DNA from: Polaribacter sp. Q13
GTDB taxonomy: Bacteria; Bacteroidota; Bacteroidia; Flavobacteriales; Flavobacteriaceae
Reading direction: 5' to 3'
Length of the DNA: 64,000 bases
Assembly (NCBI RefSeq): GCF_016858305.2
Contig: NZ_CP074436.1
Coordinates: 392,001-456,000 of the forward strand
Shown: piece by piece, positions 1 through 64,000 of the stretch
Layout: every line of letters starts with the position of its first letter
Numbering within the stretch: position 1 is the stretch's first letter
The notes under the pieces: generated by a model
Databases searched by the model: none
Told to the model about the DNA's origin: nothing
Seen by the model: the letters and a program-made list of their open reading frames with translations, nothing else
Made by a program: the position numbers and the translations under genes

Positions 1-2
1 GT

Positions 3-149
3 TTGGCTAACTTTTTTGGAGCAAATAGTTTTGGTGCCAATGCAAATGGAGCAACATCAGATTTTATAGCAGCAAATCCGGATGCTAGTTTTGTAGTATT
101 TCCAATATTAAGAAGAAGAGCAATGTTAAAAATAAATTATCATTTTTAA
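3..149 (+). CDS. C-terminal tail of an unidentified, probably outer-membrane, protein (partial)
   Basis: Only the last 48 codons are in the window; the gene enters from the left edge in frame 3 and stops with TAA at 147-149. The tail is rich in Asn, Gly and Ala, then has an alternating hydrophobic strand and ends LKINYHF. A C-terminal Phe on an amphipathic strand is the usual insertion signal of outer-membrane beta-barrels, so a porin or TonB-dependent receptor end is plausible. It does not resemble a SusD C-terminus. The family cannot be named from this fragment. Confidence 0.5.
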   Translation: MANFFGANSFGANANGATSDFIAANPDASFVVFPILRRRAMLKINYHF

Positions 150-159
150 TAATGAATAC

Positions 160-215
160 TGTTCTAAATTTGAACATATGAGTTCCTCTTTCAGGGATGA
201 TCATTGTTATTTTTA
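160..215 (+). promoter_or_regulatory. Candidate regulated promoter of the DUF1080 unit (site S0)
   Basis: A perfect inverted repeat, TGTTCTAAATTTGAACA (160-176), runs into the motif GAACATATG (172-180). A -7-like box TATTTTTA (208-215) lies 36 bp downstream of the start of that motif, and the ATG at 254 follows 46 bp later. The same GAACATnTG motif with 35 bp spacing precedes three other units in this window (31070, 38568, 47448). The reading as an activator site is inferred from the shared spacing. Confidence 0.5.
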
Positions 216-253
216 CAAAGTTAAAAAGTAGATAAAAACTAATAATTTATAAG

Positions 254-2137
254 ATGAAAAAAAACATATTCTATTGTTTGGTATTTTTACTGATGGTATC
301 CTGCGGAAAAGAGGAGCACAAGTCAGTAGAAAAAAAGGCTAGCACAGAAAAAGACGCAGAAATAAGTTTACCTTTTTCTACTATTGAATTAAATGATCTA
401 GCAGGTTTTAAAGCAACATCAAGCAATTGGAAAATTGTAGGAAATGCTATTGCAGACAGAAACAAGGAAAAAACATTTACAGCTACAGAAGGCGTAGGTA
501 TTTTATTAAATACGCCAAATAAGGAAGCTAAAGGAAATATATTTAGCAATTTTGAACATGGAGATATTGAATTAGAACTAGACGTAATGATGCCATTAGG
601 ATCTAATTCTGGTATTTATTTTCAAGGACGATATGAAGTTCAATTATTCGATAGTTGGGGAGTAACAGCACCAAAATATAATGATATTGGAGGTATTTAT
701 CAACGTTGGAATAAAGAAGCAGCTAAAGGTAAAGAAGGTTATGAAGGGCATGCTCCAATGGTAAATGCATCAAAAGCTCCAGGTTTATGGCAACATTTAA
801 AAGTTATTTTTCATGCACCAAAGTTTAATTCCGAAGGAAAAAAAACAAAGAATGCTTGGTTTGAAGAAGTTCTGTTAAATGGTGTTTTATTACATAAAAA
901 TGTAGAAGTTACAGGAGCAACAAGAGGCGGGAAGGCTAAAGAAGTTGCTACTGCTCCGTTTATGATTCAAGGAGATCATGGGGCAGTTGCTTTTAAAAAC
1001 ATAAAATACAAACTTTATGGAAACAAGAAGATTGGTATTAAAGAAACTACGCTAAAAGTGTATGATAATCCTGATAAAAGCAGAGGCTTAAAAAAGTATG
1101 AAGAACGTAAATTAATTCAAGAAATTAAGGTAGATTCTATTTCTCCTTTGGTAAGGTTTAAGCCAAACGTGCAGCATACTCTTAACTATACAGGTCAGTT
1201 TGATATACCAACAACAGGAGAATATTTATTTGATGTAAATGTGTACGGTACCGCTGTTTTGATAATTGATAATGATACTGTAGTGAACACTGGTGGAATT
1301 GGTTCTGGTAAAGTAAAACTTCAAAAAGGAATAGTGAATTATACCTTGTTGTATAACAAACCATATCCTTGGGGATTACAATTCGACCTTTATGTAGAAG
1401 GACCAGAAATACAACGTTATTCTGTATTAGAAACAAGTATGGCTGGTATCAACAAAAATAAAACTATTAAACCTATTGTAATTGATGCTACAACCGAGAA
1501 TCAAATTCAACGTTGCTTTTTGTTTCATAAAGGAACCAAAAGAACTCATGTTATTACTGTTGGTTTCATAGAAAAATTAAATTTTGCTTATGATTTATCT
1601 TCCGCTTCTTTGCTACAAGTTTGGGGTGGAGATTTTTTAGAAACTACAGATATGTGGCATTCCAGAGGAAAAGAGCAAGTGGGAAGCCCGCGTGGTTTTA
1701 TTGTTTCGGCAAATGGAAATATAGATTTTGCAGTTTTAGAAAATGAGAATCAAGATTGGCCATCAGAAATAAATGAAGAAACGAACTTTAAACAAAAAGG
1801 ATACAAATTAGACAAGAATCAAATTCCTGAGTTTTTATGTAGTATAAATGATGTAGAAATAGCAGATAAAATAATAGCTTCTACCAAAGAAAAAAGAGCT
1901 GTAGAAAGAATTATACATATAGATGGAAAAAGTGCAATTTGGCATAAAATAGCGGTAGGAGAATCCATAGAAAAATTGCCAAATAATATATTTATTATCA
2001 ACAGTGAAAGTTATTATGTAGATTTTTCTGGCAACAATACTTTAGAAACGATTACACGTTCTAAAGGAGGGAAAGAAGAGTTGTTAGTAAAAATACCTGC
2101 AGGGAAACAAACTATTAATTACACTATTATCTGGTAA
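254..2137 (+). CDS. Lipoprotein with DUF1080 (3-keto-disaccharide hydrolase) domain and PA14-like domain
   Basis: The N-terminus is a lipoprotein signal peptide with lipobox VSCG (Cys17), so the protein should be anchored in the periplasm or on the surface. Residues about 45-255 match the DUF1080 LamG-like fold, with conserved stretches such as NSGIYFQGRYEVQ and FMIQGDHG. Residues about 285-400 look like a PA14-type beta-sandwich (TGQFDIPTTGEYLFDV). The last 230 residues are not recognised. DUF1080 proteins cleave glycosides already oxidised at C3 (3-keto-glycosides), so this is a candidate partner for a sugar dehydrogenase. The next gene, 17 bp downstream, encodes such a propeller protein and is probably co-transcribed. 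Activity on galactan fragments is inference. Confidence 0.8.
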   Translation: MKKNIFYCLVFLLMVSCGKEEHKSVEKKASTEKDAEISLPFSTIELNDLAGFKATSSNWKIVGNAIADRNKEKTFTATEGVGILLNTPNKEAKGNIFSNFEHGDIELELDVMMPLGSNSGIYFQGRYEVQLFDSWGVTAPKYNDIGGIYQRWNKEAAKGKEGYEGHAPMVNASKAPGLWQHLKVIFHAPKFNSEGKKTKNAWFEEVLLNGVLLHKNVEVTGATRGGKAKEVATAPFMIQGDHGAVAFKNIKYKLYGNKKIGIKETTLKVYDNPDKSRGLKKYEERKLIQEIKVDSISPLVRFKPNVQHTLNYTGQFDIPTTGEYLFDVNVYGTAVLIIDNDTVVNTGGIGSGKVKLQKGIVNYTLLYNKPYPWGLQFDLYVEGPEIQRYSVLETSMAGINKNKTIKPIVIDATTENQIQRCFLFHKGTKRTHVITVGFIEKLNFAYDLSSASLLQVWGGDFLETTDMWHSRGKEQVGSPRGFIVSANGNIDFAVLENENQDWPSEINEETNFKQKGYKLDKNQIPEFLCSINDVEIADKIIASTKEKRAVERIIHIDGKSAIWHKIAVGESIEKLPNNIFIINSESYYVDFSGNNTLETITRSKGGKEELLVKIPAGKQTINYTIIW

Positions 2138-2154
2138 TTCTAAATCTAAAAAAA

Positions 2155-4134
2155 ATGAAGACTTTATATAAAATATTAGCTGTTGTAGTGTTGCTATTTG
2201 CAAGTCAAGCAGGAATCGCTCAGAAAAAAGGTAAAATTGTAAACAAAGCGCTTGCTCAAAAAGAATTAGACTATTATAAAATAGTAGATGTTCCTATTCC
2301 TAAAGACATAGTTTTAGAAGTTGGAGGCTTGGCATTAACCAATGAAGGTAAATTAGGTGTTTCTACTAGAAGAGGTGAAGTTTGGGTGCTTGATAATCCG
2401 AAGACTAAAAAACCAACCTATAAATTATTTGCTAAAGGAATGCATGAAATTCTTGGTTTGGCTTATAAAGATAATGGGTTTTACGCTACCCAACGTAGCG
2501 AGTTAACAAGATTAGAAGACGAAGATAAAAACGGTGTTGCAGATTATTACAAAACTGTTTTTTCTTGGCCATTATCTGGTAATTATCACGAATATTCTTA
2601 CGGACCTAAATTTGATAAGAATGGAGATATGATACTCACCTTAAATGCAACTTATATGGGAGATGCTTTAAGTATGGCAAAATGGAGAGGGTGGTTGATA
2701 AGAATAACACCAGAAGGAAAAATGACACCATTAGCCGCAGGTTTAAGATCTCCAGCAGGTTTTGATGTGAATGCCAATGGCGATATATTTTATACTGAAA
2801 ACCAAGGTGAATGGGTTGGTTCTGGACGTATGACACATATTGAAAAAGGAGATTTTGCAGGTGGAAATCCAATGAGTTTACAATGGACAGGGGATAAATT
2901 ATCTCCACTTTCTATGAAGCCAGAAGATTTAAATCCTGATGAAGGTGTGACACTTTATGAATATGCAAAAATAAAAAAAGAAGTAAAAGCACCTGCAATA
3001 TGGTTTCCTCATACCATTCAAGGCATTTCTACTTCAGATATTTTGTATGATACAACTAACGGAAAGTTTGGACCTTTTGCAGGTCAAATGTTTGTGGGAG
3101 ATCAAGGACATAGTAAAGTTGTGCGTGTATTTATGGAAAAAGTAAATGGCGTGTATCAAGGAGCTTCTTTTCTATTTAAAGAAAATTTCTCTTCGGGTGT
3201 TTTAAGAATGATTTGGGGCGATGATTCTAATATGTTTGTAGGTATGACAAGTAGAGGATGGTCATCAACAGGAAGAAAATCTTATGGTTTACAGCGTTTA
3301 GTTTGGACAGGAAAAACTCCGTTTGAAATAAAAAAAATGAAAGCGTTAAATGATGGTTTTGAATTAGAGTTTACCAAACCAATCAACAAAAAAATGGCGC
3401 AAGATTTGTCAAATTACAAAATGTCGACTTTTACGTATGGTTATCATAAAGAATATGGAAGTCCTATTGTAGATGCTCAAAAATCTATGATACATAAAGC
3501 AGTTGTTTCTGCCGATGGTTTAAAAGTGAAATTAACCATTCATGGAATGCGATTGGGGTATATTCATCAAATAGAAATTCCGAAGTTAACATCTGCTTCA
3601 GGAGAATTATTATTGCATAATACCGGATATTATACTTTAAACGAAGTTCCAGGAGGTGAGTTAAAATCGCCACAAATGCAGATGTCAAAAACATCAAAGA
3701 AAACAATAAAACAACCTAAACGCGTTAACACAATGCCGTCTTCTTGGGGAGAACGTGGTGCAGATGAGAAAGTTGTTATTGGTACCATTCCTGGGTTAAA
3801 ATACGATACTGAAGAGATTACAATCAATAGAAATAGTAATATTGAATTAACTCTGAATAATAATGATGACATGATACACAATGTTGTTATAACCAAACCA
3901 GGTAAAGAAACGCCTCTTAAAATAGGGGAATTAGCGCTTAGTTTAGGACTTGAAGGTTCAGATTTAAATTATGTTCCGTTTGATGATAGAATATTATTTC
4001 ATACAGGAACTGTTGCTCCAGAAAGTAATGAAACTATTTACTTTAAATCTCCTAGCGAACCTGGAGAATATTGGATAGTTTGTACTTTTCCTGGGCATTC
4101 TTTTTCTATGAGAGCAAAATTAATTGTGAAGTAG
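2155..4134 (+). CDS. Secreted beta-propeller dehydrogenase-like protein fused to an azurin-like copper domain
   Basis: A Sec signal peptide (cleavage near SQAGIAQ) precedes a PQQ/sorbosone-dehydrogenase-like beta-propeller (about residues 45-400) with stretches such as AAGLRSPAGFDVNANGDIFYTENQG. After a linker domain, residues about 560-659 form a cupredoxin. Its ligands are His575 (MIHNV), Cys643, His648 and Met652, in CTFPGHSFSM, which has the azurin spacing Cys-x4-His-x3-Met. A type I copper centre makes this an electron carrier fused to a putative oxidoreductase or binding propeller. The gene lies 17 bp after the DUF1080 gene and ends at a hairpin terminator. Oxidation of a sugar is inferred; the cofactor cannot be read from sequence. 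Confidence 0.8.
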   Translation: MKTLYKILAVVVLLFASQAGIAQKKGKIVNKALAQKELDYYKIVDVPIPKDIVLEVGGLALTNEGKLGVSTRRGEVWVLDNPKTKKPTYKLFAKGMHEILGLAYKDNGFYATQRSELTRLEDEDKNGVADYYKTVFSWPLSGNYHEYSYGPKFDKNGDMILTLNATYMGDALSMAKWRGWLIRITPEGKMTPLAAGLRSPAGFDVNANGDIFYTENQGEWVGSGRMTHIEKGDFAGGNPMSLQWTGDKLSPLSMKPEDLNPDEGVTLYEYAKIKKEVKAPAIWFPHTIQGISTSDILYDTTNGKFGPFAGQMFVGDQGHSKVVRVFMEKVNGVYQGASFLFKENFSSGVLRMIWGDDSNMFVGMTSRGWSSTGRKSYGLQRLVWTGKTPFEIKKMKALNDGFELEFTKPINKKMAQDLSNYKMSTFTYGYHKEYGSPIVDAQKSMIHKAVVSADGLKVKLTIHGMRLGYIHQIEIPKLTSASGELLLHNTGYYTLNEVPGGELKSPQMQMSKTSKKTIKQPKRVNTMPSSWGERGADEKVVIGTIPGLKYDTEEITINRNSNIELTLNNNDDMIHNVVITKPGKETPLKIGELALSLGLEGSDLNYVPFDDRILFHTGTVAPESNETIYFKSPSEPGEYWIVCTFPGHSFSMRAKLIVK

Positions 4135-4160
4135 AGAGTTTTTAATTATATAAAAATTTA

Positions 4161-4194
4161 AAATGCGATTCCAAAAATGGGATCGCATTTTTTT
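4161..4194 (+). terminator. Rho-independent terminator after the propeller-cupredoxin gene
   Basis: Arms AAATGCGATTCC (4161-4172) and GGGATCGCATTT (4179-4190) pair over 12 bp with one G-T wobble around a 6-base loop, and are followed by a T run. The hairpin lies about 27 bp after the stop codon at 4134. Confidence 0.85.
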
Positions 4195-4419
4195 ATGGAA
4201 TAGTAATTTAATCGAAATGAATTAATTTATGAACCCATCTTTTTATTGATAAATAATACAGGTTATAAGAATTATGGAGTAGAGAGTAAAAGTTCTTTTA
4301 CTCCATTTATGAGTTTAATAAAAAGTTTACTGTACGCTGTACAACCGGAAAAGATAACTTTATCAAGTTATAAAAAAATAAGTTCCTTAGAAGTTTTATT
4401 GTTAAGTATAAAAACTATA

Positions 4420-4470
4420 ATTCCCGCTTTTGTATATCATTTTGATAAAGCTTAGCGGGAATCTAATTTT
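4420..4470. terminator. Inverted repeat at the 3' end of the minus-strand operon
   Basis: ATTCCCGCT (4420-4428) and AGCGGGAAT (4454-4462) are perfectly complementary with a 25-base loop. T-rich sequence lies on the right and A-rich sequence on the left, so it could end transcription from either side. It abuts the stop of the gene at 4471-5862. The long loop makes it weaker than the hairpin at 4161. Confidence 0.5.
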
Positions 4471-5862
4471 TTAATCTATTGTTTTTCCTAAAACTACTTG
4501 AAAAGCTCCTTTTTTTAAGAAAGGTTTGCTGTTTTCTGCTGTTATTTTAGTTTCCCAAGCGTAAATTTTTTGTAAGTTTTTCAATTTAGATAAACTACCT
4601 AAACTAACTTCTGTAACTTGTGTATTGTATAGATTTATACTTGTTAATTTAGATAAGGCATTCAATTCAGAAATTCCGATATCTGTAATTGGATTGCTGT
4701 TCAATTTCAATTTTAGCAGATTTTTAAACTGATTAATATCTTTTATATTGGCATCACTTAAGTTATTGTCCTGAATAGATAACCATAAAATATGATCTTT
4801 AATCCCTACTAGTTTCTTCAGTTTTTCCTCAAGTAAATCTGCATTAGCAACGGTAATTGTATTTGAAGGTAAAACGGCTTCGTATAAATTAGATCCAAAC
4901 ACTAATTCTCTTAGGGTAAAACCTTCGGATAGAAGTTCATTTAAAACTTTTTCATCTATAACACCTAATTTAGGTAGTTCATTTCCATTGTTTCCATCAC
5001 TAGATAATCCCAACATTGTGGTAGCAATTGCCAATGTTTTTTTAGAAGATTCTATAGCTCCAATTTTAGTTGAAAAACTGGCATTTGCGTTATCAATCCA
5101 ATAAGTTATAATAGCTGTTTCTTCTTCTGTTAAAGGAGTTTTTCCTTTTGGAGGCATAAAGTCATCATGATGCGGATTTAATAAAACACGACGAATTAAT
5201 TCTGACTTGGAAGCATCTCCAGCCACCAAAACAGCACCGTTTTTACCACCACCTAAAATAGCAATACTGTCATGCAGCATTAAACCACCTTTCTTTTTAT
5301 CAGTATTATGACAACTGGTGCATTTGTTTTCTAAAATAGGAGCTACTAAATAGCTATACACAACAGCATCTTCCACTTTAGTTACCGGTTGTAAAGGTTC
5401 TTCTTTCTCTTGAAAAGGAGCATATTTTGTTAAATAATCGCTTCCATGGGTAAGATTACCTCCATAATGACCAGTAACACTTAATAAAATAACAAGTAGA
5501 GCAAGTGTTGCAATATTAGATTTGACGCTGTTTAGTTTGCTTATTTTTATTTTATCAATTCTAATTAACCACGCCATAAAAGCAATAACTGTGGTAGCAA
5601 TTCCAAACCAGAAATGAGAATCAATTGCGGCATCATCATAGCCACCACTTAAAGATAACATATATCCTAAAATACAGGCAATTGCAGCAGTTACGGCTCC
5701 TGTTAAAAGAGCTAGCGGAATTCCTGCATTAAATACAGAGTCTTTTTTCCATTTACTATAGATTTCTAATAAAAAAGCAAAGAATAAAAATCCAATAGGC
5801 ATATGTACCACAAGTGGATGAAATCTTCCTAGAAAGATGATAAAGTCTGGTGTTTCAGTCAT
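4471..5862 (-). CDS. DUF2231 membrane protein with cytochrome c (PSCyt1-type) and leucine-rich-repeat domains
   Basis: The N-terminal 130 residues contain four hydrophobic segments and the DUF2231 signature FLGRFHPLVVHMPIGF. A planctomycete-type cytochrome motif follows, CTSCH at residues 181-185, with the context PILENKCTSCHNTDKKKGG. A distal MPPKGKTPL stretch may supply the Met ligand. Residues about 320-440 carry leucine-rich repeats (LWLSIQDNNLS, LLKLKLNSNPI). One heme c on a membrane anchor suggests transfer of electrons to the respiratory chain. It is the last gene of a four-gene operon, 18 bp after its neighbour. The LRR part may bind a partner protein. The substrate is unknown. Confidence 0.8.
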   Translation of the reverse strand: MTETPDFIIFLGRFHPLVVHMPIGFLFFAFLLEIYSKWKKDSVFNAGIPLALLTGAVTAAIACILGYMLSLSGGYDDAAIDSHFWFGIATTVIAFMAWLIRIDKIKISKLNSVKSNIATLALLVILLSVTGHYGGNLTHGSDYLTKYAPFQEKEEPLQPVTKVEDAVVYSYLVAPILENKCTSCHNTDKKKGGLMLHDSIAILGGGKNGAVLVAGDASKSELIRRVLLNPHHDDFMPPKGKTPLTEEETAIITYWIDNANASFSTKIGAIESSKKTLAIATTMLGLSSDGNNGNELPKLGVIDEKVLNELLSEGFTLRELVFGSNLYEAVLPSNTITVANADLLEEKLKKLVGIKDHILWLSIQDNNLSDANIKDINQFKNLLKLKLNSNPITDIGISELNALSKLTSINLYNTQVTEVSLGSLSKLKNLQKIYAWETKITAENSKPFLKKGAFQVVLGKTID

Positions 5863-5880
5863 AAAATAAATGCTAATAAA

Positions 5881-6987
5881 TTATACGCGTTCTAGTTTTA
5901 ATGGCGGTGTTTTATCTGCTCTCCATTGGCAGATGTACAAGTTTTTATCATTATCTACACACACATCATGACCATGAGAGATAGGTTTGTCTAGTAATTG
6001 ATATGATTTTTGAAGTTCTCCATTTACATATAATGGAGCAGTAGCTCCTGGGTTAGAAACCACTTTGTCTCCTTCTAAAATCGTTACAAATCCTGTGGGT
6101 TGTTTCCAGTCAGTTTTTCCAACTTCTGGTTGAGACCAGCACACTCCAGCATATAAATTGGTGTCATCAAAAACAGGTCTACAAACTTGCATATTTGGCA
6201 AGTGAAGTGTTTTTATATATTTTCCATCTAAGGTAAACCACTTAAAACAAGCCTGACTTCTAGAGGTAACAACCACCATTGGGTTTTCTTTATCTCTGTA
6301 ATCTATGGCAACACCATGGGCGCTTTTAATTTGATAATTTTTATCTGGATTGTCACTTCCTCCCCAATGTCTAATATAACGACCATTATAATCGTATTGA
6401 ATAATTCTACTCATGCCGTAACCATCAGCAACATAAATATCTCCATTAGGACCTATTGCTGTTTCTGTTGGGCAAAAAGATTCTCCTGGTTTGTAAATTC
6501 CAATAGTAAGTGGATGTCCTATATCAAAAACAACGCGACCATCCATAGTTGTTTTTGTAATTCTTCCGTTGTGTTTTGTCCAACCACCTTGTTTGTTTAA
6601 AAACCAACCAGAATCTGCTAAAAATAAATATTCATCTCCTCCTTCGTCGGATATTGTTAAACCATGTCCACCAGGATATGCAGTTCCCCAAGAGTCTATA
6701 ACGTTTCCAGATTTATCAAAAATAATCACATTGTTTTTAGGATGATCTCCAATCATCACCAATCTACCCTTGCTGTCCATTTGCATTTCATGGCAATTCA
6801 ATAAAGGGGTTTCAATGGAGCTCATTTTAGCCCAATCTCGTATTAATTTATATTGATAATCTCCGTGCCCTAGAATTACATCATTTTTTTTTGATTTTTT
6901 TATCATATGAAAACCAAATGTAGGTGCAGCGGTTAACGCAGCAGTTGCTAGTCCAGCTTTTTTAATAAAATCTCTTCTTGTAGACAT
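5881..6987 (-). CDS. Tat-exported NHL-type (six-bladed) beta-propeller protein
   Basis: The protein begins MSTRRDFIKKAGLATAALTAAP, a twin-arginine signal, so a folded or cofactor-bearing protein is expected outside the cytoplasm. The rest is a peptidylglycine lyase/NHL-like propeller, with repeated motifs such as GPNGDIYVADGYG, AHGVAIDYRD and GHDVCVDNDKNLYICQW. No heme motif is seen. It follows the DUF1501 gene by 10 bp and is clearly in the same operon. Such propellers accompany DUF1501 and DUF1553 proteins in planctomycetes and marine Bacteroidota, but their reaction is not established. It could be a binding or structural partner, not an enzyme. Confidence 0.75.
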   Translation of the reverse strand: MSTRRDFIKKAGLATAALTAAPTFGFHMIKKSKKNDVILGHGDYQYKLIRDWAKMSSIETPLLNCHEMQMDSKGRLVMIGDHPKNNVIIFDKSGNVIDSWGTAYPGGHGLTISDEGGDEYLFLADSGWFLNKQGGWTKHNGRITKTTMDGRVVFDIGHPLTIGIYKPGESFCPTETAIGPNGDIYVADGYGMSRIIQYDYNGRYIRHWGGSDNPDKNYQIKSAHGVAIDYRDKENPMVVVTSRSQACFKWFTLDGKYIKTLHLPNMQVCRPVFDDTNLYAGVCWSQPEVGKTDWKQPTGFVTILEGDKVVSNPGATAPLYVNGELQKSYQLLDKPISHGHDVCVDNDKNLYICQWRADKTPPLKLERV

Positions 6988-6997
6988 CTATTTTGTT

Positions 6998-8512
6998 TTA
7001 TGTTAATAAATCTTTTACAACATGTCCATGAACATCCGTTAATCTGTAACGTCTTCCTTGGTGTTTAAAAGTTAATTTCTCATGATCTATACCAAATAAA
7101 TGCATTAACGTTGCATGGAAATCATGCACATGTACAGGATCTTTGGTTACATTATAACTAAAATCGTCTGTTTCTCCGTAAGAGAATCCCGGTTTTACAC
7201 CTGCACCTGCCATCCACATTGTAAATGCTTTTGGGTGATGATCTCTACCATAATTTGTATCTGTTAATTGACCTTGAGAGTATACTGTTCTTCCAAATTC
7301 TCCACCCCAAACAACTAACGTATCATCTAACATACCACGTTGTTTTAAATCTTTTATTAAGGCAGCATTGGCTTGATCTGTTTTTCTGGATTGACTTTTT
7401 GTTCCTCCCGGACAATTGTTATGTTGGTCCCATCCTTGATGATACAATTGTACAAATTTAACGCCTTTTTCTAGTAACTTTCTAGCCATTAAGCAATTTG
7501 CTGCATACGTACCCGGATCTTTACTGTCTTTACCATACAAATCGAAAATGTGTTCTGGTTCATCAGATAAATCTGTTACTTCTGGCACAGAGGTTTGCAT
7601 TTTAAAGGCCATTTCGTATTGCGCCATTCTAGCCTGAATCTCTGGATCACCATAAGCATCTTTCTGAATATTGTTTAGATTTCCTAAATAATCTAACATA
7701 TGTCTTCTATCGTTTCCGTCGTAATTTTCAGGATCACTTAAATATAATACAGGGTCTTTACCAGATCTAAATTGAACCCCTTGATGTTCTGTTGGTAAAA
7801 AACCATTTCCCCATAAACTAGCTTTTAGCGGTTGCCCTTTCCCGTTTTTAGAAACCAAGGTGATAAACGTTGGTAGGTTTTCATTGTCAGATCCTAAACC
7901 ATAACTTAACCAAGAACCGATAGAAGGTCTACCAGGTAATTGATTTCCTGTTTGCATAAAAGTAATTGCCGGCGTATGATTAATTTGATCCGTTTGCATT
8001 CCTTTTATAAAGCATAAATCGTCTACAACTTCAGATAAATAGGGCATGGCATCACTAACCCAAGCTCTAGATTCTCCATATTGTTTAAAATTAAAAGTAG
8101 AAGGAGCAACGGGTAATGTACTTTGACTACCGCTCATTCCCGTAAGTCTTTGACCGCCAATAATAGATGGAGGTAATTCTTTACCAAACATGTCTACTAA
8201 TTTAGGTTTATAATCAAATAAATCTAATTGAGAAGGACCTCCACTTTGAAATAAATATATAATACGTTTCGCTTTTGGTAAATGATGAGGTAAACCTAAT
8301 CTATTTTTATTATAGGTTTCTAAAATCATTTCTTCGGTACTTTTTTTACCGGTAGCCCCAAACATTTTATCTGCACCTAATAATCCACCTAAAGCAATTG
8401 CTCCTAAACCTAATGATGTTTTTTTAAGAAAGGCTCTTCTATCAAGCTGTCTTTCTAACTTTTGTAAATCTCTATTGTTAGATGTTAATTTTTTATGATG
8501 ATCATTACACAT
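6998..8512 (-). CDS. DUF1501 family protein, Tat-exported, sulfatase/phosphatase-like fold
   Basis: The start has a twin-arginine motif (DRRAFLKK) and a hydrophobic stretch, so export by Tat is expected. The body matches DUF1501, with SGGPSQLDLFDYKP near the N-terminus, GVKFVQLYHQGWDQHNN, VVWGGEFGRT and GRDHHPKAFTMWMAGAGVKPG. DUF1501 proteins are distantly related to the alkaline-phosphatase/sulfatase superfamily and almost always sit next to a DUF1549/DUF1553 cytochrome gene, as here (26 bp downstream of it). The catalytic activity is not known. The conserved His, Asp and Glu residues in the quoted motifs are candidate metal ligands. Confidence 0.85.
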   Translation of the reverse strand: MCNDHHKKLTSNNRDLQKLERQLDRRAFLKKTSLGLGAIALGGLLGADKMFGATGKKSTEEMILETYNKNRLGLPHHLPKAKRIIYLFQSGGPSQLDLFDYKPKLVDMFGKELPPSIIGGQRLTGMSGSQSTLPVAPSTFNFKQYGESRAWVSDAMPYLSEVVDDLCFIKGMQTDQINHTPAITFMQTGNQLPGRPSIGSWLSYGLGSDNENLPTFITLVSKNGKGQPLKASLWGNGFLPTEHQGVQFRSGKDPVLYLSDPENYDGNDRRHMLDYLGNLNNIQKDAYGDPEIQARMAQYEMAFKMQTSVPEVTDLSDEPEHIFDLYGKDSKDPGTYAANCLMARKLLEKGVKFVQLYHQGWDQHNNCPGGTKSQSRKTDQANAALIKDLKQRGMLDDTLVVWGGEFGRTVYSQGQLTDTNYGRDHHPKAFTMWMAGAGVKPGFSYGETDDFSYNVTKDPVHVHDFHATLMHLFGIDHEKLTFKHQGRRYRLTDVHGHVVKDLLT

Positions 8513-8538
8513 AATTTCTTTATTTAGAGTTTAACAAT

Positions 8539-11500
8539 TTATCGTTTTGTAATAGTTGCATCTGCGTTCATAATTGTACTAGCTACAACAGAATTAGCTG
8601 CTATTAATGCTTTATTATCAGTTTTAGAAATTTTAAAAGCACCTGCTTGAAGCCAACCTTTGGTTTTTTCAATATTGCTATCAAAATTTTTATATTCTTC
8701 CTTTTGTAATGCTGTTAATAGAGTTAATTCTTTGTCAGAAATTTGTCTTCCGGTTAACTTTTTAAATACAGAAGTTATTCCTGTTTTTAAGTTTTCTGCA
8801 TCTGTAATTTGTTTTCCTAGTACTCTAGAAGCTTCAATATAGGTTGGGTCATTTAAAACAACTAAAGCTTGTAGAGGTGTGTTTGTTTTTTGTCTACGTG
8901 TTGTACACAAATCTCTTGTTGGTGCATCAAAAATAGAAATTGTAGGATTTGGTATGGTACGTTTCCAAATAGTGTACATACTTCTTCTGTATAATCCTTC
9001 TTCACCATCTTGAACATAGGTGTCTCCATTTACTTTCCATAAACCTTTAGGTTGATAAGGTCTTACGCTTTCTCCACCAATTTTTCGATTTAATAGACCA
9101 GAAGCGGCTAATGCGTTATCTCTTAACATTTCTCCAGACAGTCTGTTAGAGGGGCCTCTTGCGAGCCATTTATTTTCGCCATCTTTAGCTAAAAGTTCTT
9201 CCGTAATAACAGAACTTTGTTGGTAAGTGTTAGACATCATAATTGTTTTATGAAGTGCTTTTACATCCCAACCAGAATCCATAAATTGAATAGCTAACCA
9301 ATCTAATAATGCTGGGTGACTTGGCATTTCTCCTTGATTCCCAAAATCTTCAGCCGTTTTTACAAGTCCGGTTCCAAAAAGATTTTGCCAATATCTATTT
9401 ACGGCAACTCTGGCTGTTAATGGGTTGTTTTTGTCTGTGATCCATTTAGCCAATCCAAGTCTGTTTTTTTTCACACCCTTTGGCATTGGGAATATTTTTT
9501 CTGGAACATTTGGAAAAACACTATCTGTTGGATTGTCATAATTTCCTCTACCTAAAATATAGGTTTGTCTATTATGTTTGCTTTCTTTCATAACCATTAT
9601 CTGTTTGATAGGGTCTATACTATCCACTAGAACTTGCCTGTCTTTTTCTAATTGTTTTAGGGCGTTTGTATATGGTTTTGAATTTGCAGATAAATAATAA
9701 TTGACAAATTTCTCTTTTTCAGCATCAGATAAATCTTTGCTGCTTTTTTGCTTCATACTTTTTAATGTTTCTGTATTGGCAATTTGTAGTACTTCTAGTT
9801 CGCTTAATTCTTTATTAAACACAAGTAAATCATCAACACTAGCACCTTTAATACCTTTTCCTCTCCATACAGCACCAATTCGTAAACCAGGTTCTAAATG
9901 CGGGCTTTTGGCCCCATATAATTGCAAACCATGAAAAACAATGTCTTTATATAAATTATCAAATTCTGTTTTAGTTTGTTGTTTTTCTCCATCTACATAA
10001 ATAGAAACGCCATTAGCTTTACTAGATCCATCATAAGTGAAGGTTAATTGTACCCATTTTTCTTTTGGAACCTCGTTTAAAGTTTCAACAACAATGGCAT
10101 TATCTGGATATACGTGAGCCAAAAGTGCTTCTAGTTTGTTGTCTTTAATTTTTAAATGATATCCTCTAAAACTATGTAGTTCTGGACTATTCATTTTATG
10201 AAAAATTACGCCTTCTTTTAAATCTTTAGGAATAAAAACTTGTATACCAATACTAAAAGGTTGGTTTCTTTGAAAGATTCCAATTTTGTCTAATTCTAAC
10301 CAAGTGTCACCATTCATAGAAAGTCCAGTTCCATGCGCTCCTTTGGTGTAAATAGCTTTTTCGTTATCAACAAATTGCTGACGCATTCTTATATTGTTCT
10401 TTCCGTTACCACCAACTGTATTTACAAGTTTTTTGTTATTGAAGTCAAAAGCAGCAATTAAACTTTTAGGTTTTGCATTAGTAGCTATTTTTTTATAGCC
10501 ATTACTAGCAATCCATTTAGTTGCTTTAGCAGTTTCTGTTGTACTTATTTTAGCTACTTTTTCTTCGGTATCATCTACTAAGGTTTCTAAATAAGCCAAT
10601 ACTTTTTCTTGTTCTTCTGTAGGCAACATCATTGCTGGTACTGGTGTCGCAAGATCCCAAGGAATTAAACCGGTTTCATCAATATTATTAAAAAAACTAT
10701 ACATTTCGAAATAGTTTTTTTGAGAAATAGGATCGTATTTGTGGTCGTGGCATTTAGCGCATTCAAAAGAAAGGCCCATTAAACCCTGACTTACAGTTGC
10801 TGTTCTGTCGGCAACATATTCAGATCTAAACTCCTCATCAATAATACCTCCTTCTAAATTTTGAGGATGTAATCTATTAAAGGTAGTCGCTAGTTTTTGT
10901 TCTTTGGTAGCGTTTTCAAACATATCACCTGCAAGCTGCCAAGTAATAAATTTGTCATACGGCATGTTCTCATTAAAAGCATTAATAACCCAATCTCTCC
11001 AAGGAGATGTATCTCTGTATTTGTCATTACTATAACCGTGTGTGTCTGCATAACGAGAAAGATCCATCCAGTCTAAAGTTTTATGTTCTCCATAGGCTTT
11101 AGAAGCTAAAAGGCGGTCTATTTGTTTTTCGAATGCATTTGGAGATGAATCGTTTATAAAGTTGTTAATTTCTTCTATAGTAGGAGGTAAACCTGTTAAA
11201 TCTAGAGTTGCTCGTCTTAATAAAATGTCTTTTTCTGCTTTCTTAGAAGGTGAAAATTTTAAGTTTTCTAATTTAGCAATCACAAAATTATCAATAGGAC
11301 TAGCTACAAAATCAGTATGTTCTACCGTAGGAATTTCCGGTAATTCTGGTTTTAAAAAAGCCCAATGTTCTTTGTATTCTGCTCCTTCTTCAATCCATTT
11401 TACAAAAACAGCTTTTTCATAATCACTTAAGGTTAGGTGAGAGCCTGGTTCTGGCATTATTAATTTAGGATCGTCGGTAATAATACGATGAAAAAATTCG

Positions 11501-11778
11501 CTATTTTTTAAGTTCTTCGGGTCTATAGCAAATTTACCAGGACTTTCAGAAAGTTCTGCATACGCTAATTCTGCTGTATGTAATTGTAGTCCTCCTTTTA
11601 TATTTCCTTTATCTGGACCGTGACATAAAAAACATTTATCCGATAAAATTGGTTTTACATGTTGATTAAAGTCAACTTTTTTAGGAAGCTTTTTATACTC
11701 CTCAGCTACTGAATCCGGTAAACTTGGACCACAAGAACTAAACAGTAGTAGTCCAATAATAAATAAAAATAACCTCAT
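8539..11778 (-). CDS. Large cytochrome lipoprotein with DUF1549, LamG and DUF1553 domains
   Basis: The lipobox FSSCG (Cys16) indicates an anchored lipoprotein. A PSCyt1 heme motif, CFLCH (residues 49-53), follows. DUF1549 covers about residues 150-350 and ends with a second heme motif, CAKCH (340-344). A concanavalin-like LamG insertion is at about 440-680, and DUF1553 fills about 760-1010 (NRYWQNLFGTGLVKTAEDFG, LDWLAIQFMDSGWDVK). The length of 1079 residues is usual for this family. Two c-type hemes plus a LamG carbohydrate-binding-like fold suggest a redox protein acting on polysaccharide or oligosaccharide. It is the first gene of the minus-strand operon. The true reaction is unknown. Confidence 0.85.
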   Translation of the reverse strand: MRLFLFIIGLLLFSSCGPSLPDSVAEEYKKLPKKVDFNQHVKPILSDKCFLCHGPDKGNIKGGLQLHTAELAYAELSESPGKFAIDPKNLKNSEFFHRIITDDPKLIMPEPGSHLTLSDYEKAVFVKWIEEGAEYKEHWAFLKPELPEIPTVEHTDFVASPIDNFVIAKLENLKFSPSKKAEKDILLRRATLDLTGLPPTIEEINNFINDSSPNAFEKQIDRLLASKAYGEHKTLDWMDLSRYADTHGYSNDKYRDTSPWRDWVINAFNENMPYDKFITWQLAGDMFENATKEQKLATTFNRLHPQNLEGGIIDEEFRSEYVADRTATVSQGLMGLSFECAKCHDHKYDPISQKNYFEMYSFFNNIDETGLIPWDLATPVPAMMLPTEEQEKVLAYLETLVDDTEEKVAKISTTETAKATKWIASNGYKKIATNAKPKSLIAAFDFNNKKLVNTVGGNGKNNIRMRQQFVDNEKAIYTKGAHGTGLSMNGDTWLELDKIGIFQRNQPFSIGIQVFIPKDLKEGVIFHKMNSPELHSFRGYHLKIKDNKLEALLAHVYPDNAIVVETLNEVPKEKWVQLTFTYDGSSKANGVSIYVDGEKQQTKTEFDNLYKDIVFHGLQLYGAKSPHLEPGLRIGAVWRGKGIKGASVDDLLVFNKELSELEVLQIANTETLKSMKQKSSKDLSDAEKEKFVNYYLSANSKPYTNALKQLEKDRQVLVDSIDPIKQIMVMKESKHNRQTYILGRGNYDNPTDSVFPNVPEKIFPMPKGVKKNRLGLAKWITDKNNPLTARVAVNRYWQNLFGTGLVKTAEDFGNQGEMPSHPALLDWLAIQFMDSGWDVKALHKTIMMSNTYQQSSVITEELLAKDGENKWLARGPSNRLSGEMLRDNALAASGLLNRKIGGESVRPYQPKGLWKVNGDTYVQDGEEGLYRRSMYTIWKRTIPNPTISIFDAPTRDLCTTRRQKTNTPLQALVVLNDPTYIEASRVLGKQITDAENLKTGITSVFKKLTGRQISDKELTLLTALQKEEYKNFDSNIEKTKGWLQAGAFKISKTDNKALIAANSVVASTIMNADATITKR

Positions 11779-11935
11779 GCCTTTTAGTGAATCTAATATT
11801 ATAGGTCACAAAACTAGCATTAAAGTAAAAAATTAACTTAATTAAATCAGACTTAAAAATGCTTATTTCCGATATTTGTTCTATATTTCAGGCTTAACAT
11901 GATAATTGTCTTGTTTTGATTTAATCTTTTTTTGT

Positions 11936-12799
11936 ATGAATAATTTATTACCTTTTCTAAAGTTAAGTATGTTGCATACAGGTGTAGCTAAACTTAATGA
12001 AACATGGCGTTTTAGTAATGTGATAAGTCCATTTGTAAGGTTGTTTCTAGTAACTAAAGGAGAAGCAGAGGCATCTTACGGTGGGAAGACTTTTGTGTTA
12101 AAACCAGGTTATATGTATTTAATTCCTAGTTTTACTTATAATGATTATCAATGCAAAGATTTTCATGAACAGTATTATACAGGTTTTTTTGAAGAGATAA
12201 AATTAGGGATGTCTATTTTTAATACAAAAAAGTGTAAATATGAAGTGAAAGCAAATGTTACGGATTACGACTTTTTTGAAAGGTTACTTGTTTTAAATCC
12301 TAATAAAGCTGTTTTAGATAATAACCCTATAACACACATTAATAGTAAGTTATCTAATTATAAAAGTAGTAAAGATGCTTATTTAAATTACGATATTGAA
12401 ACACAAGGTGTATTGGCAATTTTACTTTCACGATTTGTTGAAAATGCTGCTGTTTTGGATGATAAAGGAGTTTTTAAAGGTGACTTAAATAGGGTTTTAA
12501 TATATATTGCAAAACATTTAAATGAAGAATTAATGGTGGCTACTTTGGCAGCATATTGCAATTTAAGTCCAGATCATTTTACAAAATCGTTTTATTCAAA
12601 ATTTAAAGTAAACCCTAATAAATACATTCAGCTAAAAAGAGTAGAAAGGGCGCAGTTTTTATTACTTACTACGAAGGATTCTTTAGAGCAAATAGCGGAG
12701 AAAGTGGGCTTGAAAAGTTTGTCTTATTTCTCCAAAAAATTTAAAGAAATAGTAGGTTTAAGTCCTGCGAAATTCAGAAAAGAACAACTTAATTTATAA
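11936..12799 (+). CDS. AraC family transcriptional regulator (first of a tandem pair)
   Basis: The C-terminal 100 residues are an AraC double helix-turn-helix (NLSPDHFTKSFYSKFKVNPNKYIQ, then a second helix pair around SLSYFSKKFKEIVG). The N-terminal part is a cupin-like sensing domain (LKPGYMYLIPSF). I choose ATG 11936 over the upstream in-frame TTG at 11906, because from 11936 the protein aligns residue for residue with its neighbour at 12804. It is transcribed divergently from the cytochrome operon starting at 11778, across a 157-bp region, and is a natural candidate to control that operon or the adjacent catabolic genes. The effector is unknown. Confidence 0.88.
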   Translation: MNNLLPFLKLSMLHTGVAKLNETWRFSNVISPFVRLFLVTKGEAEASYGGKTFVLKPGYMYLIPSFTYNDYQCKDFHEQYYTGFFEEIKLGMSIFNTKKCKYEVKANVTDYDFFERLLVLNPNKAVLDNNPITHINSKLSNYKSSKDAYLNYDIETQGVLAILLSRFVENAAVLDDKGVFKGDLNRVLIYIAKHLNEELMVATLAAYCNLSPDHFTKSFYSKFKVNPNKYIQLKRVERAQFLLLTTKDSLEQIAEKVGLKSLSYFSKKFKEIVGLSPAKFRKEQLNL

Positions 12800-12803
12800 A
12801 CTC

Positions 12804-13667
12804 TTGGCAAATCATTATAAGTCTTTAAAATTAAAATTGATAAATGCAGGTTATGATAAATTAGATCATAATTGGAATTTTGATAACGTTATTAGTCCGT
12901 TTACTAGGTTGTATTTAATTACAAGCGGAGAAGCGTTTGTGTATCATCACAATAAAAAATTCCACCTTTTACCTGGCTATTTATATCTTATTCCCAGTTT
13001 TGTGTATAGTAGTTATAAATGCGATTTAAAACATGAGCAATATTATGTCAGTTTTTTCGAAGAGTTAGGGAGTGGTTTGTCTATTTACAATTTTGTAAAT
13101 TTTAATTATGAAGTAAAAGCAACATGTTTAGATGCTATTTGTTTTGAAAGATTGTTGACTATAAACCCCAATAGAGGTTTGATAAATAATGATCCTAAAT
13201 ACTATGATAATCATAGAACAATGGTTGCGTTTGAAAAACGAAATATAGATTTAACTGCAAGTAATTATTTAGAAACGCATGGGATTTTAAAAGTTTTATT
13301 ATCTAAATTTATTGATGCGAATCAAACTGTAGAAAAATCTAGTAATTCTAATTTAGATAAGGTGTTAAGTTATATTTCTGAAAATTTGAATAACAATTTA
13401 AATATAAAATTATTAGCGGAGTATTGCAGTATGAATAAGGATCATTTTTCTAGAAGTTTTAAGAATAAATTCGGAATTAGTCCAAGCAAGTATATTCAAA
13501 ACATGCGCATAGAAAGAGCGATGTTATTATTAATAACAACGGATTTCTCTTTGAAAGACATTGTTATGAAAATAGGTTATGAAAATTATTCTCATTTTTT
13601 AAGAACTTTTAAGGAGCAGGTGGGGAAAACACCTAAAGAATTTAAGAAAGAGCATTTTGTAGTTTGA
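12804..13667 (+). CDS. AraC family transcriptional regulator (second of a tandem pair, TTG start)
   Basis: This is a paralogue of the preceding gene along its whole length: the same cupin-like N-terminus (LLPGYLYLIPSF) and the same AraC HTH (SMNKDHFSRSFKNKFGISPSKYIQ). No in-frame ATG exists near the N-terminus. The TTG at 12804 gives a protein whose first 24 residues align with the ATG start at 11936, ending in KLDHNW versus KLNETW, which supports TTG as the start. Only four bases separate it from the upstream stop, so the pair is one transcription unit made by tandem duplication. The divergent sensing residues suggest that the two may answer related but distinct sugars. Confidence 0.85.
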   Translation: MANHYKSLKLKLINAGYDKLDHNWNFDNVISPFTRLYLITSGEAFVYHHNKKFHLLPGYLYLIPSFVYSSYKCDLKHEQYYVSFFEELGSGLSIYNFVNFNYEVKATCLDAICFERLLTINPNRGLINNDPKYYDNHRTMVAFEKRNIDLTASNYLETHGILKVLLSKFIDANQTVEKSSNSNLDKVLSYISENLNNNLNIKLLAEYCSMNKDHFSRSFKNKFGISPSKYIQNMRIERAMLLLITTDFSLKDIVMKIGYENYSHFLRTFKEQVGKTPKEFKKEHFVV

Positions 13668-13828
13668 TATTTTTTTAAATAAATTAATACCGATTTTAAA
13701 TCTTTAGTTTTTAATGTTTTATACTTCTTTAGTTTACTGTTTTTTAAGCAATGTTTAGCGCTTTAGGATGAGGGAATATTTCTGTTAAATAAATAATACT
13801 ACTTTTGTGTTCTTAAAGAAGAGGTTTT

Positions 13829-14617
13829 ATGAATAATGATAAAGTAGTTGGTAAACCTGCGTATAGTGTACCAAATTTAGAACGAGGCTTGTTAATAATA
13901 GAGTTGTTGGCAACTAAGACACGTGGCCTAACTTTGGCCGAAATAATAGAATCATTATCTTTATCAAAATCCAGTGCTTTTCGTATTGTTAGTACCTTAA
14001 TTTATAAGAATTATTTGCAAAAAAACGAAACGACAAAAAAAATTACTTTATCAAGAAAGATGTTAAGCCTTGGTATTTCTTCTATGAATGAGCAAAGTAT
14101 TGTAGAGGTATCTATTGATGTGATGCGGGCTTTAAGAGACGAGTTAAAAGAATCTGTAATGTTGGGTGTTATACTTGGTAGCACAGGTACTATTCTAGAG
14201 CAAGTCTCATCATCATTCCCTGTAAAACTATTTGTAGAGCCAGGTACACAGTTTAGTTTACATAGCTCAGTCGGAGGAAAGTCTATATTAGCAAATTTAC
14301 CTAAGGAAGAGTCGAGTGCTATCTTAAAAAATATGTCTTTTACAAAGTTTACTAAAAATACAATTGTTTCTAAAGTAGCTTTTAAAGAGCAATTAAAAGA
14401 AGTAAAAGAAATGGGCTATGCTGTTGATAATGGCGAGGATATACAAGGTATTCACTGTTTAGGAGCTCCCGTATTTAATGAGCATGGTTATCCTGTAGCT
14501 GCGTTATGGATTACGGCACCGCATGGTAGATTACGGCATGAAGAATTTTATGTTAAGGGAGAAATAATTGTTAAGTACGCTCTAGAAATTTCTACAAAGT
14601 TAGGTTACTTGGGTTAA
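13829..14617 (+). CDS. IclR family transcriptional regulator
   Basis: Residues about 12-75 form the IclR winged helix-turn-helix (LERGLLIIELLATKTRGLTLAEI, then SKSSAFRIVSTL). Residues about 85-255 are the effector-binding domain, with HSSVGGKSILANLP and the Cys-containing GIHCLGAPVFNEHGYPVAALW. The family includes KdgR, which senses 2-keto-3-deoxygluconate and binds TGAAAC...GTTTCA boxes. Two inverted repeats with TGAAAC half-sites lie directly downstream, in front of the dehydrogenase-KduD operon. I therefore infer that it represses or activates that operon in response to a keto-deoxy sugar acid. The ATG at 13829 is preceded by a GAGG, an unusual Shine-Dalgarno-like match here. Confidence 0.88.
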   Translation: MNNDKVVGKPAYSVPNLERGLLIIELLATKTRGLTLAEIIESLSLSKSSAFRIVSTLIYKNYLQKNETTKKITLSRKMLSLGISSMNEQSIVEVSIDVMRALRDELKESVMLGVILGSTGTILEQVSSSFPVKLFVEPGTQFSLHSSVGGKSILANLPKEESSAILKNMSFTKFTKNTIVSKVAFKEQLKEVKEMGYAVDNGEDIQGIHCLGAPVFNEHGYPVAALWITAPHGRLRHEEFYVKGEIIVKYALEISTKLGYLG

Positions 14618-14690
14618 AATTTTATGCCACCATTATTTTATTGAGTTTTATATTAAGTACGGTTGTACTTTATTGGAATCTATTTTTTTT

Positions 14691-14722
14691 TGAAACTAAT
14701 TTCATATATGAAATTAGTTTCA
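14691..14722. promoter_or_regulatory. Perfect 32-bp palindrome, candidate IclR operator 1
   Basis: Arms of 16 bp with no spacer: TGAAACTAATTTCATA followed by its exact reverse complement. The outer TGAAAC/GTTTCA half-sites resemble boxes bound by IclR-family KdgR proteins. It lies 74 bp after the IclR stop and 79 bp before the dehydrogenase ATG. It could also form a hairpin in RNA, but no uridine run of terminator type follows directly. Confidence 0.55.
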
Positions 14723-14751
14723 TGTGTTTTTGTGTGCTTTTTTTTATTACA

Positions 14752-14791
14752 TTTGTTTCAAATAAGATAACTGTTTCTTATTTGAAACAAA
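14752..14791. promoter_or_regulatory. Inverted repeat over a -7 box, candidate IclR operator 2
   Basis: Arms TTTGTTTCAAATAAG (14752-14766) and CTTATTTGAAACAAA (14777-14791) are perfectly complementary with a 10-bp spacer. The left arm overlaps TACATTTG (14748-14755), an exact match to the Bacteroidota -7 consensus TAnnTTTG. Both this repeat and the one at 14691 contain GTTTCA/TGAAAC, which suggests that one protein binds both. Occupancy here would block the promoter of the operon starting at 14801. No good -33 TTTG is found at standard spacing. Confidence 0.6.
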
Positions 14792-14800
14792 AATTATAAG

Positions 14801-15817
14801 ATGAAAGCAACACAATACGAAGGGAATAAAACCTTTAAAGTAATCGAAAAAGAAGTACAGAAACCAGCAAAAGGAGAAGTAAGAATAAAAGTAGCTTATG
14901 TTGGTGTTTGTGGAACAGATGTGCATATTTATCATGGAATGATGGATAAGCGAGTAGATATTCCAGTAACAATTGGTCATGAAATGTCTGGAGTAATTGA
15001 TGCAGTAGGAGAAGGTGTAACAGGTTTTTCTGTTGGTGAAAAAGTTGTTGTTCGTCCGTTAGATGATAGAAAAGTAAAAGCATCAGACAAAGGATTTAAT
15101 CACATTTGTGAAGAATTAAAATTTATTGGTATTGACAGTGAGGGGGCAATGCAGCAATATTGGAATGTGCCTAGTTTTGTTTTACATAAATTAAAAGAAA
15201 ATACCGATTTAAAATTAGCCGCTTTAATAGAACCTTTATCTGTGGCAACACATGATGTTCGTTTAAGTGGATTGGTAAAAGGAGAAACTGCTGTTGTTTT
15301 AGGTGGTGGTCCTATAGGATTATTAGTTGCTTTAGTGGCTAAAGAAGTGGGGGCACAGGTTATTGTTTCTGAAGTAAACCCTAAACGTATTGAAAAAGCA
15401 AAAGCATTAGGTTTTGATGCCGTAAGTCCTATTGATATTGATTTAGTTGAATATGTAAAAGGAAAAACGGAAGGACGTTTAGCAGATGTAGTTTTTGAAG
15501 TTGCAGGTGTTCAGCCAACGCTAGATGTAATGACAGAAGTTGCAGGAATTAGAGGAAGAATTTTAATGGTTGCTATTCACGGTGAGAAAAAACCAGTAGA
15601 CTTATTCAAATTTTTCTGGAAAGAATTAAAATTAATCGGAGCTCGTGTTTACGAAAAAGAAGATTATGAAAAATCTATCCAATTAATTACTGCCAACGAG
15701 TTGCCTTTTATCGACATGATAACAGATGTACAGCCGTTAAGTAACATTCAGCAAGTTTTTGAAAACATAGACAATAATCCTGATGGATTAAAAGTCTTAA
15801 TGGATTGTCAATTATAA
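14801..15817 (+). CDS. Zinc-type (MDR) sugar-acid dehydrogenase, candidate 2-keto-3-deoxy-L-galactonate 5-dehydrogenase
   Basis: This is a medium-chain dehydrogenase/reductase. The catalytic zinc site is visible as Cys37 (CGTD), His60-Glu61 (GHE) and Glu144 (IEP), with the NAD-binding loop GGGPIG at 168-173. The usual structural-zinc lobe (four Cys around residues 88-105) is degenerate and keeps only Cys103, as in some threonine/galactonate dehydrogenase relatives. It is the first gene of an operon with KduD, an aldehyde dehydrogenase and a cycloisomerase. In the published L-AHG pathway, 2-keto-3-deoxy-L-galactonate is oxidised at C5 before reduction to 2-keto-3-deoxygluconate, and this gene fits that oxidation. 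The specificity is inferred from context. Confidence 0.75.
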   Translation: MKATQYEGNKTFKVIEKEVQKPAKGEVRIKVAYVGVCGTDVHIYHGMMDKRVDIPVTIGHEMSGVIDAVGEGVTGFSVGEKVVVRPLDDRKVKASDKGFNHICEELKFIGIDSEGAMQQYWNVPSFVLHKLKENTDLKLAALIEPLSVATHDVRLSGLVKGETAVVLGGGPIGLLVALVAKEVGAQVIVSEVNPKRIEKAKALGFDAVSPIDIDLVEYVKGKTEGRLADVVFEVAGVQPTLDVMTEVAGIRGRILMVAIHGEKKPVDLFKFFWKELKLIGARVYEKEDYEKSIQLITANELPFIDMITDVQPLSNIQQVFENIDNNPDGLKVLMDCQL

Positions 15818-15824
15818 ATTCTCA

Positions 15825-15944
15825 TTTAGCCATTGGCTTTTAGCTATAGGCTGAAATGTTAGTTCTAGTGATTTTCGAATTATGAAAAAAAACATATAGA
15901 GAAAAATAACCACAATATATACTAATGGCTAAAAGCTAATAGCC
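15825..15944. repeat. Imperfect inverted repeat in the dehydrogenase-kduD gap
   Basis: Two copies of a GGCTTTTAGC-like element face each other, at about 15833-15851 and 15923-15941, and match at roughly 14 of 18 positions around GCTTTTAGC. The 142-bp gap is longer than others in this operon. It may be a remnant of a small dispersed repeat or an RNA processing hairpin; no function is evident. Confidence 0.4.
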
Positions 15945-15959
15945 TTTTAAAAATAAAAA

Positions 15960-16730
15960 ATGAGTATTTTAAATAGTTTCAGTTTAGAAGGAAAAGTAGC
16001 AATCGTAACAGGTTGTAAAAGAGGAATAGGAAAAGGAATGGCAATTGCTTTGGCAGAAGCTGGTGCAGATATTATTGGTGTTTCGGCATCTTTAGAATTA
16101 TCTGGTAGTGCTATCGAAAAAGAAGTGACTGCTTTGGGTAGAAAGTTTACTGCGTATCAGTGTGATTTTTCAGATAGAAAAGCGTTGTATGCTTTTATTA
16201 GCGATGTAAAAGCGAATCATCCTCAAATAGATATTTTAGTGAATAATGCAGGAACAATTTTAAGAGCTCCTGCTGCAGAACATTCAGATGAATTATGGGA
16301 TAAAGTGATTGAAGTAAACCAAAATTCACAGTTTATCTTAACACGTGAATTCGGTAAAGATATGATTGCTCGTGGTTCTGGTAAAGTAATATTTACGGCT
16401 TCATTATTAACATACCAAGGTGGAATTACAGTACCAGGTTATGCTGCTAGTAAAGGAGCCATCGGACAAATGATTATGGCATTTGCGAACGAATGGGCTG
16501 GTAAAGGAGTAAATGTAAATGGTATTGCACCAGGTTATATTGCGACTGATAATACAGAAGCATTGCGTAACAATCCAGAACGTGCAGATTCTATTTTAGC
16601 ACGTATTCCTGCAGGTCGTTGGGGTACACCAGAAGATTTTGCTGGGCCAATAGTATTCTTATCATCTAAAGCATCAGATTATATGCACGGATCTATTACA
16701 CTAGTAGATGGTGGATGGATGGGTAGATAA
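15960..16730 (+). CDS. kduD: KduD-like 2-dehydro-3-deoxy-gluconate 5-dehydrogenase (SDR)
   Basis: This is a classical short-chain dehydrogenase of 256 residues, with the cofactor motif GCKRGIG (18-24), NNAG (95-98), catalytic Ser148, Tyr161 and Lys165 (YAASK), and a C-terminus DGGWMGR typical of KduD. KduD interconverts 2,5-diketo-3-deoxy-gluconate (DKII) and 2-keto-3-deoxy-D-gluconate with NAD(P)H. In the L-AHG route the 2,5-diketo intermediate formed by the preceding dehydrogenase would be reduced by this enzyme, which together epimerises C5. It is cytosolic, with no signal peptide. The family assignment is firm; the physiological substrate is inferred from neighbours. Confidence 0.85.
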   Translation: MSILNSFSLEGKVAIVTGCKRGIGKGMAIALAEAGADIIGVSASLELSGSAIEKEVTALGRKFTAYQCDFSDRKALYAFISDVKANHPQIDILVNNAGTILRAPAAEHSDELWDKVIEVNQNSQFILTREFGKDMIARGSGKVIFTASLLTYQGGITVPGYAASKGAIGQMIMAFANEWAGKGVNVNGIAPGYIATDNTEALRNNPERADSILARIPAGRWGTPEDFAGPIVFLSSKASDYMHGSITLVDGGWMGR

Positions 16731-16764
16731 TTCCAGTGTAAATTAACCTTTAAAAATTATTAAA

Positions 16765-18219
16765 ATGTCAGAAATTAAAGAATACCAATTGTTTATTAAT
16801 GGTGCGTGGGTAACCTCTACATCAGGAGAAACGATCGATATCATAAGCCCATCTACCCAAGAAATTGTAGGAAGGGTTCAAAATGGTACAGCAGCAGAAG
16901 CTATTGAAGCATTAGAAGCTGCGGATAAAGCGCAAAAAGAATGGAAAAAATTACCTGCTCGTGAGCGTGCAGATTTGTTATATAAATTAGCTGATGAAAT
17001 AGATGCTAATACAGATTATTTAGCAGAATTATTAGTTAGTGAGCAAGGAAAATTATTAAAAGTAGCAAAAGGAGAAGTTGCTGTAACAGCTTCTTTTATT
17101 AGATATGCTTGCGAAGGAGCAAGAAGAATTGAGGGAGATATTATTCCTTCGGATAATCCTAACGAACAAATCTGGATTCAAAAAGTACCTCGTGGAGTTG
17201 TTGTTGCTATTACTGCTTGGAATTTCCCATTGGCATTAGCAGGACGTAAATTAGGTCCGGCTTTAGTTGCAGGAAATACGATTGTAATTAAACCAACGTC
17301 AGAAACACCATTATCAACTTTAGAGTTAGGAAACCTTGCCAATAAAGTAGGTATTCCTGCAGGAGTTATTAATATTTTAACAGGACCAGGAAGAGCAATG
17401 GGTAACGCTTTAGTAGAAAGCCCTATTTGTAAAATGGTTACTATGACGGGTTCTACACCAGTAGGACAAGCAATTGCAAGAAATGCTGCAGAAAACTTAA
17501 CTCATGTGCAATTAGAATTAGGAGGAAAAGCACCTTTTATTGTATTTGCAGATGCGGATATAGATGCTGCTGTAGATGCGGCATTGCATTCTCGTTTTGA
17601 TAACTGTGGACAAGTTTGTACTTGTAATGAACGTATGTATATTCAAGAAGATATTTACGATGTTTTTATGGAGAAATTCATTGCTAAAGTAAAAGCGATA
17701 AAAGTAGGAGACCCAATGTTAGAAGAAACCGATATGGGACCAAAAGTAAATGGAAATGAATTAAAAAACATGGAGCATTTAGTAAAGGTAAGTTTAGAAG
17801 AAGGAGCAACACTTGCTACTGGAGGTAAAAGACCAAAAGGAGGTGTATTTGACAAAGGGTTTTGGTTTGAACCAACGGTTTTAACAAATGTAACTCAAGA
17901 CATGACTATTGTTCATGAAGAATCATTCGGACCTATTTTACCTGTATTAAAATTCAAAACTTTTGATGAAGTTATTGGGTATGCAAATGACTGTGAATAT
18001 GGTTTAGCTGCCATGGTTTTTACCAATGATATGAGTACAATTATGAAATGTAATGATGAACTTGAGTATGGAGAAATCTATGTAAATAGAGGTCATGGAG
18101 AGCAACATCAAGGTTTTCATAACGGATATAAAAAATCAGGTTCAGGAGGAGAGGATGGTAAATACGGTTTTGAACAATACATGGAAAAGAAAACTTTCTA
18201 TATTAGACATAAAGCGTAG
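16765..18219 (+). CDS. Aldehyde dehydrogenase of the AldA type, candidate 3,6-anhydro-L-galactose dehydrogenase
   Basis: It is a full-length (484 residues) NAD(P)-dependent aldehyde dehydrogenase. The active site has Asn153 (AWNFP), Lys176, Glu251 (LELGGK) and the nucleophile Cys285 (GQVCTC). Overall it resembles lactaldehyde dehydrogenase AldA, including the GQVC(N/T)C context and the QGFH segment near the C-terminus. In agar-degrading bacteria an enzyme of this type oxidises 3,6-anhydro-L-galactose to anhydrogalactonate, the first step before the cycloisomerase encoded three genes downstream. Lactaldehyde oxidation, which would follow L-fucose cleavage, is the main alternative. Context with GH117 favours the first role. 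It is 34 bp after kduD. Confidence 0.8.
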   Translation: MSEIKEYQLFINGAWVTSTSGETIDIISPSTQEIVGRVQNGTAAEAIEALEAADKAQKEWKKLPARERADLLYKLADEIDANTDYLAELLVSEQGKLLKVAKGEVAVTASFIRYACEGARRIEGDIIPSDNPNEQIWIQKVPRGVVVAITAWNFPLALAGRKLGPALVAGNTIVIKPTSETPLSTLELGNLANKVGIPAGVINILTGPGRAMGNALVESPICKMVTMTGSTPVGQAIARNAAENLTHVQLELGGKAPFIVFADADIDAAVDAALHSRFDNCGQVCTCNERMYIQEDIYDVFMEKFIAKVKAIKVGDPMLEETDMGPKVNGNELKNMEHLVKVSLEEGATLATGGKRPKGGVFDKGFWFEPTVLTNVTQDMTIVHEESFGPILPVLKFKTFDEVIGYANDCEYGLAAMVFTNDMSTIMKCNDELEYGEIYVNRGHGEQHQGFHNGYKKSGSGGEDGKYGFEQYMEKKTFYIRHKA

Positions 18220-18243
18220 TTTTTCTAAAAAAAAAATAGGATC

Positions 18244-19800
18244 ATGAAAATAAACATTTACATCGCTTTTTTAACCGTTTTTTTGGTTGGTTGTCAATCA
18301 TCAGAAAAGAAAAAAGAAGCTAGTTCAGAAACAAGTAAAAAACCAAATATTGTGGTTATTTATTTAGATGATTTAGGTTACGGAGATTTAAGTTCTTACG
18401 GCGCAACTTCATTTAAAACACCAAATATTGATGCGCTTGCAAATGGCGGAATTAAATTTACAAACGCATATGCTTCATCTGCAACATGCACACCAAGTAG
18501 GTATGCGTTGTTAACAGGGGTTTATCCTTGGAGAAATAAAGATGCACATATTTTACCAGGAACGGCTCCTTTGGTTATTTCAACTGCTCAAGAAACAATA
18601 CCTAAAATGCTTAAAAAAGTAGGATATCAAACAGGTATTGTTGGTAAATGGCATTTGGGTTTAGGATCTGGCGTTGTAAATTGGAATGAGCATATTTCAC
18701 CAGGACCGAATGAAGTAGGTTTTGACGAGTCTTATATTATGGCGGCTACGCAAGATCGTGTGCCAACGGTATATATTAAAGATGGAAATGTAGTTGGTTT
18801 AGATCCTAGTGATCCTATTGAAGTAAATTATGATACTAATTTTGAAGGTGAACCAACAGGAAAGGACAATCCAGAATTGTTAAGAATGAAATGGCATCAT
18901 GGTCATAATAGTAGTATTGTAAACGGTATTCCAAGAATTGGATTTATGAAAGGTGGTGAAGCTGCAAAGTGGACTGATGAAGAAATGGCTGATAACTTTT
19001 TAACAAAAGCACAAGCTTATGTAAAGACACATAAGCAAGCACCTTTTTTCTTGTATTATGCTATGCAACAACCACACGTGCCAAGAACTCCGCATCCAAG
19101 ATTTGTAGGAACTTCTGGTTTAGGACCAAGAGGAGATGTAATTATAGAAGCAGATTGGGCCGTTGGTCAGTTAATGAAAACTTTAAAAGAAGAAGGTCTT
19201 TTAGAAAATACAATTGTAATTCTTTCTAGTGATAATGGCCCGGTTTTAAATGATGGTTATTTTGATGATGCAGAAGAAAAATTAGGAAATCATGATCCTA
19301 AAGGAGGATTAAGAGGAGGTAAGTATAGCTTGTTTGAAGGCGGTACAAGAGTTCCTTTTATTGTTTCTTATCCAGGAAAAATTCAACCTAAAGTTTCTGA
19401 TGCATTGGTAAGTCAAATAGATGTGTTAGCTTCTTTAGGGAAGTTAGTTGGAGCATCTGCAGGAACACCAGTAGATAGTGAAAATCACTTAGATGTTTTA
19501 TTTGGGAAAAGCGAAAAAGGAAGACAAGATTTAATTTTAGAAGCAACTTCTAGAACAGCTTTAAGAAGTGGGGATTGGTTGTTAATTCCGCCATACAAAG
19601 GTTTACAAGCTGTAATTGAAGATGTGAAAATAGAAACAGGTAATGCTGATGTTTTTCAGTTGTATAACTTAAAAGAAGATGCAGGTCAGCAAAATAACTT
19701 AGCAGACAAACATACTGAAAAGGTGAAAGAATTATTTGCTAAATTTATTGAGATAAGAGGAGAGAATTATAGTAAAACACAGAAATTAGAATTAAAGTAA
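18244..19800 (+). CDS. S1-family sulfatase lipoprotein
   Basis: The formylglycine signature is Cys82-Thr-Pro-Ser-Arg86 (CTPSR), so it is a type I sulfatase matured by a formylglycine-generating enzyme encoded elsewhere. Metal ligands are visible as Asp42-Asp43 (YLDDLGYGD) and in SSDNGPV, with GKWHLG also conserved. A lipobox LVGC (Cys17) anchors it to a membrane. It lies 24 bp after the aldehyde dehydrogenase and 7 bp before the cycloisomerase, inside a galactan catabolic operon. Removal of the 6-sulfate of L-galactose, or of another agaran sulfate, is a reasonable inference. The exact S1 subfamily cannot be set by reading. Confidence 0.88.
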
Positions 19801-19807
19801 TTTAGAG

Positions 19808-20902
19808 ATGAGCACAAAAATAGCCAATATAAAAACCCAGTTATTTACAGTTCCATTACCAGAGGTAATGTCAGATGCAAAACATGGAGATCATTATCAT
19901 TTTGAATTGGTAACTGTTACTGTTACTTTAGAAGATGGAAGTGAAGGAACCGGATATACATACACTGGTGGTAAAGGAGGATTTGCCATAAAGGCGATGG
20001 TAGAACACGATTTTACAAACGTTTTAATTGGTAAAGACGGAACAGATATTGAATCTATTTACGACTTTTTAGAATGGCATGTACATTATGTTGGTCGTGG
20101 AGGAATTGCTTCTTTCGCAATTTCTGCTGTAGATATTGCTCTTTGGGATATCCGTTGTAAAAAAGCGAATAAACCACTTTGGGAAATGGCTGGTGGAGCA
20201 GGAAATACTTGTAAAGCATATTGTGGTGGAATCGATTTAATGTTTCCAATAGAAAAACTTTTAGGAAACATGAAAAGTTACCTAGAAAGAGGATTCAATG
20301 CTGTTAAGATTAAAATCGGTAGAGAAAATTTACAAGAAGATTTAGACAGAATAAAAGCAGTGAGAGAATATATTGGTCCAGATGTTACTTTTATGGTAGA
20401 TGCCAATTATTCGATGACGGTAGAAAAAGCTATTAAAGCGATAGAAGGTTTTAAAGAACATAATATTACCTGGTTTGAGGAGCCTATTATTCCGGATAAC
20501 TACAAAGGATTTGGAGAAATAGTTGACAAAACAGGATTTCCATTAGCTATGGGAGAAAATTTACATACGATTCACGAATTTGAATATGCAATGGACCAAG
20601 CTAAATTATCTTTTGTGCAACCAGATGCTTCTAATTGCGGAGGAGTTACAGGTTGGTTGGCAGCTGCAAGATTAGCAGATAAGCATAACATACCAGCATG
20701 TTCTCACGGAATGCAAGAATTACACGTAAGTTTAGTTTCTGCGCAACCAAATTCTGGTTGGTTAGAAGTGCATAGTTTTCCTATTGATGAATATACAACA
20801 AGACCATTAGTGGTAGAGAATTACAGAGCAGTAGCGCCAGATTACCCAGGAGTTGGAGTTGTTTTTGATTGGGAAAAATTAGCTGAATTCGAAGAAAAAT
20901 AA
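19808..20902 (+). CDS. Enolase-superfamily (mandelate racemase-like) enzyme, candidate 3,6-anhydro-L-galactonate cycloisomerase
   Basis: This 364-residue protein has the full mandelate-racemase set: Lys167-x-Lys169 (KIK), metal ligands Asp198 (VDAN), Glu224 (FEEP) and Glu250 (MGEN), and His300 (SHGMQELH). Enzymes of this type dehydrate or cycloisomerise sugar acids. 3,6-Anhydro-L-galactonate cycloisomerase has the same length and fold and always accompanies GH117 and an anhydrogalactose dehydrogenase. L-fuconate, L-rhamnonate and galactonate dehydratases are close alternatives. GH117 in the same region argues for cycloisomerase, giving 2-keto-3-deoxy-L-galactonate. The sulfatase gene ends 7 bp upstream, so the two are translationally close. 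Confidence 0.8.
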
Positions 20903-20930
20903 TTAGTCATTAATTAAAAACACATCTTAA

Positions 20931-21965
20931 ATGAGCGTAGAGATTTCAAAGTTTGGAAAATATAAAAGTGAACCTATCGAAGAATTTACTTTAAAAAATG
21001 AGAATGGAGTTGAAGTTAGTATTACAAACTTTGGTGCAACAATAACTAAAATTTTAGTACCCAATAAGAATGGAGATATACAAAATATCGCTTGTGGTTT
21101 TGATACTTTAGATGGATATTTTGATAAAAAATATTTAGAAAACTCACCTTATTTTGGAGGAACTATTGGTAGATACTGCTCTCAGATTAAAGATTCGAAA
21201 TTTAATTTAAATGGTAAAGAATATCAATTAACAAATAACTGTGGAGATAATAATTTACACGGTGGTGCTGTTGGATTTGATAAAAAAGTTTGGCATGGAG
21301 AAGCTGAGGGAGATAGTGTAATTATGTCTTTATATAGCCGAGATTTAGAAGAAGGTTTTCCAGGGAATGTAGAAGTTTCTGTCACTTTTACGTTAACAAA
21401 TGATAATGAATTAAGGATTGATTATAGTGCTACGCCAGATCAAGATACGCCTCTGTCATTAACAAATCATACGTATTTTAATCTGAATGCTTTTTCATCA
21501 ACGGTAGAAAATCATCACGCAAAAGTTCATACAACAAAAAGACTTGTAATGGATGAAACTGGAGCAGCAACTGGGGAAATAGCAGCAATTTCTGGAGAAG
21601 CAGATGATTTATCCGAAGGAAAAATAATTGGAGATGTACACAAAGAATTAGGAGATGGATTCGAACATTTTTATGTATTTGAAGACGCTAATTTTAAATT
21701 GAAAGAAGTGGCTCAAATTACTTCAGAAATATCTGGACGATCATTAACAGTATCATCTACAGAACCTTGTATGTTGTTGTATACAGGTAAATATACATCA
21801 GATGAAATAAAAAGGGAAAATGGTGAGCAATATGGAAAATATAAAGGTTTTTGTTGTGAAACACACAGATATCAAAATGGCCCAAATATTAAAAATTCGC
21901 CAAAATCGATTACAAAATCAGGAGATGAATTTAAAAGTACTACCATCTTTAAATTTGGGTGGTAA
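20931..21965 (+). CDS. galM: Aldose 1-epimerase (GalM-type mutarotase)
   Basis: The galactose-mutarotase fold is recognisable by TNFGATITKILVP near the start, NNLHGG, SLTNHTYFNL and the C-terminal CCETHRYQNGPN. The last holds the conserved catalytic Glu, and LHGG and NHTYFNL hold the two catalytic His. At 344 residues its length is normal and there is no signal peptide, so it acts in the cytosol on freshly imported sugar. It follows the cycloisomerase by 28 bp and precedes the permease. It probably equilibrates the anomers of galactose, L-galactose or anhydrogalactose released by glycosidases; which one cannot be read. Confidence 0.88.
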   Translation: MSVEISKFGKYKSEPIEEFTLKNENGVEVSITNFGATITKILVPNKNGDIQNIACGFDTLDGYFDKKYLENSPYFGGTIGRYCSQIKDSKFNLNGKEYQLTNNCGDNNLHGGAVGFDKKVWHGEAEGDSVIMSLYSRDLEEGFPGNVEVSVTFTLTNDNELRIDYSATPDQDTPLSLTNHTYFNLNAFSSTVENHHAKVHTTKRLVMDETGAATGEIAAISGEADDLSEGKIIGDVHKELGDGFEHFYVFEDANFKLKEVAQITSEISGRSLTVSSTEPCMLLYTGKYTSDEIKRENGEQYGKYKGFCCETHRYQNGPNIKNSPKSITKSGDEFKSTTIFKFGW

Positions 21966-22014
21966 TACTTTCAATTTGAATAAAAAATATTAACTAAACT
22001 TAAACGATTATTTT

Positions 22015-23028
22015 ATGATAACAGGTGTTCTATTTGCTATTCTAGCAGGATTATTATTAGGATTGTATGCATTACCAGAAAAATTTACAAAAGATTTTGA
22101 ATTTGAAAATACATGGAGTATGTTCTTTGCCATTAATACTTTTGTGGTACCAAATGTTGCTGCATTTCTTTTAATAGATGGTTTTTCTGATGTTTTAGGA
22201 GCGATACCAACAGATGTTTTATTAACAATGATTGTTTGTAGTATACTTTGGGGTATTGGAGCAATGATGTGGGGAAAAGCAATTAATTATATTGGTTTAT
22301 CTTTAGGATTTTCGATTTTTATAGGTACGGTAATATTAGTAGGTTCTCTTTTGCCTTTTATACAAACAGGTTTACCAGAAACAAATATATTTTTAACAAT
22401 TCTTGGAGGTTTAGCTGTTGTTTTGGTTGGTGTAATGGCCAATGGAAGAGCAGGTATTTTACGTCAAAAAGATGAGCAAAAAAATGCAGAATCCGGAGAA
22501 AAGAAAGGTGGTTCTGTAATTACGGGTATTATAATTGCAGTTGTTGGTGGTTTATTAGCTACAGGTTTTAGTTATGCCAATGCAGCTGGAGCGCAAATTA
22601 TTGATGCAGCTTCTCAAGCACAAGGAAATGAGTCATGGAAAAGTGCCATTGCTGTTATGTATGTAATTTATATGGCCGGTGGTGTTGCTATTGCAATCTA
22701 TTTTGCACAGCAATTAACAGCTAAAAAATTGTGGGGTAAGTTTAAAACACCTCATTTAGGTAAAAATATTATGCTTACTACCGTAATGGGCGTCTTCAAT
22801 TTTGCGGCGTCTTCAATATTTGCATATGCTGCTTTTAAATTAGGAGAAACTGGTGGTAGTGTAGGTTATGCTATTTTTAACACGGCCTGCGTTGTAACTG
22901 CTATTATAAGTGGTTTAATTACTAAAGAATGGGTAAATGCATCTGGCAAGGCAAAAGGATCTTTATATTTTGGCTTAACTTGTATGGTAGTTGGAATTCT
23001 AATAGTGGCTTACAGTAATAGTTTATAA
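22015..23028 (+). CDS. RhaT-like sugar/proton symporter (drug/metabolite transporter superfamily)
   Basis: It has about ten hydrophobic segments over 337 residues. Similarity to E. coli RhaT is visible throughout: an N-terminal WSMFF segment after the first helix, WGIGAMMWGKAINYIGLSLGFSI (compare [23 protein letters not shown] in RhaT), and a C-terminal LITKEWVNASGKAKGS segment. RhaT carries L-rhamnose and L-lyxose. Inside an operon for anhydrogalactose and L-galactose-type sugars, it more likely imports one of those. It sits between the mutarotase gene and a GH2 gene, 49 bp and 10 bp away. The inner-membrane location is clear; the substrate is inference. Confidence 0.82.
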   Translation: MITGVLFAILAGLLLGLYALPEKFTKDFEFENTWSMFFAINTFVVPNVAAFLLIDGFSDVLGAIPTDVLLTMIVCSILWGIGAMMWGKAINYIGLSLGFSIFIGTVILVGSLLPFIQTGLPETNIFLTILGGLAVVLVGVMANGRAGILRQKDEQKNAESGEKKGGSVITGIIIAVVGGLLATGFSYANAAGAQIIDAASQAQGNESWKSAIAVMYVIYMAGGVAIAIYFAQQLTAKKLWGKFKTPHLGKNIMLTTVMGVFNFAASSIFAYAAFKLGETGGSVGYAIFNTACVVTAIISGLITKEWVNASGKAKGSLYFGLTCMVVGILIVAYSNSL

Positions 23029-23038
23029 AAAAAATATA

Positions 23039-25549
23039 ATGAAAAAAGCAATTTGTATCTTAGTCTTTTGTCTAAGTTCAATATATGTATTTGCACAACC
23101 AAGTACTATAAGTAATCACAATGATAATAGCCAGCAAATAACTAGTTTAGATAGTTATAGATGGAAAATGAAAATGATGCTACCGGGTGAAGGTGTAAAA
23201 GCGGGTCTTAATGAATTGCCTCCAGGTGATATTGAAACCTTAGTTTGGAACCCTGCAAAAGTTCCGGGAGATGTGTATACCGATTTATGGAAAGTGGGAG
23301 CTATTGAAGATCCTTACTTTGGTAGAAATAGTGTAAAGGCACAATGGGTTATGCAATACGAATGGTGGTACTCCATTCAATTTAAAGTAAATCAAGATTT
23401 AACGGATAAAGTTGCTCGTTTAGATTTTCAATCAATAGATCACGAATGTGATATTTGGTTGAATGGTCATTTTATTGGTAGTCATAAAGGCTCGTTTTCT
23501 TCTTTTTCTTTTGATGTAAATGAAGCTATTTTAACGAATAAGCATTGGTTGAAAGCAACTAATATGTTGGTGATTAGATTGGCACCACCTCCGCAGGTAA
23601 ACGCTAAAGTTGCAGGGTTAAAAACACCTTGGTTTGGTGATTATTGGAGAGATTTAATTCCGTTTGGTATAACAGGTTCAATTGATTTGGTTTTTACTGG
23701 TAAATCTAGAATATTAGATGTGTATGCAAAACCAAATGTTACAAATGAAAAGAAAGCATCTGTAACTTTTGAAATTGAAGTTGAGAATACGGAAAAAGTA
23801 GCAAAAGAAAAGAATATTACAATATCTTTTAAAGGTCAAAACTTTGATGGCAAACAGCAAACCGTTCGTTTTAAGAAGTTATTGCAGCCAGGTAAACAAA
23901 TAATAAAAAAGGAGATTGAAGTAGAGAATCCTCAACTTTGGTGGCCTTGGGATTTAGGAAAACCGAACTTATATGAAGCAAAAGTTTCTTTAGATGAAGG
24001 TAAAATAAATCAAGATTTTAAAGAAATTACGTATGGTTTACGTAAAGTTGAAATGGCTTGGAATCCTGGGTTTTCTAGAGATGAAGTTTCTTTTCCAAGA
24101 ACAACAATGATTAATGGAAAGAAAATTTTTATTCGTTCTGCTTGTTGGGGAGGACCGCCAGATATTTTTGTAGGTAGAACTTCAGAAGAAAAGTATAGAA
24201 AGTTAATAGCATTAGCCAAAGAAGCGAATATGAATAACATTCGTATTTTTGGATGGCATCCACCAGAAATTCCATTGTTTTACAAGTTATGTAATGAGCA
24301 AGGAATTACAGTTTGGCAAGATATGATTCCGTTAGGAACAGGGAATATTCCTAATGATCCAGAATTGTTAGAGCGTATTTTTCAAGAAGGAGAAAATGTA
24401 GTTAAGAACAGAAGAAACAATCCGTCGTTAATTATGATGGAAGGTGGAGAAGAAATGTTACTAAGAGCAAGTGATCCTGTGTATGCAAGAAAATTCTTGG
24501 AAACTTTAGGAGAAAGATACCAAAAGATGGTTGATTTACCATATGTTCCAGACTCTCCTTTAACGAATGATCCTTCGCTAGAAGCAGGTTTTAAACCAAA
24601 AGAAGCAGTGCATGCTTTAGGTTATTTTTATGGAATGGGTAAAAAGCCTATGGAAGAATGGTTTAAAAGTCTAGATTATCCGATTGTTCCAGAATTGGCA
24701 ATTACATCAGTTCCGAATGTAGAAAGTTTAAAGAAATTTATTCCTAAAGATGAATTATGGCCTCCAGGACCAAGTTGGGGACATCATTGGGCTGATTTAG
24801 ATCGATTAAGAATTCAGAATTTTGATACTTTTGGAGACGAGAAAAAAGGTTCTTTACAAGAATTTGTAGATGCAACTCAAGATGCTCAGGGTATAATTTT
24901 TCAATTGTCTATAGAACACTTCAGAAGAAATAAACCGAAAACAAGTGGAATTGCATTATGTCACTTTATTACCTATTGGCCAGATATGAAATGGGGAATT
25001 ATTGATAGTTATTTGCAACCAAAACGTTCTTTTGAATTTGTAAAAACGGCATATCAACCAGTACTGGTTAATTTGAATTTTGCAAAACGTAGATGGTTGA
25101 ATTCAGAAACATTTAAAGGTCAGTTTTGGATTGTGAACGATTTATATAAATCATATAAAAATTGTAAAGTTTCCTATTCAATTTTAGATGATGATAAGAA
25201 AGTGTTGAAAAAATCTTCTTTTGATGTTAAAAAGATTGAAGAAAATAGTTCGAAACAATTTTTAGAAATTGAAGCAAAGGTTCTTAAAAAGGTGAAAAAG
25301 AATTTCTATGTTGATGTTGAACTTACGGATGCAAATGGAGACGTTTTATCTTCAAATAATTATATGTTTTTAATTGGAGACCAAAGAGGTGATGCTGCTA
25401 AATTTAAACAAATGGGTGAAGAGATTAGAAATAGAAATAGTGAATATTCTTATGGAAATTATCTAAGGTTTTTTGATCAAATAATAGGAGCAAATAAAAA
25501 GGAATACGAGAGTAAAACGGATACGATAAAAACAAGAGGGTTTGAGTAA
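23039..25549 (+). CDS. GH2 glycosidase, beta-mannosidase/exo-glucosaminidase-like branch
   Basis: A Sec signal peptide (SIYVFAQ) is followed by a GH2 jelly-roll sugar-binding domain (DIWLNGHFIGSHKGSF), an immunoglobulin-like domain and a TIM barrel (about residues 350-640). The acid/base region reads NNPSLIMMEGGEEM, with Glu471-Glu472 where most GH2 enzymes have Asn-Glu. The overall layout (WWPWDLGKPNLYE, RIFGWHPPEIP) resembles beta-mannosidase or exo-glucosaminidase relatives more than LacZ. It is the last gene of the operon that starts at 14801. In a galactan locus it may remove a beta-linked galactose, but the linkage specificity is not readable. Confidence is high for GH2 and low for substrate. 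Confidence 0.8.
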   Translation: MKKAICILVFCLSSIYVFAQPSTISNHNDNSQQITSLDSYRWKMKMMLPGEGVKAGLNELPPGDIETLVWNPAKVPGDVYTDLWKVGAIEDPYFGRNSVKAQWVMQYEWWYSIQFKVNQDLTDKVARLDFQSIDHECDIWLNGHFIGSHKGSFSSFSFDVNEAILTNKHWLKATNMLVIRLAPPPQVNAKVAGLKTPWFGDYWRDLIPFGITGSIDLVFTGKSRILDVYAKPNVTNEKKASVTFEIEVENTEKVAKEKNITISFKGQNFDGKQQTVRFKKLLQPGKQIIKKEIEVENPQLWWPWDLGKPNLYEAKVSLDEGKINQDFKEITYGLRKVEMAWNPGFSRDEVSFPRTTMINGKKIFIRSACWGGPPDIFVGRTSEEKYRKLIALAKEANMNNIRIFGWHPPEIPLFYKLCNEQGITVWQDMIPLGTGNIPNDPELLERIFQEGENVVKNRRNNPSLIMMEGGEEMLLRASDPVYARKFLETLGERYQKMVDLPYVPDSPLTNDPSLEAGFKPKEAVHALGYFYGMGKKPMEEWFKSLDYPIVPELAITSVPNVESLKKFIPKDELWPPGPSWGHHWADLDRLRIQNFDTFGDEKKGSLQEFVDATQDAQGIIFQLSIEHFRRNKPKTSGIALCHFITYWPDMKWGIIDSYLQPKRSFEFVKTAYQPVLVNLNFAKRRWLNSETFKGQFWIVNDLYKSYKNCKVSYSILDDDKKVLKKSSFDVKKIEENSSKQFLEIEAKVLKKVKKNFYVDVELTDANGDVLSSNNYMFLIGDQRGDAAKFKQMGEEIRNRNSEYSYGNYLRFFDQIIGANKKEYESKTDTIKTRGFE

Positions 25550-25660
25550 AAATTATCAATAATAAACTTCTTTTAAACCATTTGTTGTTTTATTCGGAAT
25601 AAATCGCTTGTATATTTCGTAATGTATTCAATATCTTGCGAGAATAAAACCAACTAACCA

Positions 25661-27886
25661 ATGAATAAACCTTTTTCGAATTCTAATTTTTCATTTTTAA
25701 TAGCAGTAAGTTTTGCATGTCTTCTAGCTAGTTGTACTGAGACAAAAACAAAAACATATTCAGATATAATTTATAAGAAACCAGCTATTGTTAAAATTCC
25801 AGCAGTACAATTTCTTTCTCCAGAAGAAAGTATCAAAACCATGCATTTACCAGAAGGGTATCATATGGAATTGGTTGCAAGCGAACCTATGATAAACGAA
25901 CCAGTAGTAATGGAATGGGATGCAAACGGAAAGCTTTATGTAGCAGAAATGCTTACTTATATGCAAGATGTAGATGGAACAGATGAAAATAAACCTTGGA
26001 GTAGAATTTCGGTTTTAGAAGATCTAGATAATGATGGTAAAATGGATAAAAGCACTGTTTTTATTGATAGTATTATCTTACCTAGAATTATAAAACCGCT
26101 AGATGATCGTTTAATTGTTGGTGAAACTTACAATAGAGATATCTGGAGTTATAGAGATACCGATGGAGATAATGTTGCAGATGAAAAAATATTATTATTA
26201 AAAAGTCATAAAAGAGATAATGCTAATTTAGAGCATCAATCTGCAAGTATTTTATGGAGTATAGATAACTGGATGTATTTATCTAGAGATGCTATTCGAT
26301 ATAGATTTACCCGTGGTAAAATAGAAACGGATACTTTAAGAGATGCTCCAAATGGTCAATGGGGATTAACGCAAGATGAAGTTGGTCAATTGTATTATTC
26401 AAGTGCGGGTGGAGAAAACTCATCTTTAGGTTTTCAGCAACATCCTACCTATGGTAATTTAGAATTAGAAGGGCAAAAACAAGAAGGTTTTGAGGCTGTT
26501 TGGCCTATTATAGGAACACCAGATGTGCAAGGTGGACCTAAAAGATTGCGAGAAGATGGTACTTTAAATCATTTTACGGCAAGTTGTGGTCAAGGTGTAT
26601 TTTTAGGTGATAAACTTCCTCTTTATGGAGATTTATTTATTCCGGAACCAGTTGGTAGATTAATCCGAAGAGCAAAAGTGGAACACATTAACGGAAAAAC
26701 AGTGTTAAGTAATCCGTATCATGAAACAGAGTTTTTAGCTTCTACAGATGCAAACTTTAGACCTGTAGACACAAAAACAGGACCTGATGGTTGTTTGTAT
26801 GTTGTAGATATGTATCGTGGTATTATTCAGGAAGGAAATTGGGTTAGAAAAGGAAGTTTTTTACGTCCTGTTGTAGAAAAATTAGGACTTGATAAAAATA
26901 TTGGAAAAGGTAGAATTTATAGAATTGTTCATGATGAAATTACGCCTTCTAAAAAAGTGAAATTGTTAGATAAATCACCAACAGAATTATTGCCTTTTTT
27001 AGATAATGATAATGGTTGGCACAGAATGAATGCTCAGAAGTTAATTATTTTAAAAGGAGATAAAACTATTATTCCTGCTTTGCAGAAAAAAGTGAATAAC
27101 GGAGCATCTGCTTTGGGTAGAATGCATGCACTTTGGACACTTGAAGGTTTAGATGCTATTGATGAAAATATACTTATTGTAGCCTTAAAAGATGAAGATT
27201 CTAGAGTAAAAAGAGCTGCAATAAGAATTAGTGAACCTTTTTTAAGTAAGGGGAATCAAAATATTTTTGATGCTGTATCCGCTTTAAAAACAGATGCAGA
27301 TGTAGAAGTTCCGTTACAAGTTATTCGTTCATTTGGAACAAATAAAAATGCAAAAACGAAAGCTGTTATTAAAGATATTATTAAAAACAATCCTACAAAC
27401 GAAGTCGTTTCAATTATTGGTACAGAAACCTTAAAAGATGTACCACCGGTTATTGAGCAATTAAAGAAAAAACATATTTTAAAGAGCAGCCAGGTTAGAA
27501 ATGCTATTGTTCAAGGATATAAAAACTTTAATACAATTTGTATGGCTTGTCATGGTGTAAATGGTAAGGGAATTGAAGGTGTTGCGCCATCTTTGGTGGG
27601 ATCTCCTCGTGTTACCGGTAATCCAGAAATAGCAATTAAAATATTATTAGATGGTTTAACGGGGCCTATTGATGGTAAAGAGTATGCGGGTGTTATGGCC
27701 GGTATGAAACATCAAGATTCAGAATGGCTTTCTAGTGTTTTAACATATGTTAGAAGTGAATTGAATGATGCGGGTCCAATATTGCGTTGGAAATTTGATA
27801 ACTTTAAAAAGAAAAAAGAAATTAAGGAAAGAGATACGTATTGGACTATTGAAGAATTGTATAAAAAGAAAAATAATAAAAAATGA
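25661..27886 (+). CDS. PVC-type beta-propeller/HEAT/cytochrome c lipoprotein
   Basis: A lipobox LASC (Cys25) precedes a sorbosone-dehydrogenase-like propeller (about 55-430; WDANGKLYVAEMLTYMQD, DGCLYVVDMYRG). HEAT-like helical repeats follow (about 440-600), then a C-terminal cytochrome c domain with CMACH at residues 627-631 and a Met-rich VMAGMKHQ segment that may give the sixth ligand. This order is that of the PVC-type heme-binding membrane-bound dehydrogenase family. It overlaps the GH117 gene by 4 bp (ATGA), so translation is coupled. This ties a redox protein directly to an anhydrogalactosidase. Oxidation of a sugar with electron delivery to the heme is inferred. Confidence 0.82.
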   Translation: MNKPFSNSNFSFLIAVSFACLLASCTETKTKTYSDIIYKKPAIVKIPAVQFLSPEESIKTMHLPEGYHMELVASEPMINEPVVMEWDANGKLYVAEMLTYMQDVDGTDENKPWSRISVLEDLDNDGKMDKSTVFIDSIILPRIIKPLDDRLIVGETYNRDIWSYRDTDGDNVADEKILLLKSHKRDNANLEHQSASILWSIDNWMYLSRDAIRYRFTRGKIETDTLRDAPNGQWGLTQDEVGQLYYSSAGGENSSLGFQQHPTYGNLELEGQKQEGFEAVWPIIGTPDVQGGPKRLREDGTLNHFTASCGQGVFLGDKLPLYGDLFIPEPVGRLIRRAKVEHINGKTVLSNPYHETEFLASTDANFRPVDTKTGPDGCLYVVDMYRGIIQEGNWVRKGSFLRPVVEKLGLDKNIGKGRIYRIVHDEITPSKKVKLLDKSPTELLPFLDNDNGWHRMNAQKLIILKGDKTIIPALQKKVNNGASALGRMHALWTLEGLDAIDENILIVALKDEDSRVKRAAIRISEPFLSKGNQNIFDAVSALKTDADVEVPLQVIRSFGTNKNAKTKAVIKDIIKNNPTNEVVSIIGTETLKDVPPVIEQLKKKHILKSSQVRNAIVQGYKNFNTICMACHGVNGKGIEGVAPSLVGSPRVTGNPEIAIKILLDGLTGPIDGKEYAGVMAGMKHQDSEWLSSVLTYVRSELNDAGPILRWKFDNFKKKKEIKERDTYWTIEELYKKKNNKK

Positions 27887-29088
27887 AAATAAAAATACTA
27901 CTAGTTAGTTTTTGCCTAATCATGGTTTCTTGTAATACTAAAGAAAAAATAACTGGACAAAAAGTAAAGGATATGGAAATTACTGATGAACAACAAGATT
28001 ATTTAGGAATTACTGATAAAGCACATTTAAGTGCAGCATCTAAAAGGGCTTTAAATTGGCCTAAAGAGGCTACAAATGATTGGTATTTTGAATATCAGAT
28101 TCAAGATTTAAAAGGAGACTTGGCATATGAAGAAGGTGTTGTTAGAAGAGATCCAAGTGGAATTATAAAGCATGATGGAAAATACTATACTTGGTATACA
28201 AAAAGTACTGGGCCAACTCAGGGGTTTGTTGGTGATATAGAAAAAGTAAAAGTTTTTCCTTGGGATAGATGTGATATTTGGTACGCAACCTCAAAAGATG
28301 GAATTACTTGGAAAGAAGAAGGAGTTGCTGTAAAACGAGGAGAAAAAGGAAGTTATGATGATCGTTCTGTTTTTACTGTAGAAATTATGGAAAATGAAGG
28401 GATGTATTATTTATGCTATCAAACTGTAAAATCACCTTACAACAAAAGAGTGAAAAATCAAGTAGGTTTAGCTTGGTCTACATCGCCAAATGGCCCTTGG
28501 ACAAAAAGTAAAGAACCAATCTTAAGTCCTGCAGATAATGGTGTTTGGATAGGTGATGATTTACAAGACCGTTTTTCTGTTGCTAAAAAAGGAGACTTTG
28601 ACAGCCATAAAGTACACGATCCTTGTATTATTCCTTTTAAAGGGAAATTTTACTTGTATTATAAAGGAGAACAAATGGGTGAGCAATTTACATTTGGTGG
28701 TAGACAAATAAGACACGGGGTTGCTATTGCAGATAATCCTAAAGGGCCTTATGTAAAATCGCTTTACAATCCTATTTCTAATAGTGGACATGAAATCTGT
28801 GTTTGGAAATATAATGGAGGTATTGCGTCACTTATTACTACAGATGGGCCAGAGAGAAATACGGTACAATGGTCTCCAGATGGAATTAATTTTGAAGTTA
28901 GGGGAGCTGTAAAAGATGCACCACATGCCATTGGGTTAAATAGAACAGCAGATAATGAAAAGGAGCCAACAGAAATTTTAAGATGGGGATTGACTCATGA
29001 ATATAAAAATTCTGATTATCAATACATAAGAAGGTTTACAACCATTAATAAAAAGCAACATGGTTCTTTTACAGAGGGAGCAAAATAG
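27883..29088 (+). CDS. ahgA: GH117 alpha-1,3-3,6-anhydro-L-galactosidase (neoagarooligosaccharide hydrolase)
   Basis: The protein matches GH117 along its length: AASKRALNWP near the N-terminus, GDLAYEEGVVRRDPS (Asp90), FPWDRCDIWYATS, DSHKVHDPCIIPFKGKFY and SNSGHEICVW (His303-Glu304). In characterised members an Asp of the RRDP motif and the His of SGHE act in catalysis, and the N-terminal helix mediates dimerisation. Members release 3,6-anhydro-L-galactose from the non-reducing end of neoagarooligosaccharides. A lipobox VSC (Cys17) indicates a lipoprotein. The start codon overlaps the preceding stop, and a terminator follows. This is the strongest single marker that the locus targets agar or a related galactan. 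Confidence 0.92.
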   Translation: MKIKILLVSFCLIMVSCNTKEKITGQKVKDMEITDEQQDYLGITDKAHLSAASKRALNWPKEATNDWYFEYQIQDLKGDLAYEEGVVRRDPSGIIKHDGKYYTWYTKSTGPTQGFVGDIEKVKVFPWDRCDIWYATSKDGITWKEEGVAVKRGEKGSYDDRSVFTVEIMENEGMYYLCYQTVKSPYNKRVKNQVGLAWSTSPNGPWTKSKEPILSPADNGVWIGDDLQDRFSVAKKGDFDSHKVHDPCIIPFKGKFYLYYKGEQMGEQFTFGGRQIRHGVAIADNPKGPYVKSLYNPISNSGHEICVWKYNGGIASLITTDGPERNTVQWSPDGINFEVRGAVKDAPHAIGLNRTADNEKEPTEILRWGLTHEYKNSDYQYIRRFTTINKKQHGSFTEGAK

Positions 29089-29119
29089 GAAGTAAAGTAA
29101 AATAGTGAATTTAATATCC

Positions 29120-29150
29120 AAAAAAAGACCGCTATATGTGGTCTTTTTTT
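29120..29150. terminator. Terminator between GH117 and GH29
   Basis: AAAAAAAGACC (29120-29130) pairs with GGTCTTTTTTT (29140-29150), extended by a C-G and a G-T pair around a TATAT loop. The A run on the left and T run on the right allow function in both directions. It lies 32 bp after the GH117 stop. Confidence 0.85.
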
Positions 29151-29203
29151 GAATAATACGATTAATGTTATAGAATTTGATTATTAAAATTTAAAGAAGA
29201 GTA

Positions 29204-30739
29204 ATGATGAAAAAATATTGGATTATAGTATTCGTTTTTGTAATTTCTTGTAAAACCAAAGAAAACAAAGAAATAAAAGAGCCAAAGTATACTGCAAATT
29301 GGGAATCTTTAAAGCAACACAAAACTCCTGAATGGTTTTTAGATGCAAAATTCGGAATTTACTGTCATTGGGGCCCTTATTCTGTTCCGGAATATAAGAA
29401 TGAGTGGTATGCACATTGGATGTATGTAAACAAAGACAATCCGGAGGCTAAAAATGGTGAGGCAAGTGATTTTTATAAACACCATGTAGCAACGTATGGA
29501 ACATTAGATAAATTTGGATACAAAGATTTTATTCCCATGTTTACTGCAGAAAAATTTGATGCCGCAGAATGGGCAGATTTGTTTCAAAAGGCCGGAGCTA
29601 AATTTGCAGGTCCAGTATCTGAACATGCAGATGGTTTTGCCATGTGGGATAGCGATTTAACCAAATGGGATGCTAAAGAAATGGGACCTAAACGAGATGT
29701 AATGGGTGAGTTGTCTAAAGAAATTAGAAAACGAGATATGAAATTTATTGCTACTTTCCATAGACAATGGTTATATGGTTGGTTTCCTACTTGGGATGAA
29801 ACTACAGATGCATCAAACCCTGAATTTGCAGGTTTGTATGGACCAAAAGTAAACAGAGGAGATTTTAAATTTCCTAGTAGAAAGAACCGTAACGGAGATA
29901 CGTATTACCCATTAGCAGGTAAAGAATTTAATGATCAATGGTTAAATCGTTTAAAAGAGATTGTAGACAAATATGAGCCAGACATGGTTTGGTTTGATAA
30001 TAAAGTAGACATTATTGCAGAAGATCACCGAAAAGAATTTTTAGAATATTATTACAATCATGCAGATAAAAATAACCAAGAAGTAGTTTCTACCTACAAA
30101 TTTGAAGATTTTGCTAAAGGATCGGCAGTCTTAGATTTAGAACGAGCAAGAATGAGTGAAAAACAAGATTTTCCTTGGCTTACAGATGACTCTATCGATT
30201 GGAACTCATGGTCGCATATTAAAAATCCTAATTATAAATCAACAAATAGATTAATAGATTTTTTAGTAGATGTTGTTAGTAAAAATGGAGCGGTATTGTT
30301 AAATATTACGCCTAAAGCAAACGGAGAAATTCCGGAGCCTGTAAAAGAACGTTTATTAGAAATGGGAGAATGGTTAAAAGTAAATGGAGAAGCTATCTAT
30401 GGTACAAGAACTTTTGATATTTATGGCGAAGGAAGTTCTAAAGTAGTAGAAGGGCATTTAAGTGAACAAAAAAATGCAGACAATACAGCAGATGATATTC
30501 GTTTTACAACTAAAGGTGCAACTTTATATGCTATTGTTTTAGATTGGCCAGAAGGAAAAGAATTTACGATTCATTCTTTAAAAAAGGGAAATGGCTTGTT
30601 CCCTAAAGAAATAACTTCAATACAATTGTTAGGAGGTAATGGTAAGAATTTAAGTTTTGTAAGAAATGAAAAAGGTCTTACTATTAAGCTTCCTGAAAAT
30701 AAGAAAGGAAAACATGCTTTTACATTTAAAATTATGTAA
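29204..30739 (+). CDS. GH29 enzyme, alpha-L-fucosidase or alpha-L-galactosidase
   Basis: The GH29 fold is clear: WFLDAKFGIYCHWGPYSVP, a catalytic nucleophile Asp265 in MVWFDN, and NGAVLLNITPKANGEIP. The usual substrate-binding motif HHDGF is changed to His141-Ala-Asp-Gly-Phe (SEHADGF), so one of the two pocket His residues is lost. A lipobox-like ISC (Cys16) suggests a lipoprotein. The 511-residue length is normal. Terminators on both sides make it a single-gene unit. GH29 members in porphyran loci act on alpha-L-galactose, which is L-fucose with a 6-hydroxyl, and the altered pocket could fit that. Plain fucosidase remains possible. Confidence 0.85.
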   Translation: MMKKYWIIVFVFVISCKTKENKEIKEPKYTANWESLKQHKTPEWFLDAKFGIYCHWGPYSVPEYKNEWYAHWMYVNKDNPEAKNGEASDFYKHHVATYGTLDKFGYKDFIPMFTAEKFDAAEWADLFQKAGAKFAGPVSEHADGFAMWDSDLTKWDAKEMGPKRDVMGELSKEIRKRDMKFIATFHRQWLYGWFPTWDETTDASNPEFAGLYGPKVNRGDFKFPSRKNRNGDTYYPLAGKEFNDQWLNRLKEIVDKYEPDMVWFDNKVDIIAEDHRKEFLEYYYNHADKNNQEVVSTYKFEDFAKGSAVLDLERARMSEKQDFPWLTDDSIDWNSWSHIKNPNYKSTNRLIDFLVDVVSKNGAVLLNITPKANGEIPEPVKERLLEMGEWLKVNGEAIYGTRTFDIYGEGSSKVVEGHLSEQKNADNTADDIRFTTKGATLYAIVLDWPEGKEFTIHSLKKGNGLFPKEITSIQLLGGNGKNLSFVRNEKGLTIKLPENKKGKHAFTFKIM

Positions 30740-30766
30740 AATAATAGTATTTTATTTTAATTTTTT

Positions 30767-30806
30767 AAGTGGCTACAATGACAATTGTAGCCACTTTTTT
30801 TTTTGA
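30767..30806 (+). terminator. Rho-independent terminator after GH29
   Basis: AAGTGGCTACAAT (30767-30779) and ATTGTAGCCACTT (30784-30796) form a perfect 13-bp stem with a 4-base loop, followed by a long T run. It starts 28 bp after the GH29 stop. Confidence 0.93.
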
Positions 30807-30984
30807 AAACCTAAATTTTAAATTAACAATACTTTAAGAATGATTATCATTGCAAACTATACAGTATTAACATTTTTTTATACTAATTTAATAAAAATTA
30901 TATAACGGTAATAGTTGTGTATTTGTTTAATTCGCTGTTTTACAGTGTTTTGTTGTTGTTTTTATTGTTTTAAAAGAGTCGATA

Positions 30985-31041
30985 TGTTTCCTCATATAGA
31001 ACATCTGTAGCCTTTAAATGGGTACAATAAATTGATATTTG
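30985..31041 (+). promoter_or_regulatory. Candidate regulated promoter of susC (site S1)
   Basis: GAACATCTG (30999-31007) lies 35 bp upstream of GATATTTG (31034-31041), a 7/8 match to the -7 consensus TAnnTTTG. An inverted half-site TGTTTC (30985-30990) lies 8 bp before the motif, the same arrangement as upstream of 47448. The start codon is 36 bp after the start of the -7 box. Confidence 0.5.
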
Positions 31042-31069
31042 CTTAGTATAAACCCAAAAATAGAAAAAC

Positions 31070-34000
31070 ATGAAAATTAATTTACTTGAAAATAAAGAAT
31101 TCAAGAAGTTCCGATTTCAATCGGTCATTTTAGTTTTTACATTACTTTTAAGCATTAGCGCAGTGCATGCACAAAAAGTAACCGTAAAAGGAGTCGTATC
31201 GGGAAGCGGAGATCCACTGCCAGGAGCAAGTGTTGCCGTTAAAGGTGCAAAAAATGGAACAGTTACAGATTTTGATGGTAATTATGTTCTAAAAGTTAAT
31301 CCAGGAAAGATTTTAGTTTTTTCATATCTAGGTTTTGCTTCAAAAGAAGTAAAAATAGGTAGCAATAAAAACATAAACGTTTCTTTAGAACCAGACGTAG
31401 CTGCTTTAGATGAAATTATTGTAGTTGGTTATGGAACTCAGAAAAAGAAAGAAGTTACTGGTGCTGTAGTTCAAGTAAAAGCAGAGGATTTAGCTAAAAC
31501 AACAACAGCAGATATTGGTTCAGCTTTACAAGGGCAGATTTCTGGTGTAAATGTTACAGCGAGTTCTGGAGCGCCTGGAGAAGGATCTAATATTTTAATT
31601 CGTGGTTTTAGTTCTCTTTTAGACGGACAAAACGGACCTTTGTTTGTAGTAGATGGTATTCCTTTTGATTCTGATCCTGGATTAAGTATTAGTGAAATTG
31701 AAAGTGTAGATGTTTTAAAAGATGCAGCTTCTGCTTCTATATATGGTACACGTGGTGCTGGTGGTGTTATCTTAATTACAACAAAAAAAGGTAAAGAAGG
31801 GCAAATGAATATTCGTGTAAACACTGAGTATGGTATACAAAACATAACATCTCAGTTTCATACAATGTCTACTGCTCAGATTAGCTATTTTAATCTTACT
31901 AAAGCATATATAAATAGTGGTAAAGTAAAAGGAGGAGTAGAGTATGAAATCACTAGAAATAGATCTTACTTAACTAATGATACAGATATTAAACAAGTTT
32001 TATTAAATGATAATGCTGCTATTCAGAATCATTCAGTAAACTTATCTGGAGGAAAAGCAGGGTTAACTTATAGCTTAAATATGAATTATTTTGGACAAAA
32101 AGGAGTCGTTTACAATTCAAATTTAGATCGTTTTAATATTCGTGCTAATACACAATTTGTTACTGGGAAATGGAAGTTTGTTACAGGAATAAATTTTAGA
32201 AGAGATCAAAAATTAGTTCCTTTATCTAATATGGTAAGTAGAATATTTGATTATAAAGTATTTAGACCTCTTATTGATTTAGATGATTCATCATTACCTA
32301 ATGCTACAGAAGTTGGTACAGATGATCCTGATAATGATTGGAGATTAAATGATGCTAGACAGAATGCGAATAATATTAGAGCTTTTAAAACAGAAGAAAA
32401 GCATAATACAAACATTACTACAGGTAATATTCAAGTTGAGTATAACATAACAAAAGCTTTAAAAGCTACAGCTAGATTAGGAGCAACATATTCTAATAGA
32501 AAAGAAACTAAGATAGCACCAAGGTTTGACATTTTTAACACAAATGGTGATTTAATTACGAACCCATTGGCGATTACTTCTCATAGAGTAGTGGTAACAG
32601 ATAATTCTAAATTAACATCAGAAGAATTTCTTAACTATAATAAAAAATTTGGTAAGCATAGTTTAAACTTATTGTTAGGTACCTCTTTTGAGAGATCTAC
32701 ACAAGAAAGATTAAGTTTAGAAGTTAGAAATAATATAAACTCTGCTATTACAGTGATAGATAATTATGAGATAGATTATAATATTGAATCTGGTGGTAGA
32801 GACTATACAAGAACATTAATAGGAAACATTGCAAGGGTAAACTATAATTTTGATGGTAAATACCTTATTAGTGCTAGTGGTAGATATGATGGTTCTTCTA
32901 TGTTTAGTGATGGAAAAAAATGGGGATTCTTTCCTTCTGCTTCTGTAGGTTGGAATATCTCTGATGAGAACTTTTGGGATCCTATGAAAAGTGTGGTAAA
33001 TTCATTTAAATTTAGAGCAGGTGTTGGTACTACTGGTAATGATAGATTTGCATTATATAGCAATCAATCTGTAGTAGAGCCTGGAGCAAATTATATTTTT
33101 GGAACTAAAAATGCGTCTTCAGACTTAGCAAATCCTTCTGGAGAAACCACTGCTTTAGGAACCACTCAATTAGAATATGCGAATGCAGATTTAAGATGGG
33201 AAACGAAAGTAGAGACAAATTTTGGTTTTGATTTAGGACTTTTTAAGAACAAGTTAACACTTAGTTCAGACTTTTATAGAAGTGAAATAAAAGATTTATT
33301 ATATCCAGTTGTAAACTCTCCTTCTTCGGGTGTTTCTGGTAATTATCGTAGTACAGTGTTCAATATAGGAAACATGAGAAACTCAGGTATTGAGTATGCT
33401 GCAAATTATAAACATAGAGGTAGAAACTCTGGTTTAAACTGGTCTGTGTCTGGTACATATACTAGTAATGATAATGTGGTAACAAAAACAGCAGATAATA
33501 ACCCTATTGTTCGTTTAGATAATAGTTATATTTCTACAGGAGGTACAAGAGAATTGGTAAGTGTACTTAAAGAAGGATATGAAGCAGCTGCATTTTTCTT
33601 AAGAGAAACAGATGGTGTTATTAAAACACAAGAACAATTAGAAGAATATAAGAAAATTAGTCCAGGTGCACAAATGGGAGAATTTATGTATATTGATCAA
33701 CTAACTGTAGATACAAATGGTGATGGTATTCCTGATAAAGGTGATGGGGAAATTAATGATGATGATAAAGTGTATTCAGGAAGTGGTACTCCAGACTGGG
33801 AGGGAGGATTAAACCTTACTGCAGATTATAAAGGGTTCGATCTTTCTATGCAATGGTATGGTGCTTTCGGAGGAAAAGTAATGAATGGTACTAAAGCATA
33901 TGCATACCAACGTGGCGTACATAGAGACTTGGTTCATTCTTGGACAGAGGTAAATACAGAAGCAGATATACCTTGGCATAATGGTAACAATAGTACATCT

Positions 34001-34273
34001 TATAGAGGTGGGTCTAGTTACTTCTTAGAAGATGGAGATTTTGTTAGATTACGTAACGTTGCTATAGGATATTCTTTATCTAAAAAAGCTTTAAAAAGTA
34101 TAGGTCTTAGTAAATTTAGAATTTATGTACAAGGACAAAACCTTTTAACATTTACCGAATACACAGGTTTCGATCCAGAGGTAGGTGGTAATGGTTTAAG
34201 TACTAGGGGTATTGATAGAGGTAGATACCCAGTATCTTCTCAATACAAATTAGGTCTTCAACTTCAATTTTAA
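31070..34273 (+). CDS. susC: SusC/RagA-type TonB-dependent outer-membrane receptor
   Basis: This 1067-residue protein has a signal peptide (cleavage near AVHAQ) and a carboxypeptidase-regulatory-like domain (about 36-115; GDPLPGASVAVKGAKNGTVTDFDGNY). The TonB-box-like DEIIVVGYGTQKKKEVTGAV is followed by a plug domain, and the long beta-barrel ends LGLQLQF. It imports oligosaccharides across the outer membrane with TonB energy, together with the SusD-like lipoprotein encoded 15 bp downstream. A strong terminator upstream and the GAACATnTG promoter-like site show that it starts its own unit. Its substrate is presumably the agar/porphyran-type oligosaccharide handled by neighbouring enzymes. Confidence 0.95.
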   Translation: MKINLLENKEFKKFRFQSVILVFTLLLSISAVHAQKVTVKGVVSGSGDPLPGASVAVKGAKNGTVTDFDGNYVLKVNPGKILVFSYLGFASKEVKIGSNKNINVSLEPDVAALDEIIVVGYGTQKKKEVTGAVVQVKAEDLAKTTTADIGSALQGQISGVNVTASSGAPGEGSNILIRGFSSLLDGQNGPLFVVDGIPFDSDPGLSISEIESVDVLKDAASASIYGTRGAGGVILITTKKGKEGQMNIRVNTEYGIQNITSQFHTMSTAQISYFNLTKAYINSGKVKGGVEYEITRNRSYLTNDTDIKQVLLNDNAAIQNHSVNLSGGKAGLTYSLNMNYFGQKGVVYNSNLDRFNIRANTQFVTGKWKFVTGINFRRDQKLVPLSNMVSRIFDYKVFRPLIDLDDSSLPNATEVGTDDPDNDWRLNDARQNANNIRAFKTEEKHNTNITTGNIQVEYNITKALKATARLGATYSNRKETKIAPRFDIFNTNGDLITNPLAITSHRVVVTDNSKLTSEEFLNYNKKFGKHSLNLLLGTSFERSTQERLSLEVRNNINSAITVIDNYEIDYNIESGGRDYTRTLIGNIARVNYNFDGKYLISASGRYDGSSMFSDGKKWGFFPSASVGWNISDENFWDPMKSVVNSFKFRAGVGTTGNDRFALYSNQSVVEPGANYIFGTKNASSDLANPSGETTALGTTQLEYANADLRWETKVETNFGFDLGLFKNKLTLSSDFYRSEIKDLLYPVVNSPSSGVSGNYRSTVFNIGNMRNSGIEYAANYKHRGRNSGLNWSVSGTYTSNDNVVTKTADNNPIVRLDNSYISTGGTRELVSVLKEGYEAAAFFLRETDGVIKTQEQLEEYKKISPGAQMGEFMYIDQLTVDTNGDGIPDKGDGEINDDDKVYSGSGTPDWEGGLNLTADYKGFDLSMQWYGAFGGKVMNGTKAYAYQRGVHRDLVHSWTEVNTEADIPWHNGNNSTSYRGGSSYFLEDGDFVRLRNVAIGYSLSKKALKSIGLSKFRIYVQGQNLLTFTEYTGFDPEVGGNGLSTRGIDRGRYPVSSQYKLGLQLQF

Positions 34274-34330
34274 TTTAAAACGAAAGAGATGAAGATAGTA
34301 AAGATAAAAACCATAAAAACAAACTTAAAG

Positions 34331-36235
34331 ATGAAAAATACACTTATAAAGAGAATAGTTCCTCTATTAGGGCTTGTGTTTATATTTCAAGCCTGTTCTA
34401 GTGAACTAGATCAAGTAAATCCAAATGCCTTAACAACAAGTAGTTTTTGGAAAAATTCTGCAGATTTAGATGCAGGTTTAAATGCTACGTATGCAGCATT
34501 AAGAAATGAGGATATTCAAGGCATACTAACAGAACCTATGCGTACAGATATTGCTACACCTAGAAATTTTAGAAATAATACCACAGGAAACCCTATTTAC
34601 GATCAAACATTTGATTTAACAACCAATGAAGTGCAAGATAAATGGGATGCTTGTTTTAAAGGTATCTTTAGAGCAAATCAAGTTTTAGATGCTTATGCTA
34701 GATTAAAACCGACTTTTAATGGAGAAAAAAGTGTAGCTAATGGTGTTCTTTTAGAAGCGCAAGCAAGAGCTTTAAGAGGATATTTTTATTACGTATTACA
34801 TAGCTCTTATAATGAAGGTTCTTTACCATTATATAATACGGTACCTAAGGTATTTGATGATTTTCAGAAAACTTTTTCTACTTCAGAAGAAATTAAAGCT
34901 TTTTATAGAGAAGATTTAAAGTACGGAATGGAAAATTTACCAGGAACCTACAATTTATGGAGATCAGAAGTTGGTGCTGGAAATTTAGGACGTATTACTG
35001 GTGGAGCTTGTGAGGCACTTATAGCTAAAAGTTATATAAATGACAATGATTTTGTAAACGCAGAATTATATTTAAAAAATGTTATCGACAATTATGACTA
35101 CGCTTTGGTAGATGATTTAGAGAAGTGTTTAACAGGGATTCAGGAGTTTAATTCAGAATCTATATTTGAAGTAAACTACAGTTTAGCGAATCTTTTAGGT
35201 TCGGATGAACAAGATTTGTCTCAAAGAGTTACATCTCGTTTGCATAACTCTAATGATCACGTTATGTCATCATGGTTAAACTTAGCATTTAGAGCAGAAA
35301 GACCAGATCCTTCAGATCCTGCAAATTACGTAGATAGACCTCAATGGGACCCAGCTACAGGAAAGCAAGTAGTAGATGCAGACGATAACCCAGTTTTTGA
35401 TGAAAATGTACTAAGAAAATATAGTAAACGTATGGCAAGTACAATATCAATTGTAGATGAACCAGATTCACCTATGTATGGTGTTACTTCAGGAGAATTC
35501 GGTAATGATTCAGATGCAAGTCCACATTCTAAATCGAATACTTCTATTTGGAAAAAATTTACAAGTTGGAATGTTCCTAATGGAGGAAAGGGTGAACTAG
35601 AAGATACGGAATACAGAGGGAAATCTGAACTTAACATTCCTGTTATTCGTTTGGCAGAAATTTATTTATTGTATGCAGAATGTATGATTGAAAAAGGAAA
35701 TTTATCTGAAGCTTTATTGTATATCAATAAAATTAGAAAACGTTCTCATTTATATTTATTAGGAAATGAAGCAGAGTTTGCAGGGGAAGCTACTTATTTA
35801 AATGATATTGATTTAGATGACAGTAACGGTGAAGAAGCAGTAAATTTAGAAAACTTAATGGACCATTTACGTTTTGTAGAAAAGCCTTTAGAATTATGTT
35901 TAGAAGGGCAAAGAACTGTAGATCTAAGAAGATGGGGTGTTTGGAAAGAGCGTTTGGTTTACTTAGCACAATTTGAATATGATTCATGGAATTACAGAAA
36001 AAATCTTAATGGGAAACACAATCATAGATATAGAAGTTATATTTTGCCTACAGGTGAGGTGCCAACGTACACACTTATTAAGCCAGGGAAATTAATAAAT
36101 CAAGGTAATGGATTTTCTAAAGAACCAACATTGAGAGATTGTCTTTTAGCTTCTCAAAATTTCGTTGAAAGTCTAAATGCTTATTATCCTATTCCACAAG
36201 ATGAGAGAAATGCAAATTTAAATTGGAACAAATAA
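34331..36235 (+). CDS. susD: SusD/RagB-type surface glycan-binding lipoprotein
   Basis: I start at ATG 34331 and not 34289: from 34331 the protein opens with a compact lipoprotein signal (MKNTLIKRIVPLLG, lipobox QAC). The upstream start would add 14 Lys-rich residues with no homologous role. The body has SusD features: an N-terminal SSFWKNSADLDAGLNATYAAL, TPR-like helices, and a C-terminal half with RLAEIYLLYAECMIEKGNLSEALLYINKIRKRS and LEGQRTVDLRRWG. It caps the SusC barrel and presents glycan. The order susC-susD-binding lipoprotein is canonical. Confidence 0.93.
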   Translation: MKNTLIKRIVPLLGLVFIFQACSSELDQVNPNALTTSSFWKNSADLDAGLNATYAALRNEDIQGILTEPMRTDIATPRNFRNNTTGNPIYDQTFDLTTNEVQDKWDACFKGIFRANQVLDAYARLKPTFNGEKSVANGVLLEAQARALRGYFYYVLHSSYNEGSLPLYNTVPKVFDDFQKTFSTSEEIKAFYREDLKYGMENLPGTYNLWRSEVGAGNLGRITGGACEALIAKSYINDNDFVNAELYLKNVIDNYDYALVDDLEKCLTGIQEFNSESIFEVNYSLANLLGSDEQDLSQRVTSRLHNSNDHVMSSWLNLAFRAERPDPSDPANYVDRPQWDPATGKQVVDADDNPVFDENVLRKYSKRMASTISIVDEPDSPMYGVTSGEFGNDSDASPHSKSNTSIWKKFTSWNVPNGGKGELEDTEYRGKSELNIPVIRLAEIYLLYAECMIEKGNLSEALLYINKIRKRSHLYLLGNEAEFAGEATYLNDIDLDDSNGEEAVNLENLMDHLRFVEKPLELCLEGQRTVDLRRWGVWKERLVYLAQFEYDSWNYRKNLNGKHNHRYRSYILPTGEVPTYTLIKPGKLINQGNGFSKEPTLRDCLLASQNFVESLNAYYPIPQDERNANLNWNK

Positions 36236-36258
36236 TAAAAGAATAAAATTTATTAAAT

Positions 36259-38340
36259 ATGAAAATCATAAAAAATATATTATACGTATTGACGTTGCTA
36301 TTCTTCTTTATAGGATGTAATAGTCAGGATTATGAATCTCCTGGAGAAGAAGTTTCAGATCTATATATCTTAACATCCGCAGGAGTAAATACAACCAATA
36401 TGCGAGCTGAGGTAAATAAATTCTTTTCCTTTTTAGATATCTCTCAGGGTACTTTAGATCGTAAGTGGACTATTCCTGAAGGAGCTTTTTTCTTGCAAGG
36501 ACCAATTCCTAATAATTTACCAAACCACGATGAGTACATTATAAATGCTGGAGACACTGTTTCTACGGATCAAACAGTACATGTAATGTTTAAAAAAGGA
36601 GATTCTCTAACGGAGGTAAAGTACTATGGTGTGTTTAAAGATTCTACTGAGTTTGAATTTTATATAGATTACGCAGATGGGCTTCCTGTTCCGGACACAA
36701 TTAGAACAGAGAGAATGGATGGTAAATGGGTTGCAGAATATACTTATTTAATAGATGTATATGATACTGTTGTAGCTAAACCAGAATTAAGATATTTAGA
36801 TGAAACTATTTTAGATCATCTAAATACAGCTACTATGACTGTTCAGTATGGTGATAAAATTATTTTAGAAGACCTTAGTGCGCTTTCATTAGATAATAAT
36901 GCGCGTCCAGAAGCAACTAAATGGAGATTACATACTCTAGAAGAGAATGAAGAAGACCGTACGTATTCTAATACGATTAATTTTGATAGAGAAGGTGATT
37001 TTACACAAAGAGTAGTTGATACTTTAACATTTACAAAACTTGGCGAATACCAGTTAGAATTACAATCTACTAGAACTAGAGATGATGATTTAGGTGCAAG
37101 CTCAGATACGTATGATATTCCTACAATATTTACGGTAGTTTCTTTAGCAGAAGATTTAATGTTAATTGACGGGGAAGATATTGTTGAGACAGATGATAAT
37201 CGTATTATGATACCAATTAGTTCTCGTTTAGCAGCTATTGATGAAGATCTTTCAGCAGACTTTACTGTTAAGGTAGATGGAACTGTGATTCCTGTTGAAT
37301 CTGTGTCTATAACCAATGCGTCTCTTAATGGTAACCCAATAGGTAGAATTGTACTTAGTTTAACAACAGATTTGGTACCAGCAGATGCAAGTAAAACTGT
37401 TACAGTATCCTATACTGGAACAACTTTAATGTCTTTAGATGAACGTGTGCTACAAACTTTTACTGATGAACCAATTGAGGTTTATGTACCTTCTCCTGTT
37501 CAGCAAAAACAAAATGTTACAAAAGATTTTGATACTGATGAATTATTAGTTTTGTTTAGTCAGAATATGAGTGAGGATAGTATAGATCAAGTTGCTGATA
37601 TTTCTAAAGGATTTACAGTTACGGTAACCAGTAAATTAGGAGCAGGAGTAGATATTCCTGTTAATATTACCTCTATATCTGTAGATTCTAATAATTCTAA
37701 AATATTGAGATTTAAATTAGATGTTGAATTATATAGAGATGATCTTATTACAATTTCTAGTGATGGAACAAGTGATCTAACTTCTGCTGGAGGTGGATTA
37801 ATAGACGCATTTGGGGCTGTAACAGTTGATTATGATGATAATAACATTCTTGGAGATATTGGGATGTATGAAACAGATTTTGGTGTTGACTGGATAAGAC
37901 TTAGTACTATAGCAGATGCGAATGCAGAAACAGTAACTCCTTCACTTAGCTCTGCAACAGGTAAAGCAATGCATTTGCAAGTGTTTAACAATAATAATGC
38001 AATGATTGAGTCTGTAAATGAATATTCATTAACATCTAATACGGAGTATAGAATTAAGTTTAAGAAATATATTACGGATGATGCTGCTATTACATCTACT
38101 AAAACAGGTAATAGTCTCGTTAGAATACAATCTGGAGGTTCTAAAGAAAATTTTGCGTTCAATAGAGATATAACGGATCCATCAAATCTTAATACTTGGT
38201 TTGATGAAGAGGTTGTATTTAATACAGGAACCAATGCAATTTATAATAATTTTAAAATAAGACAATTAGCTGCATGGGACAATTGGTCAGATATCTATCT
38301 AGATAATTTAGTTATTCAACTAGTAGACGAAAGACCATAA
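36259..38340 (+). CDS. Surface glycan-binding lipoprotein (SusE/F-position) with C-terminal carbohydrate-binding-like domain
   Basis: A lipobox IGC (Cys20) and position directly after susD mark it as the third component of the import complex. The N-terminal 290 residues look like PKD/Ig-type sandwiches (WTIPEGAFFLQGPIP, VHVMFKKGD). The middle contains repeated Ig-like domains. The last 170 residues (from IGMYETDFGVDWIR) resemble a CBM4/9-type jelly roll with the pattern SLTSNTEYRIKFKK. It has no catalytic signature. It would hold polysaccharide on the cell surface. A strong terminator follows at 38372, ending the three-gene unit. The family is not recognised by name. Confidence 0.75.
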   Translation: MKIIKNILYVLTLLFFFIGCNSQDYESPGEEVSDLYILTSAGVNTTNMRAEVNKFFSFLDISQGTLDRKWTIPEGAFFLQGPIPNNLPNHDEYIINAGDTVSTDQTVHVMFKKGDSLTEVKYYGVFKDSTEFEFYIDYADGLPVPDTIRTERMDGKWVAEYTYLIDVYDTVVAKPELRYLDETILDHLNTATMTVQYGDKIILEDLSALSLDNNARPEATKWRLHTLEENEEDRTYSNTINFDREGDFTQRVVDTLTFTKLGEYQLELQSTRTRDDDLGASSDTYDIPTIFTVVSLAEDLMLIDGEDIVETDDNRIMIPISSRLAAIDEDLSADFTVKVDGTVIPVESVSITNASLNGNPIGRIVLSLTTDLVPADASKTVTVSYTGTTLMSLDERVLQTFTDEPIEVYVPSPVQQKQNVTKDFDTDELLVLFSQNMSEDSIDQVADISKGFTVTVTSKLGAGVDIPVNITSISVDSNNSKILRFKLDVELYRDDLITISSDGTSDLTSAGGGLIDAFGAVTVDYDDNNILGDIGMYETDFGVDWIRLSTIADANAETVTPSLSSATGKAMHLQVFNNNNAMIESVNEYSLTSNTEYRIKFKKYITDDAAITSTKTGNSLVRIQSGGSKENFAFNRDITDPSNLNTWFDEEVVFNTGTNAIYNNFKIRQLAAWDNWSDIYLDNLVIQLVDERP

Positions 38341-38371
38341 ATATTTAAAATAATTTAGATTATTTAGGCTT

Positions 38372-38407
38372 AAAACCTCCATTTGATTTTCAAATGGAGG
38401 TTTTTTA
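38372..38407 (+). terminator. Rho-independent terminator after the SusCD unit
   Basis: AAAACCTCCATTTG (38372-38385) and CAAATGGAGGTTTT (38391-38404) form a perfect 14-bp stem with a 5-base loop and a T run. It lies 31 bp after the preceding stop. Confidence 0.93.
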
Positions 38408-38478
38408 CATATTAGTAGCATTAATCTTTACTATGAGGATAAAATAAGAAAAGATAAAATCGTTTCTATAATCAAAAG

Positions 38479-38533
38479 TGTCGTTATAAAGAACATTTGT
38501 TATAAGGATATCTAAACAGTAATTATAAATTTG
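38479..38533 (+). promoter_or_regulatory. Candidate regulated promoter of the GH2 unit (site S2)
   Basis: GAACATTTG (38491-38499) lies exactly 35 bp upstream of TAAATTTG (38526-38533), a perfect -7 box. An inverted partial half-site TGTC is at 38479-38482. The ATG at 38568 is 42 bp after the start of the -7 box. This is the best -7 match among the four sites with this layout. Confidence 0.55.
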
Positions 38534-38567
38534 AATTTCAAGCTAATTAACTTTATAAAAAGTATAT

Positions 38568-41036
38568 ATGAACAAGATTTTAATTTCAACAACAAATAAA
38601 TTATTTTTAGGACTCTTCTTTATCATCAGTTTTATTTCTTGTTCAGAAACAAATACAAAGCCAGAGCACATTAATTTTAATGAAGGTTGGAAATTTATTC
38701 AAGAAGATGTACAAGCAGCAATAAATCCCGATTTTAATGATACCACTTGGGAAACCGTAAAAGTACCTCATGACTGGAGTATTAAAGGTCCTTTTTCTAA
38801 AGACAACCCGTCTTTTTCTAGAGGAGGTTGGTTGCCAACGGGTAAAAGTACCTATAGAAAAACGTTTGATGTAACTGCAAATAAAAAAGATAGTAAAGTT
38901 TTTGTTTATTTTGATGGAGCTTACAGAAATTCTGTAGTTTATATTAATGGAAACAAAGTAGGATACAGACCAATGGGATATATTGGTTTTGAATATGACT
39001 TAACTAAGTATATTAATTTTGATAAAAAAAACGTATTAACAGTTACTTTAGATAATTCTGCACAACCAGGTTCTAGATGGTATACAGGAACAGGTATTTA
39101 TAGAGATGTAACTTTAAAAATTAAACAAAAAACATTTATACCAAATTGGAGTTTGTATGTAACAACTCCTAGTATTTCTAAAGAAAATGCAACTGTAAAT
39201 GCTGTTTTTACAGTTGAAACAGAATATACAAAAGGACAAGAAGTTGTTGCTAAAACAAGTGTTTTAAAAGACGGAATTGTGGTAGCTTTTTCCGAAGAAA
39301 ATATAAAATTAGAAGGAAATTCATCCAAAGAAATTAAAGTTGATTTAGATATTGAGAATCCTAAATTATGGTCTCCAGAAACTCCTGATTTATACACAGT
39401 ACAAGTTGATATTTTCAAAAACGGAACTTTAATAGGACAAGAAAATACTAAAACAGGAATTAGAGATTTAGGTTATGATAAAGACAAAGGCTTTTCTATC
39501 AACGGAAAACAAATAAAATTAAAAGGAGTTTGTTTGCATCATGCAGGTGGTCCTTTAGGTTCTGCTATTTATAGAAGAACAATAGAACGTCAGTTAGAGG
39601 TTTTAAGAGAAATGGGGTGTAATGCCGTAAGAACATCACACAATCCTTTTTCTACAGAATTTTTAGATATCTGTGATGAAATGGGCTTTTTAGTCATGAA
39701 TGAAGTTTTTGATGAATGGGAAATTGTAAAAGAACCTGCCACGGTTCAAGATGGAAAAAAAGTACGTATTCCTGTAAAATATTATGCTGATAAATTTAAA
39801 GAATGGGCAGATAAAGATTTAACAGATTTTGTTTTAAGAGACAGGAATCATCCATCTGTAGTTATGTGGAGTATTGGTAATGAAATTGATCAAATGAAAA
39901 CGGATGAAGGAGTGCCAATTGCAAATCGTTTAATTGACATTATTCATAAATTAGATGACAGACCTGTAACAAACGGATTAATTGGGTATGGTTGGGATGC
40001 TTGGCCTAGTGAAGCAGCCGCAAAAACGAGTGATATTCGTGGGTACAATTACATCAAAGAAAATGGATTAGATAGAGAAAACGAAATTGCGCCAAATGCA
40101 ATGGGCGTGGTTACAGAATGTGCCTCTGCGCAATCTTATTATCCAAGAAGTACGTATTTATATGGTGATGAAAAAAAGGCTTTTTGGGATAAATTAAATT
40201 ACAAATCTAAAGAATCTTACGATTGGGTTGAAACTAGAGAACTTATTGGTTTTAGAGGTGTACAAGCTTGGAAAGATATCAAGAATAGAGACAACATTAT
40301 GGGACAATTTATTTGGACTGGTTGGGATTATTTAGGGGAAGTAATTCCTTTTGGATGGCCTGCACGCTCATCATCGTTTGCTCCAATTGACTTGTGTGGT
40401 TTTCCTAAAGATGGATATTATTTTTATCAATCTCAATGGACAGATAAACCAATGGTGCATATTTTTCCGCATTGGAATTTAGAAGGTATGGAAGGTAAAA
40501 AAGTTACAGTGTATGCCTACACGAATGGAGATACTGTAGAATTATTTCAAGACGGAAAATCTTTAGGAAAGAAAACCAACAATTTAAAGGATGTAGAATA
40601 TCAATCTTGGGATGTTATATATAAACCAGGAGCTTTAAAAGCAATCTCTTATAAAAACGGAAAAGAAATTGCAACTAAAGAAGTAAAAACGGCTGGTAAA
40701 GCGGCAAAAATTGAAATTTTTGTAAGAAGAACAAACTTAAAAGCGAATGATAAAGATTTGGCCTATATAGAATGTACTATTCTAGATAAAGATGGAAATG
40801 TGGTGCCAAAAGCAGACAATTTAATTCAATTTTCTATTGATGGAGAAGCTACGTTAATTGGTGTTGGAAATGGAGATAATTTTAGTCACGATTCTTTTCA
40901 AGCAAAAGAACGAAAGGCATTTAATAGTAAATGTTTGGCTATTATTAAAACTACAAAAACAGCAGGAAATATTCAGTTTACAGCTTCTTCCGAAGGTTTA
41001 GAATCTGCGGTTGTATCATTTAACTCAGAAAAATAA
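38568..41036 (+). CDS. GH2 beta-galactosidase-like lipoprotein
   Basis: The lipobox ISC is near residue 25. The GH2 order is complete: jelly roll (VPHDWSIKGPF, DGAYRNSVVYINGNKVG), Ig-like domain, TIM barrel with the acid/base Glu439 in SIGNEID and a nucleophile Glu517 in VTECAS, then C-terminal DUF4982-like and Ig-like domains. At 822 residues the length is usual for Bacteroidota GH2 exo-enzymes. RTSHNPFSTEFLDICDEMGFLVMNEVFDEWE is typical of the beta-galactosidase branch. It follows its own promoter-like site. In agaran loci such enzymes remove beta-1,4- or beta-1,3-galactose from the non-reducing end. The linkage is inferred. Confidence 0.88.
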   Translation: MNKILISTTNKLFLGLFFIISFISCSETNTKPEHINFNEGWKFIQEDVQAAINPDFNDTTWETVKVPHDWSIKGPFSKDNPSFSRGGWLPTGKSTYRKTFDVTANKKDSKVFVYFDGAYRNSVVYINGNKVGYRPMGYIGFEYDLTKYINFDKKNVLTVTLDNSAQPGSRWYTGTGIYRDVTLKIKQKTFIPNWSLYVTTPSISKENATVNAVFTVETEYTKGQEVVAKTSVLKDGIVVAFSEENIKLEGNSSKEIKVDLDIENPKLWSPETPDLYTVQVDIFKNGTLIGQENTKTGIRDLGYDKDKGFSINGKQIKLKGVCLHHAGGPLGSAIYRRTIERQLEVLREMGCNAVRTSHNPFSTEFLDICDEMGFLVMNEVFDEWEIVKEPATVQDGKKVRIPVKYYADKFKEWADKDLTDFVLRDRNHPSVVMWSIGNEIDQMKTDEGVPIANRLIDIIHKLDDRPVTNGLIGYGWDAWPSEAAAKTSDIRGYNYIKENGLDRENEIAPNAMGVVTECASAQSYYPRSTYLYGDEKKAFWDKLNYKSKESYDWVETRELIGFRGVQAWKDIKNRDNIMGQFIWTGWDYLGEVIPFGWPARSSSFAPIDLCGFPKDGYYFYQSQWTDKPMVHIFPHWNLEGMEGKKVTVYAYTNGDTVELFQDGKSLGKKTNNLKDVEYQSWDVIYKPGALKAISYKNGKEIATKEVKTAGKAAKIEIFVRRTNLKANDKDLAYIECTILDKDGNVVPKADNLIQFSIDGEATLIGVGNGDNFSHDSFQAKERKAFNSKCLAIIKTTKTAGNIQFTASSEGLESAVVSFNSEK

Positions 41037-41092
41037 TTTAGTAATTATACACTGTAATAAGTCAAATTCATATCACTAAAAATACTTGTTTA

Positions 41093-43927
41093 ATGAAAGC
41101 TATTTTAAAATTTACGTTTGTTTTGTTTTTATCAAATTCTGTTTTCGGACAATTGGATACGGAATATTTTAAAAAACTTCAAACAGAAAAAGTAATTTCT
41201 TCAGATAAGTTAGATTGGAAACAAGTTGGTCCAGGAATGGCTGGTTATTGTGAAGAGTTTTGGTGTCATCCTACGGATGTAAATGTCATGTTTATGTCGC
41301 CAGATATGTACAATAGTTACGGTTCTTGGGATAATGGTAAATCTTGGCAAACCATTAAAGATTATGATGGCAATGGTAAAGCAATGCGAAGAATTCAGTC
41401 TATTGTTTTTTCGCATCAAGACGCTGATTTTGGGTATGCTATTGATGTAAGAGGCGAGCTTTTTAACACAACAGACAGGGGTAGAACTTGGACTTTTGTA
41501 AGAGATATGGGAGGGAAACATGCAGAACTTGCTGTAGATCCTTCAAACGATAATAACTGGTATATTGGTGGAGGAGATTTTTGGAATGTAAAAGCAAACC
41601 ACAGAAAGCAAAGTGATTTATTAGGCTATGTTTATAAATATTCGGATTATGGTCAGGTATTTAGAAGTACCAATAGAGGGGTTTCTTGGCAAAAGAAAAA
41701 AAATGATTTACCAGCTACGTTAGATATTGGAAGAATTATTGTGGATCCTAAGAATTCGGACAATATAATTATGGCAACAAATGCTGGTGTGTATAGAAGT
41801 GCCAATAAAGGAGATAATTGGAGTATCAGTGGAGCTGGTTTGCCTAATAATCTACCTCGTGATATGACTTCTTTTTACGATAAAACGACCGGAGAATATA
41901 TTTTGTATTTGATTGAACAAACTTTTTTTGAAGGCAACGGTACTACTACAAATGCCAAAGGTGGAATTTTTAAAAGTATAGATGGAGGTCAAAATTGGAC
42001 AAGTATTACAGGTGATTTTAGTTTTGATTTAAGTCAAATAAATAGTTATCAAGCGCAACAAAAATATTGGAAAACTATTGGATATTGGTTTGGTAAAAGT
42101 ACAAGCGATATTAAAAGCATGTATCCAGATTATCCAACAAATACATTGCCTGTTTTAAACAGGTTGGTGGTAAATCCTTTAAATAAAGATGAAATTTATA
42201 TTTCTCATAATGTAAAACATGATTACTCTTTTTTACCAGGTGATGTTTGGAAAACAACAAATGGAGGTCAAAATTGGAGTACGACAACAAAAACGGGAAG
42301 CTATTGGAATAGTAATAAAGACGCAACCTATTGGGCATCAAAAAATACAACTACAGGTCAAAATACAACATTTGCACATTTGCATGACGAAAAGACGGAG
42401 AATGAAGAAACGTTTGGAAATCGATTTTTAGAAATAAATGCAAATGGAGAAGTCTTTATTTGTTTAGATCAACAAACCATGAGATCTAACAATAATGGTA
42501 CTTCTTGGCATCAAGTTGATGATTATGAAACCGAAATAGGAAGTAAACATTGGGTTGCAAGAGGCGATAGTAATTTACCAGGACGTTTTATGTTATTGGA
42601 AACGGGTATAGAAGATAGATATCTTTTTTGTAGTGGAGAACATGGTTTGTGGCAAACAGCAAGTTTAGGCACTTATGAAGATGATAAAGCCTATGCTGTA
42701 GAGCAAATTGAAGGTCAGAATAACGATAAAGGAGCACATTCTATTGCTTCTGTAGCAGTTCATCCAAATAACCCGAATATCATATATACACTTCAGTTTA
42801 GACAAAATCATAGAGGGTATTTTAGAAAATCTATAGATGCTGGTAAAACTTGGGAGAACGAATCTTTTCCATTGGCTTATGGTGGTAATTTATCTAGTGA
42901 TAATATATTTCAATATTCGTTAACTATAGATCCAAACGATCCTGCAAATATTTATTTTTGTGTGATGTCTAAACCAATTGCAGAAGTATCTAGCAAGTTA
43001 CTTCCCGCAGATTTTACAACGCTTGGTGTTATAAAAAGTGCTGATGAAGGAAAAACCTGGTCTACGATGAATAATGGTTTTCCAGAAGGATTTAGTGTTA
43101 GAAGATTAAAAATGGACCCAGCCAATTCGTCGGTACTTTATGCGGCTTTAAATGAAGGCCCAACAGGAACTAAAGGAGGTTTGTATAAATCTACAGATAA
43201 AGCAAGTAACTGGACTAAAGTTTCAATTCCTACAGAAATAAAATCGGTAAATAACGTTTTTATCGATAGAAATACAAACCATATTTTTATTTCTTGCGGA
43301 AGATCTGAAGGAACATTTTCCGAAGGTGGAGTTTGGAGAAGTAAAGATACGGGTACAACTTGGGAGAAAATATTTGACATGCCGTATGTTTGGCAAACGG
43401 AAGTTTCTCTAATAAATTCAAACTTAATTACGGTTAATGTACCTCTTCAACACGAAAACAAAGGAGCAACAACCTACAACCCTGGGGCATATTTATCTAG
43501 AGATGGTGGTTTAACTTGGCTTAAAATAAATAAAAATTTAGGGCAACCAGATACCATAACAGATTTAAAACCAGATCCTAATGATGAAAATGTCTTTTGG
43601 TGTGCTTTAAAAGGAAGTGGTTGGACTAGAGGTGTTTATGATGATTCAGATTCTTCATTAAAAGTAGGAGATATAAACATATTAAATAATCAGAAGAGTT
43701 ATCCAAACCCGTTTACAGACAGTATTAATTTAGTTTTTAATGATAAGAACAGTGAAACCGTTACAATCAAATTACATACTATTTTAGGTGGATTGGTGTT
43801 TTCTAAAACGGAATCTGTTCAGGATAATGAAGTAACTTTAAATACAACTAATCTTGCTAAAGGCATGTATATTTTGTCTGTTAAATCATCAACAAAATCA
43901 GAAAACATAAAGGTTTTAAAGAAGTAG
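41093..43927 (+). CDS. Secreted Asp-box (VPS10/sialidase-like) beta-propeller protein with T9SS sorting domain
   Basis: A signal peptide (SNSVFGQ) precedes about twelve Asp-box repeats of the S-x-D-x-G-x-T-W type (SIDGGQNWTS, STNRGVSWQK, SADEGKTWST, SRDGGLTWLK), spread over residues 70-830. This is as in VPS10 domains, sialidases or GH74 double propellers. The last 75 residues are a type IX secretion sorting domain (SYPNPFTDSINLVF to GMYILSVK and a Lys-rich end), so it is exported across the outer membrane. No catalytic residues can be picked with confidence. It may be a glycan-binding protein or a novel glycosidase. The gene lies 56 bp after GH2. Confidence 0.75.
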   Translation: MKAILKFTFVLFLSNSVFGQLDTEYFKKLQTEKVISSDKLDWKQVGPGMAGYCEEFWCHPTDVNVMFMSPDMYNSYGSWDNGKSWQTIKDYDGNGKAMRRIQSIVFSHQDADFGYAIDVRGELFNTTDRGRTWTFVRDMGGKHAELAVDPSNDNNWYIGGGDFWNVKANHRKQSDLLGYVYKYSDYGQVFRSTNRGVSWQKKKNDLPATLDIGRIIVDPKNSDNIIMATNAGVYRSANKGDNWSISGAGLPNNLPRDMTSFYDKTTGEYILYLIEQTFFEGNGTTTNAKGGIFKSIDGGQNWTSITGDFSFDLSQINSYQAQQKYWKTIGYWFGKSTSDIKSMYPDYPTNTLPVLNRLVVNPLNKDEIYISHNVKHDYSFLPGDVWKTTNGGQNWSTTTKTGSYWNSNKDATYWASKNTTTGQNTTFAHLHDEKTENEETFGNRFLEINANGEVFICLDQQTMRSNNNGTSWHQVDDYETEIGSKHWVARGDSNLPGRFMLLETGIEDRYLFCSGEHGLWQTASLGTYEDDKAYAVEQIEGQNNDKGAHSIASVAVHPNNPNIIYTLQFRQNHRGYFRKSIDAGKTWENESFPLAYGGNLSSDNIFQYSLTIDPNDPANIYFCVMSKPIAEVSSKLLPADFTTLGVIKSADEGKTWSTMNNGFPEGFSVRRLKMDPANSSVLYAALNEGPTGTKGGLYKSTDKASNWTKVSIPTEIKSVNNVFIDRNTNHIFISCGRSEGTFSEGGVWRSKDTGTTWEKIFDMPYVWQTEVSLINSNLITVNVPLQHENKGATTYNPGAYLSRDGGLTWLKINKNLGQPDTITDLKPDPNDENVFWCALKGSGWTRGVYDDSDSSLKVGDINILNNQKSYPNPFTDSINLVFNDKNSETVTIKLHTILGGLVFSKTESVQDNEVTLNTTNLAKGMYILSVKSSTKSENIKVLKK

Positions 43928-43991
43928 ATCTTTCATCCTATAGCTAGAAACAAATTAGTAATTTGGGGTATCAATTTAAAAATAGTTTTTT

Positions 43992-45086
43992 ATGCAATCG
44001 TCAATAAAATATGTATTCATTTTATTTTTAGTAATCTCTTGTAAGTCAATTAAATTACTTGAAGTCTCGAAAATAAATTATAATGATAAATCCATTGTTT
44101 TTGAAGGTAGAATAGGAGAGAATCCGAAAGAAAAAGCGAAAGAAATTTATTGGTCTGGTTCCTCCATTAAGTTGAACTTTAAAGGAACAGCTCTTAAAGT
44201 AGTTTTAAATGATGAAAATGGAGTCAATTACTTTAACGTTATTTTAGACGGAAAACCTATTGATGTATTAAAACTAAAGAAAGGATTATCAACCTATACT
44301 TTAGCAGAAAATTTAGAAAACAAAGCACATAGTATAGAACTGACAAAGCGTAACGAATGGACTTATGGTACAACGTGGTTTTATGGTTTTGAACTTAACG
44401 GAACTGTTTTAGCGCCAGACAATCCAAAGAAATTATTTATAGAATTCTATGGAGATTCTATTACTGTGGGGCATGGAAATGAAGATTATGATTCTGGACA
44501 AGATAGAAATGATGGAAATGTAACAAACAATTACAATTCTTATGCAGCAATTACGGCGCGTAATTTAAATGCATCGTATGCTTGTATTGCTAGAAGTGGA
44601 ATTGGAGTTACCGTTAGTTGGTTTAATATGATTATGCCAGAAATGTATGATCGATTGAACCCTAATGACTCAGAAAGCAAATGGGATTTCTCAAAAAAGC
44701 AACCAGATATTGTTGTTGTAAATTTATTTCAAAATGATAGTTGGATTTTAAATAGACCAAAGCATGAAGAATTTAAAAGACGTTTTGGCAACAAAAAACC
44801 AACAGAAAAAGAAATTATAGCAGCGTATTCAAACTTTATAAAAAGTATTAGAACTCATTATGCCAATGCTTCTATCGTTTGTTTATTGGGTGATATGGAT
44901 ATTACAAAAGAAAATTCTCCTTGGCCAAATTATGTTACTAAAGCGGTGAATGATTTAGGTGATAAAAAGGTTTATACTTGTTTTGTACCCTATAAACAGA
45001 CTAAAAAACACCCAAGAGTTAAAGATCATAATGTAATGGCGAATCAATTAATAACCTTTATAAAAAGCAGTATATTAGTTAAGTAG
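43992..45086 (+). CDS. CE2-like SGNH carbohydrate esterase
   Basis: The protein has two parts: an N-terminal jelly roll (about 25-140; IYWSGSSIKLNFKGTALKVVL) and a SGNH hydrolase domain with the nucleophile Ser156 in YGDSITVGHG and a catalytic Asp345-His346 pair in VKDHN. This arrangement is that of CE2 acetylesterases. A lipobox-like ISC (Cys17) suggests a lipoprotein. Agarans are not usually acetylated, so the ester removed could be on another sugar or a different group. The gene lies between the Asp-box propeller and the beta-helix protein and is probably co-transcribed with them. Confidence 0.8.
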   Translation: MQSSIKYVFILFLVISCKSIKLLEVSKINYNDKSIVFEGRIGENPKEKAKEIYWSGSSIKLNFKGTALKVVLNDENGVNYFNVILDGKPIDVLKLKKGLSTYTLAENLENKAHSIELTKRNEWTYGTTWFYGFELNGTVLAPDNPKKLFIEFYGDSITVGHGNEDYDSGQDRNDGNVTNNYNSYAAITARNLNASYACIARSGIGVTVSWFNMIMPEMYDRLNPNDSESKWDFSKKQPDIVVVNLFQNDSWILNRPKHEEFKRRFGNKKPTEKEIIAAYSNFIKSIRTHYANASIVCLLGDMDITKENSPWPNYVTKAVNDLGDKKVYTCFVPYKQTKKHPRVKDHNVMANQLITFIKSSILVK

Positions 45087-45133
45087 ATTGTTTTTAGAAG
45101 TTCTTATTCGTTAAAAAATAAAAACCTATACTA

Positions 45134-46687
45134 ATGATACAAAGAAATTTAGCAACATTTTTTTTGTTGATTGTTTTCGCAAATTGTCAGGGGCAGAAAT
45201 CTGCTGTTTGGGAAGATTTTAAAAAATCAAAAATAAATAATACAGAAGCTATTTTACCAGATTTCTCGTATGTCGGTTATAAATATAGTGAAGAAGCAAT
45301 ACCAAATGTAGCTTTTAAAGTTTTTGATGTAACTAATTTTGGTGCGATTCCTAATGATGAAATATCGGATAAAAATGCCATAAAGAATGCAATAAAAGCG
45401 GCATCAGAAAATGGAGAAGGAATTGTTTATTTTCCTAAAGGGACGTATTACATAAATACGAATGAAGATGATGATAGTATCATTTTAATAACCTCTTCAA
45501 AGATTGTATTTAGAGGAGAAGATAAGAATACTACAATTTTATTTTTTGAAAACGATTTACCTCCAACAGATTCAAATAAATTATGGTCAGTTCCTAGTGC
45601 AATAAAAGTAAAAGCAAAAAGGAGAACTAAAAAATTAACTAGAATTGCTAAAAACTCAATTAAAGGAACTTTTAAAATTGAAGTTGAAGATGCTTCAAAA
45701 ATTAAAAGTGGAGATTGGATAACAATCGCAGTTTTAAACAACGATAAAGACTTTGTGAAGCAAGATATTTATCCTTTAAAACCAGACCCAAAATGGAATG
45801 CAATAATTAAAAAAGGTGTACAAGTTAATGAGCATCATAAGGTTTCTAAAGTACATGGGAATACAATTACGTTAAAAGAACCAATATATTATACCATAGA
45901 AGCCAAATACAATTGGACCGTAAGTACGTTTGAAAATCTAAACCACATTGGTTTTGAGAATCTAACGTTTGAGGGAAATTGGCTCAAAAAGTTTGTGCAT
46001 CATAAATCTCCACAACATGATGGTGGTTGGAGTATTTTAACAATTTCTGAAGTAACAGATTCTTGGTTAAAAGATTGTGTTTTTAAAAACGTGAATAGAT
46101 GTGCCACATTTTCATCCGCAGCAGCGTCTACGGCCATAAATATTTCTATTGAAGGAAATATTGGTCATAGCGCGGTTCATGCCACAGGTTCAACGGGAAT
46201 TTTAATTGCAAATTCTAAGGATAAAGCTGGCATGCATCATTCATTTGGAGTAGGCGGTGGGAGTACTTCTAATACAGTTATTTGGAGGTCGGAGTATGCG
46301 GCTCATACGTGTTTTGAATCTCATGCTTCACAACCAAGAAATACATTATTTGACAACGTAAAAGGTGGTTTTTTTCAAGGTAGAGCAGGAGGCGCAAGAT
46401 TGAATCTTCCTAATCATGGTAAAAATTTAGTATTGTGGAATTTTAATGAAATTGATGAAGCAGAAAAAGAGTTTAGATTTATAGCTACAAATAGTTCATA
46501 TTGGAGAATTGTGCCTCCAATTATAGTTGGTTTTCATGGAAGCGGAACCACTTTTAAAGAAGATGAAGTTCAGGTTTTAGAAAGTTTAGGCACACCTGTA
46601 AAACCAGAATCCTTGTTTGAAGAACAATTAAAATTACGTTTAGGTAAATTACCAGATTGGATTATTGATGTAAAGAAGAAGATGTAA
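45134..46687 (+). CDS. Right-handed parallel beta-helix protein (pectate-lyase-3-like), putative polysaccharide lyase or hydrolase
   Basis: After a signal ending FANCQG (possible lipobox), an N-terminal pectate-lyase-3 motif is clear (FDVTNFGAIPNDEISDKNAIKNAI to GEGIVYFPKGTYYI). Beta-helix coils follow (NLNHIGFENLTFEGN, WLKDCVFKNVNRCATFSS, NTLFDNVKGGFF). A His-rich block (HSAVHATGSTG, AGMHHSFGVGGG, AAHTCFESHAS) may form the active site. Beta-helix folds in red-algal loci include carrageenases and lyases, but I do not recognise the family. A terminator follows at 46719. The protein is a good candidate for a new activity in this locus. Confidence 0.7.
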   Translation: MIQRNLATFFLLIVFANCQGQKSAVWEDFKKSKINNTEAILPDFSYVGYKYSEEAIPNVAFKVFDVTNFGAIPNDEISDKNAIKNAIKAASENGEGIVYFPKGTYYINTNEDDDSIILITSSKIVFRGEDKNTTILFFENDLPPTDSNKLWSVPSAIKVKAKRRTKKLTRIAKNSIKGTFKIEVEDASKIKSGDWITIAVLNNDKDFVKQDIYPLKPDPKWNAIIKKGVQVNEHHKVSKVHGNTITLKEPIYYTIEAKYNWTVSTFENLNHIGFENLTFEGNWLKKFVHHKSPQHDGGWSILTISEVTDSWLKDCVFKNVNRCATFSSAAASTAINISIEGNIGHSAVHATGSTGILIANSKDKAGMHHSFGVGGGSTSNTVIWRSEYAAHTCFESHASQPRNTLFDNVKGGFFQGRAGGARLNLPNHGKNLVLWNFNEIDEAEKEFRFIATNSSYWRIVPPIIVGFHGSGTTFKEDEVQVLESLGTPVKPESLFEEQLKLRLGKLPDWIIDVKKKM

Positions 46688-46718
46688 GATTAATGAGTGC
46701 GTATATGTTTTAATGAAT

Positions 46719-46756
46719 AAAAAAAGACAAACTCTTTTAAAAGTTTGTCTTTTTTA
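46719..46756. terminator. Bidirectional terminator between the beta-helix gene and a small minus-strand gene
   Basis: AAAAAGACAAACT (46721-46733) pairs with AGTTTGTCTTTTT (46742-46754) over 13 bp with an 8-base loop, with an A run on the left and a T run on the right. It serves both converging genes. Confidence 0.88.
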
Positions 46757-46781
46757 TATGGTTTATATTTAAGTAATAATA

Positions 46782-47081
46782 TTACTTCTTTTGCCAATAT
46801 AGGTTCATTGCTTTTTGTTTTTCTTTACTTATTAAAGCTTTAATTTCAGCTGTAGAAGTCTTTTTAGCTTCTTTAATTTTAGCATTTTCATCTTCTTTAG
46901 ATAATTTTTCTTTTCTAATGGCTTTAATAGCTTTTACTTTTTTATTATAAGATTTCATTACATTTTGTGTTTCAACTTGCGTTAAGCCAGCATGTTTTAT
47001 AGCTCCTTCAAAAGTCTTTTTTTGTGCATTGATTGAAATAGTAAGCATTAAAGCGAATACAAATAGTACTAATTTTTTCAT
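46782..47081 (-). CDS. Small secreted Lys-rich helical protein, unknown function
   Basis: This is a 99-residue protein with a signal peptide (MKKLVLFVFALMLTISINAQ) and a mature part that is almost all charged helix, rich in Lys, Ala and Glu. It recalls Spy/CpxP-like or DUF-type periplasmic helical proteins common in flavobacteria (ALISKEKQKAMNLYWQKK). It has no enzymatic motif. It runs opposite to its neighbours, shares a bidirectional terminator with the beta-helix gene, and is probably not part of the galactan programme. I do not recognise it more closely. Confidence 0.65.
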   Translation of the reverse strand: MKKLVLFVFALMLTISINAQKKTFEGAIKHAGLTQVETQNVMKSYNKKVKAIKAIRKEKLSKEDENAKIKEAKKTSTAEIKALISKEKQKAMNLYWQKK

Positions 47082-47447
47082 TTTTAGGTTGTTTTAATTA
47101 ATAATTAGATTGTTGTAAATATAGCTTTATTTGTCCCATAACAATAGAACAAATATTCTAATTAGGAATACTATTGTACATTTAATTATAATTTTTGAGG
47201 TAGCATTCTTTCTTATCTTTTAATAATAAGAAAGGTTTATTTAGAGTGAGCTCAATGAAAATAATTTAGTAATTAATTATTTACAGAGTTTTAAAATATA
47301 AATTATTACTTATACAATATATTTCTCAACGTTTTTACAGTAAATTGTTATTATTAGTACTTTGTTTCTTTATTAAGAACATCTGTGTTTAATGAAGAAA
47401 AAAGTATGTAATATTTTTACAAAAGTTAAATAAATAAAATTTACAAT
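47082..47447. other. Divergent intergenic region upstream of the atypical GH2
   Basis: This 366-bp gap lies between the small minus-strand gene and the GH2 at 47448. It is very AT-rich. Apart from the S3 promoter-like site (47363-47419) I see no reading frame, RNA gene or strong hairpin. Confidence 0.6.
47363..47419 (+). promoter_or_regulatory. Candidate regulated promoter of the atypical GH2 gene (site S3)
   Basis: GAACATCTG (47377-47385) lies 35 bp upstream of TATTTTTA (47412-47419), a 7/8 match to the -7 consensus. An inverted half-site TGTTTC (47363-47368) is 8 bp before the motif, exactly as upstream of susC. The ATG at 47448 is 36 bp after the start of the -7 box. Confidence 0.5.
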
Positions 47448-50366
47448 ATGCTTCGATCAATAATTATTAGTTTTCTATGTGTTTTATCTTTTGTTTTTAA
47501 AATGGAAGCTCAAGAATTGCCATTTGGTTTTCCAAATACAGATCGAACTAAAATTAATTTAAATCAAAATTGGAAGTTTCAATTAGGAAATCCAGATGCT
47601 AAAAATTATGATGCAGATTTAGATGATTCCAATTGGGAACAAGTTAATGTGCCACATACTTTAAAATTGACGTCTTTAACCTTAGATGGTTTAGAGGATG
47701 AAAAAACACAATTAGTATTTCATAGAAATGTGGGCTGGTATAGAAAGGATATTACAGTTGGTAATTCTAATAAGAAAGTCTTTTTAGAATTTGAAGGAGC
47801 TCATCAAGTAACCGATTTATGGATAAATGGAAAACATGTAGGACAACATGCTGTTGGTGGGTATACACCATTTCATTTTGATATTACAAACTTTGTAAAT
47901 AAAGGTTCAAGTAATCAAGTGACACTTTTAGTTGATAATAGAAGAAATGAAATTATTCCTCCAGATCCAGGACCTTTTGATTATGTGAAATTTAGCGGAC
48001 TTTATAGAGATGTGTATTTAGTAGAAACAAATAATGTGCATGTTACTTTTAATTGGGAAACATTAAATTCAGGAGTAAACATCACAACGCCAACCATAGA
48101 TCCTGTAAACAAAAATGCTACGATTGATATTAAAACTGCTGTTAAGAATGAAAAAAATACAGTGGTTATTTGCAAATTAGTAACACGAATCATCAATAAA
48201 GAAGGTATTGTTGTTTTGCATTTAGAAGATACTTCTAAAATATTGCCAGGTCAAGAATATCAATTTAACCAAATAGGCAGTTTAGAGGATGATGTTCATT
48301 TTTGGGGCATAGACAATCCGTATTTATACAGAATAAATAGTGTTGTTAAGATAGATGGAAAAGAAATTGATTATGTAGAAACGAAAATAGGTCTTAGAAA
48401 ATTTGAACTAGATCCAGTAAGAGGTTTTATTTTAAATAATGAACCTATTGAATTAATTGGAGCAAACAGGCATCAGCAATATCCGTATATAGGAGATGCT
48501 GTTCCTAATTCTTTACATTACAAAGACATGTTGCAATTTAAAGAATATGGATTCAATGTTATGAGAACAGCGCATTATCCGCAAGATAATGCGCTATTAG
48601 AAGCGTGTGATGAATTAGGAATTTTAGTATATGAAGAAGCGCCAACATGGGTTTCAATTTCTGATAATAACGCTTGGTGGAATAACTTAGAAAGTGCAGC
48701 ACGTACGATGGTTAGAAATCATAGAAACCATGCTTCTGTAGTTATGTGGGGTGCTGGTGTAAATCATCGTGGGTATGTTCCAAGAGTTCATAATACCATA
48801 AAACAAGAAGATCCTACCAGGCTTACTGCATCTCAAGGAGCGCGTTGGACAGGTTGGCAAACTTCTGGTTTAACAGATATTAATGCAAACATGCTTTATG
48901 GTGCTTTTATTTGGGACAGATCAGAGCCTATTTTTGCAATGGAAGGTATTCGAGGAGCTGCAGGAGTAGCACCTTATAAAAAGGATCCGTTAATGACAGG
49001 GTTGATTTCTTGGACAGCGCATGCTTATTATACTTTTCATCCAACGCATAACAAAGCAAAAAGTAAGATTGATAGAACTAGAAGTGGTATGATGACTATT
49101 TTTAGAAACCCTAGACCTAATTTAGAATGGTATAAGTCTGAATTAGTAAAGAAACCATTTATAGATATTGAAGAAGAATGGACAGAAGGTACAAAAAATA
49201 TTACGGTGTATAGTAATGCTGATGAAGTTGAATTATTATTGAACGGAAAAAAAATAGAAAGATTAAAACCAAGTACCGATACTATTTATGATGGTTTAGA
49301 ACATGCTCCATTTCATTTTAAAAATTTAGAATACAAACCGGGTAATTTAGTAGCAAGAGGGACTTTTAAAGATGGTAAAACAATTGAAACCTATAAAAGA
49401 ACAGCAGGAAAGCCGTATGCACTTCAATTAAAATTAGATACTGTTGGACGAGAATTTAAAGCCAACGGATCAGATATATTGTTAGCATATGCAACAGTGG
49501 TTGATGAAAATGGTACGGTAGTGCCAGATACCAAACATTTAATTAAGTTTTTAGTTAAGGGAGACGCTTCTGTAATTGGTGATAAAATTGATATAAATGC
49601 AAATCCTATGTTTACGGAATACGGTATTGCTCCGGCATTAATTAAGGCAGGAAATACTGTAGGAAGTATTACTGTTACGGCAAAATGTAAAGGTTTAAAA
49701 TCTGCCAGTAGTTCCGTTGATTTGGTGTCTTTTTCTAACAACGAAATTTTAAATAAGGCAAAACGTATTTATGATTTTAAATGGGAACGTGTAGATTTAG
49801 GAGCGTCAGATCAGTTGCTTCAATTTGGATGGAACCCTTGGTACGGTAAAGATGAAGCTGATAATTCTTATAAAATGAAATCATTTAAAGATGCAACAGT
49901 AAAAATTGAAAAAGGAACAAAATCTGGGGTAAACAGATGGTTGGGCGAAATGAATGTAATAGGTAAATATGGTTATGCTTATGGAGATGGTGTTATAGCA
50001 ATAGATAATAAAGGTGTTAATCTTGTTTTTGAAAACTTACCAAAAGGAATTTATAAGTTAAAAACATGGCATCATGCGCCAAGAACTAATTCAGATTTGA
50101 TGGATCCTAATAAGGATAAATTAAAATCGTTAAACATACATAAATTACCTTATGAAAAAACAATTGTTATTTCATCTGATGCTATGCAAAAGGAGCAGGT
50201 AATTAATGTAACTGAAGGGAAAGAAATGCAGTGGGAGTTACCAGGAATGAGTGAATTTACTTTTATTTCCGACGGAAAAAATCCAGTTAGTATTAATTTT
50301 AAAGGAAAAGGTAATAAAGGAGTTTGGTTAAATGCTTTTGAACTTAGTGAGTGGACCAAGTTTTAA
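47448..50366 (+). CDS. GH2-family protein lacking the canonical Asn-Glu acid/base motif
   Basis: A signal peptide (FKMEAQE) is followed by the GH2 jelly roll (VPHTLKLTSL, EGAHQVTDLWINGKHVGQH), an Ig-like domain, a TIM barrel (RHQQYPYIGDAVP, RTAHYPQDNALLEACDELGILVYEE) and long C-terminal domains ending in a possible CBM-like module. At the position of SxGNE, after NHASVVMW, it reads GAGVNHRGY, so Asn439 is followed by His440 and not by Glu. A candidate nucleophile Glu lies in FAMEGIRG. The enzyme may use another acid, act by an altered mechanism, or bind without cleaving. It is a single-gene unit; the IS256 element is inserted just after its stop. Confidence 0.8.
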   Translation: MLRSIIISFLCVLSFVFKMEAQELPFGFPNTDRTKINLNQNWKFQLGNPDAKNYDADLDDSNWEQVNVPHTLKLTSLTLDGLEDEKTQLVFHRNVGWYRKDITVGNSNKKVFLEFEGAHQVTDLWINGKHVGQHAVGGYTPFHFDITNFVNKGSSNQVTLLVDNRRNEIIPPDPGPFDYVKFSGLYRDVYLVETNNVHVTFNWETLNSGVNITTPTIDPVNKNATIDIKTAVKNEKNTVVICKLVTRIINKEGIVVLHLEDTSKILPGQEYQFNQIGSLEDDVHFWGIDNPYLYRINSVVKIDGKEIDYVETKIGLRKFELDPVRGFILNNEPIELIGANRHQQYPYIGDAVPNSLHYKDMLQFKEYGFNVMRTAHYPQDNALLEACDELGILVYEEAPTWVSISDNNAWWNNLESAARTMVRNHRNHASVVMWGAGVNHRGYVPRVHNTIKQEDPTRLTASQGARWTGWQTSGLTDINANMLYGAFIWDRSEPIFAMEGIRGAAGVAPYKKDPLMTGLISWTAHAYYTFHPTHNKAKSKIDRTRSGMMTIFRNPRPNLEWYKSELVKKPFIDIEEEWTEGTKNITVYSNADEVELLLNGKKIERLKPSTDTIYDGLEHAPFHFKNLEYKPGNLVARGTFKDGKTIETYKRTAGKPYALQLKLDTVGREFKANGSDILLAYATVVDENGTVVPDTKHLIKFLVKGDASVIGDKIDINANPMFTEYGIAPALIKAGNTVGSITVTAKCKGLKSASSSVDLVSFSNNEILNKAKRIYDFKWERVDLGASDQLLQFGWNPWYGKDEADNSYKMKSFKDATVKIEKGTKSGVNRWLGEMNVIGKYGYAYGDGVIAIDNKGVNLVFENLPKGIYKLKTWHHAPRTNSDLMDPNKDKLKSLNIHKLPYEKTIVISSDAMQKEQVINVTEGKEMQWELPGMSEFTFISDGKNPVSINFKGKGNKGVWLNAFELSEWTKF

Positions 50367-50388
50367 AGAAGTCTAAATGACATTGATT

Positions 50389-51723
50389 GACACTATCCTA
50401 AAATCTGTGTAAGTTGAAAAACTCAGGGTTAAATTATTTATAGTTTAATCCTGTTTTCAAATATAGCTAAAAATTGATTAAGTATAATTCCCCAATTTCT
50501 AATTGGCATTGTCCACTTTTTAGTACTTTCTCTCAGTGCTAAAAAAACAGATTTCATGACAGCTTCATCGGTTGGGAACGAGAGTTTGTTTTTAGTATAT
50601 TTTCTAATTTTCCCGTTGAGATTTTCTATAAGATTTGTGGTATAAATTATAGTTCTTATTTCTATAGGGAAATCAAAGAAAACGGTAAGTTCATCCCAGT
50701 TATTTTCCCAACTTTTAATCGCATAAGAATATTTAGAATCCCATTTATCTTTAAAATCTTTTAAGGATGCCTTTGCAGCTTCTTTTGTAGGTGCAGTATA
50801 GATTTGTTTCATGTCTCTGGTAAACTCTTTTTTGTCTTTCCAAACAACGTAACGACAAGAGTTTCTAATCTGATGCACTACACATATTTGAGTAACAGAA
50901 TTAGGGAAAACAGTTTTAATTGTATCTGTAAATCCGTTTAAATTGTCGGTTGCTGTGATTAAGATATCTTGTGTTCCTCTAGCTCTAATATCTGTTAAAA
51001 CACTCATCCAAAAAGCAGAAGATTCATTCTTCCCTAACCATAAACCAAGTACTTCTTTTTTACCATCGGTTCTCAAACCTACAGCAATGTAAATGGTTTT
51101 GTTGATGACTTTAGAGTTTTCTCTAACTTTAAAAACGATTCCATCCATCCAAACGATAAGATATGTTGCTTCTAAAGGTCTATTCTTCCAAGCTATAATA
51201 TCATTGGTGATACTATCGGTAATTCTTGATATAGTACTTGTGGAGATGTTAAAATCGTAAAGTTCTCGTATTTGTTCTTCTATATCACTATTGCTCATCC
51301 CTTTTGCATAAAGGGAAATTATAATGTTTTCTATACCTTCTGTAGTACTTTCTCTTTTTTTAACAATCATTGGGTTAAAAGAACTTTCACGGTCTCTTGG
51401 AACGTTTATTTCTGTCTCCCCTAAAGTTGTTTTTAGTTTCTTTTTGGTATACCCATTTCGAAGATTAGTTGATTTACTTTTTTGATGTCGATCATAATCT
51501 AGGTGAGCATCTAATTCTCCCTCAAGGATCTTTTCTATGCCTCGTTTATGAAGCTGTTCTAAAAAATTAGTAAGTTCTGATCCGCTTTTAAATTGCTTTA
51601 AAAAATCTTCGTTTAAAATGTCTTCTGGTTTCATAAGTATGTAAAATTTAAAATTAATAAAAAAATCTCAGTTAATTAATTAACCTGAGATTTTAAAACT
51701 TACACACTTTATGAGACAGTGCC
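50389..51723 (-). mobile_element. Intact IS256-family insertion sequence with 8-bp target duplication
   Basis: The ends are imperfect inverted repeats: left GACACTATCC...GTGTAAGTT, and right end reading inward GGCACTGTCTC...GTGTAAGTT. The octamer CATTGATT occurs directly outside both ends, at 50381-50388 and 51724-51731, a clean target-site duplication. Length is about 1335 bp with one transposase gene. A subterminal palindrome lies at about 51661-51693. It inserted 22 bp after the GH2 stop, so no neighbouring gene is broken. Confidence 0.93.
50438..51634 (-). CDS. IS256/Mutator-family transposase
   Basis: This 398-residue transposase has the family's DDE triad: Asp164 (VWMDGI), Asp230 (TATDNLNGF) and Glu337 (TNLIENLN), plus the Cys251-x2-His254 motif (CVVHQIRNS) between the second Asp and the Glu. 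The frame is uninterrupted, so the element should still be able to move. It is flanked by terminal inverted repeats and target duplications. The C-terminus, [14 protein letters not shown], is mirrored in two relics in this window. Confidence 0.95.
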
Positions 51724-51743
51724 CATTGATTAAATTATTTTTA

Positions 51744-51880
51744 GACACTTTTATCTACAGAATGTGTGTAAGATAGAAATTACAGGATTAGATTTTTTAT
51801 AATTTAATCCTGTTTTCAAAGAAATCTAAAAATTGGTTTAAGTGTTCTAAATAGTTTTGGGACGTTTATGAGACAGTGCC
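51744..51880 (-). mobile_element. Internally deleted relic of a second IS256-type element
   Basis: The left edge (GACACTTTTATC...GTGTGTAAG) resembles the left end of the intact IS256. It is followed on the minus strand by the last 20 codons of a related transposase (ending LNQFLDFFENRIKL and a stop) and then directly by a right end GACGTTTATGAGACAGTGCC. About 1.2 kb of the interior is missing, leaving a 137-bp MITE-like remnant. It abuts the stop codon of the class II aldolase gene. No clear target duplication is seen. Confidence 0.75.
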
Positions 51881-51882
51881 TT

Positions 51883-52737
51883 TTAAATTAAAACTTTGCT
51901 TTTAAAATTAACAGCTTCTAATCTATTTAAAACTACATCTTTAATTCTAGGAATTACATCTTTCATTAAAAATGGAGGATATGCAGCGTTAAGATCTTTG
52001 CCCATTTCTTTATATAATTCTTTCATATAAGTACTATGAACAATGGTTCCTACATTCAATTTTGCAACTCCCATTGTAATTGCCTTTTGAATGTCTAAAT
52101 CAGGGATTCCTGTTCCGCCATGTAATACTAATGGGTTTGGAATAGCTTCGGCTATTTCTAGTAATCTATCAAAATGAATTTTTGGAGTTGTTGGAGTAAA
52201 ACCGTGTGCGGTACCAATTCCTACAGCCATAATATGTGGGTTTGCTTCTTCTACAATTGCTTTTACATCTGCAACACTTGCTAAGAAATCATCATCAGAT
52301 TTAATAACAACACCTCTTCCCATTATTTTACCAATTTCAGCTTCTACTAAAACACCTGAAGATTCTGCGTATCTAGTAACTTCTTTGGTCATAGCTATGT
52401 TCTCTTTCAAGCTTTTTTGAGAACCATCAATCATTACAGAATCATAACCATCATCAATTGCTTTTTTACACATATCTACAGAAACACTATGATCTAAGTG
52501 AAGATAAATAGGTTGTTTTGTGTAAGGTTGTATACCTTCTAACATTTTTTTGCATAAATAACTAGAGTTAAGTTCTACAACCGGAGGATAGGTCATTACC
52601 ATTACTGGGCAATTTGCTTCTTCTGCAGCTAGAGCAACAGCTTTCATATCGTAAATGTCGTTTACGTTAAACCCGATTAAACATTTTTGTGCAGCTCTAT
52701 AGTCCTTTTGTAATTGTATTAAATTTTGTTTTTTCAT
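51883..52737 (-). CDS. Class II (zinc) ketose-phosphate aldolase, GatY/Fba family
   Basis: Zinc and substrate ligands are in place: His80-Leu-Asp82-His83 (LHLDH), Glu134 (VEAEIG), His178 (GTAHGF) and His206 (LHGGTG). At 284 residues it is of GatY/KbaY/Fba type. With the isomerase and PfkB kinase genes it forms an isomerase-kinase-aldolase set in one operon (9 bp from the isomerase). It would split a ketose phosphate into dihydroxyacetone phosphate and an aldehyde. The usual L-fuculose-1-phosphate aldolase belongs to another family (AraD-like), so this is a replacement. The C-terminus ends at the IS relic, which could have trimmed a few residues. Confidence 0.85.
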   Translation of the reverse strand: MKKQNLIQLQKDYRAAQKCLIGFNVNDIYDMKAVALAAEEANCPVMVMTYPPVVELNSSYLCKKMLEGIQPYTKQPIYLHLDHSVSVDMCKKAIDDGYDSVMIDGSQKSLKENIAMTKEVTRYAESSGVLVEAEIGKIMGRGVVIKSDDDFLASVADVKAIVEEANPHIMAVGIGTAHGFTPTTPKIHFDRLLEIAEAIPNPLVLHGGTGIPDLDIQKAITMGVAKLNVGTIVHSTYMKELYKEMGKDLNAAYPPFLMKDVIPRIKDVVLNRLEAVNFKSKVLI

Positions 52738-52746
52738 GTTTTATTT

Positions 52747-54303
52747 TTAATAGTTAAGTTTTTTTTGAATACTTCTACCTGTTGTTCCAGGTATTACAAA
52801 CTCCAGGTTTTCTATGTTTGCCCAATGATTAAATTCTTTTAGATCTTCTTGTATATGACCTCTTCCAATTATCCAATGGTGATCTAATCCGTTACTTAAG
52901 ATAGTACCAACAATTGCTGAGGCTTTTTCATTTTTGGGAGATACTTCTCCGTAAGCACCTCTAAATCGCATTGGAGAATCTATAATTTCACCTTCAAAAG
53001 AAAGCATACTAGAAGCGTGAGGATATTGATATTTAGCAATTGTGATGTCTCCTTTTTCTAATAAAAACTCTAGCAACATTCCATAAGATTGTTCCTCATC
53101 ATAATTATCTAAAATACTATGGTTTCTAATTTCAAACTTTGTACCTTTTCTCATCAACCTTGTAGAAGAACCGCCACAATGCCACATTCCTAATTTATTT
53201 TCTTTATCATTAAGAATAGACATGTCTGTTAATGTAGGTAATGAATTTCCGTTACTAATTTCATTCATAGTAACCATGGTTATTAAAGCTCCCATATCAG
53301 ATTCATCTGCAACAGGAATTCCTAAATCTTGTACTAAAGCTCCAGCTCCATCCCCTGCAATTTGATAATTATCAAATAATTCTGGCCAATTTTTTAGTGC
53401 AATTCCAATATAATCTCCTTCTCGAGCATAATTTGCAATGGCTAAACTAAAACGAACAGATAAAAACAATTCTCTTTTGCTTACACCTTGGTACTTACAA
53501 AGCTTAGAATTAATCAATTTTTGTACAATGGCATCTACATCTTCGTTTTTAAATTGTTCTCCATGTTTCCAAACAGTTTCAATATCGACTCTATCAACAG
53601 CCAAACCTAGATGTTTGCTAATAGACATTTCATTTAATTCGCAGTCATAAAAACCAGGAACTCTCATACCTCCAACCATTAAAATGGTGGCATGTTGCAT
53701 TCTTTTTTTTGCACTTACTACTCTAATAAATTTGTCTAAAATAAGATCTAGTTGTTTAGATTTTGGTCTGTCAAAAACCCAAGAATATTTTACTTCTAGA
53801 GAATTTAAGATGTTTAGTAAAAAGTTTTGTCCACATAATCTGTTAGCGGTTAATCTTCCTCCTGTAACTTCATCATGAGACCAACTTAATAAAGGCATTT
53901 TGTTTTCTCGTAACCAATTTCCTATAGCTAAAGCCAAATCACCAGCGATGTAAGAAGCCTGGTAAATAATTAAGCCACTCATATCTTCGGTCTTAAAATT
54001 ATTTAAGGCTTCTAATACAGCTTTTTTAGTTTGAATAGGTTCTTTTAAAGCTAATAATTGATTGTTAGAACCAAATACACTTTTAATTTGTTCTGTAGCT
54101 TCTGTATAAGATTCTTTTGCTTTTTTCCAATCGAAATGTAGTTCAAAACCAATTCCAATTAATCCTATTTTTACATCTTTTTTTTCTGGAGCTTTACAAA
54201 TAAGTTTCTCCATTTCTTCAGCTACCACACCTTTACGTTGTAGTATGTCTAAATTTAAATCTTTAGGTTTTAATACGGGTTTTTCTAAGACATCTGTTGC
54301 CAT
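52747..54303 (-). CDS. L-fucose/L-arabinose isomerase-like sugar isomerase
   Basis: The FucI/AraA-type fold is visible in DMSGLIIYQASYIAGDLALAIGNWL, LSWSHDEVTGGRLTANRLCG and the metal-binding segment VADESDMGALITM with Glu334 and Asp336. A C-terminal His-rich HHWIIGRGHIQEDL may hold the last ligand. At 518 residues it is shorter than canonical FucI (about 590), so it is a divergent branch. It isomerises an aldose to a ketose. In this locus L-galactose or L-fucose is the likely substrate, as the two differ only at C6. It lies between the PfkB kinase gene (4 bp away) and the aldolase gene. Confidence 0.8.
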   Translation of the reverse strand: MATDVLEKPVLKPKDLNLDILQRKGVVAEEMEKLICKAPEKKDVKIGLIGIGFELHFDWKKAKESYTEATEQIKSVFGSNNQLLALKEPIQTKKAVLEALNNFKTEDMSGLIIYQASYIAGDLALAIGNWLRENKMPLLSWSHDEVTGGRLTANRLCGQNFLLNILNSLEVKYSWVFDRPKSKQLDLILDKFIRVVSAKKRMQHATILMVGGMRVPGFYDCELNEMSISKHLGLAVDRVDIETVWKHGEQFKNEDVDAIVQKLINSKLCKYQGVSKRELFLSVRFSLAIANYAREGDYIGIALKNWPELFDNYQIAGDGAGALVQDLGIPVADESDMGALITMVTMNEISNGNSLPTLTDMSILNDKENKLGMWHCGGSSTRLMRKGTKFEIRNHSILDNYDEEQSYGMLLEFLLEKGDITIAKYQYPHASSMLSFEGEIIDSPMRFRGAYGEVSPKNEKASAIVGTILSNGLDHHWIIGRGHIQEDLKEFNHWANIENLEFVIPGTTGRSIQKKLNY

Positions 54304-54307
54304 AATT

Positions 54308-55210
54308 TTATTTTTTTAATAGTATTTGTTCCACTTCTTTAGTACTCGGAAAATAACTTCTCCCTCCAAAATGGGTTGCAATTATAGATGCATAAGCAGA
54401 AGCATATTCCAATCGTTTAGCTAAGTTTTTTCCTTTTAACAAAGCCGATGCATAAGCGCCATGAAAAGCATCTCCACAACCAGTAGTATCTACAACTTCA
54501 GTAGGAAAAGCAGCTTGATGAATAATTCTTTCATTTTCTAAAGCCCAACTTCCATTAGCACCATCAGTAATTACTAATTGTCCATTGGTTATTAAACTCA
54601 ATGCATTGATGCATTCTTCTGGTAAGTCTAATTCAGTAATCATTTGAGCTCCTTCTAGTGGCAGAATAATATGACTACCTAAAGAAATCATTTTTTTTAA
54701 TACAGAAATATCTCCAGCTTCAATATCTAAAACAGAGGGAATGTTATGTTTATTAGCAATTTTTAGAAGTTCTAAATTTCCAACAACATCATAACCATCT
54801 ACTAATAATAATTTACTGTTTTTAATCCAATCTTCATTAATATCTTTTGGTAGAAGTGGTTTGTAGTTATTTGTTGAGTAATAAACGGTACGATCTCCAT
54901 TTTTAGTATTTATTTCAACAACAGCAATTGCAGGTTGAAAATCTGGATTGTTAATTAATAACGAGGTGTCAACATTATACCTTTTTAGTTCTTCTCTAGC
55001 GATTAAACTTAAAGTATTGTCTGCTTTATATCCTAAAAACGCTGTCTTTAAATTGTTTTGAGCAATAACACAAGCAGCATTTCCTGCAGGAGCACCCCCT
55101 TGAATAATTATTTTTGAAACTTCGTGTTTTGATCCTAAATTTACATTTAAAGGAACCTCAGCTAAAATATCTACAACCATCATCCCAGAAACTATTACAT
55201 CAAATTTCAT
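54308..55210 (-). CDS. PfkB-family sugar kinase
   Basis: PfkB signature 2 is DTTGCGDAF at 241-249, with the catalytic Asp247, and the N-terminal GGAPAGNAACVIAQ (38-51) is the substrate-binding signature. The length, 300 residues, is normal. It is the first gene of the kinase-isomerase-aldolase operon. It is best read as a ketose kinase acting on the isomerase product. KDG kinases are also PfkB proteins, so it could instead phosphorylate the 2-keto-3-deoxygluconate made by the operon at 14801, which lacks its own kinase. The tight spacing with the isomerase gene favours the first reading. Confidence 0.82.
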   Translation of the reverse strand: MKFDVIVSGMMVVDILAEVPLNVNLGSKHEVSKIIIQGGAPAGNAACVIAQNNLKTAFLGYKADNTLSLIAREELKRYNVDTSLLINNPDFQPAIAVVEINTKNGDRTVYYSTNNYKPLLPKDINEDWIKNSKLLLVDGYDVVGNLELLKIANKHNIPSVLDIEAGDISVLKKMISLGSHIILPLEGAQMITELDLPEECINALSLITNGQLVITDGANGSWALENERIIHQAAFPTEVVDTTGCGDAFHGAYASALLKGKNLAKRLEYASAYASIIATHFGGRSYFPSTKEVEQILLKK

Positions 55211-55344
55211 GTTATTCTCTTTTAAATTATAGAGTAAAATTACGACTGATTTAGATGAGGTATTAAATACATATTTAGTTGTAAAGTGTACTATTTTTCC
55301 ATATATTTGATGTAATAATTTTTTTATTCGAAAATATATACATA

Positions 55345-56190
55345 TTGAAAGCTGTTTTTGAACCCATTTCTAATACTACTAATCAATCTTTTCATTATCG
55401 AGTTTTCGAAAAATTAGAGTTTGGAACTCCTTGGCATTATCATCCTGAATGGGAACTAACATTTATTACTGAAAGCACAGGGATAAGAAGTGTTGGGAAT
55501 TCTATACAAGCATATCAACCAGGAGAATTAGTCTTATTAGGACCCAATTTACCTCATTGTTGGAAAACAAATAGAAGTACAAAAGAACTTGCTAAATCTA
55601 CTGTAATTCAATTTAGAAAAGATGTATTAGGAGATGGATGGATGGATAAAGATGAGTTTTCTTTGATAAAAAAAATGTTGATTAGTAGTAACTACGGATT
55701 AATATTCAATGAAATTATTGCAAAAGATATTGGTGCAAAAATGATTTCTATGAAAGAAACATCTACAACACTTCGATTAATAGAATTTATAAAATTACTT
55801 CATGAATTATCTTTAGAAAAATATGAGGTATTAAGTTTAGGTGCAAGTTTTAATGTCAATTCTTTGGTTTCAGATAGAATTAGAAATATTATCAATTTTG
55901 TAGATGAAAATTATCAAAATAAAATAGAAGCTTCGCAATTAGGAGATTTGGTTTTTATGACTCCAGTTTCGTTTTCTAAATTTTTTAAGAGGTCATTTAA
56001 TAAAACTTTTACTTCTTATTTAAATGAATATAGGGTTAGTAAAGCTTGCGAATTTTTAAAAGAATCTGAAATTTCTGTTGAACAAATAGCTTTTGAAACA
56101 GGTTATCCAAACCTTTCTTTTTTTCATAGAAAATTCAAGTTATTTACAAAGCAAACACCTGCCCAATATAGAGCAACATTTTTTAAGTAA
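55345..56190 (+). CDS. AraC family transcriptional regulator (cupin sensor, TTG start)
   Basis: An N-terminal cupin (FGTPWHYHPEWELTFI, YQPGELVLLGPNLPHCW) is followed by a C-terminal AraC HTH (IEASQLGDLVFMTPVSFSKFFKRSF, then SVEQIAFETGYPNLSFFHRKFK). No ATG precedes the cupin. The TTG at 55345 yields MKAVFEPI, the usual opening of this subfamily, and is accepted as the start. It is divergent from the kinase-isomerase-aldolase operon across 134 bp and likely regulates it. Its cupin is unlike that of the 11936/12804 pair, so it is not a third copy. Confidence 0.88.
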   Translation: MKAVFEPISNTTNQSFHYRVFEKLEFGTPWHYHPEWELTFITESTGIRSVGNSIQAYQPGELVLLGPNLPHCWKTNRSTKELAKSTVIQFRKDVLGDGWMDKDEFSLIKKMLISSNYGLIFNEIIAKDIGAKMISMKETSTTLRLIEFIKLLHELSLEKYEVLSLGASFNVNSLVSDRIRNIINFVDENYQNKIEASQLGDLVFMTPVSFSKFFKRSFNKTFTSYLNEYRVSKACEFLKESEISVEQIAFETGYPNLSFFHRKFKLFTKQTPAQYRATFFK

Positions 56191-56349
56191 AAAAGAATTT
56201 ATAGGTTTTTAATATAATTTTATGTTTAGTTTTGTATAGTTTTTGTCAAGTCTATAAATGCCTTTAAACTTGTAATTCATTGTTAAATTTGTAAATCTAT
56301 AAAACCATTCAAATATATACATGAATAAGCATCTAAAAAAAACGAAGAA

Positions 56350-56455
56350 ATTAGATTTTTTATAATTTAATCCTGTTTTCAAAGAAATCTAAAAATTGGT
56401 TTAAGTGTTCTAAATAGTTTTGGGTGCGTTTAGAAGAAATATAGTTAGCTACTCT
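56350..56455 (-). pseudogene. C-terminal fragment of an IS256-type transposase
   Basis: The first 75 bp (56350-56424) are identical to 51787-51861 in the other relic. Read on the minus strand, the fragment encodes about 30 residues ending QFLDFFENRIKL and a stop at 56360-56362. It extends a few codons further into the transposase than the first relic but has no IS end on its left side. It lies directly after the GH3 stop. Confidence 0.75.
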
Positions 56456-56462
56456 AAAAATA

Positions 56463-58613
56463 TTATTTCTCAATTTCAAATGAACCTTTTAAGCCTTTAT
56501 CAGAATTGGTACTTATCCAAACATTAAATTTACCTGGTTCAATTATTGGGATAAAATTGTCATTAAGTACTGTTAAATCATTAGTTTTTAATGTGAAATT
56601 CACCACTTTCGATTCATTAGGAGCTAGCGTAATCTTGCGGAATCCTTTTAATTCTTTCACGGGTCTGGTTGTAGATCCCACAATATCTTGTACATATAAT
56701 TGCACAATTTCTGTTCCCTGAACATTACTATTATTTGTAATTTGTGCAGAAATAACAAGCGAATCTTTACGGTTTAATTTTTCTTTGGATACTATCAAAT
56801 TATCATATTCAAAGTTAGAATAACTTAGTCCAAAGCCAAACGGAAATAAAGGTTTAGACGTTTCATCTCTATAATTAGATTGATGAGGTCTTCCGCTATT
56901 TCTCTGATTATAATAGACAGGTATTTGACCTACTGATTTTGGAAAACTAGTTGTCAATTTACCTGACGGATTGCTTTTTCCATAAATTAAATCTGCTAAA
57001 GCATTACCTGTTTCAATACCAGGATGCCAACCAATTAATACGGCCTCAGAAGATTCTAAAACTCCTGTTAAATCAAGAGGACGACCATTAAATACTACTG
57101 TGATAATTGGTTTTCCTTTTTTCTTTAGTTTATTTAAAAAAGCTTCTTGATTGTTAGGTAATTTAATATTTGTACGTGAATGATTTTCACCAAACAAAGT
57201 TGAGCTTTCACCAACACAGGCAATTATAACATCTGTTTTAGAATTTACCTCTTTAGTTATTGTAATGTTGCTATCGGCATTATTTTTTAATCCAGAATAG
57301 GGGGTAACTACTTCTTCATTTTTTCCTAAAGATTGCCACCAACCCATAACATTCGTTTCATTGGCAAATAAACCAACAACAGCAATGTTAATCTTCTTGT
57401 TTTTTAAGGGTAATATATTTTCTTTATTTTTTAACAATACCATAGATTCACTTGCAATCTGTCTTGCTAATTTTCTTTTTTCTAAAGTAGGATTTGCTTT
57501 ATCTACATTGGTAAGAGAGGTATAAGGATTTTTAAATAAACCTTTTTTATATTTGACAAATAAGATTCTTCCAACGGCCTCATCAATAATATTTTCCGAA
57601 AGATTATTGGCTTTTACTTCCTCAGTAAGTTTTTGATATGTAAGAGTTTTCATTTCCATATCAACTCCGGCATTGATAGCCAAAAGTGCTGCTTCCCTTT
57701 TATCAGAAGCAATACCGTGTTTTATCAGTTCTTCTACAGCATCCCAGTCGCTAACAACAAAACCATTAAAGTTCATTTTTTCCTTTAAAGTTTTTCGAAT
57801 GTATTTTTTGTTTGCTGTGGCAGGCACTCCATTAATATCATTAAAAGCAGACATTACAGTTAAAGCACCAGCATTAACACCAGCTTCAAATGAAGGTAAA
57901 TAAACTTCATGCATTGTTCTGTCGGATATTTCTGTGTATTGATAGTCTCGACCTCCGGTTGCTGCACCATAACCAACAAAATGCTTTAAACAAGCAATTA
58001 CTTTGCCTTCGCTTGAAACATCTTTACCCTGAAAACCGTTTACAGCAGCTTTACTAAAAATAGCATTTAGGTAGGTGTCTTCACCATATGATTCTGCAAT
58101 ACGTCCCCAACGAGGATCTCTTGAAACATCTACCATAGGAGCAAAAGCCCAATCAACCCCATTCGCTGCTGCTTCTGATGCTGCTACGGAATTAGCTCTT
58201 TCAATTAATTTTGGAGACCATGTGCATGATTGCGCAAGACTTATTGGAAAAATAGTACGAAACCCATGTATAACATCATGTCCAAAGATAATAGGAATTC
58301 CTAATCTGGTTTCTTCAATCGCTATTTTCTGAATCTTGTTTCTTTCTTTTACAGTATAAAAATTTTTTCTGCCATTAAGTAAAGATCCAACTTGTCCGTT
58401 TTTAATATCATCAGATAATTTATTATCTAATCCTGCTGAAAATCTTTGTGAAAGCTGTCCTACCTTTTCTTCAAGACTCATTAATTTTAATAAACTATCA
58501 ACTTTAGACATAATTAATTCATCCACTTTAATTTCATTACTTTCTGGAGTGGTATTACAAGCTAATAGAAAAGTTAAAGTGATACTGAAAAAGATAATTT
58601 TTAGATTATTCAT
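56463..58613 (-). CDS. GH3 beta-glycosidase lipoprotein (BglX-like)
   Basis: The lipobox LAC (Cys19) anchors the protein. The GH3 N-terminal barrel carries the signature region GFVVSDWDAV with nucleophile Asp289, and substrate-binding KHFVGYG (210-216) and RDPRWGR. A GH3 C-terminal domain (VIIACVGESSTLFGE) and a fibronectin-III-like end (VQLYVQDIVGSTTRPVKELKGF) complete a 716-residue protein of BglX architecture. It would release a terminal beta-linked sugar, commonly glucose or xylose; in this locus galactose is possible. It is separated by 51 bp from the ThuA-DUF1080 gene upstream and likely co-transcribed. Confidence 0.9.
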   Translation of the reverse strand: MNNLKIIFFSITLTFLLACNTTPESNEIKVDELIMSKVDSLLKLMSLEEKVGQLSQRFSAGLDNKLSDDIKNGQVGSLLNGRKNFYTVKERNKIQKIAIEETRLGIPIIFGHDVIHGFRTIFPISLAQSCTWSPKLIERANSVAASEAAANGVDWAFAPMVDVSRDPRWGRIAESYGEDTYLNAIFSKAAVNGFQGKDVSSEGKVIACLKHFVGYGAATGGRDYQYTEISDRTMHEVYLPSFEAGVNAGALTVMSAFNDINGVPATANKKYIRKTLKEKMNFNGFVVSDWDAVEELIKHGIASDKREAALLAINAGVDMEMKTLTYQKLTEEVKANNLSENIIDEAVGRILFVKYKKGLFKNPYTSLTNVDKANPTLEKRKLARQIASESMVLLKNKENILPLKNKKINIAVVGLFANETNVMGWWQSLGKNEEVVTPYSGLKNNADSNITITKEVNSKTDVIIACVGESSTLFGENHSRTNIKLPNNQEAFLNKLKKKGKPIITVVFNGRPLDLTGVLESSEAVLIGWHPGIETGNALADLIYGKSNPSGKLTTSFPKSVGQIPVYYNQRNSGRPHQSNYRDETSKPLFPFGFGLSYSNFEYDNLIVSKEKLNRKDSLVISAQITNNSNVQGTEIVQLYVQDIVGSTTRPVKELKGFRKITLAPNESKVVNFTLKTNDLTVLNDNFIPIIEPGKFNVWISTNSDKGLKGSFEIEK

Positions 58614-58664
58614 GCTATTTAATAGAAGTTATTCGTTTTATGCGTATTACAAATAATTCGAATG

Positions 58665-60248
58665 TTATAATTTAGAAAATTTTGAAGGAAGTTTAGATAT
58701 CGGTGTTATTTTAATGTTCTTATAATATACTTCTGCAGCTTCAGATTGAATTTGAATTTTACCTCTACTTACAGGAATTGTTTTACCAGCAACATCGTAA
58801 CGAGCATTTTTTATTCTGTTCACAACATGGCCATTTACTAAATGGATACTTTCGTTGTCTAAACAGTAAATTTCTAAGGTATTCCATGCGCCATTAGGGT
58901 TTTCATATAAAGAAGATTTAGTTGATCTTCCAGATTCAAAACCAGTAGCGTATTTTAAAGGAATTTCTTTTCCTTTAGGATTGTATATAAAAAAGGGTTT
59001 TCCTTTTTTGTTTAACTTTCTATCAGCAGGTACATCTTCATAGACATCGCCCAAAGCAATAAAATCTCCACAATCTCCTTCTTGTATTTGAAACTCTAAA
59101 GAAGCCATCCAAGTGTTCCAAAATGCTCCATGAACTCCTTTAGCATGATATAAAATACCGCTATCTCTTTTGCCTTTTATGCGAGGTTCCCATTTTTTTT
59201 CTCCCCATTTAAATTGGGTGGTAAAATGATAATTACCATATTCATTTTTAGAGGTTAACCCTCCGTATATTTTACCACTAATTTTTAAAACGTTTTTGTT
59301 ATTTTCTTTGATGATAGAAAACACTTTTTTCGGATCATTATTTAAACCCATTGGTTTTCCTTTTGTGACATCTTTAGATTTTTCAAAATTGATATCCACC
59401 GAAGGATGAACAGCTCCTATCCAAACATCCCATTTAGACAAGTTTGAATCTAATAAATCTTCGCCATTTTTATCAATAGCAACATTCTTTTCTTTTATAG
59501 TCCATAAAATTCCTTCTTTTAAATGTTGTAGAAAATCGGTATTTGTATATGCTTCTTTGGTGTGTCCCATTCCGGTATAAAAAATACGACCACCTTGAAA
59601 ATGATGATACCAAGAAATAGCATGTTTTGTCCCCATCCTTTTACCTGAATAAGAAGTTTCATCCAATTCTAATAATACATTGACATGTTTTGCAGCAGGT
59701 TTTTTAAAATTGTACCATTCATCAAATACTTCAAATGTATCATTGTAATGCGCTATTGCAGCATGGTTACTTTCTTTATTAACTTTTAGCGTAGCTTTTT
59801 GTTGTTTTGGATGCGATTTAAATTGTGCTCCAATCATTTGTTCATAAAAAGGCCAATCGTATTCAGTGTCGGTAGCAGCATGAATACCAACAAAACCACC
59901 GCCTTCATTTATGTATTTTTCAAAATCTTTTTCTTGTTGATTATTTAAGACATTACCTGTAGTGTTTAAAAAAACAAGTGTTTTATATTTTTTTAAATTC
60001 TGATAATTAAATTGTAAAGAATCTTCTGTAGTATCTGTTTTCCATCCATTTTCTTGTCCTAATTTTTTGATGGCTGTAATCCCTTCTGTAATAGATTTGT
60101 GTCTGTATCCATTTGTTTTTGAGAAAATTAAAATGGTGTTTTCTGTCTTTTTAGAAAAAGTGTTGTATTGTTTTTTTACTTTACAGCTAATAATTAAACT
60201 GAAAAAAAATATTGTAAGTAGTGTAGTTTTTATAATTGGTTTTTTCAT
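58665..60248 (-). CDS. ThuA-like / DUF1080 fusion lipoprotein
   Basis: A lipobox ISC (Cys22) precedes a ThuA-like domain (about 38-255; FSKTNGYRHKSITEGI, GGGFVGIHAATDTEYDWPFYEQMIGAQFKSHP, GRIFYTGMGHTKEAY). A DUF1080 LamG-like domain fills about 265-515 (DSGILYHAKGVHG, ATGFESGRS, NAWNTLEIYC-type segment). ThuA proteins act with sugar dehydrogenases that make 3-keto sugars, and DUF1080 enzymes cleave 3-keto-glycosides, so the fusion groups two functions of one oxidative route. It sits with GH3 in one unit. Its substrate is not visible. Confidence 0.82.
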   Translation of the reverse strand: MKKPIIKTTLLTIFFFSLIISCKVKKQYNTFSKKTENTILIFSKTNGYRHKSITEGITAIKKLGQENGWKTDTTEDSLQFNYQNLKKYKTLVFLNTTGNVLNNQQEKDFEKYINEGGGFVGIHAATDTEYDWPFYEQMIGAQFKSHPKQQKATLKVNKESNHAAIAHYNDTFEVFDEWYNFKKPAAKHVNVLLELDETSYSGKRMGTKHAISWYHHFQGGRIFYTGMGHTKEAYTNTDFLQHLKEGILWTIKEKNVAIDKNGEDLLDSNLSKWDVWIGAVHPSVDINFEKSKDVTKGKPMGLNNDPKKVFSIIKENNKNVLKISGKIYGGLTSKNEYGNYHFTTQFKWGEKKWEPRIKGKRDSGILYHAKGVHGAFWNTWMASLEFQIQEGDCGDFIALGDVYEDVPADRKLNKKGKPFFIYNPKGKEIPLKYATGFESGRSTKSSLYENPNGAWNTLEIYCLDNESIHLVNGHVVNRIKNARYDVAGKTIPVSRGKIQIQSEAAEVYYKNIKITPISKLPSKFSKL

Positions 60249-60592
60249 TTTTAGTTGTCTTGTTTTGGAATTATTTATAAGATAAAGATAGTAGTTTGTT
60301 TAAAGTTTTTTTTTAATGATTAGTTATTCAAATAAACTAATTAAATATAATCTTAAGGAAAACAAAATGTCTTTGTAAAACAACTGATGTTCTTTTTCTG
60401 AATTAACTGTTTTATTCCTTCTTGTTTAAATCTAAATAATTCATTTTTTTTGAGAGTGGATAAATTACAATTAATTGATGATGAAAACGGATTAGATAAT
60501 AGGTGGTGTTAAAAAGATGATTGATGATGTTAAAAGTTAACAATTAGTACGTTATTGCATTTCAAATAAATATTAAAACTAAAATATCTATT
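60249..60592. other. Divergent intergenic region between ThuA-DUF1080 and CBM9-like genes
   Basis: This 344-bp AT-rich gap must hold two divergent promoters. A lone AGAACATCAG on the minus strand (around 60384-60393) resembles the shared motif, but no -7 box lies at the shared spacing. No reading frame or RNA gene is recognised. Confidence 0.5.
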
Positions 60593-61363
60593 ATGAAAAA
60601 CTTTAAAGCTTATGGTATCATTTTTTGTTTGTTTATAATGATTTTCGTAGTTATAACTAGATGTCAAAAAGCAATACCAGAACCACCCATATTTAAAGTT
60701 TCTAAAACAAATGAGCCAATAATTATTGATGGAAAAATGGATGAAGCTATTTGGTCTAAAACGGAAAGCAGAACATTTGATTTTACTTATAATGAAGAAA
60801 AACCAAGTGATAAACAAAAAACAACACTTAGAATGTTATGGGATGAAAATAACCTATACCTTTTTTATGAATTGGAAGATAAATATTTAAATGCTAGAGA
60901 GACAGAAAGAGATGGTGCACCTTATTTTGATGATTGTGCAGAAATCTTTATAATACCAACTCCAGAAAGCTTAGATACACATTTTTGCTTTGAAATTAAT
61001 CTATACAAAGCGGTTAACGATCTTCTCTTTTTTAATGATTATTATGAGAATACGAATACTGCATTAAAAACTTTTAATCCCGTTAGTAAAGTTGAAGTTG
61101 TTTATAATGGTACTGTAAATGATAATTCTGATATTGATAAGGGATGGACTATGGAATTAAAAATCCCGTTAACTACTTTTGGCTTTTTAAGTAAATTTGA
61201 GCCCGTACAAGAGGGGAGTAAATGGAGGTTTTTAGCAATCAGACAAGAAAGAAACGAAGCGGAAGGTGAACGCAGAATTACTTCTACTATTTTCCCTATT
61301 TATGATATATCAAAAGATGTGCATCAACCAGATAAATTTGGGTTAATGGAGTTTGTTAATTAG
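60593..61363 (+). CDS. CBM9-like carbohydrate-binding protein, membrane-anchored
   Basis: After an N-terminal hydrophobic stretch (FCLFIMIFVVITRCQ), the whole protein matches the family-9-like carbohydrate-binding module: IIIDGKMDEAIWSKTES, LRMLWDENNLYLFYELED, DDCAEIFIIP, GWTMELKIPLTTFG and RFLAIRQERNE. The Cys in TRCQ could be a lipobox, but Arg at -1 is unusual, so a plain membrane anchor is also possible. It is divergent from ThuA-DUF1080. It has no catalytic signature and probably binds sugar at the cell surface or in the periplasm. Confidence 0.75.
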   Translation: MKNFKAYGIIFCLFIMIFVVITRCQKAIPEPPIFKVSKTNEPIIIDGKMDEAIWSKTESRTFDFTYNEEKPSDKQKTTLRMLWDENNLYLFYELEDKYLNARETERDGAPYFDDCAEIFIIPTPESLDTHFCFEINLYKAVNDLLFFNDYYENTNTALKTFNPVSKVEVVYNGTVNDNSDIDKGWTMELKIPLTTFGFLSKFEPVQEGSKWRFLAIRQERNEAEGERRITSTIFPIYDISKDVHQPDKFGLMEFVN

Positions 61364-61381
61364 TAGTGGTTGTATAAAGTA

Positions 61382-62179
61382 TTATCTGTTTTTATTAAAA
61401 AAAAGTAATGTTTTTTCTAGATGCTTTATCCAATAAGACCATTCATGACTTCCTTTTAATTCTTCAAATACATGAGGAATATTTTCTTTTAAAAGTTCCT
61501 CATGTAGTAATTTATTAGCCGGAAATAGACTGTCATTAATACCGCAATCAAAACGAATAGTAGGTAAGCTGTTTTTATGATCTTTTAGAATGTCTATTAT
61601 ATTAGGAGTTTTACTTTCTTTTAGATACTCATCTAAAGGATCATCTGTAAAAAGTTGCATTTGTTCTAATTTGGTAATAGAACTATGCCCGGAAATTGCT
61701 TTAAATTTCTCAGGAAATCGTCCGCCTAAAGACAAAGCGCCATAACCTCCCATAGACAAACCACCAATACATGTTGATGTAGAATTCTTGGCTTCCGGAA
61801 TATTTTCTTTAACAGCCGTAATCACATCATTCACAATCCAATGATCAAATTGTTTTTGATGATGAGAAAAATAGGCAGAACCATCTTCCCAAAGTCCGTC
61901 TGAAGGCATTGCAATTATAGCGGGTTTTATGGTGCCGTTTTGCATTAATCGTTCTGCCGTTTTATGAGCACCTCCTTTTAGCGCCCAAATCCAAGCACTT
62001 CCATAAACGCCATGTAATAAGATATATATTGGTAAATTTTCGAGATTATCCACTTGTGGTACATACAAACAAATATCTCCTCTACCTTTTAAATTAGGCG
62101 TTTTTACGGTTAAAAATCTTAGTCCTTGAGATTCGAAATTAGAATCTGAAAGTTCTACAGTTTTAAAGCTTGATGCCAT
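61382..62179 (-). CDS. Putative esterase (alpha/beta hydrolase, EstD/feruloyl-esterase-like)
   Basis: The alpha/beta-hydrolase fold is shown by LPIYILLHGVYGSAWIW (oxyanion region), nucleophile Ser142 in GGLSMGGYG, and catalytic His near residue 247 in KGSHEWSYW. An Asp in FDCGIND may complete the triad. At 265 residues it is of the putative-esterase (tributyrin esterase/esterase D) family. No signal peptide is seen, so it may be cytosolic. It lies 8 bp downstream of the GH2 gene and is in the same operon, which suggests removal of an ester from an imported oligosaccharide. Its substrate is unknown. Confidence 0.82.
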   Translation of the reverse strand: MASSFKTVELSDSNFESQGLRFLTVKTPNLKGRGDICLYVPQVDNLENLPIYILLHGVYGSAWIWALKGGAHKTAERLMQNGTIKPAIIAMPSDGLWEDGSAYFSHHQKQFDHWIVNDVITAVKENIPEAKNSTSTCIGGLSMGGYGALSLGGRFPEKFKAISGHSSITKLEQMQLFTDDPLDEYLKESKTPNIIDILKDHKNSLPTIRFDCGINDSLFPANKLLHEELLKENIPHVFEELKGSHEWSYWIKHLEKTLLFFNKNR

Positions 62180-62187
62180 ATAAATTT

Positions 62188-64000
62188 TTAATTTATAATT
62201 AATGAATTGTTGGTTCCTTGTAATTTTTTCGATTTAATGGCAACTTTAACAGCTCCTTTTTCTTTCGATTTCACAAAAATAGCAGCTTGTCCGTTAAAGA
62301 ATTTTCTTTCGGGTTTCGATAAGTTTTGCAAATTGGTTGGATCTCCATTTCCGGATGCTAAAAATGTAGCGGCTCCATCAACTTGTATGTGCATGTTCTC
62401 ATTGTAATTTACACATAAATTGCCGATTTTATCTAAAACAGAAATTATATAAACACCAACTTCTCCGTTTTTAATGGTTTTTAATTCTGGTTTTATTTCT
62501 ATATGATGAGGCTCACCAGCAGTTACTCTTATTACTTCAGCAACTTTCTTTCCTTTTTTATTATAAGCCACAATTTTTGCTTCTCCCGGTTCATAAACTA
62601 CAGCATCCCAAACAATAGCGTAAGCCTTAAATAAATCCCAATTACCACCTCCAGAAGCAGATTTGTCTATAGAATTACTTTCATACCTATGATTTTTTAA
62701 TGGTTTTTTAGTTTGAATTCCATAACTTTTTCCATTTACAAATAATTCAGCTTTTTCATAAGATGTATAGCAAACTACTGGAATTTCTTTCCCTTTCATT
62801 TCAGGTAAAGTCCAATGAGGAAAAAAGTGTAGTACATCTTTATCCTTTTTCCATTGTGTTTGATATAAGTAGAATTTATCTTTTTCTAAACCAATAAAAT
62901 CTACTGGCGCAAAATAAGAACTTCTAGCTTTTACTTCGTGATAAGGAGAAGGTTCTCCTAAATAATCATAACCCGTCCAAACAAATTCGCCATAAACAGT
63001 TGTGTTTTTGTCTTGTGCAGCAAACTCTTTATAAGCAGGATATCCCCAAGAAACATTGGTAGTTTCATAGTTACCAGGATAGCCATCTTTATAGGTATTT
63101 GTATTTAAAGAGTTTCCTCTTTTTGTATGAATTGTATCAAAAACTACTGGGAATTTATAGCTGTTTCTAACACTAACGGATCCGCCAGTTTCACTTGCGA
63201 AAAACTTTAAATTCGGATATTCTTTTCTAATTAGATTGTAAAGACCAGGTTTATAATTAAAGGCTGCAACATCAACGATTTTTGCCATTCCGCTTTTTAA
63301 AGAACCAGAAGCTGAGTTAAAACCGGCAGTTGTAGCTCGCGTTGTATCTAAAGTTTTCACAATTTTATTTAAGTAACCGGTAATGTTATTTGGATCGTGT
63401 TTGTATTGTTCCATAATTTCATTACCAATACTCCACATAATTATACTTGGGTGATTTCTATCACGCAAAATCATATCTGTTAAGTCTGTTTTTGCCCATT
63501 TGTCAAAATGTTTAGAATACCCATTCATTACTTTACCAATTTGCCATTCGTCAAAAGCTTCATCAATGGCTAAAAGTCCCATTTCATCACAAATATCTAA
63601 CGCTTCTGGAGCAGGAGGATTGTGAGAAAAACGAATTGCATTTACACCCATTTCTTTCATTTTTCTCATCTGACGGACAAATAATTCCTTATGAAAAGCG
63701 GCACCAACAGGACCTAAATCATGATGCATATTAACACCTTTAAATCTTATTTTTTGATCATTCAAATAAAATCCATCTACTTCAAAACGGATACTTCTTA
63801 TTCCAAAAGGTGTTGTATAGGTATTAACAACTTTGCGACCTTTTAAAATAGATGTTTTAAGTTGATATAAATAAGGTGTATTTAAATTCCAAAGTTTTGG
63901 TTTAGAAACTTTAAATTTTTCAGATATTTTAGTATTTTTCTGAATGGTGATCTCTTTTGATTTTCTTTCGATTTGTTTTCCGTCAGGAGAAATGATTTCA
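62188..64000 (-). CDS. GH2 beta-galactosidase-like enzyme (5' end beyond the window)
   Basis: The reading frame continues without stop to the right edge; an apparent TTG start at 63765 is an internal Leu in DGFYLNDQKIRFKGVN. Visible parts are the end of the Ig-like domain (LWNLNTPYLYQLKT), the TIM barrel with the acid/base Glu in SIGNEIME, a nucleophile Glu in FFASETGGS, and C-terminal DUF4982-like and Ig-like domains. The N-terminal jelly roll and any signal peptide are missing. It is closer in layout to the GH2 at 38568 than to the one at 47448. It precedes the esterase gene in the same operon. The substrate is probably a beta-galactoside. Confidence 0.85.
   Translation of the reverse strand, partial: EIISPDGKQIERKSKEITIQKNTKISEKFKVSKPKLWNLNTPYLYQLKTSILKGRKVVNTYTTPFGIRSIRFEVDGFYLNDQKIRFKGVNMHHDLGPVGAAFHKELFVRQMRKMKEMGVNAIRFSHNPPAPEALDICDEMGLLAIDEAFDEWQIGKVMNGYSKHFDKWAKTDLTDMILRDRNHPSIIMWSIGNEIMEQYKHDPNNITGYLNKIVKTLDTTRATTAGFNSASGSLKSGMAKIVDVAAFNYKPGLYNLIRKEYPNLKFFASETGGSVSVRNSYKFPVVFDTIHTKRGNSLNTNTYKDGYPGNYETTNVSWGYPAYKEFAAQDKNTTVYGEFVWTGYDYLGEPSPYHEVKARSSYFAPVDFIGLEKDKFYLYQTQWKKDKDVLHFFPHWTLPEMKGKEIPVVCYTSYEKAELFVNGKSYGIQTKKPLKNHRYESNSIDKSASGGGNWDLFKAYAIVWDAVVYEPGEAKIVAYNKKGKKVAEVIRVTAGEPHHIEIKPELKTIKNGEVGVYIISVLDKIGNLCVNYNENMHIQVDGAATFLASGNGDPTNLQNLSKPERKFFNGQAAIFVKSKEKGAVKVAIKSKKLQGTNNSLIIN

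Follow-up and report, generated by a model that had tools for sequence, protein, structure and literature searches.

The Polaribacter sp. Q13 window analysed here (the whole stretch of 64,000 nucleotides) contains two separately conserved sets of heme- and copper-protein genes, units A and B, beside an agar utilization locus, and genomes with a close relative of unit B tend to carry the genes of agar catabolism. These observations suggest, at about even confidence, that two extracytoplasmic redox units meet the agar locus in the window, where unit B might oxidise an agar-derived sugar or aldehyde in the periplasm.

Organization of the locus

Every coordinate of the initial annotation corresponds to an open reading frame (Table 1). 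The agar block consists of IclR, ADH, KduD-like SDR, ALDH, sulfatase, MR/MLE, aldose epimerase, and RhaT-like transporter genes, and presumably has the role of the L-AHG catabolism pathway. The ALDH, MR/MLE cycloisomerase, SDR, and ADH families of this pathway were all found by Pfam and NCBIfam. Comparison with the Zobellia locus description (PMC5613140) suggests the same role. The GH117 enzyme matches Zobellia AhgA (3,6-anhydro-alpha-L-galactosidase, 3p2n) so closely that its identity can be accepted. What had been annotated as a galactan locus is therefore an agar/3,6-anhydro-L-galactose locus. Among 198 other genomes, 16 have the MR/MLE gene, and all but one of these 16 also carry GH117 (≥70%). 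The initial annotation regarded the coupling of unit C to GH117 as support for a common task. The 4-bp overlap (ATGA, 27883-27886) is real, but it is not conserved in relatives.

Several features had been passed over. These are the DUF2231, PSCyt1, and LRR parts of the unit B membrane cytochrome, the DUF7133-HEAT-cytochrome c organization of unit C, and, just upstream of the window, a Gfo/Idh/MocA-TIM-DUF1080 operon of the 3-keto type (within 10 kb), an azurin, and a TonB receptor.

Table 1. Main features of the window, with strand and basis of assignment.
Feature	Position	Strand	Basis
Unit A: DUF1080 (3keto-disac_hyd) and PA14-like part (PA14 scores under the Pfam cut-off); lipoprotein-like start by eye	254..2137	+	Pfam
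Unit A: sugar-dehydrogenase-fold beta-propeller fused to azurin-type cupredoxin	2155..4134	+	Pfam (cupredoxin)
Unit B: DUF2231 membrane part, PSCyt1 cytochrome c (CTSCH), LRR	4471..5862	-	Pfam, CxxCH
Unit B: NHL propeller with Tat export signal	5881..6987	-	Pfam/NCBIfam, orthologue search
Unit B: DUF1501 protein	6998..8512	-	Pfam
Unit B: PSCyt1-DUF1549-LamG-DUF1553, two CxxCH; lipoprotein-like start by eye	8539..11778	-	Pfam
Two AraC regulators, transcribed away from unit B	11906..13667	+	Pfam
Agar (L-AHG) catabolism block (presumed role)	13829..23028	+	Pfam/NCBIfam
GH2-type glycosidase, flanked by the RhaT and DUF7133 cytochrome genes	23039..25549	+	Pfam
Unit C: DUF7133 propeller, HEAT, cytochrome c (CMACH)	25661..27886	+	Pfam/NCBIfam, model
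GH117 3,6-anhydro-alpha-L-galactosidase	27883..29088	+	3p2n match, E 3e-202
SusC/SusD pair	31070..36235	+	Pfam
ThuA-DUF1080 protein	58665..60248	-	Pfam

Conserved heme and copper motifs

CxxCH motifs were scanned in 43 proteins, covering 34 of the 39 open reading frames of the window and nine proteins from the upstream flank. As initially annotated, three proteins carry them: the unit B membrane cytochrome (residue 181), the DUF1549/1553 protein (residues 49 and 340), and the unit C protein (residue 627). No such motif was found in the other 40 proteins scanned. Three of the four sites fall in Pfam cytochrome c domains (PSCyt1 twice, Cytochrom_C once), and the fourth sits inside DUF1549. An alignment of 76 DUF1549/1553 proteins keeps both sites of the Q13 protein in every member, so they are not due to chance.

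Pfam also bore out the azurin-type domain fused to the unit A propeller, as a C-terminal plastocyanin/azurin domain. Residues H575, C643, H648, and M652, which we take to be the type-1 copper ligands, are invariant across 34 sequences and form the His/Cys/His/Met set of azurin and plastocyanin. The Tat signal and NHL repeats (Pfam/NCBIfam), the DUF1501 family, and the DUF1080 domain in both proteins named by the initial annotation were found as well; the second DUF1080 protein also contains ThuA.

Conservation of the two units

The genes had been proposed to form a single redox module. For the most part this proposal did not hold, and units A and B are mostly apart in relatives. The cupredoxin propeller occurs in one of 80 DUF1549 regions. 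Conversely, DUF1549 or DUF1501 genes occur in three of 80 cupredoxin-propeller loci (L073, L078, and L080), the named loci being the best 80 of at least 578 confirmed. Close copies of the two units are adjacent in none of the six other genomes holding both. One genome (G018) is an exception: there, a cupredoxin propeller and a DUF1549 paralogue are separated by about 6 kb, within a 13-kb stretch that also contains DUF7133 and an NHL gene at 48%. Given such exceptions, a common redox task of the two units is possible.

The DUF1549 regions were 80 of the 125 places that remained once the Q13 genome itself and a fragment (G112) had been set aside; they comprise the top match from every one of 45 genomes and 35 random ones. 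The controls were 40 random regions from 26 contigs, all carrying DUF1549. Draws near DUF1549 were rejected, so the 0/40 control counts for DUF1549, DUF1501, NHL, and Cyt-LRR are partly by construction. Two counts were set aside: Cyt-LRR (80/80), because the shared PSCyt1 domain inflates it, and azurin near cupredoxin propellers (80/80), where the fused cupredoxin itself was counted. At most nine GH117, five DUF7133, ten MR/MLE, and six CuPropeller candidates were scored per genome, so weaker copies may be missed.

As in unit A, the gene directly before the cupredoxin propeller is DUF1080-PA14 in 74 of the best 80 Bacteroidota loci (of at least 578). Two or more sulfatases are nearby in 18 of the 44 full-flank loci from this set, against one of 40 controls. 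Unit A might be a separate, general pair that would pass electrons to copper. Genes of 577, 177, and 491 residues beside unit A in Algibacter-type loci were considered as a GMC dehydrogenase, and this candidate was rejected. In L040, a DUF7133 locus in which the gene sizes follow the same series, Pfam identified acetolactate synthase subunits, ketol-acid reductoisomerase, and threonine dehydratase.

In unit B, DUF1501 is the next gene after DUF1549/1553 in 73 of 74 cases, and the membrane cytochrome lies within three genes in 50 of 74. Operons of this type have many paralogues. DUF1549 is carried by 47 of the 199 Flavobacteriaceae genomes sampled, and the Q13 genome has a single match, that of unit B. 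Of 14 unit B clade loci, 12 have an AraC-type gene at most 10 kb away (controls 9/40). The search of DUF1501 against solved structures gave no significant relative (best an arylsulfatase, E 0.5), and nothing was found for the DUF1549 protein in viral contigs.

Association of unit B with agar catabolism

Among the other genomes with a close orthologue of the NHL gene (≥59%), 10 of 11 contain GH117 (≥70%) and 10 of 11 contain the MR/MLE cycloisomerase, compared with 17/198 and 16/198 overall (p about 1e-11, by a statistic that ignores phylogeny). The one without agar markers is G018. The 59% cut was picked after the list was seen; a cut of 66% gives 8/8. The association also holds among the 46 other DUF1549-bearing genomes (10/11 vs 12/46, p 1.7e-7, again ignoring phylogeny). 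In four of the ten other genomes with both, at most 50 kb separate the NHL gene from the cycloisomerase (chance 5.5e-5 under a uniform model). An order-wide NHL search added little (3/296 genomes at E 1e-140).

Enrichment near polysaccharide genes is less clear. PUL markers lie within 10 kb of five of eight four-gene orthologues (controls 11/40, p 0.10). The DUF1549 regions as a whole were not enriched near SusC (11/80 vs 3/40), SusD (4/80 vs 2/40), or sulfatases (19/80 vs 6/40), and the count for any such marker was borderline (37/80 vs 11/40, p 0.052). The initial annotation had named redox genes equally common away from polysaccharide loci as evidence against its proposal. Across the family this is largely the case for unit B, whereas the close unit B clade tracks agar. 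The results suggest that unit B is an accessory of agar use in the close clade.

Units A and B might instead be general respiratory or stress envelope genes that lie beside the agar locus by chance, agar-rich genomes being rich in such operons as well. This explanation is somewhat unlikely. It is consistent with the weak family-wide enrichment, with the separation of close A and B copies in all six other genomes with both, and with the genes beside unit A in three of the six named loci that are 70-76% identical, which by size and order are putative ilv amino-acid genes. However, two of the same six loci (L054 and L055) place unit A among sulfatases, and the close unit B clade follows the agar genes even among DUF1549-bearing genomes and lies near the cycloisomerase in four of ten.

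On the main reading, unit B would be an exported c-type cytochrome operon. The di-heme DUF1549/1553 protein, with its lectin-like LamG insert, is likely to be the catalytic or binding subunit, and DUF1501 and the NHL propeller may be its Tat-type partners. The DUF2231-PSCyt1-LRR protein would be the membrane cytochrome receiving electrons, and a di-heme MauG/CCP peroxidase would round off the set in several relatives. In the close clade, unit B would most likely oxidise a periplasmic sugar or aldehyde from agar breakdown. Oxidation of galactan sugars is possible; the analysis pinpointed no catalytic site that would oxidise a sugar, and the choice of substrate is a guess. Overall, the evidence supports the interpretation of the initial annotation in part.

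Other oxidative routes

The initial annotation had assigned DUF1080 and ThuA proteins to routes that first oxidise sugars to 3-keto forms. This suggestion leads to a 3-ketoglycoside route, in which DUF1080 would cleave the oxidised sugars, with the azurin or cupredoxin as electron sink. LacABC, which serves such a route in Caulobacter, includes a Gluconate_2-dh3 subunit. The DUF1080 part of the suggestion stands: the domain occurs in both window proteins and in the upstream flank, where it belongs to the Gfo/Idh/MocA operon. Gfo/Idh/MocA genes also lie within 10 kb of four of 14 unit B clade loci by profile (random controls 0/40, p 0.003), and one lies directly before DUF1549 in L153 by Pfam. 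The dehydrogenase part does not: PF13618 (Gluconate_2-dh3) has no match in the Q13 genome, whereas the Caulobacter control matches, and no such dehydrogenase was found by Pfam among the window proteins scanned. By eye, the upstream Gfo/Idh/MocA protein lacks a signal peptide, which would keep it from supplying electrons to periplasmic copper or heme. DUF1080 has been linked to LacABC-dependent lactose use in Caulobacter, and the 3-ketolactose route described there shares the DUF1080 hydrolase domain and, putatively, periplasmic oxidation with this locus (PMC9007349). Overall, such a route is unlikely in Q13.

Unit B together with MauG/CCP might also reduce peroxide or modify a partner protein rather than oxidise a sugar. 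A di-heme CCP/MauG gene directly follows the membrane cytochrome in four of eight four-gene orthologues, and one also lies next to it in L163. However, no such gene was found immediately adjacent in 75 of the 80 DUF1549 regions, and the relative in the Q13 genome (55-63% identical, near 607.7 kb of the genome) is about 205 kb away. Peroxide defence or protein maturation would also leave the agar association unexplained, and is considered quite improbable.

The initial annotation had considered sugar oxidation by the propellers. The cupredoxin propeller has a fold like that of the PQQ sugar dehydrogenases (soluble aldose sugar dehydrogenases and AA12), but it is fused to a cupredoxin, and PF07995 (GSDH) has no match in it at E 0.001 and none in the genome. 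PqqE, the pqq gene searched, was not found above the cut-off in the genome. Compared with E. coli YliI at residues that we take to be the PQQ site, Arg-Asn (214-215) is replaced by Arg-Ser (198-199) in a weak alignment (hhalign probability 1.7%), and the Lys and two Arg seem not to be kept when the sequences are viewed side by side by eye. The cupredoxin propeller thus seems to lack most PQQ contacts, and on this tentative reading the site residues do not back sugar oxidation. Profile comparisons of the propellers with YliI and with each other were weak. Among the matches listed against solved structures, only cupredoxin, cytochrome c, or repeat parts match, rather than the propeller. It is very unlikely that the two propellers act as quinoprotein sugar dehydrogenases that carry their own cupredoxin or cytochrome acceptor and import the cofactor.

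Relationship to known systems

Unit B resembles the planctomycete-type PSCyt1-PSCyt2-PSD1 genes of PVC bacteria in its domains, its CBM-like insert, and its conserved neighbour gene, and a role of these genes in carbohydrate use has already been proposed for freshwater Verrucomicrobia (PMC5615132). In the Q13 protein, PSCyt1, PSCyt2 (DUF1549), and PSD1 (DUF1553) all score over the cut-off, together with the heme motif. The neighbour gene is DUF1501 in Q13, and probably also in the PVC bacteria. Unlike the PVC genes, unit B belongs to the Flavobacteriaceae, comprises four genes with the Tat NHL and DUF2231-cytochrome-LRR proteins, is tied to agar catabolism, and has MauG/CCP as a fifth gene in relatives.

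The agar locus resembles the agar-induced PUL ZGAL_4657-4669 of Zobellia galactanivorans, with which it shares ahgA (GH117), L-AnG catabolism genes, a TBDR/SGBP tandem, two regulators, and a sulfatase (PMC5613140). That locus description mentions neither cytochrome nor DUF1549 genes, which counts against the agar role of unit B, and the word cytochrome is absent from the main text. In Q13, by contrast, the DUF7133 cytochrome and GH2 genes separate RhaT from GH117.

No tested role of DUF1549, DUF1553, or DUF1501 emerged from the papers listed by the literature search. Unit B, as the sole DUF1549 copy of a complete genome and linked to agar by orthology, offers a clean test case for these families. 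The MauG/CCP partner gives a tangible clue to the chemistry, one that the initial annotation did not contain. At low confidence, agar-degrading Flavobacteriaceae may even possess a dedicated cytochrome-based oxidation of an agar-derived sugar or aldehyde in the periplasm, as a redox branch of galactan breakdown, in which the di-heme DUF1549/1553 protein, DUF1501, and the membrane cytochrome would act without NAD or flavin and would be matured or driven by a MauG-like enzyme.

Gene content of the window and its flank

The genome is a single contig of 4.42 Mb, in which the window lies at G000:C1:392001-456000. All the genes named in the initial annotation were confirmed in place by the ORF listing, and with their claimed domains by the domain search. 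Four CxxCH motifs were found in all, and none elsewhere, among 43 scanned proteins (34 from the 39 listed ORFs of the window). The GH117 call was upheld by a match to the solved Zobellia enzyme. The agar-type block is similar to the Zobellia cluster that is induced by agar (PMC5613140).

Coordinates of the main features (window positions unless a genome or locus is given)
Feature	Position	Strand	Content
Unit A	254-2137	+	DUF1080-PA14
Unit A	2155-4134	+	CuPropeller (cupredoxin-fused propeller)
Unit B	4471-11778	-	DUF1549/1553 (two CxxCH), DUF1501, NHL propeller (Tat), membrane cytochrome DUF2231-PSCyt1-LRR
Agar-type block	13829-36235		IclR, ADH, SDR, ALDH, sulfatase, MR/MLE (cycloisomerase), epimerase, RhaT, GH2, DUF7133, GH117, GH29, SusC/D
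Unit C	25661-27886	+	DUF7133-HEAT-cytochrome c
GH117	27883-29088	+	
Transposase	50438-51634		Mutator type; separates the SusC/D side from the aldolase/kinase block
518-residue protein	52747-54303		No Pfam match; adjoined by PfkB kinase and class II aldolase
Second own-genome locus (L045, L046)	G000:C1:1530001-1570000		SusC/D, GH117, GH29, GH2, ThuA/DUF1080-like genes
Second propeller-like protein	L078:12178-15171		997 residues, cupredoxin-propeller-like, adjoining unit A
G018 cluster	G018:C1:1692748-1705948	one strand	13-kb stretch with matches to NHL (48%), DUF1549, DUF7133 and the cupredoxin propeller

The 518-residue protein shows a weak likeness to the sulfoquinovose isomerase SftI (NCBIfam, 154 bits against a cut-off of 700). 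The GH117 of the second own-genome locus is 76% identical to that of the window, and a second DUF7133 protein lies about 15 kb from the former.

The 20 kb preceding the window begin with sulfatase-like, GH29-like and apiosidase-like genes. These are followed consecutively by AraC, MFS, a Gfo/Idh/MocA oxidoreductase, an AP_endonuc_2 TIM barrel and a lipoprotein-like protein with DUF1080 as its single domain, and then by azurin, TMEM220 and a TonB receptor extending past the end of this flank toward the window. Because of the row of Gfo/Idh/MocA, TIM barrel and DUF1080 genes, a 3-keto-type gene set is present, yet it lies upstream of the window, beyond the range given for it. No signal peptide was seen by eye in this Gfo/Idh/MocA protein, and the genome-wide search found no Gluconate_2-dh3 subunit. 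DUF1080 has been tied to LacABC (PMC9007349).

Separation of the redox units

The redox genes had been described as a single module; units A and B are instead mostly apart. One of 80 DUF1549 regions (L141) contains the CuPropeller; of the CuPropeller loci (the best 80 of at least 578), three (L073, L078, L080) contain DUF1549 or DUF1501. Six other genomes carry close copies of both units (G001, G002, G011, G018, G129, G180), which are on different contigs in five and about 107 kb apart in G011.

Within unit A, DUF1080-PA14 is the immediate same-strand upstream gene of the propeller in 74 of the 80 named loci (the best 80 of at least 578). Six loci have 70-76% identity. In four of them (L096, L057, L056, L058) the TonB receptor, DUF1080-PA14, propeller and azurin stay together, and three of these adjoin genes matching, by size and order, the ilv genes identified in L040; the remaining two, Wenyingzhuangia L054 and L055, are surrounded by sulfatases, and L054 also has a distant GH117. 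At least two sulfatases were found in 18/44 unit A loci with full flanks versus 1/40 random Flavobacteriaceae regions, and any PUL marker in 29/44 versus 11/40; this contrast is only rough, since the control regions were drawn from genomes other than those of the loci. DUF7133 was near the pair in 9/80 loci versus 1/40 controls (p 0.16).

Many assemblies of Arenibacter, Maribacter and Zobellia (L061, L062, L064-L071, L073, L075, L077, L080-L082, L099) have a contig end about 2.2-3.0 kb ahead of the propeller gene, just before DUF1080-PA14. These recurrent ends are a hint of a repeat, for example an rRNA operon, beside unit A. DUF2231-cytochrome-LRR and DUF1501 genes lie near the second propeller-like protein of L078.

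Coupling of DUF7133 to GH117

The 4-bp overlap, taken as support for a common task, is real; it is not kept in the relatives sampled. The cycloisomerase and a GH117 of at least 70% identity occur on one contig in 14 other genomes. Six of these (G002, G017, G084, G061, G180, G134) have the same order with the two genes only 2.1-2.3 kb apart, versus 7.0 kb here, a gap too small to fit GH2 and DUF7133 as well; in the others, order or spacing is not as in this genome. None of four close DUF7133 relatives (at least 63%; G051, G002, two in G001) adjoins an AhgA-type GH117, although one of the G001 pair is next to a distant GH117. On these grounds, the coupling is local in this sample.

Unit B and the agar genes

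DUF1549 occurs in 47/199 family genomes, this one counted, with 1-10 copies each (one here). In the 74 frames from 80 fetched regions, DUF1549/1553 is directly followed by DUF1501 in 73, and within three genes of it lie the membrane cytochrome in 50 and the NHL protein in 30. The initial annotation had stated that its reading would be refuted if such redox genes were equally common far from polysaccharide loci. For the DUF1549 family as a whole this is nearly so, because SusC, SusD, sulfatase, GH29, GH2 and GH3 showed no significant enrichment and any marker was borderline (37/80 regions vs 11/40 random regions of the same genomes, p 0.052), a sample in which modest enrichment could escape detection.

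The close clade of unit B differs. In the fetched set, 14 DUF1549/1553 proteins have 58-81% identity and all others at most 46%; DUF1501 shows the same gap (77% vs 65%). The complete four-gene set occurs in eight fetched regions, every one in a genome with a GH117 of at least 70% identity. In the NHL search of 199 genomes, 10 of 11 other genomes with NHL at 59% or more carry GH117 (17/198 overall, p ~1e-11) and 10 of 11 the cycloisomerase (16/198, p ~4e-12); the 59% cut was picked after the list was seen, and a 66% cut gives 8/8. Among only the 46 other DUF1549-bearing genomes, the association has p 1.7e-7. The next genome below the 59% cut (G006, 54%) has neither marker.

Ten other genomes carry both the NHL gene and the cycloisomerase: the two are at most 50 kb apart in four, 86 and 245 kb apart in two and on different contigs in four. 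The close neighbours of unit B orthologues differ: SusC/D (L159, L153), GH3 and GH2 (L157), GH2 (L164) or a distant GH117 (L167). PUL markers were near 5/8 four-gene orthologues versus 11/40 controls (p 0.10). Gfo/Idh/MocA genes lie within 10 kb in 4/14 clade loci, 2/66 other loci and 0/40 controls (clade vs controls, p 0.003), with one further gene immediately before DUF1549 in L153 (Pfam); AraC-type regulators are nearby in 12/14, 5/66 and 9/40. A di-heme CCP/MauG protein with two CxxCH directly follows the membrane cytochrome in 4/8 four-gene orthologues (L157, L164, L149, L144), and a relative in this genome (55-63% identical) lies at about 607.7 kb, 205 kb from the unit B operon.

Relation to earlier work

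An action of PSCyt/PSD genes on carbohydrates, unlike the glycoside hydrolase mechanism, was proposed already in 2017, with sulfatases noted nearby (PMC5615132). The word "cytochrome" is absent from the main texts of PMC5698469, on the carrageenan regulon, and of PMC5613140, on expression in Zobellia. The literature searches showed no earlier account of the clade linked to agar genes, of its version with four to five genes and MauG/CCP, or of units A and B being separate, so that these are new as far as can be told.

The single exception among the 11 genomes is G018, with neither GH117 nor cycloisomerase at the cuts used. About 6 kb separate its cupredoxin propeller from a DUF1549 paralogue; DUF7133 stands in between, and the 48% NHL gene is near. 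This may be a combined redox cluster outside agar loci, and the arrangement hints that the redox units could have a common task, albeit one unrelated to galactan.
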